Below are positions 1 through 41,384 of a stretch of DNA of 41,384 bases, in pieces. A program made the position numbers and the translations under genes. Source of the stretch: Planctomycetaceae bacterium (lineage in GTDB: Bacteria; Planctomycetota; Planctomycetia; Planctomycetales; Planctomycetaceae). Location: contig JAIXZD010000209.1 of assembly GCA_027489895.1 (NCBI GenBank), positions 1-41,384 on the forward strand, written 5' to 3'. The first letter of the stretch is position 1; the number at the start of each line of letters is the position of its first letter. The notes below the pieces were generated by a model that made no database searches, was not told the DNA's origin, and worked only from the letters and a program-made list of their open reading frames with translations.

Positions 1-17
1 GGGACGTGCGTCGCAAG

Positions 18-40
18 GGAAGCCTCACGGCCTCCGCTAC
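18..40 (-). repeat. Short dispersed repeat, family B, copy 1
   Basis: Read on the minus strand this matches the 23-bp sequences at 15948-15970 and 39454-39476 (GTAGCGGAGG...GAGGCTTCC here, with one or a few differences between copies). All three lie outside genes. This copy sits just beyond the stop codon of the ABC permease. The central part can fold on itself (GGAAGC/GCTTCC type pairing), as in REP-like elements. Function unknown. Confidence 0.55.
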
Positions 41-58
41 CGCGCGGTTCGACAAGCC

Positions 59-949
59 CTACAGCCGGCGGCGGTTCGCAAGTCGAACCGAAATGCCCAG
101 GCACAGGGCAGCAAAGGCGACCGTGATCGCCAGGCTGGCCCAGAACGGCGGAAAGTCGAGCGTCGGGGCGAGGCCCACCCCTTGGCCCAGCAACCGGCGG
201 GTCCCGGCAACAAGGTAGGTCATCGGGTTGGCGCGGATCACCCACGCCAGTGGCCCGGCTCCTTCCGCCGGAAAGAACGCGCCGGACAGCAGCCACATCG
301 GCATGAGGACAATACTCATGATCGCGTGAAATCCCTGAGTCGAGTTCATCGGCCAGGCGATCAGGAAGCCAAGCGACGTCAGTGCGATTCCCCCGAGGAA
401 CAGAAACGGGATGAGCGCGGGCAGCGCCGTCAACGGAATTGAGACGCCGCCCAAGGGGGCCAGACACAGGAACAGCGAAACCTGCAGCAGCGCGAGCGTG
501 GCCCCTCCCAGCACCTTGCCCAGCACAATTGCAAGCCTCGGAATCGGGGCAGCGAGCACGCCTTGCAGAAACCCCTCGCGGCGATCCTCAATGATCGAAA
601 TCGTCGAGAAAATCGCGGTAAACAGCAGGATCATCACCATGACGCCGGGAAAGAAATACTCGGCGTAAGAAAGCGTCGGAGCCCAGTCCGGCGGTCGAAA
701 GCTGCCACGCAGACCCGTGCCGAACAACATCCAGAAGACGACCGGCTGTCCCAGCGCTCCGATGATGCGGGTTCGCTGCCGGAAGAAGCGGGTCAGCTCC
801 CGCCGCGCGAGTGCATAAACCGCCAGCCAGAACACCGCGGCCAGTAGGGACGAACTGGCGGGGCGCCCAGGCGTCTGTCGCGTTTCCGATACCGGAGCAG
901 GCAACGCGGGGACGGCCGAGTCCGTTGATTCGGTGTACGAAGCGCTCAT
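59..949 (-). CDS. ABC-2 type transporter permease
   Basis: Membrane subunit of an ABC-2 exporter of 296 residues. After a cytoplasmic N-terminus (about 40 residues, Pro/Ser-rich) there are about six hydrophobic segments; the motif region SIIEDRREGFLQGVLAAP (around residues 117-135) is the characteristic cytoplasmic loop of the ABC2_membrane (DrrB/NodJ-like) family. It should form a dimer that pairs with the ATPase encoded just upstream. The ATG overlaps the stop codon of the ATPase gene as ATGA, so translation is probably coupled. The exported substrate cannot be told from sequence; family members export drugs, polysaccharides or lipids. Confidence 0.9.
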   Translation of the reverse strand: MSASYTESTDSAVPALPAPVSETRQTPGRPASSSLLAAVFWLAVYALARRELTRFFRQRTRIIGALGQPVVFWMLFGTGLRGSFRPPDWAPTLSYAEYFFPGVMVMILLFTAIFSTISIIEDRREGFLQGVLAAPIPRLAIVLGKVLGGATLALLQVSLFLCLAPLGGVSIPLTALPALIPFLFLGGIALTSLGFLIAWPMNSTQGFHAIMSIVLMPMWLLSGAFFPAEGAGPLAWVIRANPMTYLVAGTRRLLGQGVGLAPTLDFPPFWASLAITVAFAALCLGISVRLANRRRL

Positions 950-1917
950 GCGTCACCCCACAAGGTTCGCCCCGTGCGGGCCACAAACAGGTCTTCCAGG
1001 GTGGGTTGCGACAGGCTGATCGCGATGAGTTGTGAGCCGAGTCGATCGGCCAGGCGCGCCACAAGCGCCGGCCCGTCGGACACGGAAACACGCCACTGTG
1101 GCCCCACGCGCAGGGGCGCGATCCCGGTCAGTTCCTGAAGTACGTGCTCCGCGGCCTCGGCAGGTTGCGTTTCGACGGTGACCACCTGCCCACCCAGCTC
1201 GGCCTGCAACTGGCCTGGTGACCCCTGGGCGACAATTCGACCGCGATGCAGCAGCGCAAGTCGATCGCATTTGGCCGCCTCGTCCATCAGGTGCGTGGTG
1301 AGCAGCACGGTCATCCCCTCGGCCCGCAGCGTCTCCAGACTGTGCCAAAGGTCAAGCCGCGCACCGGGATCGAGGCCAGTACTCGGTTCGTCGAGCAGCA
1401 GCAGTTGGGGACGATGGAGCAGCCCTTTAGCCACCTCGACCCGTCGTTGCATCCCCCCCGAGAGCGACTCGCACAAATCGTCGGCCCGATCGCGCATCGA
1501 AACCGCCCCAAGCGCCGCATCGATGCGCGTTGCGAGCGCCGCACCCCACAATCCGTAGAGTTGGCCAGAACAAAGCAGGTTTTCACGAACAGTCAGGCGT
1601 CGGTCGAGACTGGCGTTTTGGAATGTCACCCCAATCCGGCTGCGGACGAGATCGGGACGAGTCGTCAGGTCCGCCCCGGCCACGGTCGCCCCACCTGACT
1701 GCAGCGGCAGCAACGTGGCCAGCAGGCGAAACAGCGTCGACTTGCCGCCGCCATTCGGTCCCAGCAGCCCGAAAATCGTTCCCTCAGGCACTTCCAGACT
1801 CAGATCGTCGAGCGCGGGGCCATCGGACGACGCAACCGCTCGGCCTCGCTGGCGACTTCTGCTGGGGGGGTAACGATAGGTGACTTGCGTCACTTCGATG
1901 GCCGAGGTGGTCGTCAC
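946..1917 (-). CDS. ABC transporter ATP-binding protein
   Basis: ATPase subunit that powers the ABC-2 permease encoded immediately downstream. Walker A is GPNGGGKST (about residues 53-61 from the chosen start; most relatives have GPNGAGKST), the Q-loop is in VTFQNASLD, the signature is LSGGM, Walker B is LLLLDEP and the switch histidine lies in LLTTHLMDEA. A C-terminal domain of about 90 residues follows, as in the DrrA/CcmA group. I chose the GTG at 1917 because homology of the domain begins a few residues later; an in-frame ATG at 2049 would add 44 unlike residues. Length about 323 residues, normal for DrrA-like proteins. Confidence 0.88.
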   Translation of the reverse strand: MTTTSAIEVTQVTYRYPPSRSRQRGRAVASSDGPALDDLSLEVPEGTIFGLLGPNGGGKSTLFRLLATLLPLQSGGATVAGADLTTRPDLVRSRIGVTFQNASLDRRLTVRENLLCSGQLYGLWGAALATRIDAALGAVSMRDRADDLCESLSGGMQRRVEVAKGLLHRPQLLLLDEPSTGLDPGARLDLWHSLETLRAEGMTVLLTTHLMDEAAKCDRLALLHRGRIVAQGSPGQLQAELGGQVVTVETQPAEAAEHVLQELTGIAPLRVGPQWRVSVSDGPALVARLADRLGSQLIAISLSQPTLEDLFVARTGRTLWGDA

Positions 1918-2080
1918 AGGTTCCGATCCTGGAGCAAGAACGGCTCCGTGCGGCAGCTCAAACAGACGAATCAACCCGGTCGATTGAACACAGTCGAAGG
2001 AGCTGGCGCAACACGTCAGACTGACGATCCGAACAGCGGACAGGGTCAATCACAGCTGACCGCGAACCGCCCCGAACCGC

Positions 2081-2458
2081 CTACCCCTTGAGCGCCGCCA
2101 GAGCCGCGGATTGCGTCGGGTAGTTCTTCCACAGCGTGTCGAGATGCGTGACCGCGAGAATTTCCAGGCAGTAACCCGACAGCCCGCACAGTGCAAACTT
2201 ACCGCCGTTATCGTTGACGCGGTTCCAGGTTCGGAACAGGACTTCGATGAAAGACGACCCGAAAAACCGCGTGTGCGAGAGATCGATCACCACCGCCTTC
2301 GGCACGGGGGACCCCTCAGTAACAGCCAGGATTCGGTCGCGAATCTGGTCCAGATGCACTTCGTCCACCGATTGGAAATCGGCTCCCAGTGCGATGACGG
2401 TCACGCCGCTCTCGACCGTAACGGAAAGACCGGAAACCGTACTGGGCGTTGTCGACAT
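2081..2458 (-). CDS. Stand-alone STAS domain protein (anti-sigma factor antagonist-like)
   Basis: A 125-residue protein consisting almost only of a STAS domain (SpoIIAA/RsbV fold). The strand SVTVESGVTVIALG opens the domain, followed by KAVVIDLSHTRFFGSSFIEVLF, where the GSS segment sits where antagonist proteins carry the serine phosphorylated by an anti-sigma kinase, and by the strand GKFALCGLSGYCLEIL. Family members regulate partner switches (anti-sigma kinase/phosphatase) or take part in lipid transport. No kinase or phosphatase gene is nearby. It lies upstream of the ABC exporter on the same strand with a gap of about 160 nt, so joint transcription is possible but unproved. Confidence 0.82.
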   Translation of the reverse strand: MSTTPSTVSGLSVTVESGVTVIALGADFQSVDEVHLDQIRDRILAVTEGSPVPKAVVIDLSHTRFFGSSFIEVLFRTWNRVNDNGGKFALCGLSGYCLEILAVTHLDTLWKNYPTQSAALAALKG

Positions 2459-2795
2459 AGTGTTCTTGCAAGCCGCGGAAAAACCAGGTCATCGGCTGGG
2501 GCGAAAATTTCGAAACGGGCCGAATGGCATTGGAACTCGCCAACACCTCATCGCAGTCACGATGTTCGTCACATGGAGTCGTAGATTATCTTCTACCGTA
2601 CGATGGCGTCAAACCTCGCAGGTGCGTTCCATGGGGAATGAGTGCGGCACCTACCTCCAGACCACGACTCGACTCACGGGAGCCGGAAGCGTTAGCGCCC
2701 GGAGGCCCAGCGACTCCCGCTCGCGGCGAACTCATGATTCAACCCAAGACAACAACCGTTTGCGGGTGATGCTCACCCTTTCGAGGAGAGTATGC
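2459..2795. other. Gene-free divergent intergenic region
   Basis: This separates the STAS gene (minus) from the YkgJ-like gene (plus) and so must hold both promoters. It contains a weak inverted repeat GTAGA-N6-TCTAC at 2581-2596 and the family C repeat at 2678-2707. I could not pick out a convincing -35/-10 pair. No ORF here resembles a gene. Confidence 0.6.
2678..2707 (+). repeat. Dispersed intergenic repeat, family C, copy 1
   Basis: The block beginning GGGAGCCGGAAGCGTTAGCG recurs with few changes at 40421-40451, also between two divergent genes. The similarity continues loosely for another 25-30 bases in both places (CGAC.CCC.CTCGC). It looks like a REP-type intergenic element rather than part of a gene. 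Confidence 0.6.
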
Positions 2796-3257
2796 GTGCC
2801 GTCCCTCGATCACCTGCTGGCAACGGAAGCTGCGGCCGGGCGGGAATGCGCTGGATGCAACGTCTGCTGTGAGTTGCCAGTGGTCATCGAGCTGGCCAAA
2901 CCCGCGCGAACTCGCTGTTCTCACCTGGGCGGGTGTCTCTGCCAGATTTACACCGAGCGCCCCAAGAGTTGTCGGGCGTTCAATTGCCTCTGGTTGCGGG
3001 GCGTGCTCGATCTGGCTCTCGAAAACCGCCCCGACCATTCGGGAGTTCTGCTGGATGCCTACGTCCGACAGCCCGGAAACGAGACGCGAATCGTCGCCAC
3101 CGAAGCCTGGTCGGGCGCTGCCGACCTGCCGCAGACGCGCCAGACGCTCGAGTCGCTGGCCGCAATCGCCACAGTCATCGTCTACTACCGCGACGGGCGC
3201 CAATCGACGATCACATCCCAGGAACGGGGTGATGCCGTGGCACCACGAGTTGAATAG
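2796..3257 (+). CDS. YkgJ-family cysteine cluster protein
   Basis: A 153-residue protein of the YkgJ/CxxCxxCC family (putative zinc- or iron-chelating domain). The cysteines are at about 18, 21, 24, 25 (CAGCNVCC), 41, 47, 49, 59 and 64, with the family signature C...GCLCQIYTERPKSCRAFNC. Proteins of this family are thought to bind a metal or Fe-S cluster, but the reaction is unknown. The GTG at 2796 is preferred because GAGGAG lies 7 nt upstream (2783-2788); an upstream in-frame ATG at 2769 has no such site. The gene converges with the MDR oxidoreductase gene, with a gap of only 20 nt. Confidence 0.82.
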   Translation: MPSLDHLLATEAAAGRECAGCNVCCELPVVIELAKPARTRCSHLGGCLCQIYTERPKSCRAFNCLWLRGVLDLALENRPDHSGVLLDAYVRQPGNETRIVATEAWSGAADLPQTRQTLESLAAIATVIVYYRDGRQSTITSQERGDAVAPRVE

Positions 3258-3277
3258 TGAATGACCCCGTCGGCCCG

Positions 3278-4282
3278 CTACGCAGGCGGGTTACCAAAAT
3301 CGAGCAGCACCTTCCCGGGGCGGTTGGTCTGCTCGGCCGCGATGACCGCCTCTCGGATCTGAGCGATCGAAAACTGAGGGCCGGGCACCGTCGCGAGTGT
3401 GCCATCGCCAACGAGCCGCGCGACACTGCGAACGATGCGAAGCTTGTTCAAAAGAGACTGGCCCCGCATCCACTGGCTGAGCCAGAAACCGCGAATCACA
3501 GCCCCAGGCGTCATCAGAGCGCGTGGCGAGATCGCCAACGGAGCATCCGAAAGGGTGCCAAACAGAACCAGTTCGCCCCGCTCCCCCAGACTCGACGCCA
3601 GTTCACTCGCAATCTCTCCGCCGACCGGGTCAATCGCCTTGAGAACGCCCTGGGGCAACAGTGACCGCAACTGGGCCGAAAGCCCAGGCCCTTCGGACAC
3701 CACGACGCGATCGGCTCCGAGGACGCGGAGTGTCTCGGCCTGGTCCTGCCGTCGGACGATGTTGACGGTGTGAAAACCAAACCGCTGTCCGAGGCGAATC
3801 ACCATTCGTCCCACAGACGAGGCGGCCGCCGATTGCACCAGCGTTTCTCCCGGCCGCACGTTGAGGACGACACGCGTCAAAAGCCAGGCCGTCGCGGGAT
3901 TGACGAAGAACATCGCGGCCTGCTCATCGGACAGTCGGCCGCTCACGGGGACGACCTGCCGGGCCGAGACGATCGTATGGGTGGCCCACGTCCCCGTGAG
4001 GCTGCCCAGAACGGCCACGCGGCGGCCGCTGAGCAACCGGGGCAATAGTCCCGGTCCAATCGCATCGACAACACCGACGCCCTCGAACCCCGGTGTCGCG
4101 GGCAGGTGGGGCGGGATCGCGTAGTTCCCACGCACAAACATCAGGTCAGACGGGTTGACCGGGGCCTTGAGCATTCGCACCCGCACTTCGCCCGGCCCCG
4201 GAGCAGGCAGATCAACCTCTTCTGTGCGCAGGACCTCGGCCGGTGGACCAGACTCTGAAAATCGTACTGCCTGAATCCGCAC
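3278..4282 (-). CDS. Zinc-independent MDR oxidoreductase (enoyl reductase/quinone oxidoreductase-like)
   Basis: Medium-chain dehydrogenase/reductase of about 334 residues. The N-terminal GroES-like domain carries APVNPSDLMFVRGNY and PGFEGVGVV, and the Rossmann domain the segment SAAASSVGRMVIRLGQRFG for NADP(H) binding. The cysteine and histidine ligands of zinc alcohol dehydrogenases are not seen, which points to the quinone oxidoreductase or mitochondrial-type 2-enoyl thioester reductase (MECR/ETR1-like) branch. The reading frame opens with a TTG at 4336, but the GTG at 4282 gives an N-terminus (RIQAVRFSESGPP) typical of the family and is preferred. The substrate is not known; a role in fatty-acid or quinone reduction is inference. 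Confidence 0.82.
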   Translation of the reverse strand: MRIQAVRFSESGPPAEVLRTEEVDLPAPGPGEVRVRMLKAPVNPSDLMFVRGNYAIPPHLPATPGFEGVGVVDAIGPGLLPRLLSGRRVAVLGSLTGTWATHTIVSARQVVPVSGRLSDEQAAMFFVNPATAWLLTRVVLNVRPGETLVQSAAASSVGRMVIRLGQRFGFHTVNIVRRQDQAETLRVLGADRVVVSEGPGLSAQLRSLLPQGVLKAIDPVGGEIASELASSLGERGELVLFGTLSDAPLAISPRALMTPGAVIRGFWLSQWMRGQSLLNKLRIVRSVARLVGDGTLATVPGPQFSIAQIREAVIAAEQTNRPGKVLLDFGNPPA

Positions 4283-4448
4283 GTCAACGCTCTGGAATCT
4301 GGAGTCGGTGTCGATGGTCGTGGCGAAGTGGTCCAATCACGACCGGGATTTCACAGCCCGCGGCGATTCCACCGACCGCTGACGCAGTCGGCCCGCCTGA
4401 TTCAGTCTTCAAAACGACCGGGAAAAGTTCGACGCGGGGACTGCAGAC

Positions 4449-5375
4449 TTAGAACGCGGCACCTGGAGCAGCGCCACCGGTCCCCGGCGCACCAGGCGCT
4501 GCAACGGGACTGCTGGTCGTCGACGTTGCCAGCACGCGAACGGTCTCGAGGCTGAGGTCTCGCCGTGGACTGATCTGCTCCGTGGGCAACACGTCGCGTG
4601 GGACGGCATAAATGATCAGGACCTGCACCGAGCCTTCCTCTCGCAGATAGAGCGAGAAGTCGGTCGGGATATCGCGCACCGTCGCCGAGAGCGAACCGAC
4701 GGCGTAATTCTGCTGAGGGAACGGATTATCGCTGCCAGCGGGGAACAGCGACGTGACATTCCGCGGATGCGATTCTTTCACCCATTCATTGGTATGCCGC
4801 CCGGGTTGGACTTCAGATTGGAGTGCCTCGGCCAGCAGACGGGCGACATCTTCGGCAAACTGCGCGGGGGTCGACTTGGTCGCCGAAGCCGCGTCGCCGG
4901 CCGCCGCGACCGGTTTCGGCGCCAGCCCATGATTGCTGAGCACATAGACGTACGCCGAGTGATTGGCGACCGTGCTGCTCCCCTCGACCGCCGTTCCCAC
5001 TTCGGCCCGGAAGGCCGCCCGCATGCCAGGCAATTCGATATTCGCAAAGTCGGGCTGGCGCGGGTCGAACACCGGTTCTGGTTCGGGAGCCGGTTCGCCA
5101 GGCGCTGCGGGCTTTGGTTTGGGACGGGGGGGCGGAGCCGGGATGGGACGGAACTGCTTCGGCACACGCAGCTTCACCACGCCATCGGCAAACTCGCCAC
5201 CCAGGTTGGCATCCAGCAATTCGATGCGACTGAACAGCGCCTTTGTCTCGTCCAGACGCTTCTCATACTGCTGCTGCCCGCACCCAGACAGGCCCATCCA
5301 GACGACGGCAGCCCACCCCAGGGCGACGATCGACCATCTGCGCCCACCACGGGAGACGGAGCGAGAGCAATTCAT
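4449..5375 (-). CDS. Predicted lipoprotein of unknown function
   Basis: A 308-residue exported protein. From the chosen ATG at 5375 the signal sequence has Arg-rich n-region, a hydrophobic core (IVALGWAAVVWMG) and the lipobox LSGC with Cys32 as the lipidated residue. AAGGA lies 6 nt before this ATG, which decides it over the ATG at 5417. A Pro-rich linker (PAPPPRPKPKPAAPGEPAPEP, about residues 80-105) follows a short coiled region, and the rest is mixed alpha/beta with no family I recognise. The C-terminus is Ala/Gly/Pro-rich. It is followed after 166 nt by the MDR gene on the same strand. Confidence 0.72.
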   Translation of the reverse strand: MNCSRSVSRGGRRWSIVALGWAAVVWMGLSGCGQQQYEKRLDETKALFSRIELLDANLGGEFADGVVKLRVPKQFRPIPAPPPRPKPKPAAPGEPAPEPEPVFDPRQPDFANIELPGMRAAFRAEVGTAVEGSSTVANHSAYVYVLSNHGLAPKPVAAAGDAASATKSTPAQFAEDVARLLAEALQSEVQPGRHTNEWVKESHPRNVTSLFPAGSDNPFPQQNYAVGSLSATVRDIPTDFSLYLREEGSVQVLIIYAVPRDVLPTEQISPRRDLSLETVRVLATSTTSSPVAAPGAPGTGGAAPGAAF

Positions 5376-5561
5376 AAGGAGTCCTTGAGACGCTGGGAGT
5401 TTCGGGACGGGCGACACCGCGGAAGTGACGTTACGGCTCTAAACGGCGAGCAACAACGCAAACCCATCCGGCCGGATGGCACGTTGCCACGCCCTTGCTA
5501 GAGTCTAGTCGGAGAGACGGAATCGATACCACCGCGAATCGCGGAAACCCTGTTTCAACCA

Positions 5562-5633
5562 TGGGATAGGCTTCCAGCCTGCCATCCCCTTTCCAAACAG
5601 CCAACAACCTCGACAGGCTGAATGCCGATCCCA
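5562..5633 (-). repeat. 72-bp palindromic intergenic element, copy 1
   Basis: The element begins TGGGATAGGCTTCCAGCCTG and ends in an imperfect inverted copy of that arm (CAGGCTGAATGCCGATCCCA, 17 of 20 positions complementary). On the minus strand it aligns over its whole 72 bp with 37906-37977 and 39351-39422, sharing the terminal arms and an inner GTCGAG...GGCT block. It resembles a REP/BIME or small non-autonomous hairpin element. No target-site duplication was recognised. Confidence 0.75.
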
Positions 5634-5701
5634 CAAAAGATCACAGCCGCCTCGCAATCGAAGCATTGAACCACGTCTCCTGTTGAATGTCGCCAGTCCC
5701 A

Positions 5702-5720
5702 ACCGCGTTCGAAACGCGGT
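5702..5720. promoter_or_regulatory. Perfect inverted repeat before the beta-helix gene
   Basis: ACCGCGTT-CGA-AACGCGGT is a perfect 8-bp inverted repeat ending 46 nt before the ATG at 5767. It could be an operator or a hairpin in the 5' leader. There is no T-run after it, so a terminator is unlikely. Confidence 0.45.
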
Positions 5721-5766
5721 GCGTGTGGATCGTCGAGAGATCGAATTCCTCGTCGGAGTGAGCTGC

Positions 5767-7518
5767 ATGGTTTCCAAACTCGTTTGGCCTCTCATCATCT
5801 GTCTGGCTGCTCCGCCGCTCGAACCAGCGTCACCAGACGCTTCGCCGCGCGGTGGGACGACAATCCTCGACGCGGCCGCGTTTGGACTGCCGGTCGATGG
5901 CCAAGCCGATGCGACCGAGGCCCTGGTCCGCTGTTTTGAAGAGGCCGAGCGACGCGGTGGCGCGTCGGTCCGCATCCCGCCCGGAACCTATCGACTGTCC
6001 GGCCAGCGACCCATTCCGCTCTGTTCCCACCTTTCGGTCGATGCTCGCGGCGCACGATTCATCCTGCCGAACACGTTGCCCGATGCCGCCCGGCTCGTGC
6101 TGTTTCACGGACGCGGGGTGACCGATCTGGACTGGACCGGCGGACATTTCGAGGGCCGCTGCTTCGATCCAGCCGAGTTTGATCCCGAGCAACCAGACAT
6201 CATCTGGCCGCCGAATGCCAACACGCGGGCACTGTTCATCGAGAGCTCGTTCGAGCAGCCAGCCGCGCGGATCCGAATTCGCGACATGACCAGCAATCGC
6301 CTCGCCGGCGCAGCGATTACCGTCGAGGGTGTCCGCGATCCGCAGAACGAACGGCTCGTCAAGCAACCGGCCGAGCAGATCTCGGTGGATCACTGCGGGC
6401 TGCTGCAGACCGGGAAGTTCATGTGGGATTACGGCTATCTTTGGCAAATGGTCGTCTGGCCCGAGGAGTATTCTCCGCGCGAACGGGCGCTCGCCTCCCG
6501 CTACTTCCGCCACGACCTCGTCCGCGGCCCACTTCAGATCGCCGCAGGCGACGACCGCGTGCGCTTCGCAAACAACCCGCCCCTGCCCATCACGGCGGCC
6601 CGTCCAGCCCACGAAGCCGACCGAGGCCACGACGCCGTCTGCTTCTTCGGGGACGAGTTGCCACCGGAACTCGTCCGGGGAAAACAGTACTTCGTGGTCG
6701 AATCGACACCCGAGTTTGTCCGGGTGGCCGAGACCGTGGGTGGCCCGCCAATTCGGTTCTCAAAGGTGGCCGGCCCCCAGACCAGGCTGATCGCCGATCT
6801 GTTTTCGGCGCATCTGGCACTCTATGCGCCGGTGCGCTCGGGGCCTGGCAAAGGGGCTGTCGACATCACCTCGGCCCGGCACGTGCGAGTGACCAACTGC
6901 ACCCTGAGTGCGCTCGGCGACACGATGCACATTCAGCGCTGCGACGACGTCGTGTTCGCCAGCAATCAGATCACCGGGTCGCGGATGGGGGCGTTCTTCA
7001 TCGCCGAGTATTGCTCCAACGTGTCGGTCACGGGCAATACAGTCGATGGAACCAATGGCTCCCGGGTCATGAGTGTCGAGAAATCCACCCGCGACATCAC
7101 CATCACCGGGAACACGTTTCGGAATGGCGGGCGTGGCAGTTGGATCAATCAGCCGGAGAACTTCGTGATGACCGGCAATCTGTTTGTGAACAACACCACG
7201 AAGTGCGAACCCTCGTTCGCCAGAGGCCGAAAGACGTTTGTCACCGGCGACTTCGAGCAGTACGCCGAGCTCTACTTCACCACCCATGAACCGGGGGGAC
7301 GCTACCGGGGTGTGATCGTCAGCGACAACCTGTTCGTCACAGGCCCAGATGCGGCCGCCGCCATTTCCTTCGCTCCAGGGGGCGACGGACTGCTCGTCTC
7401 GGACAACATGTTTCGCGGCCAGACCGCGAAGCTCATCATCCCAACCGATATGCAGAACGTGACCGTCCGTGACAATGTCGACCTGACCGCGACCGCGAAG
7501 AGCCGGTTGAAGAACTGA
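5767..7518 (+). CDS. Secreted right-handed beta-helix (pectate-lyase-superfamily) protein
   Basis: A 583-residue protein with a short N-terminal hydrophobic signal (MVSKLVWPLIICLAAPP). The segment DAAAFGLPVDGQADATEALVRCFEEAERRGGASVRIPPGTYRLSG (about residues 32-78) is the classic opening of the pectate lyase superfamily (Pfam PF12708-type) fold. From about residue 370 there are parallel beta-helix coils with repeating NxT/VTGNTF steps (VTNCTLSALGD, VVFASNQITG, VSVTGNTVDG, ITITGNTFRN, FVMTGNLFVN). It probably binds or cuts a polysaccharide outside the cytoplasm; the substrate cannot be read. GGAG 9 nt before the ATG at 5767 supports this start over 5683. Confidence 0.82.
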   Translation: MVSKLVWPLIICLAAPPLEPASPDASPRGGTTILDAAAFGLPVDGQADATEALVRCFEEAERRGGASVRIPPGTYRLSGQRPIPLCSHLSVDARGARFILPNTLPDAARLVLFHGRGVTDLDWTGGHFEGRCFDPAEFDPEQPDIIWPPNANTRALFIESSFEQPAARIRIRDMTSNRLAGAAITVEGVRDPQNERLVKQPAEQISVDHCGLLQTGKFMWDYGYLWQMVVWPEEYSPRERALASRYFRHDLVRGPLQIAAGDDRVRFANNPPLPITAARPAHEADRGHDAVCFFGDELPPELVRGKQYFVVESTPEFVRVAETVGGPPIRFSKVAGPQTRLIADLFSAHLALYAPVRSGPGKGAVDITSARHVRVTNCTLSALGDTMHIQRCDDVVFASNQITGSRMGAFFIAEYCSNVSVTGNTVDGTNGSRVMSVEKSTRDITITGNTFRNGGRGSWINQPENFVMTGNLFVNNTTKCEPSFARGRKTFVTGDFEQYAELYFTTHEPGGRYRGVIVSDNLFVTGPDAAAAISFAPGGDGLLVSDNMFRGQTAKLIIPTDMQNVTVRDNVDLTATAKSRLKN

Positions 7519-8043
7519 TCAAGGGCGAATTCGTCGTGTGCCACTGGCTTTGCCAGTGCGAGTTGCTGCGGGAAAACCGCGACTTGTGTATCCGCCCTCT
7601 GACGGGTCGTGAGCAGGGACGACTTCTTCAACAAGCTGTCAGTGCTGTGAGCGCCCTCCCGCTACCCCGAGACACGCCCTGTCAGCTCAGGCGAGCCGAC
7701 TCTGTCAGGGGGCGGTGCCAGTCGCTCCTCAACCACCGACGCACACGTCCCCAAGTGACCGCCGAACAATCCCTACAACCCGATCACTCCCCACGATCGA
7801 ACTCTTCGCACTGCGCCGCGTAACCCGACGGTCCACCCCGGCAGACGCCTCCAGACCGAAAACCGCTCGGCCAGTCAATTGGTCACCGAAGTCTAACGGG
7901 GCGCGGGTCGATCAACTTGAGGTCAGGAGAACTGCGCTCCGAGTACCGGTGCGCTGCGCAGTCGTTTCAGGTCACTCGCCCTCGGGGTGAGTCACACCAC
8001 GGCCGTCTCTCCCGCAGCCCATACCCTCGAGGATGCCTGAACG
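7519..8043. other. Gene-free region upstream of the Tad module
   Basis: No coding sequence was recognised. Just after the beta-helix gene there is a hairpin CACTGGC-TTT-GCCAGTG (7542-7558), and near 7677-7715 an imperfect inverted repeat built on CCCTGTCAG/CTGTCAGGG. The Tad operon promoter should lie in the second half, but no clear promoter motif was seen. A Flp pilin gene, which would be expected near Tad genes, is not present here. Confidence 0.55.
7542..7558 (+). terminator. Hairpin after the beta-helix gene
   Basis: CACTGGC-TTT-GCCAGTG forms a perfect 7-bp stem with a 3-nt loop, starting 23 nt past the stop codon of the beta-helix gene. No T-run follows, so it is at best a Rho-assisted or processing hairpin; it may also be a small palindromic repeat. 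Confidence 0.4.
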
Positions 8044-9261
8044 GTGCGACGTCTGAATCGCCATCATCGCCTGCCCCACCGCCGCGGATCGATTGTTCCG
8101 CTGGTCGCATTTGCGCTGGTCGCGGTTCTCGGTGCGCTGGCCCTCGTGGTTGATCGCCTGTGGATCGACGCGGCCCGCGTCGAACTGCGCCGCGCCGCCG
8201 AATCGGCCGCCCTCGCCGGTGCTCGGGCGTTGGCAGATGACGATCGCCTCAAGACCACGGTCACCCCCGAGGAACTCGCCGAAGCCGCCGCCTGGTCCGC
8301 CGTGATGATGGCCCGCACGAATCGCGTGGCCGGTCGCCCGCTCGAGCTGTCGTTCGAAGAAGATGTCGCGGTCGGCCAGTACGCCACCAGCGAAACCACG
8401 GGCGAAACGCGATTTCTTACCGAAACCGCCGACCCGCGCACCGTTGTCGTCCGCCCCATGCTGCTGCGGAGCCGGAACAATCCGGTCGCACTCCTGGTGA
8501 CCGCCCTCCACGGCCCCACCGTGGCCGAACTCTCCTTCCGGGTGGAAGCTTCTGTTGACAATCGGGTTTACGGAGTGCGTCCGCTGCTGGACACACGCGT
8601 CCCCGTGCTGCCCATCGCAATTCTTCGCCGCGAGACCACCAATGAGCGGCGCCCCAATTGGCAAACGGACATCGTCCAACGCGGCGGCGGAGACCGCGCG
8701 GGGTACGACTTGGGCACACGCCTGCCCACCACCGAAGCCGACGGAATCCCCGAAATCGAACTCCGGCCCCAACCAGGCGACATGAATGGCCCCGACACCA
8801 GTCGCGGCGACAAGGCAAACGTTGCAATCGTTAACTTCGGCAGCAATCTTTCCTCGGAACAGGTTGTTGATCAGATCCAGAACGGACTCTCGACCGTTCA
8901 CCTCGACGAGGTCGGCGGCTGGCTGATCCCCGACATCACGCCCGTCACCACGCGAGCACGGTTTCGCCTTTCGGCCACGGAACTCGACGCCCTCACCAAA
9001 CTCCAGTCGCAGGCACGCCTCGTGCTGCTTTACACCGAACTCAGTTCGGGGCAAACCAGTGACGGTCCGCGCGTGCGTTGCGATGGCCTCGTTGCGGGGC
9101 GATTCCTCAAAACAACCACTGATCCTTCGGGCCAGCCGTCCCGTCTCATTTTTCAACCCAGTGTCGTCGCGACGCGAACCGCCCTCGTGGCGGACGAAGC
9201 CCATCCCGTCGTCAACCCGAATCCTCACCTGTATCACCTGAGCCTCACCGCCCCGAGGTAA
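8044..9261 (+). CDS. TadE/TadG-like pilus assembly protein
   Basis: A 405-residue protein whose N-terminus (RRGSIVPLVAFALVAVLGALALVVDRLWIDAARVELRRAAESAALAGARAL) is typical of TadE/TadG-like proteins: a basic start, one membrane helix, then an amphipathic helix rich in Ala and Arg. The remaining part is expected outside the cytoplasmic membrane and has no domain I recognise. TadG-like proteins belong to the Tad (tight adherence) pilus machinery as pseudopilins or assembly factors. The start is a GTG with GAGG about 11 nt upstream. Its stop codon is 4 nt before the CpaF start; the Shine-Dalgarno GAGG of CpaF overlaps the end of this gene. Confidence 0.75.
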   Translation: MRRLNRHHRLPHRRGSIVPLVAFALVAVLGALALVVDRLWIDAARVELRRAAESAALAGARALADDDRLKTTVTPEELAEAAAWSAVMMARTNRVAGRPLELSFEEDVAVGQYATSETTGETRFLTETADPRTVVVRPMLLRSRNNPVALLVTALHGPTVAELSFRVEASVDNRVYGVRPLLDTRVPVLPIAILRRETTNERRPNWQTDIVQRGGGDRAGYDLGTRLPTTEADGIPEIELRPQPGDMNGPDTSRGDKANVAIVNFGSNLSSEQVVDQIQNGLSTVHLDEVGGWLIPDITPVTTRARFRLSATELDALTKLQSQARLVLLYTELSSGQTSDGPRVRCDGLVAGRFLKTTTDPSGQPSRLIFQPSVVATRTALVADEAHPVVNPNPHLYHLSLTAPR

Positions 9262-9265
9262 GTCC

Positions 9266-10588
9266 ATGATCGCTGAACTCCCCGCTTCCCGGCTGCCGGT
9301 CGATGCCCGCCAGTCGTTCCAGGAGCTGAAGACGCGGTTGCACCGGCAACTGGTCGATGCGATCGACCTGTCCAAGGCCGGGGAACTGCCCGAGGACCAG
9401 TTGCGCAACCAGCTCCAGTCGCTGGCCTCCCACATCTGCTCCATTCAGCAGCTCAACCTGTCGACCACCGATCGCGAGATCATGGTCCAGGAGATCATGA
9501 ATGAGATCTACGGGTTCGGTCCGCTCCAGGCGCTGATGGACGATCCCGAGATCAGCGACGTTCTCGTGAACGGCTCGCAGAATGTCTACATCGAGCGGTC
9601 GGGTCTGCTGATGCCGACCGACGTGCGGTTCGCCAACGACCAGCACCTGCTCGAGTTTATCCAGCGACTCGTGGGCCGGGCCGGGCGCCGGATCGACGAA
9701 GTCTCTCCCATGGTCGACTGCAAGCTGCCCGATGGATCGCGTCTCAACGCCGTGATCCCACCGCTGGCGCTGCGCGGGCCAACGCTCTCCATTCGCCGAT
9801 TCAAAACCAAGGCCTTTCTGTTCGAAGACATGGTCCGGATCGGCAGCCTCGCCCCTCAGATGGCGGACTTCCTCAAGGCCTGCGTCAAGGCCCGGATGAA
9901 CATCCTCATCAGCGGCGGGACCGGGGCCGGTAAGACGACGATGCTCAATAACATGAGCCGGTTCATCTCGCACACCGAGCGGATTATCACGATCGAACAG
10001 ACGGCCGAACTGCAACTCCAGCAGCCTGACGTCGTCGCGCTCGAAATGCGGCCCGCCAACGTCGAAGGCAAAGGCCAGGTCGACCAGCGCGATCTGCTGC
10101 GAAACAGCCTGCGAATGCGCCCCGACCGCATCATCGTGGGTGAGGCTCGCGGCGGCGAAGTGTTCGAGCTTCTGCAGGCAATGAACACCGGCCACGACGG
10201 GTCGATGAGCACCGTCCACGCCAACGACACCCGCGAAGCCCTCAGCCGCGTCGAGGTGATGATCGCCCTCTCGGGCATCGATCTGCCTGTCGCCGTCTCC
10301 CGACAGTACATCGCCTCGGCCGTCCAGATTCTCGTGCACATCGCCCGCCTCGGTTCGGGGGAACGCAAGGTGACACGCGTCTCCGAGCTGACCGGCTGCG
10401 AAGACGGCGTCTACCAGCTCGAAGACGTGTTCGTCTACCGCCAGACCGGGGGAGACCTGCAAGGCAAGTCGCAGGGCACCTTCTACTCGACCGGGTATGT
10501 CCCCATGGCGCTGCAGAGAATCGAATCGCTCGGCATTCCGCTCGCGGCTGACCTGTTCACGCCCCGCGAACTGCGGGGCAACCTGTAG
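9266..10588 (+). CDS. cpaF: CpaF/TadA-family pilus assembly ATPase
   Basis: A 440-residue hexameric secretion ATPase that powers Tad pilus assembly at the cytoplasmic face. The N-terminal domain contains [22 protein letters not shown] and [26 protein letters not shown], both hallmarks of CpaF. Walker A is GGTGAGKT (217-224), the Asp box is around [12 protein letters not shown], Walker B is [11 protein letters not shown] and the His box is [15 protein letters not shown]. Start ATG 9266 has GAGG 7 nt upstream. It is followed by tadB and tadC genes, the usual order. There is no nearby TadZ/CpaE localisation ATPase. Confidence 0.95.
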
Positions 10589-10788
10589 TCCCTGGGAAGT
10601 TATCCGGGTGAAGCATTTGCCATGAAGTAGCTGACGTGAAGTGAGATCGTGTGAAACAAGCGGTGTGAGGCAGTTGATCAGGGGAGACCAGACTCCCCCC
10701 GCGACTGTCTCTCCCAGACTGAGTGCAAACAACGTCAGACCCAGAAATCGCCGTTCCGATGCGGGGCGGTCTGTTTGAGGCCGGCATT

Positions 10789-11649
10789 ATGGCGACCGAA
10801 CTTCCCACGCTGAGGATCGAACCGAGATCGGACTACGCGGGCATTCTGCGCGACGATCAGGGGTTTGGCACGGGGGCGGGTACGACCGCGGAAGACCGCG
10901 TCAACAACGGGTTTGACCAGTTGATGGTTCAATCCGGGATGCGGCTCGACCCGGCCGTGTTCCTGCTCCTGATGCTGCTTTCCGGCGTCGCCCTCGGCGG
11001 AATCCTGTTCGTCTGGCAGGAAGACTTCCTGATCACGGCGATCGGCATCGCTCTCGGATTCATGGTCCCGCTCGCCGTCGCCTACGCGCTGCGGGCCCGC
11101 CGGCAGCAAAAACTGCTGACCCAGATGCCCGACATGGTCGACGAACTGGCCCGTGCGGCCCGCACCGGGCGCAGCATCGAACAGTGTCTGACGATGGTTG
11201 CCCACGACACACCGCTGCCGCTCCGCGAAGAGATGGCCCTGGTCACCTCCCGCCTGGCCCTGGGCTCCAGCCTCAAGCATGCCCTCTCGGGGATTCCCGA
11301 GCGGACGGGGCTGGTCAGCATGAAGATCCTCGCGATGGCCCTCACCGTTCATCAGCAGACCGGGGGCGACATCACCTCGGTCCTCGATCGGCTGTCGCGC
11401 ACCATGCGCGAGCGGATGCAGTACCTCGGCCGACTCCGCGCCGCCACGGCCGCCAGCCGCGCCACCGCGATCCTCATGCTCGTGCTGCCGCCTGGCATCC
11501 TCGCGTTCTTCCTCGTCCGTGACCCCGACTATCTCACCCGGCTGTTCAGCTCTGGCTGGGGCCGCGTGATCACGATCACCGCGATCATCCTCGACTTCAT
11601 CGGCGTCATCTGGACGTTGCGAATCCTCAAGACCAGCCAGAAGACTTAA
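10789..11649 (+). CDS. tadB: TadB-like platform protein (T2SSF domain)
   Basis: An inner-membrane protein of about 286 residues. Two hydrophobic segments near residues 50-100 precede the cytoplasmic T2SSF (GspF-like) domain MPDMVDELARAARTGRSIEQCL...MKILAMALTVHQQTGGDITSVLDRLSRTMRERMQ, and two more membrane segments close the protein. TadB pairs with TadC to form the platform on which CpaF acts. The frame is open from a GTG at 10723, but ATG 10789 has GAGG 8 nt upstream (10777-10780) and is preferred. Gap to the CpaF stop is about 200 nt, larger than usual in a Tad operon. Confidence 0.9.
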   Translation: MATELPTLRIEPRSDYAGILRDDQGFGTGAGTTAEDRVNNGFDQLMVQSGMRLDPAVFLLLMLLSGVALGGILFVWQEDFLITAIGIALGFMVPLAVAYALRARRQQKLLTQMPDMVDELARAARTGRSIEQCLTMVAHDTPLPLREEMALVTSRLALGSSLKHALSGIPERTGLVSMKILAMALTVHQQTGGDITSVLDRLSRTMRERMQYLGRLRAATAASRATAILMLVLPPGILAFFLVRDPDYLTRLFSSGWGRVITITAIILDFIGVIWTLRILKTSQKT

Positions 11650-11754
11650 GTCACGCCGCAATCCTCGTTGTTGCCCCATGGCCAGCGAGTCCAGTTGCCA
11701 GCGTGACCTGTTGCCCCGAACTTCGCCGTCGTTTCGATCCGTGAGCAGATTGCC

Positions 11755-13089
11755 ATGACCCGTCTGCAAGTCCTGTGGTTGTTTTACGGTCTCGCGGGGA
11801 TCGCCGTCGTCTATCTGCTCGTGCGGATGGCGCGGCGACCGAAGTCCGACGACGATTCCCCCGACAGTTACCGTCGCCCGGAAGCCGCCCGCGAGTTTCC
11901 CCCGGTCGTCGAACGGCCGATCGTTCGCGCCGTTCCCCAGCCCGCCGCCCCGCGCCCCGAACCCGTTCGCCCCGATCCGGTAACGCCTTTCGCCGCGAAC
12001 AGCCCGGCCCCGGGCTGGGGTTACCAAGTCCAGCCACCCCCGCTGCCAACCGCCGTCCCCGTGGCGATCTCCTCCACCGCCTCCGTCCATGCCACGGAGA
12101 TCACTGGGAAGATTGAAGGCGGCGTCTACCGGACCCAGGCGTCGGCCGCAACCGCGACCCCCGCGCTCTATTCGGGCATCGGAAAGAAAGTCGAACTGAG
12201 GCCCTCGCCCGTCGACGGTATCGACCCCGAAACCTTCGCCCTCCCCGGTGACGAGAACTTCTCGTATGGCCGGGTCACGCCCATGCTGTCGTCGCTGCTC
12301 CCCGACTCCACCGAGCGGCATCGGCAGACGGTGAAAGAGTTGCAGGAGGCCGGTTACTACGAGCGGAACGCGGTCACGAACTTCCGCGCGACGCGCTACC
12401 TGCTGATTGTGCTTCCGCTGATGCTCCTCGGGTTGATGCTGCTGTTCGTGCCGCCCCGGTTTGAACTCTACATCCTCGGCTCGATGCTGCTGATTCCCCT
12501 GTTGGGCTGGGCCTTGCCCCGCCTGGTCCTCAAGAGCCAGGCCAAGGAACGCATGTTCCAGATCGAGCGGGCCATGCCCGACATGCTCGACATGCTCTCG
12601 ATGTGCGTTAGCCAGGGCATGACCCTTCCCTCCGCTCTGTCACGCGTCACCCAGGAAATGGAAGACGTCCACCCTGCTCTGCATAAAGAACTGCAGATCG
12701 TCTCCGAGCAGACGCGCATCGGCGGCCTCGCCCCGGCCCTCAACAACTTCTCCAACCGGGTCTCGATCCCCGAAGTCCAGTCGTTCACCGCACTGCTGAC
12801 CCAGACCGAGAAGATGGGAACCAGCGTGTCGGCCGCCCTCTCCGACTACTCGGACAACATGCGGTCCAGCCTGAAACAGCGCGCCGATGAAAAGGGGAAC
12901 CAGGCGGCGTTCAAACTCCTCTTCCCGACCGTGCTCTGCCTGATGCCCGCCGTCTACATGTTCCTGCTGGGCCCCTCGATTCTCGAACTGGCCGAGTTCG
13001 CCGGTCGCGACAACTCGACCCTCCGCGAAGCCAACGTCCTCATCCGGCAGACCGGCTCCAGCAACAACTTCGACCCCCGTGGCCGGTAG
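11755..13089 (+). CDS. tadC: TadC-like platform protein with a long proline-rich N-terminal region
   Basis: A 444-residue protein. The first helix (LQVLWLFYGLAGIAVVYLLVRM, residues 4-25) is followed by about 130 residues rich in Pro, Ala and Val, then by the standard TadC part: a tandem of hydrophobic segments (about 205-255) and the T2SSF domain MPDMLDMLSMCVSQGMTLPSALSRVTQEMEDVHPALHKEL...LTQTEKMGTSVSAALSDYSDNMR, with a last membrane helix LLFPTVLCLMPAVYMFLLGPSIL. TadC proteins are usually about 300 residues, so the linker is an insertion between helix 1 and the body. It should act with TadB and CpaF. Confidence 0.88.
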   Translation: MTRLQVLWLFYGLAGIAVVYLLVRMARRPKSDDDSPDSYRRPEAAREFPPVVERPIVRAVPQPAAPRPEPVRPDPVTPFAANSPAPGWGYQVQPPPLPTAVPVAISSTASVHATEITGKIEGGVYRTQASAATATPALYSGIGKKVELRPSPVDGIDPETFALPGDENFSYGRVTPMLSSLLPDSTERHRQTVKELQEAGYYERNAVTNFRATRYLLIVLPLMLLGLMLLFVPPRFELYILGSMLLIPLLGWALPRLVLKSQAKERMFQIERAMPDMLDMLSMCVSQGMTLPSALSRVTQEMEDVHPALHKELQIVSEQTRIGGLAPALNNFSNRVSIPEVQSFTALLTQTEKMGTSVSAALSDYSDNMRSSLKQRADEKGNQAAFKLLFPTVLCLMPAVYMFLLGPSILELAEFAGRDNSTLREANVLIRQTGSSNNFDPRGR

Positions 13090-13121
13090 AGCGTTTAAAG
13101 CGACACCGCACGTAAAGGTAG

Positions 13122-13138
13122 GGTGGGCACTGCCCACC
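13122..13138. terminator. Palindrome after tadC
   Basis: GGTGGGCACTGCCCACC is a perfect palindrome around a central C, starting 33 nt after the tadC stop. It can form a GGTGGG/CCCACC stem. No T-run follows. It may end the Tad transcript or be a dispersed palindromic repeat. Confidence 0.4.
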
Positions 13139-13230
13139 AATGCTCACCAGCGCACCCCCTCCAAACCGCTCTCCCCCGGCTTCAACACAGGCCACCAACC
13201 GGAACAGGTCGCGCTCACTCGACACACCCA

Positions 13231-13254
13231 CTTTTGCCTTTTGACTTTTGCCTT
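13231..13254 (+). repeat. Short tandem-like repeat (CTTTTGCC units)
   Basis: Three pyrimidine-rich units, TTTTGCC, TTTTGAC and TTTTGCC, follow one another in the gap before the methyltransferase gene. The function is unknown; it is recorded only because it stands out from the GC-rich surroundings. Confidence 0.4.
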
Positions 13255-13317
13255 GCTCCGCCCCCGGAGCCACCCCCTGGGTTGTGTGTGCTCATCCGGT
13301 GACTGACAATCACCGAC

Positions 13318-14532
13318 ATGACACCCACCGACTCCTCCACGCCCGTCGATGTCTCCGAAGCCGCTCTTCTCCAGCAGTTGGCCGACGACCACACCCTGCT
13401 CGACGACGTGAGCGCCTCGTCCGAGACCGAGTTCGCACTGCAGACGAGGCTCCGCAAGCTCTACCCGCCGGACCTCGTGCGGCTCGCCCTGTTGACAGCC
13501 GAACTGCGCCGCAAAGGTCGCACCAAGTTCGACCGCGCCGACCAGATGTGGTTCGACCGCGTCGGCCTCGAACAGGCAACCCCCGAGGCCGTCGCCCGAC
13601 ACAAAGCCGCCCGCTTCGCGCAGGTTCGAGCCGCGTCTGGCGAACCGGTAGTCGACCTTTGCTCGGGGATCGGCGGTGATACCCTTGCCCTCGCCAATAG
13701 CGGACCGGTCATATCCGTCGACCTCAACCCCGCCGCACTCTGGCGCAGCCAACGCAACGCCGCCGTTTATGCCGTCTCCCACCACGTTCAGAGTGAACAG
13801 TCCGACGCGATCGCCTGGTGGCAGACCCATCGCGAAACGACCGGCTTGTGGCACATCGACCCGGACCGCCGCGCGAAGGCCCCCAGCCGGGCCATGCGGG
13901 TCGAGGATTACGAGCCCGGTCTCGACTTCCTGCGGACGCTTATCGCCCAGTCGCAGGGCGGGGCCATCAAGCTCTCCCCCGCTTCAAACTTCACTGAAAA
14001 ATTTCCCGGCACCGAGATCGAGCTGATCAGCCTATCGGGAGAGGCCAAAGAGGCCACCGTCTGGTTTGGGACACTCCGCCGCGAAGGGCCCTATCGTGCC
14101 ACCGTCTTGCCCTCGGGCGAGACGATCGCCGGCCACCCGCTCGACTTCTCCGCGCCCCGAGCCCCCTTGGGAGCGATCCTCTACGACCCCGACCCCGCAG
14201 TTGTCCGGGCCGGGCTGGTCGACGCGGTCGCCGAACGTCTCGAACTGTCTCGTCTCGATGAGGCCGAGGAGTATCTCACGGGGGACGCGGTGATCACGTC
14301 GGGCTTCGTCACGGCCTTTCGAGTCCTCGCCGAACTGCCCAACAACGAACGGCAGCTGCGAAACTTCTTTCGCGAGCACCCGGCCGGCCAGGTCGAAATC
14401 AAATGCCGCCACATTCCCATCAAGGCGGAACTCGTCCGGAAGCAACTCCCCTTGGGCGATGGCCCCGCCCGCGTCGTGATCTTCGCCCGCCTCGAAGGCA
14501 AAGCCCGCGTCATCATCGCCGAAAGGCTGTAA
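13318..14532 (+). CDS. SAM-dependent methyltransferase with THUMP-like C-terminal domain
   Basis: A 404-residue class I methyltransferase. The SAM-binding motif I is VVDLCSGIGGDTLALA (about 111-126) followed by the acidic strand-2 end VISVDLNP. LWHIDPDRRAK (about 178-188) is where RNA/DNA N-methyltransferases keep their DPP[YR]-type catalytic motif. The C-terminal 70 residues (VEIKCRHIPIKAELVRKQLPLGDGPARVVIFARLEGKARVIIAERL) match the THUMP-like domain found in this family, suggesting an RNA substrate, but the target is not established. No clear Shine-Dalgarno sequence lies before the ATG. The next gene, a Nudix hydrolase, starts 183 nt later on the same strand. Confidence 0.82.
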   Translation: MTPTDSSTPVDVSEAALLQQLADDHTLLDDVSASSETEFALQTRLRKLYPPDLVRLALLTAELRRKGRTKFDRADQMWFDRVGLEQATPEAVARHKAARFAQVRAASGEPVVDLCSGIGGDTLALANSGPVISVDLNPAALWRSQRNAAVYAVSHHVQSEQSDAIAWWQTHRETTGLWHIDPDRRAKAPSRAMRVEDYEPGLDFLRTLIAQSQGGAIKLSPASNFTEKFPGTEIELISLSGEAKEATVWFGTLRREGPYRATVLPSGETIAGHPLDFSAPRAPLGAILYDPDPAVVRAGLVDAVAERLELSRLDEAEEYLTGDAVITSGFVTAFRVLAELPNNERQLRNFFREHPAGQVEIKCRHIPIKAELVRKQLPLGDGPARVVIFARLEGKARVIIAERL

Positions 14533-14595
14533 AGATCGCAGCGTTTCGATCTCCAGACCTCCCGCTTCCAGGAGAATACGAAAACTCATGGGTGG

Positions 14596-14616
14596 CCCGA
14601 CCACCTGGTGGTCGGG
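14596..14616. repeat. Perfect 21-bp palindrome
   Basis: CCCGACCACC-T-GGTGGTCGGG: two 10-bp arms around a single T, with outer GTGGC...GCCAC bases at 14592 and 14633 able to extend the pairing. It lies 63 nt after the methyltransferase stop and about 100 nt before the Nudix start, so it may act as a transcript-ending or stabilising hairpin. No T-run follows. Confidence 0.5.
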
Positions 14617-14715
14617 TCGCGCAGCGACACGAAGCCACACCTTCCACGCACAAACACAAAAACAGGCACATCTCTGGGCCAGACAATCGACCCCGGTTTC
14701 TTCAAAGCAAAAAAC

Positions 14716-15129
14716 ATGCCCTGGCCTGCCTACTGCTGCCTCATCCTCCGCACCGTCGACGGCCACTTCCTCCTCGAACGTCGTCCCGAACCAGAGCACC
14801 TCCGCATCGGCGGACTGACCTGCCTGGGCGGCGGCCGCGAACCCGGCGAGTCGCCCGAAGACTGCCTCCGCCGCGAACTCCGCGAAGAGGTCGCCTGGGT
14901 TCCCCCCTACTTCCAGCCCGCCCTCACCTTCACCGTGGCCGGCCAACTCGTTGCCTGGTTCTACACGGCCACCATTCCCCTGGGCCTCGACCTCTCCCAT
15001 CAGGAGCCAGGCCACTCCCTCGAACTCGTCCCGCCCGAAGCAGCCACCGGCCCCCGCATCAGCCGCTGGCACCGCGCCGTCCTCGACGCCTACCTCCAGG
15101 GCCAGTCGCAAGTCCACCTCGACGCCTGA
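14716..15129 (+). CDS. Nudix hydrolase
   Basis: A 137-residue Nudix-fold protein. The Nudix box runs from G39 to W61: GGREPGESPEDCLRRELREE, with the metal-binding RELREE glutamates present. The near-invariant Gly of the last REUxEExGU element is Ala60 here. Nudix enzymes hydrolyse nucleoside diphosphates linked to another group; the substrate is not predictable. The frame is open from 14608, but homology starts at ATG 14716 (MPWPAYCCLILRTVDGHFLLERR), which lacks a good ribosome-binding site. It lies in the same orientation as the methyltransferase upstream. Confidence 0.85.
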   Translation: MPWPAYCCLILRTVDGHFLLERRPEPEHLRIGGLTCLGGGREPGESPEDCLRRELREEVAWVPPYFQPALTFTVAGQLVAWFYTATIPLGLDLSHQEPGHSLELVPPEAATGPRISRWHRAVLDAYLQGQSQVHLDA

Positions 15130-15471
15130 CCAAAGTCACGTCGCCCCTGCGGCGCAGCCGCCCCAACCCTTTGCAAGCGATTTTTCGGAACTTTCCGAAT
15201 CGTTCGCGCGTCTAGTTCCCGTTGCGATTTCGCCACACCCGTCTCCGCGACATGTGGCGGGAACGCCACCGGTACGTGGACGTCCCCAACTCGGTGTTCG
15301 GGAATTTGTTCGGTGTTAACAGACCACAACACAACAGGTTGTGTCATTCAGGTCGCGAAGCAGCGGTTGGCCGGAAGTGACCGGCGCGGGACTTGCCTTA
15401 CATCAAGTTCCCGTCTCCCAGGTGTCGCTTTCTCCAGACCCGCACTCGTTCTCTCCAGAGGCTGCTCGAGC
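15130..15471. other. Gene-free region with inverted repeats
   Basis: No gene was recognised. It holds a hairpin GTGGCG-GGAA-CGCCAC (15254-15269), which could end the Nudix transcript, and the perfect palindrome at 15329-15344 upstream of the second STAS gene. Confidence 0.6.
15329..15344. promoter_or_regulatory. Palindromic candidate operator upstream of STAS gene 2
   Basis: ACACAACAGGTTGTGT is a 16-bp sequence with perfect 7-bp arms around AG, 127 nt before the STAS start at 15472. Its AT content is higher than its surroundings, as expected of a transcription-factor site. The binding protein is unknown. Confidence 0.45.
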
Positions 15472-15924
15472 ATGGCCGCGACCAAGAAATCCTTGCCCAT
15501 CAGTGATCGACATGGCTTCTCGGTCCTCGAACTCGGGGACATGGAGATTTGGGACGGGGCCGACCTCTCCCTCCTTCGCGAATGCCTCGTCCGCCTGATC
15601 CAGGGACGAAAGGCCCGCCGCGTCGGGGTCGACATGACGCACGTCAAGTACGTTCCCAGCGGCTTCTTCGGCATGCTGTTCGACTGGCACGACGCCGGCA
15701 TCGCGATCCGACTTTACTCCCCCCAGGAGAACGTCGAGCGGATGCTCTGGTTCAATCGCTTCTTCGAACCGCTCGGTGACGGAGCCTTCCAGCTCTGCCC
15801 GTCCCGCCACGAAACGCCCACCGAAGACGCGCCGCTCATCCCCGAGCCCGCCACCCCCGCCAGCGCCTGGGACCGCATCGCCAACGCTCACCCCGCCGCC
15901 GTCGTCTCCACCGTCCAAGGCTAA
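15472..15924 (+). CDS. Stand-alone STAS-like domain protein
   Basis: A 150-residue protein. Residues 10-105 fit the STAS fold: FSVLELGDMEIWDGADLSLLRECLVRLIQGRKARRVGVDMTHVKYVPSGFFGMLFDWHDAGIAIRLYSP. The PSG at the loop before helix 2 is where antagonist proteins keep the phosphorylated Ser (S64). A Pro-rich tail of about 30 residues follows. Planctomycetes carry many single STAS proteins, usually in partner-switch signalling, but no partner kinase is encoded nearby. The frame is open from 15313; ATG 15472 is chosen because the domain starts directly after it. It converges with the giant pseudopilin gene. Confidence 0.68.
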   Translation: MAATKKSLPISDRHGFSVLELGDMEIWDGADLSLLRECLVRLIQGRKARRVGVDMTHVKYVPSGFFGMLFDWHDAGIAIRLYSPQENVERMLWFNRFFEPLGDGAFQLCPSRHETPTEDAPLIPEPATPASAWDRIANAHPAAVVSTVQG

Positions 15925-15947
15925 GCGCCCAATCGTCGCCCCGAGCC

Positions 15948-15970
15948 GTAGCGGAAGCCGTGAGGCTTCC
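15948..15970 (+). repeat. Short dispersed repeat, family B, copy 2
   Basis: GTAGCGGAAG...GAGGCTTCC, the best-formed copy of the 23-bp family also seen at 18-40 (opposite strand) and 39454-39476. It lies in the gap between the convergent STAS and GspK-like genes and contains GGAAGC/GCTTCC-type self-complementarity. Confidence 0.55.
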
Positions 15971-16138
15971 CCAGCGCGGAACCACCAGACCGCTCCGTGC
16001 ATCCCAGCCGACGACGGAAGCTCAATCACCATCACAAGTCGCCGGAGGCGTCAGCGTCCGAAGCAACGCACCTCCGCCCCGACGACACTCACCGCGGCAG
16101 CCAATCAACACGCGGCCACGTCGTCACTCCGGAAACTC

Positions 16139-19100
16139 TCAATCCAGTCGAACGCGCTGCTTGATGAACTTCCGGTAGTCCAGCGTTTGTTTCACCGGAT
16201 CGTAATGACGTTCAATGTCTGATCGATCCAGCGTGAAAAATGCCCGAACCCGCTTTAGGCCAGTCGTCGCTTCAGGCAACTCTCCACCCACACGGTAGAC
16301 CCGCGCGGTCTGGTCGTACACGGCTTCAAAGTACCCGACCGTCACCCACCCGTAGAACACGTTGCTCCGCGTGGTCGTATGGTTCGACACTTTCGTCAGC
16401 AGCCGATATCGCGACTGCAGATCCATCTGCTGATAATCCGCCAGGTTCGTATCCAGAGCCGTTCGCGCCTCGAACAAGGTCCTCCGGTCCGGGCGAGGTG
16501 CGCTGGACCCATCAATGTCGAGGTTCGGAAAGAACGCGGTCGCCAGCGATCCCTCAAACGGCATCGAACGGAAAATGCTGCTCTCCAGCCCCGAGGCCGG
16601 CCAGTTCGCGTTCCGCCCCAAATCAAACGCCGACCGGAACGGTCGCGAGACAGGCAAACCCGGCAGATACAAACCCGTCGTCTGATCCTGCTGGTCGCGG
16701 GCCTTCAAAAACTGAGGCCACCATTGACGAGCGGCTTCGACCGTGGAACTGTCATCCAGATCGGTAATCGCATCCGCCAGCAGCGAGTTCTCGCAATTCA
16801 TCGACAGGTCATCCAGCAAACCCGCTAGCACTTTCACATCCCGAATCGTGTTCAGATTGACCTTCCCGGGCGTCCGAGGCACGCTCGTCGATTGACCGTT
16901 CCGCTCCACGCTCGTGTAGCCCGCGATCCCGGGATGGGCATTCTCCATCTCGGGCACTTCCAGCAGCGAAAAGACCCGATACCACCGATTGTCCCGTTCC
17001 GGGTTCGACGTGTCCGCCGGGTTGAAGTCCGGCCGGAGCACCTTTCTCGCCGCCGTGTACTCCCGTCCAAAACTTTCACTGAAATCCGTGTCCCGGCTCC
17101 GCGCAAAATTCTGCCCCAGGGCCAGAAACTCCGTCAGCCGGTCCGGGCCATAAAGCGGCAGGCTGAGCAGTTCCAGAGGCGAGGTGTAGTCCCGGTCAAA
17201 CTTGGGCTGCCGAACAGAAAACACCGCACTCCCAGGAACGTCCGTAAACTCGGCCACCGTCCGGGAATTCGTCACGTTGCCAATCGTGTTTCGCACGACT
17301 GAAGTTCCCGTCGAATCCACGTGTTCCAGCTCCATCACCGCGGACAGCGTCGAATAGTCTCCGTTCCCGCGCCGCTCCAGCGGTTGTCGTCGCTCGGAAC
17401 TTCGACTCGCCGTATTCTGCAGTTCCGTGTTGATGCTCGCCGCCGTCAGATCAAACCGTCGGAATGGCCGCTGATCAAAGTAATCCACGACCACCCACGG
17501 GTTATCTGCCTCTGTCGAAGCTGCGGCCCGCCCAGGGTGCAACCGACGACTGAGGACAAGCCGTACATCCGCTCCCAGATTCAGCAAATCGTCCAGATAC
17601 GATGTCGCCACCGCCCCGCTGCCATCCGCAATCGTCGCTCTTCCCAAGTGCCCACCCCACACCAGGTCCAGCGATGCACTCGGTCCGGGATCGGGGTCGC
17701 CCGGAGAAAACGCGGGAACCGTCGGGGTCGAGGGCGAAATCTGCGTCACCATCCCGCCCACCTTCGCCCGGAAATCACTCGGTCGTTCCGGGTGCGCGGA
17801 ACCCGCCGGAGCGGTATCGTTCCCGGTTCTCGCTGCAATCGTGTAGACGCCGCCCGCTGGAACGTTCTGGGTCGTGTCGTTGATCGTCAACCGACGCTGC
17901 ACGATCCCCGCCGCAACCGTCCCCGTCACCGGCCTCGAGATCACCCGTTCCAGACGCCACACATTCCCCGACATGCTCACCGGCGTCGGCCCCACATTCG
18001 CCAGCTCGACTTGCAGGTAATACCTCTGCGTCATCGACGTTTCGTCGAACGTCATGTGGTCCTGGGCTCCCGCGCCCCCTTCAAACGACACGGCCAGCAC
18101 TTCGTTGATCGCCAGAGCCTGACGTTCAACTCCAAAAACCGTCCCGCGATCGGTCTCGGCAAAACCCGAAATCGAACCAAACGGGTTGTCGTCCAGGTCC
18201 CAGCCGTTCTCCAGGTCCTTGTCATACTCGAACATCGTGATGACATCGTCCGGGTCCAGCGCATCCACATAGTTAACCGCGAACTGCGCCATCTCACTTA
18301 GCTGCTGCTCCGAGTAGAGCGCTCGCGCGGCATTCGATGTCGTCGCGTAGTTGACATCGTTCCGGCCGCCACCCAACAGATACAGCAGCACGTAGATATC
18401 CCGCGCCAGCAGTTGCCGGTCCCGTCGGGCCCAAAACTCCTGGATCGCCGCGCTTGCCGCCGGCTGCAGGTCGTCCGATCCGAGCGCCCCCAGCTCATTC
18501 AGGTCGAAGCCCCCCGAGCCGTCGTTGTCGATCAGTCCATTCCCGTCATCATCCGTTCCCGAAATCCCCGGCTGACCGTCAGTCCCCAGGATCGTCCCGA
18601 CACCTGGAATCGCGGCCGCCCCAGGATCCGCCGGATGAGGCGTCAACAACCGCGTGCCCGTGTAGTACGGACTGGCCAGGTTCGCATGCCGAGGATCCAG
18701 CAGCACCCGGTTGATGTTCAGCTTCCGTTGAAACAGCTCGTTATTCCGGAAAAACCCCGGCTGCACACTGAAAAGCTCTCGAACTGCTGTCCGAACAGGC
18801 TGCAAACGAGCGCCGATCGCGCTCCCACCGCACCACGGCGGAAACTCCGCACGCTGGTTGCGAGTCGCGGGCGTATACGTCGAGGTCGACGTCGTCCCCA
18901 TCTGATTCAACTGTTCCATCTCCCAGCCGCGTGCGTTCTGATAGGCCCGTGCGGACACATCCAGATCGCCCGTTGCCGGTGACGTTGTCTGCCGAATCAC
19001 ATGATACTGAGACACACCCATTCCAAACTGCTTCCGATCCCAACTGCTCGTGGTATAGCGAGACCGAATTCCCAGCAGACGCGCGGCCTGTGTCGTCAGA

Positions 19101-21439
19101 TTGCCCGAGCCTCCCTTATCGAAGTTGATGCTCGCCAGTTGCCGCAATCGCGAAGAGGTCGACGCCTTGGGGAAATCCGTCGCCGTCAGGTGTAGCCCGG
19201 CCATCTCGTCCACGCCAAAAATCTGGTCGTTGCTCCCCGCCAGTGACGGTTCGGTCACGGTTTCCGCAGGTTCGTCCTGGTTCTGGGCCGTGTTGGAAGT
19301 GGCCACAACCGACGTTCCGTACGGCGCGGACGCCCCATAGTCGCTCCCACCCAGAACGTTCGCATAGCGTGCGAATCGATTCGGCCCCGCAGTCACGCTT
19401 CCCAGCGTATACCCGCTGCCCGAGTAGATGTTCGGCGTCCCTGCATTCCCGGGGTACAACCGCCCGGCAAACAGCGACTCTCCCACACCACCCCATCCCC
19501 GGAAATCACTGGGGTGGTAAAACGCCGGATAAAACCCGGTAAACAGCGGCAGAAAGTAATCCTGCGTGCTCGTGGTCGTCGTGGCCGAAGAAAAAGCCCG
19601 GCCCTGTAACAGATTCCCATTGTCATCCACGCCCGGTTGACCCGGCACAGGAAACAACGTCCCGCTATGCAGGAACCCCAGCGGGTTCACGGTCACTCCC
19701 ATCGACGAGTCGGTGATCGACGACAGCAGCAGATTCAAATCCCCCCACCGCCCCGCCGTCAGATCCGCAATCCCACCCAATGTAAAATTGTCGACGCCCG
19801 CCACGGTGTACGGGCCGCCGCCCTCAGCAAACCGCATCCGGCCCCACAGCAGATTCGCCAACTCCAGATTCGCCAGTTGTCGCCGATTCAACGTCGGCCA
19901 ATGGTCGACCCCCGGATTGCTCCCCGTCGTCGGAAGGTTGTACTGCGCTCGGTACTGTTGCCCTTCTTCCACCGGCACGCCTTCGCTCGGGTCCAGATCG
20001 AATCCATACGTCGGGTTGATCTCCGACCGCGAGACCCCATGGTTCGACCGGCTGATCGATCGATTCGCGTTGAGCAGTTCCGTCTTGCTCACGTCCCGCG
20101 CGTTCGTCGCACTCGCATAGAGGTTGCCCACTTCGTTCAGATTCATCAGGCCATCGCCGTCCAGAATCGTGAACGAATAGAACGGCACGTAATACCGTCC
20201 ATCCGTGAGCTGCTGGGCAGGAAAATCGAGGTCCAGCCAAACTCCTTCGGGGCGTCCATCGCCGTCGTTATCGACGTCGAACTCCAGGTTCGATGCCCGC
20301 GCGATGGCATCCCCCAGGTTCGTGCCGCTGAACACGCCTTGCTCATTGAATGCTCCGTCACCATCCCGGTCGACCACGAACGGGAACGGCGCCACCTGCT
20401 GGTTCGCGGAATTGAACACCACATCAGCCGCATTCACGGTCGGCACGGTGGGCCGGATATACCGAAATCGGGTCAATCCCGTCGGACCGCGGACAACATG
20501 CGACGGATGCGGCCTCAGCACGCGGTCCGCTGTCGCCGGGTCGCGGGCCCAGCCCAGAACCGTCCCATCGTCGGGAATACTGTTGTTCTGCGGCACACCA
20601 CTGTTCAGGTTCCGCAGATACTGTGGCCGGTGAAACGATGGAATCACGACCGGAACGACCGCGCCCGATGTCGGGTGGACCGTCGTCCCGATGTACGCCA
20701 GAAACGGATTGTTGAGGTCCGCTGCCGTGTAGTCCACGTCCGGAGCCGGCGGCCCATACGGTTCGCCGCTTTGCGGAAACGTCCCCAGCTCCCCTGCCCC
20801 CGACGGAACCAGGTCCGTCGGCACAAACCGGGGGTCCGACAGAATCCGAGTGGTGCCGTTGTTCGCCCGCGAAGACCAGTTCAATCGCAGCAACTGGTCG
20901 GCGTTCGTCGGGGCCGGTGTCTGATTTCGATCCAGCACGCCGTTCCGGTCCCGGTCCACACCGAATGCGGCAGAGTCCGCAATTCCATCCGGCGGAGCGG
21001 CTCCCACGCCCACATCGGTGACCGAGACATTCACGCCCTCCCCGTTGAAGGGCGACGAATCGAACCCCATCATCGTCGCCACTAGCGAATGCCGTGCCGC
21101 CGGTTGCAGGCGATCGGCCGTTCGCCGCGACCGATAGAGGGGCCCCGCAAGTGCGCTCCCGGGCGCATTCTCATCCGCCCCGACAATCACCTGTTGCAGG
21201 CCATAGTCCAGAACCAGTTCCGGGTCGAGTTCTCTCGGCCGCTTATTGCCTTCCGAAAAATTCTCGGCGCTCTGATTCTCCTGCGCCGAGAACGTGAAGA
21301 ACGTCAGCCCCAGCAGGAGCAACAGCCCCAGCATTCCAATCACCACGATCAGTGTCGAGCCGCGGCGACTGGCTCCCACTTTGGCCCCCACGCTGGCTCC
21401 AGTGCCGCGCTGTCCGCGATTCAATTTCCGAATGGCCAT
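16139..21439 (-). CDS. Giant GspK-like minor pseudopilin (1766 residues)
   Basis: The N-terminus has a basic leader ending RRG followed by STLIVVIGMLGLLLLLGLTFFTFSAQE, a class III prepilin-type segment. Position +5 is Val, not Glu, as is normal for GspK, the tip subunit of type II secretion pseudopili. Near residue 1523 PGKVNLNT matches the GspK G(K/R)xNLNT element. GspK is normally about 300-350 residues; this is five times longer. The extra sequence holds Asp-rich loops (DRDRNGVLDRN about 158, DRDGDGAFNE about 351, DVDNDGDG about 384, TDDDGNGLIDNDG about 960) resembling calcium-binding EF-hand or thrombospondin type 3 loops. ATG 21439 has GAGGAG 7 nt upstream, which decides it over 21496. 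It is the last gene of the pseudopilin run, 134 nt after the J-like gene. Confidence 0.72.
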   Translation of the reverse strand: MAIRKLNRGQRGTGASVGAKVGASRRGSTLIVVIGMLGLLLLLGLTFFTFSAQENQSAENFSEGNKRPRELDPELVLDYGLQQVIVGADENAPGSALAGPLYRSRRTADRLQPAARHSLVATMMGFDSSPFNGEGVNVSVTDVGVGAAPPDGIADSAAFGVDRDRNGVLDRNQTPAPTNADQLLRLNWSSRANNGTTRILSDPRFVPTDLVPSGAGELGTFPQSGEPYGPPAPDVDYTAADLNNPFLAYIGTTVHPTSGAVVPVVIPSFHRPQYLRNLNSGVPQNNSIPDDGTVLGWARDPATADRVLRPHPSHVVRGPTGLTRFRYIRPTVPTVNAADVVFNSANQQVAPFPFVVDRDGDGAFNEQGVFSGTNLGDAIARASNLEFDVDNDGDGRPEGVWLDLDFPAQQLTDGRYYVPFYSFTILDGDGLMNLNEVGNLYASATNARDVSKTELLNANRSISRSNHGVSRSEINPTYGFDLDPSEGVPVEEGQQYRAQYNLPTTGSNPGVDHWPTLNRRQLANLELANLLWGRMRFAEGGGPYTVAGVDNFTLGGIADLTAGRWGDLNLLLSSITDSSMGVTVNPLGFLHSGTLFPVPGQPGVDDNGNLLQGRAFSSATTTTSTQDYFLPLFTGFYPAFYHPSDFRGWGGVGESLFAGRLYPGNAGTPNIYSGSGYTLGSVTAGPNRFARYANVLGGSDYGASAPYGTSVVATSNTAQNQDEPAETVTEPSLAGSNDQIFGVDEMAGLHLTATDFPKASTSSRLRQLASINFDKGGSGNLTTQAARLLGIRSRYTTSSWDRKQFGMGVSQYHVIRQTTSPATGDLDVSARAYQNARGWEMEQLNQMGTTSTSTYTPATRNQRAEFPPWCGGSAIGARLQPVRTAVRELFSVQPGFFRNNELFQRKLNINRVLLDPRHANLASPYYTGTRLLTPHPADPGAAAIPGVGTILGTDGQPGISGTDDDGNGLIDNDGSGGFDLNELGALGSDDLQPAASAAIQEFWARRDRQLLARDIYVLLYLLGGGRNDVNYATTSNAARALYSEQQLSEMAQFAVNYVDALDPDDVITMFEYDKDLENGWDLDDNPFGSISGFAETDRGTVFGVERQALAINEVLAVSFEGGAGAQDHMTFDETSMTQRYYLQVELANVGPTPVSMSGNVWRLERVISRPVTGTVAAGIVQRRLTINDTTQNVPAGGVYTIAARTGNDTAPAGSAHPERPSDFRAKVGGMVTQISPSTPTVPAFSPGDPDPGPSASLDLVWGGHLGRATIADGSGAVATSYLDDLLNLGADVRLVLSRRLHPGRAAASTEADNPWVVVDYFDQRPFRRFDLTAASINTELQNTASRSSERRQPLERRGNGDYSTLSAVMELEHVDSTGTSVVRNTIGNVTNSRTVAEFTDVPGSAVFSVRQPKFDRDYTSPLELLSLPLYGPDRLTEFLALGQNFARSRDTDFSESFGREYTAARKVLRPDFNPADTSNPERDNRWYRVFSLLEVPEMENAHPGIAGYTSVERNGQSTSVPRTPGKVNLNTIRDVKVLAGLLDDLSMNCENSLLADAITDLDDSSTVEAARQWWPQFLKARDQQDQTTGLYLPGLPVSRPFRSAFDLGRNANWPASGLESSIFRSMPFEGSLATAFFPNLDIDGSSAPRPDRRTLFEARTALDTNLADYQQMDLQSRYRLLTKVSNHTTTRSNVFYGWVTVGYFEAVYDQTARVYRVGGELPEATTGLKRVRAFFTLDRSDIERHYDPVKQTLDYRKFIKQRVRLD

Positions 21440-21573
21440 GATTCTACTCCTCGTCCGAACAGGATCGGACACCAGCCCGCCACGATGGAACCCCACCCGT
21501 GACCTGACACGCCTCTCTCACCCTACCACTCGCCCGCACACGTTCGCCCAATCTGGCCCGCCCGTCCCTCTCG

Positions 21574-23715
21574 CTACGATTGCGGCCTGGTATCCAGGAG
21601 CGAATGCTGAATCGTGATGTCTCGAATCAGGCCCGAAGAGACATCCCGCACCCGCACTCGAATCTGGATCGCCCGCATCGGACGCGTCCTCAAGTTCACG
21701 TCATCCGTCCGAGGAAATCCCACCTCAATCTGGTTATCCGCGATCTGGTCCGCAGGAGCGGGCAGCGAGTTCGGATTGTTGTCGTTGAACCCACCGCGTC
21801 CCGGTTGCTGATCTGGCCCCAGGTCGTAGGCCGTATCATCGGTGCCCGGCCACAACAGTTCCGTCGCGTTGTCGATGATTCCGTCGCCATCGTCATCGAT
21901 CCCACGTTTCCCTGGTTTTCCATCGGGGCCCGCATCGGGGATGAAGTCGTCCCATAAACCCACTTCGCCCCAGTCCGCCGGCAACGTGTCGGTGGTCGAG
22001 TTCCCATCGTCGTCGACCCCCGCCCGTCCTGGTTGACCGTCGGGCCCCAGGCTGACGCCCGATGTCGAACGGAACGGCGGCACGCGTCCCAGATTCACGA
22101 ACTGCGAATTCGCCGACATTCGCGGATGCCACGTATCAAACACACGGTTCCACGGGTCATCCGACCCAGGCCAGCCCTGCTCGCCAAGGTCGTCCGTCGT
22201 CCCATTCCCGTCATCATCCACACCCGCTCGGCCCCACTCTCCATCCGCACCCTGCAACTGGGCGGTCGTCAGTCCCGCCAGATCGATCGGACCAAAGCCC
22301 GGCAGCCGATTCGCCCGATGCCCGTAATACCCCGTGCCGTTACTCGCGACATGCCCAACATCGACAAACGCCTGCACGGTGGGATGCTCGTCATACACCT
22401 TGATGTCAAACGCCAGCACGTTGGTCATCAGAATGTCTTCGCCCACGCGCGGACCATCCAATCGAACCGTCGACGCGCCCCCCAGCGTGATCACCCCATC
22501 TGCCCCCAGCACACTCCCGTTTCGCCGCACTCGGAAGAGTGGGTAGTCGTCGTCGTTGGTTCCAAACTGATTGTCTGGGCCACGGTCCAGTTGCCCCGGA
22601 TACTGAAACGCCGTGTGGCTCGTCTCCTGATGCGTGAACCGACCGAAGAACGTTTCGAGCCGATTCCCCGTCACCGTCGCCCCGCCATCAGGTGGCACGC
22701 CCCCATTCGCAAAACTGATCGGCCGCCCCGAACGCGGATCAAACCCGAACCGATGATTGGGAACCCCCAGCGAAAACGTGGCCGGGGTCGCCGCGTTACT
22801 TAACGAGTTCCTGTCGGCACTGATCGCATGGAACACCAGCTCATCCGCCGCCGACGCTGCGACCCCCGCTGGTTCAAAGTGCGCGGAGAAATCGAAGTCA
22901 TTGAGGAAATTTACGTTCGCCGCCAGTGATCCGGTCGTCTGCCCCGGCACCAGATCATCCACGTCATAGCCCGCCGTTGTGGCCGTGGGCGCCGACCCTC
23001 GAATCAGATCATCACCGGCGCCATTCAAGTCAGCGCTCGGCTGCCCCAAGTAAGCCGGTGATGATTCCCGAAGCGGCTTACGGATCAGAACGACCCGCCG
23101 ATAGAGGGTTCCCCGCCGCAGAAAGTACACCACTTCCGCGTAGGGAGACGATGACACCCGATCCGACACGCCTCCGCTCCCCAAACGTCCATCGTCAAAT
23201 GCGGGTTGATTCGGATTCCGAAACACACCTGGGAACCCCGTAATCGGCGCCTGACCAGCAATCGTCAGCCCCATCGCGCGGCCGGCATAAGGTGTTGTAT
23301 CGCCGTCCCGCAGCACCTCGCCCGCATGCACCGTCAACTGCAGCACATCGTCCGTATCGTCGAACGGGTCTCCTTCCGAGATATGCAGGTATCCTTCCCG
23401 ATTTGCGTCACTCACACCGCTCGTTTGTCCCACAAACGGAATCACATCCCGAAACGTCCGCTTGTCCAGATCGCTCCGCAGCAGTGTGTCCGTCAGCCGC
23501 TGCCGCTGGTCGTTCTCGGCCAGGCCCCGCTGACGGGTCATCAGTCCCACGGCCACCTGAAAAATGGACGCGAACATCGTCATCATCAGCAGCACCAGCG
23601 CCACCGAGACGAGCATCTCCACCAGGGTGAACCCCTGGCGATGACGGCCCGAATTACGACTGGCCGCATTGCGGCTGCTCATGGTCCGTGCGGCGGTTGT
23701 GCGTGTGACTTGCAT
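21574..23715 (-). CDS. GspJ-like prepilin-type protein with calcium-loop repeats (713 residues)
   Basis: The leader ends RQG and the mature part begins FTLVEMLVSVALVLLMMTMFASIF, with Glu at +5, a typical type IV prepilin start. Position in the run (after H and I) and the following text (RQRLTDTLLRSDLDKRTF) suggest GspJ/PulJ, usually about 200 residues; this is over three times that. Residues about 490-640 hold a repeated pattern GxAGVDDDGNGTTDD...PGSDDP, GVDDDGNSTTD, GIDDDGDGIIDN...PGTDD, GFNDN, resembling thrombospondin type 3 calcium loops. GGGAGAG lies 8 nt before the ATG. It begins 2 nt after the I-like stop codon. Confidence 0.78.
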   Translation of the reverse strand: MQVTRTTAARTMSSRNAASRNSGRHRQGFTLVEMLVSVALVLLMMTMFASIFQVAVGLMTRQRGLAENDQRQRLTDTLLRSDLDKRTFRDVIPFVGQTSGVSDANREGYLHISEGDPFDDTDDVLQLTVHAGEVLRDGDTTPYAGRAMGLTIAGQAPITGFPGVFRNPNQPAFDDGRLGSGGVSDRVSSSPYAEVVYFLRRGTLYRRVVLIRKPLRESSPAYLGQPSADLNGAGDDLIRGSAPTATTAGYDVDDLVPGQTTGSLAANVNFLNDFDFSAHFEPAGVAASAADELVFHAISADRNSLSNAATPATFSLGVPNHRFGFDPRSGRPISFANGGVPPDGGATVTGNRLETFFGRFTHQETSHTAFQYPGQLDRGPDNQFGTNDDDYPLFRVRRNGSVLGADGVITLGGASTVRLDGPRVGEDILMTNVLAFDIKVYDEHPTVQAFVDVGHVASNGTGYYGHRANRLPGFGPIDLAGLTTAQLQGADGEWGRAGVDDDGNGTTDDLGEQGWPGSDDPWNRVFDTWHPRMSANSQFVNLGRVPPFRSTSGVSLGPDGQPGRAGVDDDGNSTTDTLPADWGEVGLWDDFIPDAGPDGKPGKRGIDDDGDGIIDNATELLWPGTDDTAYDLGPDQQPGRGGFNDNNPNSLPAPADQIADNQIEVGFPRTDDVNLRTRPMRAIQIRVRVRDVSSGLIRDITIQHSLLDTRPQS

Positions 23716-23717
23716 GA

Positions 23718-25016
23718 CTATCGCTCTCCCAGCGGGAAGACATCGACGATTCCCTGCATGAATACGGCGCTGAACAGATTCGTCGTCGTATCGAAGGGAA
23801 TGTCCGCCAGTTCATTGCCATCCGCGCGGACCAGCGTCATCACCAAGCCGCTGTCCGAGATGTTCTGGATTCGATAGGCCCGCAGATCGTTCGTCGAGAT
23901 GCAGAAGCCGCCCCGCTTGGCAAACTCCGGCTTCGTCGTGAACGTCACCTGACGGTTGTCCAGAGGCCCCAGTTGAGTTGCCGTGTAAACCAGCTCTTCA
24001 TTGCCCGTTCCCAGCGCCGTATCTGCCTGGTAGGCCCGTTTGTGAAACACCACACAATCCGCCTCGACACCCACTGTCGTCCGCCGCAGCAGCGCCAACC
24101 ACGAGTAGCGCAGGTCAATCGTTTCAATCACCGCATTGGTCGGAACAAATCCCGTCGGAACCAGCGGCGCATTGGGAGTGCTGGCTGTCAGCCCCCACGA
24201 AACCACATTGGCTCCCGTGATCCCGATAACCGTCCGCGTCTGACTCAGTCGCCCCGTCACATCCGTCATCACAATCCGGACCGCGGGGTCGGTGGCAGTA
24301 AACGTCAGCCCCAGGCTTCCAGAACCTGGAACGACGCAACTCGTTGACGTCACACCGCTCACCGCATCCGAGGAATGCACCACCGTCCACGTGTCACGAT
24401 TTCCGGCTACACTTGCCGCCGGGACCAGCAGCGAACTCAGTGCCGCCACAGTCGTCGGTTGCGGTACATAGACCAGCCGGTTCAACCCATGCAGCCGCGG
24501 GATCGCCGCGGCCCCGGTCGCCCCCACCGGGAACACTTCCGTGCCCAGCGTGGCCACCCCCAGCGGATCGAGCACCGCCACAAACCGATCGTCCGAACCA
24601 CTGAATCCCGTTTCGTTTGGCTCGTCGGTCACGCCATCATTGTCGTCATCGACGCCGCCACGACCCGGCAGACCATCCACCCCCTGATTGATCCGCACAT
24701 CATCCAGAACGCGTCGTTGATCGGCCGGTGGCCAGACCACCGTCGGATCCGGAGGCCCCTGCCAGCGGCTGCGATCCAGAAACTCTTCCGCGTTCTTCTT
24801 CAGCACTGTCGCCTGCGTCCGCTTCGTCGCCTCGATCGACCGCAGCACCGCCAACGGGAAAAACGTCGCCACGCTCACCAGCCCGATCGACGCGATCAGC
24901 AGCGACACCAGCACTTCGCTCAACGTCGCGCCAAGCCGCCCCGCGCCATCACTGGCTGCGTGGCCGCCAGATCGTCGCAAACCAATCTCGGTGCGTGTTC
25001 TGTACAGGGAGTTCAT
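23718..25016 (-). CDS. GspI/PulG-type prepilin-like protein (432 residues)
   Basis: From ATG 25016 the leader ends in RLG and the mature part begins ATLSEVLVSLLIASIGLVSVATFFPLAVLRSIEATKR, with Glu at +5. ATLSEVLVSL is the I-type (GspI/PilV-like) form. GspI is usually about 125 residues, so this is an enlarged version. A single Asp-rich loop GRGGVDDDNDGVTDEPNETGF followed by SGSDD lies near residues 113-140 and matches those in the J-like protein. The ATG overlaps the stop of the upstream H-like gene as ATGA, and GGGAGG is placed about 10 nt before it. The open frame continues upstream to 25496 but that part is the shadow of the H-like gene. Confidence 0.75.
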   Translation of the reverse strand: MNSLYRTRTEIGLRRSGGHAASDGAGRLGATLSEVLVSLLIASIGLVSVATFFPLAVLRSIEATKRTQATVLKKNAEEFLDRSRWQGPPDPTVVWPPADQRRVLDDVRINQGVDGLPGRGGVDDDNDGVTDEPNETGFSGSDDRFVAVLDPLGVATLGTEVFPVGATGAAAIPRLHGLNRLVYVPQPTTVAALSSLLVPAASVAGNRDTWTVVHSSDAVSGVTSTSCVVPGSGSLGLTFTATDPAVRIVMTDVTGRLSQTRTVIGITGANVVSWGLTASTPNAPLVPTGFVPTNAVIETIDLRYSWLALLRRTTVGVEADCVVFHKRAYQADTALGTGNEELVYTATQLGPLDNRQVTFTTKPEFAKRGGFCISTNDLRAYRIQNISDSGLVMTLVRADGNELADIPFDTTTNLFSAVFMQGIVDVFPLGER

Positions 25017-26281
25017 CGTCCCGCGACCTCCCCACGCTTGGCAAAGCTGAAAATGTTGTCCGGCAGTCCATCCGCCGGTCCGGTCCCCGTCGTGTTGTTC
25101 ACGCTGTCCGTCAGGTCGATCGGCGATGTCAGCACCTGCCCCGTGTGCGTGTAGATCGACACGACCAGCCAGTTGCCGCTCGACGACGCGCTTCCCGGAA
25201 GGAAGCCCTGATCCAGATCGGACGCGGTGCCCACCAGGAAGTGAATCACCCCGAGTGCCGCTTCCGGGCCGGTAATCGTCCCGCGCGGCGAGAACAAGAT
25301 GTCCATCGGCGGACCATTGGCCGATAGCGTCCATGTCGATGGCAGATTCGCTCCGGGCAATAGATTCGTCCCGTCCAGCGACAGGGCAACCGCCGCCCCA
25401 CCCGGTAGCTTCAGCACCTCTTCGCCCGGCAAGAGCGACGGTCCCAGTTCCAACGTGATCCCGCGATTGGCCGATCCCGCGGCATCGGAAGCCCACTCGT
25501 AAGCCAGCGACAGTGTGGCCCCCGTATAGGCTGATCCATACACGGGCAGTGGATCCACCAGAACCAGCGCCCCATCATCGGTCGCCGTGTTGGCGGGATC
25601 GTCGATTCGTACCGTGCTGATCGGTGACGAATGCACCTCACCCCCAATGCGAATCGTCACGAGATCTCCATCTCGCAACAGACCCAATTGAAACAGCCGC
25701 TTGAATTCCGAGTTATGACCCGGCTTGGGGAAATCCACATCGAGGATGTACCCATTCGGGTTACTCATCGCCGGCGGCGGAGTCAGGAAGAGCGCCGGCC
25801 GGACAACTGGCGGCGCATAGAGATAAATGCGGCGAATGTCCGACCCTTCGCGAACAAACTGCAGCCCGCTGCTGGCAATAACCCGCGGGTCATCGGTGCG
25901 AAAGTTTGGACCTGTCCCCAGCAGGACCGGCTCCGTCGACTGGATGAACGCAAACCCCGTCACCAGGCTCGGGTTGTTGGCGTCGCGCACCAGCCGCACA
26001 CCGCGATAAACCTTCTCGCGGAAGTTTGCCGCCTTCTGGGCATAGATCGCCCGGTCGCGCGCTCCCAACAGCGCCGACTGCACCTGCCGAGTCGCCGCCC
26101 GCAGCCGGTCCGAATCGGCCGTCGCGTTGAACACCGACAGCGTCACCGCCGCCAGGATCAACAGGATCGTGATTACGATCAGTAACTCGATCAGCGTGAA
26201 GCCCCGACGCACCGTCCCAAACAGCACCGTCCCAAACAATCGCACCATCCGAGCTGGTGCGGGCCGCGGTTGCGAACGCAT
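25013..26281 (-). CDS. GspH-like prepilin-type protein (422 residues)
   Basis: The leader ends VRRG and the mature part begins FTLIELLIVITILLILAAVTLSVFNATADSDRLRAATRQVQSALLGARDRAIYAQ. This form, with the RAATRQVQSALLGARDRAI stretch, is characteristic of GspH/FimT-type minor pseudopilins, usually about 150-190 residues. The remaining 350 residues are beta-rich with no family I recognise. The gene begins 2 nt after the stop of the preceding prepilin gene and ends in an ATGA overlap with the I-like gene, so the run is almost certainly co-translated. Confidence 0.78.
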   Translation of the reverse strand: MRSQPRPAPARMVRLFGTVLFGTVRRGFTLIELLIVITILLILAAVTLSVFNATADSDRLRAATRQVQSALLGARDRAIYAQKAANFREKVYRGVRLVRDANNPSLVTGFAFIQSTEPVLLGTGPNFRTDDPRVIASSGLQFVREGSDIRRIYLYAPPVVRPALFLTPPPAMSNPNGYILDVDFPKPGHNSEFKRLFQLGLLRDGDLVTIRIGGEVHSSPISTVRIDDPANTATDDGALVLVDPLPVYGSAYTGATLSLAYEWASDAAGSANRGITLELGPSLLPGEEVLKLPGGAAVALSLDGTNLLPGANLPSTWTLSANGPPMDILFSPRGTITGPEAALGVIHFLVGTASDLDQGFLPGSASSSGNWLVVSIYTHTGQVLTSPIDLTDSVNNTTGTGPADGLPDNIFSFAKRGEVAGR

Positions 26282-26283
26282 GG

Positions 26284-27378
26284 TTATTGCCCCCCCGCGA
26301 TGATGTTGTGATTCGAAATGTTGTCCGCAATCGTCGTGTGATCACTCGACAGTGGACGCGCCAGCCGCGCGGTGCCCGTCGCATTCGGCTCGCCCACCCC
26401 CAGAATCCCATCCGCCCCAGCCGACATCACCAGCGGCAGCGAAAACGTGGCGATCGTGTGGAAGTCGGTCTCGAACGTGGTCCGTGTGAAGGGTGGAGAC
26501 CCGATGTCCGTCAGCACATTGAGCAGAGCCGTCGGATCATCGAAGTCGCCGTTCAACTGGGCCGCACTCGTGGGAAGATTGCGAAAGATCAGCCCGGCCA
26601 GGCTCGCATTGATGTCTGTGTGGACCGTGTCATCTCCATCATCGCCAGCCGGCTTTACCAGACCCGTCGGCCAGCGGTAGAACCGCAGGGGCTGCTGCCA
26701 GCCGTCGGTGAATTCCGAGAATCCGTTGTTGTTGGAGTCGACCACATCCGTCGTCGAAAACGCGTCGGCTCCCGGAGGGTCATATCCAGGAACCGAGGAC
26801 TTCGTCAGGACGAAGTACAAGACCTCCGAACTCTCCGCAACACGCCCCTTTTCCCACTGCTCTTCCGTTTCGAGATTCAGCCGTCCCGCCGGCGCGGTCC
26901 ACGGAAACGACGAGGGCTTCGTCGCAGGGTAGATCGGCAAGCTGGAGACGCCCGCCTCCACATGCAGGCTCGAAGCAAATGCTTCATCCCACGTCTGTGG
27001 CAGATAAAAGCGGGCCAATGCTTTCTTGGTGATCACGGCCGCCTCACGATTTCGCGCGGCGTTGCCCACATACGCGATCGGCGTGACTCCGAGGCCCGGC
27101 ATCACGTTTGCCGACCGTCCCGGATTGGCTCGCGACGAGGCCAGCCGCTCCAGCGCCTGCGTTCGCGTTTTGAGCTGGGTATGCACCTTCGTCACCACGG
27201 TCTGCGTCGCCGCCCGCCGTGCCGTCGAGATCAGCCCACCGACAACCCGCAGTGTGAGCGCCGCCAGCACTCCGATGATGGCGATGACAATCAGCAGTTC
27301 GATCAGCGTGAACCCGCGGCGAGCGCTGGTCCGCAGGCCAGGCTGGCCTCGCCGAGAGTGGTGGGTGTTCAGTTTCAT
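26284..27378 (-). CDS. Second GspG/PilA-like prepilin-type protein (364 residues)
   Basis: From ATG 27378 the leader RRG is followed by FTLIELLIVIAIIGVLAALTLRVVGGLISTARRAATQTVVTKVHTQLKTRTQAL, a strong type IV prepilin/pseudopilin start with Glu at +5. The later part contains DSNNNGFSEFTDGWQQPLRFYRWP, resembling the conserved C-terminal region (DxxxxDxWGxPL) of GspG-like subunits. GGAG lies 7 nt before this ATG; the frame is open to 27579 but the first 67 codons show no similarity. It probably adds a second long pilin or a minor subunit to the filament. Confidence 0.78.
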   Translation of the reverse strand: MKLNTHHSRRGQPGLRTSARRGFTLIELLIVIAIIGVLAALTLRVVGGLISTARRAATQTVVTKVHTQLKTRTQALERLASSRANPGRSANVMPGLGVTPIAYVGNAARNREAAVITKKALARFYLPQTWDEAFASSLHVEAGVSSLPIYPATKPSSFPWTAPAGRLNLETEEQWEKGRVAESSEVLYFVLTKSSVPGYDPPGADAFSTTDVVDSNNNGFSEFTDGWQQPLRFYRWPTGLVKPAGDDGDDTVHTDINASLAGLIFRNLPTSAAQLNGDFDDPTALLNVLTDIGSPPFTRTTFETDFHTIATFSLPLVMSAGADGILGVGEPNATGTARLARPLSSDHTTIADNISNHNIIAGGQ

Positions 27379-27607
27379 CTGGTTTCTCCGCCCCTGCCCG
27401 AGCTGTTCCTGCCGCCCGTGTTCGTTCCCGCCGTGTTCGATTCGTGGCCTGACGGCTGTCCCTCGGGAGAGCCGCATGGCGGTCATCCCACCCGAGTTTC
27501 TTGCGCATCCCGACCCCCGGACGGTGGCCCACCCGTCCCAAACAGGCATTTTTCGCTGAGAAATCACCCGTCCCCGCATTGCGCGGCCCGGTCGATCCCA
27601 ACGCCTG

Positions 27608-28591
27608 TTATCGCTTCAACCGACCCCCATGGAAGTTGGTCAGGTTGTCGTAGTCGCCCACATCCGCCAGCCACGACAGCGGCTTGTCAGGATTGAACAC
27701 ACCACCTTTCCCGTAAAACCCGTCCACCCCGGGAGAGATGATCTGGAACGTTTGCGGCTTGTGGGCCGGGTAAGCCGAGGAGAACGTCGCTCCTACCCCC
27801 GGAGCATTCGGCGTCGCCGTGCTGCTCGTGGGGTTAAACACCCGGTAGACATCGACGAACGTGCCGTCGATCGCGGTTGTCAACGTCTGGTAGCCGCGAC
27901 CTTCCCGCGAGCTGAAGTAGAGGTACGGCTTGGTCTGCCCCGGAAGATTGTCGCGATACTCGCGCCAGCCCCACACCGCGTTCCCCGCCCCGCTCCCCGT
28001 ACTGAAATTGCTGTCCAGGTCAACATACCGGGCGGGATCGAACTCGAAGAACGGCCCCTCCCGAGATGCCGCTGTCGACGCCGACAGAAACGGGCGAGCC
28101 GGATTCTTCGCAAACCCCTCGGCCGCACCCGTCGAGCGATTCACCACCCCACCCAGGAAGAAGACTAGCGCCTCACCCGCATTCAGGCGAATCTCATCAT
28201 CGGCGTCGCCATCGCCGGTCAGGTCGCGATTGAAGTTGGTCGCATGGTGGGCCGTCGTAAAATCGTACTGCGGCCAGATCCGCCGAATGAGTGCCCGGCT
28301 CTCCGTATCGCCCGTCCATCCGGCCGGCGCTTCATAGATGATGACCCGACTGGGAGGCTCAATCCCATAGACCGCCTTGAACGCAGTCACTGCTGATTCG
28401 AGTTGCTTGATCTCGTTGATTACGGCGGCATCACGGGCCGTGCTGAACGCGCCCAGCAGGGCCGGGGCGATCATCGCCACCAGCATCCCGATGATCACCA
28501 CGACGATGAGCAGTTCGATCAGCGTCAGCCCGCCACGGCGTTGGCCGCGGGCGGGTGGAACTGCGCCAGTGGCTGGCGATGTCGTTTGCAT
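27608..28591 (-). CDS. GspG-like prepilin-type protein (327 residues)
   Basis: The leader ends RRGG and the mature part begins LTLIELLIVVVIIGMLVAMIAPALLGAFSTARDAAVINEIKQLESAVTAFKAVYG, close to GspG. Glu is at +5. DLTGDGDADDE (about residues 125-135) could be a calcium loop. The body is longer than GspG (about 140 residues) by about 190. It follows the GspF-like gene by 133 nt and GGGAGA lies 7 nt before its ATG. It heads the run of six prepilin-type genes. Confidence 0.8.
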   Translation of the reverse strand: MQTTSPATGAVPPARGQRRGGLTLIELLIVVVIIGMLVAMIAPALLGAFSTARDAAVINEIKQLESAVTAFKAVYGIEPPSRVIIYEAPAGWTGDTESRALIRRIWPQYDFTTAHHATNFNRDLTGDGDADDEIRLNAGEALVFFLGGVVNRSTGAAEGFAKNPARPFLSASTAASREGPFFEFDPARYVDLDSNFSTGSGAGNAVWGWREYRDNLPGQTKPYLYFSSREGRGYQTLTTAIDGTFVDVYRVFNPTSSTATPNAPGVGATFSSAYPAHKPQTFQIISPGVDGFYGKGGVFNPDKPLSWLADVGDYDNLTNFHGGRLKR

Positions 28592-28724
28592 TTGCGCTCT
28601 CCCTTGCCTTCTGACTCGTGATGACCTTGGGATGTCCCTTAGCCCGACTGGACGTTTTCAGGGAATTCGAGCTCACCGGGCCGGCGTCCGTTCCCGGCCA
28701 GGTGAGTTCATGTTTATTCGTCGG

Positions 28725-29981
28725 TTACGACAGGTCGTTCAGCAGCTTGACCAGCGGCATGAACAGGGCGATCACGATGAACCCCACGATCAGCCCCAGC
28801 ACGACCACCATGATCGGCTCGAGCATGCTCACCAACCCGTCCACGAGCACGGCGACTTCTTCGTCGTACACGTCCGCCACCTTGTAGAGCATGTTGTCGA
28901 GTGCCCCGGTCTCTTCACCGACCTCGACCATGTTGACCACCATGTCGTCGACGATCTTCGCCTCCTTGAGGGGGATGGCCATGGGCTCCCCTTCGCGGAT
29001 CGCGCTATAGATGTTCTGGAACGCCTTGTAGAAGACGGTGTTCCCGGCCGTATCTCGCACAATCGAGAGCGATTCCAGGATCGGCACCCCCGAGGCGATC
29101 AGGGTTCCCAGCGTTCTCGTCATTCGGGCCACGATCCCCTTTTGTAAGATCTTTCCTAACAGGGGGATGCGTAACGAGAGCCAGTCGACGACGAAGGCCC
29201 CCGTCTTGTTCTTTTTGATCAGTTTGATCGACAGCCAGATGGAGAGCGGAATCAGCGGGCCGAGGTAGAAGTAGTTCACCACGACGTCCGATGTCCAAAT
29301 CAGGGCGACGGTCATCGGTGGCAGCTCGACCCCGAACCCTTCGAAGATCTTTTTGAACTTCGGAATGATGTAGTACATGATGAAGCCGACGATCCCCGTG
29401 GCGACGGTGATGACCGCCGCCGGGTAGATCATGGCACCTTGAATCTTCCGCTTCAGGCTCTGAGCCCGTTCCTTGAACTCGGCCAGACGCTGGAGAATGA
29501 CTTCCAACGCCCCCCCGGCCTCGCCCGCCTTCACCATGTTGACGTAGAGGTTGTCGAAGCACTTGGGCTGCTTGCCCATCGCTTCCGACAGCGTCGAGCC
29601 CGACTCGACGTCATCAATGACATCGATCAGCGTGTTTTTCAGTGCGCCAGGCTTGGCTTGGCCTTCGAGAATTCGCAGGCTGCGAAGAATCGGCAGGCCG
29701 GCATCCTGCAGCGTGGAGAGCTGCCGGGTGAAGGTACAGAGTGTCTTGGCGTTCACGCCGCCAAACGCGAACGTCTTCTTTTTCTTCTGGTTGGCGGCCC
29801 CCTTTTTCTTCTTGGGGTCTTTGCCCTTGTCCTTCTTCCCCCGGCCTTTCTCGACGATGCGCGTCGGGAAGTAGCCCTTCTGACGGATGAGGGTCTGCGC
29901 TTCCTGTTCCGAACCGGCTTCGATGGTGTCCTTCACCTCGGCCCCGGCATTGTCCATCGCTTCAAATGCATAAACCGGCAT
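28725..29981 (-). CDS. PilC/GspF-family inner-membrane platform protein
   Basis: A 418-residue protein of the T4P/T2SS platform family. An N-terminal lysine-rich linker (KGRGKKDKGKDPKKKKGAANQKKKK, about residues 45-70) precedes two T2SSF domains: FTRQLSTLQDAGLPILRSLRILEGQAKPG... (about 84-205) and MTRTLGTLIASGVPILESLSIVRDTAGN... (about 288-405). Membrane helices flank each (about 190-215, 240-260, 385-412). The GEETGALDNML of domain 2 is highly conserved in the family. It should connect the PilB-like motor to the pilin filament. GGAG is 6 nt before the ATG. Confidence 0.94.
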   Translation of the reverse strand: MPVYAFEAMDNAGAEVKDTIEAGSEQEAQTLIRQKGYFPTRIVEKGRGKKDKGKDPKKKKGAANQKKKKTFAFGGVNAKTLCTFTRQLSTLQDAGLPILRSLRILEGQAKPGALKNTLIDVIDDVESGSTLSEAMGKQPKCFDNLYVNMVKAGEAGGALEVILQRLAEFKERAQSLKRKIQGAMIYPAAVITVATGIVGFIMYYIIPKFKKIFEGFGVELPPMTVALIWTSDVVVNYFYLGPLIPLSIWLSIKLIKKNKTGAFVVDWLSLRIPLLGKILQKGIVARMTRTLGTLIASGVPILESLSIVRDTAGNTVFYKAFQNIYSAIREGEPMAIPLKEAKIVDDMVVNMVEVGEETGALDNMLYKVADVYDEEVAVLVDGLVSMLEPIMVVVLGLIVGFIVIALFMPLVKLLNDLS

Positions 29982-30359
29982 GGCTTACTCCGTCCCGAAT
30001 GCCCGCGTCCTGTTTATCCCGCGTCTGTCCTGCACTGAGTTCAACTCAGATCCGCTCAACTCACAGCCGCTCTTTTCTGAGACCAGCTCTGGGTTTCACC
30101 TGATCCGGACCAAACTGGCCCCGAACCAAACTGGCCCGGACCCGAATCGGTTCGGAGTCTAACGCTCTCCGTGCTCACCTGCGCAACGTTAATCAAACTC
30201 TCATATCAGTTAATCAAACTCACACATTGGGCCAGGCCCGACATCGTTCTCGCCCCGACTTCGTTCTCTCCGGGTGCCGTTGTGTCGAATTGCTGACGGG
30301 ATTTCTCGCGAGCGCGAATCGCTGTCCCTTTTTCCCTTGGCCTTGCGGGCACCGCCGCG
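29982..30359. other. Gene-free region with two direct-repeat pairs
   Basis: This gap between the PilB-like and PilC-like genes (both minus strand) is far longer than the others in the cluster. No ORF here looks real. It holds GTTAATCAAACTC at 30188-30200 and again at 30209-30221 (21 bp apart), and ACCAAACTGGCCC at 30109-30121 and 30125-30137 (16 bp apart). An internal promoter for the PilC-to-GspK run is plausible here. Confidence 0.6.
30188..30221. promoter_or_regulatory. Direct repeat pair GTTAATCAAACTC, candidate operator
   Basis: Two identical 13-bp copies spaced 21 bp start to start, about two turns of DNA helix, sit 207-240 nt upstream of the PilC-like ATG. They are AT-rich in a GC-rich setting. 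This spacing fits a regulator bound as two units on one face of the DNA, but the regulator is unknown. Confidence 0.45.
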
Positions 30360-32066
30360 TTAATCGCCGCCGTCCAGAATGGTTTCCCGCACGACTTCGT
30401 CGATCGTCGTCACCCCGTCGAAGATCAGCTTGAGGCCCGATTCGCGCAGCGTCGTCATCCCCTGGCTGCGGGCCACGTTGCGGATGTCGTCGACCGACGC
30501 GTTCTCGCCGATCAGGTCGCGAATGTCGTCCGTCACGTCGAGCAGTTCATAGATTCCACAGCGGCCCTTGTACCCGGTGTTGCTGCACCGCTGGCAGCCG
30601 CGGCCGTAGTAGAACTTGTATTTTCGTGCCTGGGCGAGCGGCAGTTGCAATTCCATCAGCAGTTCATCGCTAGGCTCGAACTGCGTCCGGCATTCGGTGC
30701 AGATCTTCCGCACCAGTCGCTGCGCGAGAATCGCCTCGACCGTTGCGGTGATCAAGAACGGCTGAACCCCCATGTCCCGCAACCGCGTGATCGCACTTGG
30801 CGCGTCGTTTGTGTGCAGCGTGCTGAACACCAGGTGTCCCGTCAGGGCCGCCTGAATTGCGATCTCGGCGGTTTCCTTGTCGCGAATCTCGCCCACGAGC
30901 ACCGTGTCCGGGTCGTGACGGAGAATCGCGCGGAGGGCACTGGCGAACGTGACTCCAATTTCGTGGTTGATTGGCACCTGCAGCAGCCCGTCGATGTCGT
31001 ATTCGATCGGGTCTTCCGTGGTGATGATCTTGACCGTGATTTCGTTCAGCTCGTTGAGGGCCGAGTAGAGCGTCGTCGTCTTGCCCGAGCCGGTGGGACC
31101 GGTCACCAGCACAATGCCGTTGGGCCGACGGATCATCGACCGGAACTTGTTGAGGATGTTGGGCGCCATCCCGATCTTCGTCAGGTCGAGCTGAACCACC
31201 GTGCGGTCCAGCACTCGCATGACGACCGACTCGCCGAACAGCGTGGGCAGCACGCTCACCCGCAAGTCGACCGAGTGCCCCCCGACCGTCAGTTCGATGC
31301 GTCCGTCCTGCGGCATGCGGCGTTCGGCAATGTCGAGATTCGACATGACCTTGATTCGGGTGATCAGCGCATTCGCCAGATGCCGGGGCGGCGGCACCAT
31401 CTCGTACAGCATTCCGTCCGCTTTCACGCGGATTTTGAACTCGTCTTCAAACGGCTCGAAGTGAATGTCGCTCGCCTGGTCCTTGATCGCCAGCAGGAGC
31501 ACCATGTTGAGCAGTTTGCGAATCGGGGCGGCGTCGGCCATTTCCTCGACGTTCCCGAGGTCGTAGCCACGCGAGTTCTCGTTCAGCTCCTCGTCGTCTT
31601 CCAACTCGCCGATGACGTCTTCAATGCTTTCCTGACGGCCGGCGTAAAACCGCTCCATCGCCGCCTGGATATGAACTTCACTGGAAATCGCACCCCGCAC
31701 CTCGACACCCAGAAAATTCCGGAGGTCATCGAGCGCCGCGAGGTTCTGCGGGTCGGCCATCGCCACGGTGAGCACATCGTTCTTCAGCGACACCGGCATG
31801 ATCTTGTAGACGCTCGCCATCGTCTCGGGAACGAGTTCGAGCACCTTGGGCTGAATCGTGGTTTCCGGCAGGTTGATCACCTGCATGCCCCACTGCTCAG
31901 CCAGAGCCTCCATCACCTGCGCTTCGGTGACCAGCCCCATTCGGCCCGCGACCTTGCCGATGACCTCGCCGGGGGACTGCTTCTGCTCTTCGAGCACGTC
32001 CCACAACTGGTCCTCGGTGAGATACCCGAGGTCAACCAGAATCTGACCTAGCTTGCGGCGAGCCAT
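30360..32066 (-). CDS. PilB/GspE-family assembly ATPase 1
   Basis: A 568-residue extension ATPase of type IV pilus/type II secretion. The N-terminal MshEN (T2SSE_N) domain runs to about 160 (RRKLGQILVDLGYLTEDQL...). The motor domain carries Walker A GPTGSGKT (323-330), the Asp box TTEDPIEY (349-356), Walker B VLVGEIRD (389-396), the His box LHTNDAP (417-423) and a zinc-binding CTEC...CQRC (456/459 and 491/494). It should drive filament extension with the PilC-like protein downstream. The start is certain from homology, yet the bases just before the ATG are CACCTCCT, the complement of a Shine-Dalgarno sequence. Confidence 0.95.
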   Translation of the reverse strand: MARRKLGQILVDLGYLTEDQLWDVLEEQKQSPGEVIGKVAGRMGLVTEAQVMEALAEQWGMQVINLPETTIQPKVLELVPETMASVYKIMPVSLKNDVLTVAMADPQNLAALDDLRNFLGVEVRGAISSEVHIQAAMERFYAGRQESIEDVIGELEDDEELNENSRGYDLGNVEEMADAAPIRKLLNMVLLLAIKDQASDIHFEPFEDEFKIRVKADGMLYEMVPPPRHLANALITRIKVMSNLDIAERRMPQDGRIELTVGGHSVDLRVSVLPTLFGESVVMRVLDRTVVQLDLTKIGMAPNILNKFRSMIRRPNGIVLVTGPTGSGKTTTLYSALNELNEITVKIITTEDPIEYDIDGLLQVPINHEIGVTFASALRAILRHDPDTVLVGEIRDKETAEIAIQAALTGHLVFSTLHTNDAPSAITRLRDMGVQPFLITATVEAILAQRLVRKICTECRTQFEPSDELLMELQLPLAQARKYKFYYGRGCQRCSNTGYKGRCGIYELLDVTDDIRDLIGENASVDDIRNVARSQGMTTLRESGLKLIFDGVTTIDEVVRETILDGGD

Positions 32067-32215
32067 AGGAGGTGTGGTGCAATAAACAGGCGTGAGACGT
32101 AATTGGAACGTGCAAAATCAATCGGACAGGACAAATGTCCCAATGATTCAATGCCTAAGGCCTAAAGATTCACCTGTCGGTCTTTAGTCATTAGTCATTT
32201 GGACATTAGTCATTC
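32067..32215. repeat. Intergenic gap with three TTAGTCATT copies
   Basis: Between pilT and the PilB-like gene 1. TTAGTCATT occurs at 32184-32192, 32191-32199 (overlapping) and 32206-32214, right after the pilT stop. GGACAAATGTCC at 32129-32140 is nearly self-complementary. The role is unknown; it may be an AT-rich transcript spacer. Confidence 0.45.
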
Positions 32216-33322
32216 TCACTCATCGTCTTCTTTTTCTTCGTCATCGAAGATCCCCTTCTTCGCGTTGGCGATCCGCGCCCGCAGTTCCCCGGGGTTATTC
32301 GACTTGATACAGACCGGGCCTTCGTCGCAGAGGCCGTTCTTCCAGAGGTTGAACAGTGCGTCGTCGAGCAACTGCATCCCGAATTTCTTCCCCGTCTGAA
32401 TCGAAGACGGAATACGGTAGGTTTTGTTTTCGCGAATCAGGTTGGCGATAGCCGAGGTGATCACGAGCATCTCGTACGCGGCCACCACCCCCTTCGGTTT
32501 CTTGGGCAGCAGCGCCTGGCTGAGCACCCCGAGAATCGCCGTCGAGAGCTGTGTCCGAATCTGTTCCTGCTGACTGGTGGGGAACACGTCGATGATTCGG
32601 TTGACCGTCCCTTCGGCCCCCGTCGTGTGCAGCGTGCCGAACACCACGTGGCCCGTTTCGGCCGCCGAAATCGCCGACTGAATCGTTTCCAGGTCGCGCA
32701 TTTCACCGACGAGGATGACGTCGGGGTCCATTCGCAGGGCACGTCGCAAGGCTTCCGCGAAGCTCGGCACGTCGACGCCGATTTCGCGCTGATTCATCGT
32801 GCACTTCTTGTGCTTGTGGTAGTACTCGATCGGGTCTTCCAGCGTGATGATGTGGTGGTCCACATTGTCGTTCAGCCAGTTGATCATCGAGGCGAGACTG
32901 GTCGTCTTGCCCGAACCCGTCGGGCCCGTCACCAGCAGCAGGCCGCGGGGACGGAGAATCAATTCGCGAATGACCGGAGGCAGGCCGAGCTGCTCAAACG
33001 TGAGGAACTCGCTGGGGATTCGCCGCAGCACCATGCCGACATAGCCACGCTGTTTGAACACGGCCACGCGGAACCGCGCAGCATCGCCAAATGCGAACCC
33101 GAAGTCGGTCCCCCCGCGTTCCTGCAGCTCCTGTTGATTCCGCTCCGGCGTAATACTTTTCATTAGCCCGATGCAGTCTTCCCCTTCGAGCGACTTTGTC
33201 TCCAGGCGGACCATGTGACCACCCACACGCACCACGGGGGGTTGCCCCTGGGTGATGTGCAAGTCACTCACCTTCTGGTTGACCACCGTCTGCAGGAGTT
33301 TGTCGATCTGAACGGACGACAT
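32216..33322 (-). CDS. pilT: PilT-family twitching/retraction ATPase
   Basis: A 368-residue retraction ATPase of type IV pili. It starts MSSVQIDKLLQTVVNQKVSDLHITQGQPP, as PilT does. Walker A is GPTGSGKT (133-140), the Asp box ITLEDPIEY (159-167), Walker B VILVGEMRD (202-210) and the His box LHTTGA (231-236). The C-terminal AIRNLIRE motif that marks PilT is AIANLIRE here (291-298), with Ala at the Arg position. The tail is acidic (DDEEKEDDE). From 33322 AGGGAAG lies about 8 nt upstream; the frame is open to 33400 but the extra residues are unlike PilT. It implies retractable filaments. Confidence 0.94.
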   Translation of the reverse strand: MSSVQIDKLLQTVVNQKVSDLHITQGQPPVVRVGGHMVRLETKSLEGEDCIGLMKSITPERNQQELQERGGTDFGFAFGDAARFRVAVFKQRGYVGMVLRRIPSEFLTFEQLGLPPVIRELILRPRGLLLVTGPTGSGKTTSLASMINWLNDNVDHHIITLEDPIEYYHKHKKCTMNQREIGVDVPSFAEALRRALRMDPDVILVGEMRDLETIQSAISAAETGHVVFGTLHTTGAEGTVNRIIDVFPTSQQEQIRTQLSTAILGVLSQALLPKKPKGVVAAYEMLVITSAIANLIRENKTYRIPSSIQTGKKFGMQLLDDALFNLWKNGLCDEGPVCIKSNNPGELRARIANAKKGIFDDEEKEDDE

Positions 33323-33877
33323 CTTCTGACTTCCCTGTGCGAGATTACGCCGCGCATAAATTGCGCAGCTCAAGACGTCCCGGAGGCCATGTCCTGGCAA
33401 CCGGGATCTGATGGAAGAGAAGCCTGGCCGTCTGGGTGGGCTGCCGAAGCGTCTTTCCGAATCGCATCTGTCTCGGTTGTGGCGAACGCCACGCGATAGA
33501 TCACCGCGACAAAGGCATTATCCCGGCCGAACTCTCAAAGCACAAATCCGCATCGAGAATTCATGAAGGTCGAAACTCGCGGATGGCCATCAACTTGCGC
33601 GAACAGACCGCCAATTGGACAGGGGCTGACCACCCTGCCTCCCCTTTTGGCGGAATCCGCCGGCCAGCGCAAAACAGCACAGACACCCCCGCAAAATGCC
33701 GCATTCGCCCGACAGGGATTGCCTGGACAAATTCGACACGGGCCCTGCAATGCCCTCGTGAATGATGCGATATCGGCACAGTTGAAGCGGCTGCTGATAT
33801 CGGCGCCGAACAGAAACTGACGCCAGAACGACACGCCTTGCCGGTGGCAGATCATTCGGGTGACAGCGACGATCCCA
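33323..33877. other. Gene-free region inside the ATPase cluster
   Basis: This 555-nt stretch between ATPase 2 and pilT has several short reading frames but none with similarity I recognise, and their amino acid make-up is Arg/Pro/Cys-rich, as in non-coding GC-rich DNA. It holds GATATCGGC twice (33769-33777, 33796-33804) near the ATPase 2 end. A pilT promoter is expected here; no clear -35/-10 or sigma-54 element was seen. Confidence 0.55.
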
Positions 33878-35572
33878 TTAGTGGCCAGTGAACAGGTGCA
33901 TGGCTTCCGGAATCGTCGTAACTCCAAGCACAGCCTTGTCGAGCGCATCTTCGTAGAGCGACTTCATGCCGAACAGGCGAGCTTGTCTACGGATGTTCTG
34001 GGCTGGTTCCGAGCGGAACGCCATGTCACGGATCGCCGAGTTCATCATCATCAACTCGAAGACGGCTTTGCGCCCACGATACCCGGTGTGCTGGCAGTGC
34101 TGGCAGCCCTTGCCGCGCGACCAGTTGGCGGTTTCCAGCTGCTCGGGCGTCAGGCCCAGCGGTTCCAATTCGCTCGGGTCGGGCCGGAACGACTCTTTGC
34201 ATTTCGGGCAAATCACCCGCACGAGCCGCTGGGCCATCACCGCCGTGATGCTGGAGGCCACGAGGAATGGCTGTACGCCCATATCGATGAGGCGCGTAAT
34301 AGAAGCGGGCGCATCGTTCGTGTGCAGCGTACTGAAAACCAAGTGTCCAGTCAAAGAGGCTTGAATTGCCATCTCAGCCGTCTCGGTATCGCGAATCTCT
34401 CCGACGAGGATCACGTTGGGGGCCTGCCGGAGCATGGCCCGGATGATCCGCGAGAAGTCGAGCCCGATGGAGTGCCTCACCTCGACCTGATTGATTCCCG
34501 GGAGGTAGTACTCGACCGGGTCTTCCGCCGTGATGATTTTCCTGTCCGGGCGATTCAGTTCACCAAGGGCACTGTACAGAGTGGTCGTCTTGCCCGAACC
34601 CGTGGGGCCTGTCACCAGAAAGATGCCGTTGGGGCGGCGGATGACGTTTTGAAACCGCCGGTAGTTCTCTTCGCTGAATCCGAGGTTCCGGATCCCGACC
34701 TTAATATTGTCGCGGTCCAGAATTCGCATGACGATCGCCTGACCATGGGCCGTCGGCAGGATCGAAACGCGGAGGTCGAAGTCTTTTCCGTTCACGCGGG
34801 TTTTGATTCGTCCGTCCTGCGGCCGGCGCTTTTCCGAGATATCGATGTTTCCCATGATCTTGAAGCGGGAGATCAAGGCCCCCAGCAGCCGCTTGGGGGG
34901 GCTATCGCGTTCGATCAGTTCTCCGTCGATGCGGTAGCGGATGCGGACGCGGTCCTCGAACGGTTCGACGTGAATGTCGCTGGTCCGCATGCTGACCGCT
35001 TCCGTGATGATCAGATTGCAGAGTTTGATGATGGGAGAGTTTTCATCATCTGCGGCCAGCCCTTTGGCGGAGACTTCCGTCTCGGTGAAGTCGATCGCTG
35101 TTTCGGTGAATTCCTGGATGAGCGAGTCGACCGACTCGGCCTGGCCCTGGCCGTAATGGCGTCCGATGCAGCCCAGAATCGTCTCTTTGCTGGCGACGAT
35201 GGGCCGGACTTCGCGATTGATGATAAACCGGAGTTTATCCAGGACCTCGAAGGCCATGGGGTCGTGCATGGCGACCTGAAGCGCGCCGGAATCGTCCAGG
35301 GCGACGGGCATGACGATGTTTTCGCGGGCGACGGACTCGGGCACCAGCTCGACGACGGAGGGCGGGATCTTCATGGACGCGAGGTCCATGAAGTCGGTCC
35401 CGGTTTCACCGGCCTTGGCTTGCCCAATTTCCCCAGCGCTGGCGTAACCGAGATTGGCCAGGGAGTCTTCGAGGGAGATGCCTTTCCGCGCGGCGTAGTC
35501 CCGCGCCTCGGCCACCTGGTCCTCGCCGACCACTCCGTCGGCGAGCAGTCGTTCCACCCAATCCTGAGCCAT
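33878..35572 (-). CDS. PilB/GspE-family assembly ATPase 2
   Basis: A 564-residue motor ATPase. Like ATPase 1 it has an N-terminal MshEN-like domain (to about 140), Walker A GPTGSGKT (322-329), Asp box TAEDPVEY (348-355), Walker B VILVGEIRD (387-395), LHTNDAP and a CPKC...CQHC zinc site (455/458, 490/493). The two ATPases are clearly related but differ throughout, so they are old paralogues, not a recent copy. The frame is open to 35701, but ATG 35572 begins the recognisable domain (MAQDWVERLLADGVVGEDQ). It is first in the cluster, read before pilT. Confidence 0.94.
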   Translation of the reverse strand: MAQDWVERLLADGVVGEDQVAEARDYAARKGISLEDSLANLGYASAGEIGQAKAGETGTDFMDLASMKIPPSVVELVPESVARENIVMPVALDDSGALQVAMHDPMAFEVLDKLRFIINREVRPIVASKETILGCIGRHYGQGQAESVDSLIQEFTETAIDFTETEVSAKGLAADDENSPIIKLCNLIITEAVSMRTSDIHVEPFEDRVRIRYRIDGELIERDSPPKRLLGALISRFKIMGNIDISEKRRPQDGRIKTRVNGKDFDLRVSILPTAHGQAIVMRILDRDNIKVGIRNLGFSEENYRRFQNVIRRPNGIFLVTGPTGSGKTTTLYSALGELNRPDRKIITAEDPVEYYLPGINQVEVRHSIGLDFSRIIRAMLRQAPNVILVGEIRDTETAEMAIQASLTGHLVFSTLHTNDAPASITRLIDMGVQPFLVASSITAVMAQRLVRVICPKCKESFRPDPSELEPLGLTPEQLETANWSRGKGCQHCQHTGYRGRKAVFELMMMNSAIRDMAFRSEPAQNIRRQARLFGMKSLYEDALDKAVLGVTTIPEAMHLFTGH

Positions 35573-35895
35573 GACAAGACCTTGCGTTGCGAAGCAGAGA
35601 CAACCAGTGACCGGATAAGCCCAGTCGGCAAGAGCGCCGCTGACTGGTCGTGGACAGGTCGTCCCGAGAGGGAACCCCGGCCGGAACGACCGGACCCTCA
35701 ATTCTGCCGGGGGCGAGCGGAGCTTGCAACGCCGGATCGGGGGAACTGGAGAATGGGTGTGCCGGACTCAGGGCCGGGACCGCCCCGAAGCCGCAGAACC
35801 CAACTCCCTTCCCTTTGACCAAACACGGCATGCCCGCGGATGAGCTGTTGGCCGACCGGTGAGGGTCGGCCGATCTGCCTGGTTTTCGCCAAGAA
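35573..35895. other. Gene-free region upstream of ATPase 2
   Basis: It should hold the promoter of ATPase 2 (minus strand) and the end of the small lipoprotein transcript. A strong hairpin lies at 35850-35871. No gene was seen; short reading frames on both strands have no recognisable similarity. Confidence 0.55.
35850..35871 (-). terminator. Hairpin after the small lipoprotein gene
   Basis: GGCCGACC-N6-GGTCGGCC gives a perfect 8-bp GC stem, 25 nt past the lipoprotein stop in transcription direction. No T-run follows on the minus strand, so Rho or a folded-RNA role is as likely. Confidence 0.45.
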
Positions 35896-36396
35896 CTACT
35901 TGGCTGCGGGGAGCTTGAACTCGAGGTCTGTCGCGCCATCGAGTCCGATCTTGGCCTTCATCGGGGAGGTCTGCGGGCTACCAAACTGAGGGGGCACGAT
36001 ATCGCGTGCGCCGGACGCCTGCGGACCTCTTTCCTTAGCCATTTCGGGTGTGAAGGGCTGTCCATCGGGCATCACAAACTTGTGGAACGTGACCGCGTAC
36101 TCCCCCGGCAGAACTCCTTTGAATCCAGTGAGGTCCTTGACCGGTCCGCCGGGCGGGCAGACCAGCGAGAACCGTCCGTCGGCCCCGGTGGTGGCGAATG
36201 CCATCCGGGCTTCCCGTTCGGGCTTTCCAGTCGTGCTGACGGGATTGAAGATAACTTCGACGTCGGCGGCCGGGGCATCACCAATCAGCACCACCCCTTC
36301 GCCGGGGACGAGATCGGGAGAGTATGTTGGTTCAGCCACTCCGGAGCAACCGCAGAGGATGAGGGCGAAAGAGATCGAAGCAACGGAGCGCAGCAT
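35896..36396 (-). CDS. Small lipoprotein with carboxypeptidase-regulatory-like fold
   Basis: A 166-residue protein with the signal MLRSVASISFALILCGC and lipid-attachment Cys17 (LCGC). The rest fits the transthyretin-like/carboxypeptidase regulatory domain common among planctomycete lipoproteins: GEGVVLIGDAPAADVEVIFNP, ATTGADGRFSL and GVLPGEYAVTFHKFVMPDGQPF. These are thought to be surface proteins of unknown role. ATG 36396 is chosen since the 26 residues before it (from 36474) are unlike a signal sequence. It is next to the DUF1559 genes, a common pairing in planctomycetes. Confidence 0.78.
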   Translation of the reverse strand: MLRSVASISFALILCGCSGVAEPTYSPDLVPGEGVVLIGDAPAADVEVIFNPVSTTGKPEREARMAFATTGADGRFSLVCPPGGPVKDLTGFKGVLPGEYAVTFHKFVMPDGQPFTPEMAKERGPQASGARDIVPPQFGSPQTSPMKAKIGLDGATDLEFKLPAAK

Positions 36397-36508
36397 GGTG
36401 GGAAGCTCTGACGGAAGGGGCAAGCAGTGATGCAGAATTGCGAAGAGAGCGGAAAAGCGGCGTTTGTCCGGCAACGAGACCGAAACGGGTCAGATTGACC
36501 AAGTCAGA

Positions 36509-36537
36509 CGCCACTGTTGGAAGAGCCAACAGTGGCG
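36509..36537 (-). terminator. Perfect 12-bp hairpin after DUF1559 gene 1
   Basis: CGCCACTGTTGG-N5-CCAACAGTGGCG, starting 45 nt past the DUF1559 gene 1 stop in transcription direction. It is the longest perfect stem in the window. The bases after it on the minus strand (TCTGACTTGG) are not T-rich, so a REP-like role is also possible. Confidence 0.55.
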
Positions 36538-36581
36538 CGGGGCGATTTGATTCGGCGTAGACACTCAGCGAGGGCGACGAA

Positions 36582-37595
36582 CTAAAACTCGCCGACGATC
36601 TGTCCGTCGGCCATTTTGCACAGGCGATCAATCACCGTGGCGTCGAGGTTCTGCGACAGGAAGCGAACGGAACCATCCGCCAGGACGAACTGGGCTCCGC
36701 CTTCGTGATAGCTTCCGGAGTAGCTCCAACTGGCCAGCTTGGGATGATTATTAGGGTAGGTCGGCGAGTAGTAGTAGTTGTTGATCCCGAAGGTCGGATC
36801 AATCCCGTCCTGGAGCCAGCCTCGGTAAGCCCAAGGGTTCCCATCGCCGTTGAAAATGTCGAACTTCGTTTCCCCAACCATCAGGGTGTTCGAGGTGCCG
36901 TCGGTGCAATCCTTGATCGACGCGCGACTGTTGTCGCCGAAGAGCCGGCGACTGGTCGAGGCTTCAACAGACCAGGTGTTGCAGGCGCCATGTTGGTAAT
37001 ACCCCGTGGTAACGAAGTCGTAGTTGGTCTTGTGTCCGCCCACCCCGGCCACGGCACGATAAGTGCCGGCGTTGGTGCAAAACTGGTTCGAGGACGGCTG
37101 GCTGGGGCAGATCAGGGTTTGAATCGGCGTGCGGGAGAGGTTCGCGTTGGCGGTGATCTGGGCCGTGGTCCCCATGACGGTCTGACCGCTGAGGCCATCA
37201 ATACAGGCTGGCGCCGATCCAGCGCCGGTCGAAGCGGCCGTGGCGTCGGCGATGGCGACCGTCAGATTGAACGAGTTGTAGAGCGGAGCCTGGTCGATGT
37301 ACGGGAGGGTCATGACCCAGCCGTTGGTGTTCATGACGCGGCAATTGGAGCGACCGGCGGCTGTGTAGGCGGCGCAGGCGCCGGAGTTGTAGATCGAGGC
37401 GGGGAAAACGTTGAAGTTGTCGTGGTAGTTGTGCAGGGCCAGGGCCTGCTGCTTCAGGTTGTTGCGGCATTGCGAGCGGCGGGCCGCTTCACGGGCCTGT
37501 TGCACCGCAGGCAGCAGGAGAGCGATCAGGATCGCGATAATCGCAATCACGACCAGCAGTTCAATCAGCGTAAAACCTCGACGACGAGCATTCAT
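36582..37595 (-). CDS. DUF1559 prepilin-like protein 1
   Basis: A 337-residue member of the planctomycete DUF1559 (SBP_bac_10-like) family. From ATG 37595 (GAGGGGG a few nt upstream) the leader NARRRG is followed by [36 protein letters not shown] (Glu +5), and [14 protein letters not shown] is the family's next conserved block. The C-terminal [37 protein letters not shown] carries the H-X9-DG-like signature. Function is not known; the leader shows that it is processed like a type IV pilin. It forms a tandem pair with gene 2, identical in large stretches. Confidence 0.9.
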
Positions 37596-37652
37596 GGCCC
37601 ACCCCCTCAATCAAAATGCGCTCTAACGAACAAACAGAACGCGTCTCGAATG

Positions 37653-37668
37653 AGCAGAAAATGCGCCA
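37653..37668 (-). promoter_or_regulatory. Sigma-54-like promoter, DUF1559 gene 1
   Basis: On the minus strand TGGCGC-N5-CTGCT matches the RpoN consensus TGGCAC-N5-TTGCT with two changes, and keeps the invariant GG-N10-GC spacing. It would start transcription near 37642 and leave a leader of about 47 nt. The same element is at 39096-39111 before gene 2. Conservation between the two copies begins at this element and continues upstream. Confidence 0.55.
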
Positions 37669-37719
37669 AGGATCAGTCGTTGTGGATGTGGTGGCGTTAA
37701 CGTCTTTGCTGAAATGGAC

Positions 37720-37734
37720 TTGCGCTGTGCGCAA
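37720..37734. promoter_or_regulatory. Inverted repeat upstream of DUF1559 gene 1
   Basis: TTGCGC-TGT-GCGCAA, a perfect 6-bp palindrome about 85 nt before the inferred start of transcription. In gene 2 the matching site (39163-39177) is partly degraded, so its importance is less clear. Confidence 0.35.
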
Positions 37735-37776
37735 ATCGAGCCGACCCTGAGTAGTTTCCCTTGCGGCGATCGGATG

Positions 37777-37793
37777 TTGAGCAGCGTGCTCAA
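37777..37793. promoter_or_regulatory. Palindrome TTGAGCA-N3-TGCTCAA, candidate activator site
   Basis: A perfect 7-bp inverted repeat whose centre lies about 143 nt before the inferred sigma-54 start, within the usual range of sites for sigma-54 activators. The gene 2 copy (39220-39236) keeps both arms and changes only the centre base. Confidence 0.5.
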
Positions 37794-37905
37794 AAGTCGG
37801 GCTGCCGGCAGGCTCATTAGAGGACGCCGGGGGCAGCGTATATCGCCTCCCGCTCTTTGCGAGGCCACCGCCGGGGAAGGGGACCGCTTCGGGGGTGTGT
37901 TTTTT

Positions 37906-37977
37906 TGGGACAGGCTTCCCGCCCGTCGAGCTTCCAGGCTTTTCGGAGAGGAAATGACAGGCTGGAAGCCTATCCCA
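37906..37977 (+). repeat. 72-bp palindromic intergenic element, copy 2
   Basis: Begins TGGGACAGGCTTCC and ends CTGGAAGCCTATCCCA, with arms of about 22 bp of which 19 are complementary. It marks the end of the first duplicated unit. See copies at 5562-5633 and 39351-39422. Confidence 0.75.
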
Positions 37978-38019
37978 CGAAACATCCTGGCCTCGAAGTG
38001 GCTCAGCACGGGCGACGAC

Positions 38020-39036
38020 CTAAAACTCGCCGACAATCTGCCCGTCGGCCATTGCGGACAGGCGGATAATGAGCGCGGTATCCAGATTCTGCGACAGAAA
38101 CCGAACCGAACCATCCGCCAAACAAAAGTGAGCGCCGCCCTCGTGGTAGCTGCCGGCTTGGCTCCAATTGGCCAGGCGCGGATGCACATTGGGGTACATT
38201 GCGTTGTAGAAATACACGTTGATGCCACGTTCGGGGTCAACGCCATCCTGCAGCCAGTTGCGATAGGCCCAGGGGTAAGCCCCACCATTGAAGACGTCAA
38301 ATTTGGTTTCGCCGACCATCAGAGTGTTCGAGGTGCCATCGGTGCAGTCCTTGATGGAGGCGCGGCTGTTGTCGCCAAACAGCCTTCGAGTTGTCGACGC
38401 TTGCGCCGACCAGGTGTTGCAGGCCCCGTGTTGATAGCTGGAAAAGGTGATAAAATCGTAGTTGGTCTTGTGACCGCCCACTCCGCTGACGGCCCTGTAG
38501 TAGACATCAGTTGAACTGGTGAACTGGCTACCTGACGGCTGGCTGGGGCAGATCAGGGTTTGAATCGGCGTCCGTCCGAGGTTGGCGTTGGCGGTGATCT
38601 GGGCAATCGTGCCCATGACGGTTTGTCCGCTGCCGCCGTCGATGCAAGTCGCAGCAGGGCCACTAGATGTGGACGAAGTGGCATCCGACATGGCAACGGA
38701 CAGATTGAACGAGTTGTAGAGCGGGGCCTGATCCATGTAGGGCAGCGTCATGACCCAGCCATTGGTGTTCATGACGCGGCAGTTGGCGCGGCCGGCGGGC
38801 GTGTAGGACGTCGCGCAGACCCCCGCATTGTAAACCGAGGCGGGGAAGACGTTGAAGTTGTCGTGGTAGTTGTGCAGCGCGAGGCCCTGCTGCTTCAGGT
38901 TGTTGCGGCATTGCGAGCGGCGGGCCGCTTCACGGGCCTGTTGCACCGCAGGCAGGAGGAGAGCGATCAGGATCGCGATAATCGCAATCACGACCAGTAG
39001 TTCAATCAGCGTAAAACCCCGACGGCGAGCACCCAT
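38020..39036 (-). CDS. DUF1559 prepilin-like protein 2
   Basis: A 338-residue paralogue of the neighbouring gene. The leader GARRRG and the following [22 protein letters not shown] segment are the same, and several DNA blocks, such as the leader region and the [10 protein letters not shown] region, are nearly identical between the two genes. Differences gather in the middle ([20 protein letters not shown] against [21 protein letters not shown]). AGGGGA lies before ATG 39036. The frame is open to 39105, but the added residues do not look like a leader. Two co-evolving copies may build a mixed filament or be expressed under different conditions; neither is shown. Confidence 0.9.
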
Positions 39037-39095
39037 AGTATATCCCCTAAGGTCAAGAAGTGTTCGTAAGAACAAAAACTTCGACTCTACGGTAG

Positions 39096-39111
39096 AGCAG
39101 ATCATGCGCCA
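39096..39111 (-). promoter_or_regulatory. Sigma-54-like promoter, DUF1559 gene 2
   Basis: TGGCGC-N5-CTGCT on the minus strand, identical at the consensus positions to the element at 37653-37668 although the five spacer bases differ. It would give a leader of about 49 nt. Confidence 0.55.
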
Positions 39112-39219
39112 AGGGGCAGTCGTTCCAGATTCAATGGCATTAAAACGCTTACTGCAGTGGACTTACGCTGTGTACAAATCGAGCCGGTTCTAAGTAGTTT
39201 CCCGCTTGGCGATCGGATG

Positions 39220-39236
39220 TTGAGCAGTGTGCTCAA
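39220..39236. promoter_or_regulatory. Palindrome TTGAGCA-N3-TGCTCAA, second copy
   Basis: The same arms as at 37777-37793 with centre GTG instead of GCG, and the same 143-nt distance to the inferred start of transcription. Confidence 0.5.
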
Positions 39237-39350
39237 AAGTCGGGCTACAGGCTGGCTCATTAGTAGATGCCGGGGGCAGCGGATTTCGTCTCCCATTTTT
39301 TGCGAGGCCACCACCGGGGAAGGGGGACCGTATTTTCTGGGAGGTTTTTC

Positions 39351-39422
39351 TGGGACAGGCCCCAGCCCGTCGAGCTTCCGGGCTTTTCAGGAACGACAAT
39401 GACAGGCTGGAAGCCTATCCCA
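39351..39422 (+). repeat. 72-bp palindromic intergenic element, copy 3
   Basis: Begins TGGGACAGGCCCCAGCCCGT and ends CTGGAAGCCTATCCCA; one base shift in the left arm relative to copy 2. It closes the second duplicated unit, as copy 2 closes the first. Confidence 0.75.
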
Positions 39423-39453
39423 CAGACTTTTTCGCCGCCTCTGAGACTGCCTC

Positions 39454-39476
39454 GTAGCGGAGGCGGTGACGCTTCC
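39454..39476 (+). repeat. Short dispersed repeat, family B, copy 3
   Basis: GTAGCGGAGG...GACGCTTCC; see 15948-15970. It lies 35 nt past the stop of the BFD-like gene. Confidence 0.5.
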
Positions 39477-39511
39477 CCCCGCGAAGCGGCCTCTAAACAT
39501 TGCCCTGCTCG

Positions 39512-39826
39512 TTACTCGGCCGGACGCTCTTTTTCCGGTGGCAACGGAATCGCCCCGGCGGCCGGCTTGCCTTTCCCCGCGCGAATGTAGGCCGCCCGTC
39601 CCGCCGCATACGTTTCCGGCGTTGGCTCGCTCGTGATCTCCGGCTCGCGCCCCTGCGACTCGGCGAAGTACCGCTTGAGGTACGGCACGCACCACCCGCA
39701 GCCGGTCCCCGCGCCGCCGCACTCGGCCACCTGGCTCGCCACCCGCGGCTGGTGCAGGCGGATAAAATTCAGCACCTTCCGCTTCGTGATATGGAAGCAG
39801 TAGCAGACCGTGTCATCCAGTTGCAT
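39512..39826 (-). CDS. BFD-like [2Fe-2S]-binding protein
   Basis: A 104-residue protein with the BFD-type cluster-binding pattern C-x-C-x32-C-x2-C (Cys 8, 10, 43, 46: VCYCFHITKRK and GTGCGWC). Bacterioferritin-associated ferredoxins and Fer2_BFD domains pass electrons or help in iron release. The C-terminal 45 residues, Pro/Glu/Ala-rich, are beyond the domain. ATG 39826 is chosen because GGGAG is placed 8 nt before it; a GTG two codons earlier (39832) is possible. It follows the ABM gene on the minus strand by 161 nt. No bacterioferritin gene is in the window. Confidence 0.85.
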   Translation of the reverse strand: MQLDDTVCYCFHITKRKVLNFIRLHQPRVASQVAECGGAGTGCGWCVPYLKRYFAESQGREPEITSEPTPETYAAGRAAYIRAGKGKPAAGAIPLPPEKERPAE

Positions 39827-39987
39827 CGCCACTGCTCCCGAAACGGGCCACCTCCGACAGACAATCCCGCCAACTCACGTCCCGGTTCGCCGGTCTATCG
39901 TTGTGAACGGGTCTTGCCATGGTCTTGGGACCTCGAACTCGCCGGGGGAACTCTCACGAGTTCCGCTACGGCATTCCGTGACCTGCG

Positions 39988-40293
39988 CTAGGCGGGTTCG
40001 AGGATCTGCAGGCCGACGCGGATCACGAAGTCTTTCACCTTGGGGCGGTAGGCCTGCATGTGCGGGGCGACGAGGTGGGCTTCCAGGTGCGCCAGCGATT
40101 CCCACTTTTCGATGACCATCACGAGGTCTTCGCGGGCCGGGGCGGTTGGCAGGCCGGTGTTGAGCTCCACGGCCGGGCCGTACTCGATGCAGCCGGCTTC
40201 GGCACGCACTGGCGCCACGATCTTGTGGAACTCGGCGAGGAATTGCGCACGGGTTCCCGGGTGCAGTTCGATCGAAGCCAGAACATGAATCAC
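39988..40293 (-). CDS. ABM/YgiN-like small monooxygenase-fold protein
   Basis: A 101-residue protein of the antibiotic-biosynthesis monooxygenase (ABM, dimeric alpha-beta barrel) family: MIHVLASIELHPGTRAQFLAEFHKIVAPVRAEAGCIEYGPAVEL...LVMVIEKWESLAHLEAHLVAPHM. Relatives such as YgiN are thought to oxidise quinols without cofactor or to break down haem, but many have no known substrate. The start is the GTG at 40293 with GGAG about 10 nt upstream; the much longer open frame (to 41292) is the shadow of the UPF0173 gene. It is divergent from that gene. Confidence 0.85.
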   Translation of the reverse strand: MIHVLASIELHPGTRAQFLAEFHKIVAPVRAEAGCIEYGPAVELNTGLPTAPAREDLVMVIEKWESLAHLEAHLVAPHMQAYRPKVKDFVIRVGLQILEPA

Positions 40294-40420
40294 GGCAGCG
40301 TCTCCAAAGACCAGAACAGACAAATAGTCGAACAGGCGGACGAAGCATTCCACGCCCCGTCCAATACCGATTGTACAGACTCGCGCCGCACGAGCGATTG
40401 CTCCGCCCACTCCTTCTCCG

Positions 40421-40451
40421 GGGAGCCGGAAGCGTGAGCGCCCCGAGGGCC
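40421..40451 (+). repeat. Dispersed intergenic repeat, family C, copy 2
   Basis: GGGAGCCGGAAGCGTGAGCG... matches 2678-2707 almost base for base over 30 nt. It lies in the divergent gap between the ABM and UPF0173 genes. Confidence 0.6.
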
Positions 40452-40563
40452 ACCCGACACCCCCCTCGCACTGCGGTTCGCAAGCCTCTTGATCGCTATA
40501 CTTCCGGGCAACGATCTGAACGGGTTTGATTTTTCTCTCTGCGTGTCTCGACGAGTTCGTTCC

Positions 40564-41250
40564 ATGCCTCAACAACTCACGTTTCTGGGCCACAGCGTGT
40601 GGGAGCTGAAAACGCCGGAAGCCCGGGTGCTGATCGACCCGTTCTTCACCGGCAACCCCCAGGCCGCGATCTCTGCGGGGGAAGCCCAGGCCGACTTCAT
40701 TGTCGTGACGCACGGGCACGGCGATCACATCGGCGATTGCGTCGAGGTGGCGAAGCGGACGGGAGCGACGGTCATCTCGAACTTTGAGATCTGCGAATGG
40801 CTCACCCGCCAGGGCGTCGCCAAGACACACGCGATGAATCAGGGCGGGGCGTTCACATTCCCGTTCGGCCGCCTGAAGCTGACGGTTGCCCACCACAGTT
40901 CCGGCCTGCCCGATGGTAGCTACGGTGGCAACCCCTCGGGCCTCTTGCTCACGCTCACCAGCGGGGCACGCATCTACCATACGGGCGACACCGCGCTCTT
41001 CTCCGACATGACGCTCTACGCCGAGGGCGGCCTCGATGTCGTCATTCTCCCCATTGGGGACAACTATACCATGGGCACGGACGACGCCCTGAAAGCCCTG
41101 GAGTGGCTGCGCCCCAGGCGGGCTCTCCCCACCCACTACAACACCTGGCCCGTCATCGCGGCCGATGCCGAGCGATTCGCCCAGACGGCCTCCGAAACGC
41201 TGGGGGTGGAAGTGACCGTTCTGAAACCGGGGCAGACCTACGCCTGGTGA
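40564..41250 (+). CDS. UPF0173-family metal-dependent hydrolase
   Basis: A 228-residue metallo-beta-lactamase-fold protein. THGHGDHIGD (H50, H52, D54, H55) is the dinuclear metal-site motif, VAHHSSG and YHTGDTALFSDM add the later ligands, and LPTHYNTWP is typical of UPF0173 (YtkL-like). The reaction is not known. The frame is open from 40489, but ATG 40564 (MPQQLTFLGHSVWELKT) fits the family start. The next gene follows after 7 nt. Confidence 0.9.
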   Translation: MPQQLTFLGHSVWELKTPEARVLIDPFFTGNPQAAISAGEAQADFIVVTHGHGDHIGDCVEVAKRTGATVISNFEICEWLTRQGVAKTHAMNQGGAFTFPFGRLKLTVAHHSSGLPDGSYGGNPSGLLLTLTSGARIYHTGDTALFSDMTLYAEGGLDVVILPIGDNYTMGTDDALKALEWLRPRRALPTHYNTWPVIAADAERFAQTASETLGVEVTVLKPGQTYAW

Positions 41251-41257
41251 CTTTCCG

Positions 41258-41384
41258 ATGCCCCTGACAGCGAACCCCGCTTCCGTGGACACAGCCGCGC
41301 TGATCGCCGAAGGCCCCGGCCCCGATGCCCGCCACCGCTGGCCTTTGGAAGGCCCCGGCCCGTGGCTCCTCGGGCGCGACGCCC
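41258..41384 (+). CDS. Start of a possible FHA-domain protein (cut by window edge)
   Basis: ATG 41258 opens a frame to the window end (42 codons), 7 nt after the UPF0173 stop. The segment RHRWPLEGPGPWLLGRDA has the pattern (hydrophobic strand, then xLGRDA) in which forkhead-associated domains begin. Only this fragment is visible, so the assignment is tentative. Confidence 0.45.
   Translation, partial: MPLTANPASVDTAALIAEGPGPDARHRWPLEGPGPWLLGRDA

Follow-up and report, generated by a model that had tools for sequence, protein, structure and literature searches.

The last gene of a pilin operon in a planctomycete bacterium encodes a 1766-residue minor pilin without glutamate at position +5 (Glu5) that probably caps a type IV filament of the class Planctomycetia; it occupies the GspK/PilK slot of the operon and is most likely a GspK enlarged by insertions. 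The gene lies within the 41,384 nucleotides of DNA that were analyzed (the window). What a type IV filament binds or secretes is determined by its tip subunits. The GspK of type II secretion caps the pseudopilus and is itself devoid of Glu5, and nothing is added above a Glu5-less subunit. The giant protein would be located at the filament tip, would have originated from GspK, and would bind a ligand through its enlarged head. Literature searches gave no paper on a planctomycete GspK, and the tips of planctomycete pili are undescribed in the literature searched.

The giant gene is on the minus strand (Table 1), with no part of it on the plus strand. Its single open frame can be read from a GTG at 21496 (16139-21496; 1785 aa), and the residue numbers used here are those of this longer frame; however a GAGGAG 7 nt 5' of the ATG at 21439 makes that ATG the probably correct start. 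The protein then has exactly the 1766 residues given in the earlier note, and the roughly fivefold excess over the usual length claimed there comes to 5.2 times the ordinary planctomycetotal GspK (~342 aa, taken as the sum of median block spacings). The leader (GASRRG followed by STLIVVIGMLGLLLLLGLTFF) has Val rather than Glu at +5, and a class III leader with a hydrophobic helix lacking Glu5 is present in the relatives as well; i.e. residue +5 is V, I, L or M in all 68 giant homologues whose leaders were readable among 81 sequences, the window protein included. The Glu5-less prepilin leader first proposed for this protein is thus borne out. The five sister pilins upstream all have Glu5 (TLIEL in three, TLSEV and TLVEM). 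Filament assembly begins at a tip complex capped by a Glu5-less subunit (PMC10191384).

Table 1. Positions of the giant pilin, its predicted parts, the pilus operon and the giant GspKs of other orders (window coordinates unless a locus is given; residues in the 1785-aa frame).
Feature	Position	Strand	Residues or size	Basis
Giant GspK-like minor pilin	16139..21439	minus	1766 aa from ATG at 21439	
Processed pilin start and N-terminal helix without Glu5	21242..21358	minus	aa 47-85	leader comparison, AlphaFold helix
Strand and DGDGLMNLN element, aligned to the strand/NLN at the start of the GspK alpha-domain	20120..20197	minus	aa 434-459	weak hhalign
Second NLN and two helices, ending ..QFAVNYVDALDPDD..FEYD	18254..18727	minus	aa 924-1081	conserved in relatives
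Lamin-tail-like beta-sandwich	17465..18130	minus	aa 1123-1344	VIA-align, Foldseek, Pfam LTD
GKVNLNT element	16805..16870	minus	aa 1543-1564	hhalign
C-terminal strands, TTRSNVFYGWVTV..VRAFFTLDRS	16223..16384	minus	aa 1705-1758	four-stranded sheet in model
GspJ/PilW-like pilin with Glu5	21574..23715	minus	713 aa	N_methyl; weak gspJ-type matches
GspI/PilV-like pilin with Glu5	23718..25301	minus		
GspH-like pilin with Glu5	25013..26281	minus	422 aa	
Second GspG/H-like pilin with Glu5	26284..27579	minus	431 aa	
GspG-like major pilin candidate with Glu5	27608..28591	minus	327 aa	gspG 7.2e-11
GspF/PilC platform protein	28725..29981	minus		T2SSF 3.2e-63
GspE/PilB ATPase with MshEN domain	30360..32066	minus		Pfam
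PilT-type ATPase	32216..33400	minus		T2SSE 3.1e-50, no MshEN
Second GspE/PilB ATPase with MshEN domain	33878..35701	minus		Pfam
Other-order giant GspK	L102:850-6093			
Other-order giant GspK	L103:2917-8151			
Other-order giant GspK	L104:991-6225			
Other-order giant GspK	L105:758-6145			
Other-order giant GspK	L106:13522-17916			

The gene order GspE-PilT-GspE-GspF-G-H-I-J-giant is retained across the class, including the same neighbours in 40 loci. The giant had been described as the last member of a G-H-I-J-K run; it is the last, but the run consists of six pilins rather than five (at 27608, 26284, 25013, 23718 and 21574, then the giant), and the sister pilins are all large (Table 1; ~527 aa for the GspI/PilV-like one). 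Repeats of the form GPDGxPGxxGxDDDGDGxxD in the GspJ- and GspI-like pilins (21574-23715 and 23718-25301, minus strand) resemble calcium-binding loops, and similar DxDxDG motifs are found in the giant at aa 374-385, 406-421 and 982-1001. Just upstream of the operon are tandem DUF1559 prepilin-like proteins (36582-37610 and 38020-39105, both minus), and on the opposite strand is a Tad-type cluster (8044-13089, plus) with a TadE/G-like protein, a CpaF-type ATPase and two TadB/C-like proteins.

Two MshEN-containing ATPases of the PilB type share the operon with one of the PilT type, the latter so labelled from its length, its lack of MshEN and an AIANLIRENK element rather than from a model match. 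Such a PilT-type ATPase is found in the operon of most relatives. Since a retraction-type ATPase is a feature of type IV pili and the type II secretion machine is without one, the operon appears to specify a type IV pilus and not simply a type II system, and the type II secretion frame in which the protein was first placed seems too narrow. Elsewhere in the genome are prepilin peptidases, secretins and, on contig 16 (L205), a fusion of PilM with a membrane-anchored region in a GspL-like layout, which has 794 aa and a long proline-rich tail. The secretins and the GspL-like fusion would suit a type II secretion cap, the extra mass of which could be padding or a substrate-recognition surface in the periplasm, and, as the sister pilins are also oversized (327-713 aa), large subunits may be the rule in these filaments. 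This periplasmic cap, which is compatible with descent from GspK, is nevertheless considered rather unlikely, because of the PilT-type ATPase in most relatives and because the residues that are invariant in the relatives are spread over the inserted regions also and thus do not have the appearance of drift.

The probable derivation from GspK is not evident from the standard models. The comparison with Pfam T2SSK proposed in the earlier note was negative: neither T2SSK nor T2SSK_1st matches the giant or 30 relatives at E<=1, NCBIfam finds no T2SSK in the giant, and a T2SSK search of the window's genome gave no match, so that nothing else was found there to fill the GspK slot. PF03934 hits above cut-off in the window's family were rejected as helix-hairpin-helix proteins, namely DnaE in genome G028 and a ComEA-like protein of 172 aa in genome G161, and at L114:3470-6688 T2SSK matches DnaE through its helix-hairpin-helix; counts of T2SSK (PF03934) per genome therefore include false hits. 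Identity of the giant as a Verru_Chthon cassette protein was also considered and rejected, there being no NCBIfam match and no paper found.

A profile made from 17 ordinary GspKs of the same phylum does reach the family. All ten of those checked match Pfam T2SSK, and a ten-sequence profile finds the XcpX and GspK structures in the PDB (5vtm_X at E 3.3e-21 and 3ci0_K at E 7e-18). At E<0.01 the ordinary-GspK HMM recognizes 22 of the 121 giants (seven of them at E<1e-4) and no reversed giant; three blocks are in order at locus L087, and at L100 a single block extends from NLNT as far as the last strand. Much of this signal is contributed by the leader helix, a feature possibly common to other Glu5-less pilins, and hence it supports a common origin rather than proving one. 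Alignment of the giant with ordinary GspK by hhalign gives four blocks in GspK order: aa 40-85 (leader and helix, P 4.9e-05), 438-459 (weak, P 0.05, ranging over 0.03-0.19 depending on the alignment), 1435-1454 (weak, P 0.34) and 1542-1564 (NLNT, P 0.0026 with the whole profile and 1.4e-04 with the C-terminal segment alone, against NINTAP of GspK). The first and last of these score 33-52, versus 9-16 for column shuffles and ~25 for reversed profiles, whereas the two weaker blocks (19-27) are no higher than the reversed control. The last strands of the giant and of GspK are in register, weakly (score 14.9, exceeded by 2 of 40 column shuffles). Sequence profile searches of the PDB with the giant alignments yielded nothing useful.

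These results also bear on a different origin, i.e. a modular minor pilin of PilX- or PilV-like ancestry that lost Glu5 independently and came to hold the same operon position without descending from GspK. The absence of Pfam T2SSK and the weakness of the GspK blocks taken one by one speak for it, as does PilX_N, the only pilin family to appear, with matches under the cut-off in two sets of relatives (2 of 18 and 2 of 13). However, PilX_N also matches four of ten ordinary GspKs and so does not discriminate, the NLNT and C-terminal-strand blocks follow the GspK order with NLNT above both the shuffled and the reversed controls, and the slot is exactly that of K in a genome with no other K found; such an ancestry is accordingly judged improbable. 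Descent from GspK remains the preferred reading, and the GspK-type identity asserted in the earlier note holds as to the slot, the missing Glu5 and the NLNT, is favored at family level by the purpose-built profile, and finds no support in Pfam T2SSK.

Comparison of spacings suggests how a GspK core could have been stretched. In ordinary GspK the median distances are 97 residues from helix to NLN, 49 from NLN to DxD, 27 from DxD to EL, 42 from EL to NLNT, 76 from NLNT to the last strand and 51 to the end; in the giant they are 405 to the first NLN, 475 to the second NLN, 154 to DxD, 361 to ELL, 105 from ELL to NLNT, 162 from NLNT to TRS and then 76 to the end. The enlargement is thus mostly at three places. 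The insertions would amount to some 300 additional residues after the helix and ahead of the first NLN, some 475 from there to the second NLN and, ahead of GKINLNT, a lamin-tail-like beta-sandwich spanning roughly 220 residues. The element at aa 924-1081 resembles the first GspK alpha-subdomain, with a weak hhalign match to the first GspK NLN (P 0.15). The NLNT reported near the C-terminus is indeed there, at aa 1547-1550 (GKVNLNTIRDVKVLAGL).

The AlphaFold model of aa 36-960 (pLDDT 67.6, pTM 0.67) has a long helix at 47-85 and then a head, predicted at low to medium confidence, for which Foldseek gave no PDB match. The model of aa 900-1785 is better (pLDDT 77.3, pTM 0.84), and in it the C-terminal 75 residues fold into a four-stranded sheet like the end of a pilin. 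GspK is absent from the listed fold matches of both half models, between which the core sheet is split. For aa 1123-1344 VIA-align retrieves eleven lamin entries at Z 6.7-7.6 over 105-119 aa with 18-21% identity, a level (Z <8) that by itself could reflect a common arrangement; one row stands above the lamins (DUF4876, 4q1z, Z 8.9) and the others are at 5.6 or less. The first Foldseek row for the C-terminal half is lamin B1 (E 0.16), and the sole Pfam match of the giant is LTD (PF00932) at the same place (12.6 bits against a cut-off of 34.3, E 0.18), which six of the 18 relatives scanned also show under the cut-off (best E 0.0061). Two independent weak signals, of fold and of Pfam, coincide here, so that a lamin-tail-like domain is likely, and the sandwich would lie inside the GspK-like core. 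A pilin leader together with an extra, lamin-tail-like non-pilin domain in one protein is the layout of a modular pilin. No internal repeats were found between the halves of the giant, the high scores being due to overlapping slices.

The giant form is widespread among relatives. Protein searches found a homologue in 50 of 59 of these, the best match being an unbroken frame in 40 loci, mostly of 1,515-2,190 aa (the 1,065 aa at locus L098 run off the contig end). One orthologue is that of the cultivated planctomycete Thalassoglobus neptunius KOR42 (locus L151). In a phylum sample, a profile of the C-terminal half found the giant in all 10 genomes of the same family, in both other genomes belonging to the class and in 1 of the remaining 187; at this sensitivity the giant form is a feature of the class Planctomycetia. 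Only the unusual length favors two or more genes joined by sequencing error or mis-assembly, and this has been refuted to the point of negligible probability by unbroken frames of 1,582-1,744 aa in the single-contig genomes G105, G126, G234, G161 and G004 and by dozens of independent assemblies, in keeping with the single gene of the earlier note.

Given descent from GspK and a type IV pilus, the following working model can be suggested. The N-terminal helix would dock the giant atop the GspI/GspJ-like subunits, as judged from GspK biology, and the giant would emerge ahead of all other subunits. With a pilus motor that includes PilT, the filament could carry the head outward, let it attach to a surface, a matrix or some other ligand, and retract it again, so that the giant would do the work done elsewhere by PilY1 or by grafted adhesin modules. 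The class-wide conservation of the oversized form suggests that the planctomycete pilus tip is a large binding head, and the surface-exposed binding head imagined in the earlier note, although we still infer it, is better grounded now by the lamin-tail-like sandwich. More tentatively, the tip subunit of a retractable filament may have become a giant multi-domain adhesin or sensor, new domains, the lamin-tail sandwich among them, having been introduced into its GspK core at several points, so that a single polypeptide would combine GspK and PilY1; other orders would have attained the same size separately, by C-terminal and partly lectin-like extensions. A class-wide tip pilin of 1,500-2,200 residues offers one gene for deletion or tagging. 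Should it be a GspK, this subunit can accommodate very large insertions, a point of relevance to assembly of the tip complex and to its passage through the secretin.

Other planctomycetotal orders also have GspK-like giants, of 1,464-1,795 aa and adjoining pilin genes (L102-L106, Table 1), in which a T2SSK element near aa 370-500 is followed by a C-terminal extension of ~1,000 or more residues, unlike the window giant with its insertions and lack of a T2SSK match. T2SSK is just under cut-off in three of the four that were scanned and at cut-off in one, and Laminin_G_3 occurs in two of the four (L105 and L106). A 1505-aa frame at L101 was not counted, as its T2SSK part is at the C-terminus only and it is probably an over-long frame of an ordinary GspK. 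A giant in the GspK slot has thus been reached by at least two architectures, insertion and C-terminal extension, which show that enlargement of the GspK subunit is a repeated event in the phylum.

Among known systems the giant most resembles GspK itself (XcpX, PulK; PDB 3ci0_K, 5vtm_X), which shares with it the last position in the pilin run, a Glu5-less prepilin leader, and the strand-NLN, GKINLNT and last strand in the same order; unlike GspK it is about five times longer, is missed by the T2SSK models, contains a lamin-tail-like domain and, separating its two NLN elements, a stretch of 475 aa, and is accompanied by a PilT-type ATPase in its operon. It extends the known theme of modular pilins, of which 264 architectures have been recorded, the most extreme named being of 860 residues, and among which GspK has an alpha-domain inserted in its own sheet and ComZ an inserted beta-solenoid (PMC8179133). 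As in Streptococcus sanguinis PilB and PilC, CofB and ComZ, a pilin is joined to extra modules that are likely displayed at the tip, and as in ComZ a module would be inserted within the sheet (PMC8179133); the giant differs in its 1766 residues versus 860, in the lamin-tail-like module and in growth at several places. To the tip adhesin PilY1/PilC the resemblance is in the proposed role alone, that of a large binding protein borne at the tip, since PilY1/PilC is not a pilin and docks on the minor pilins.
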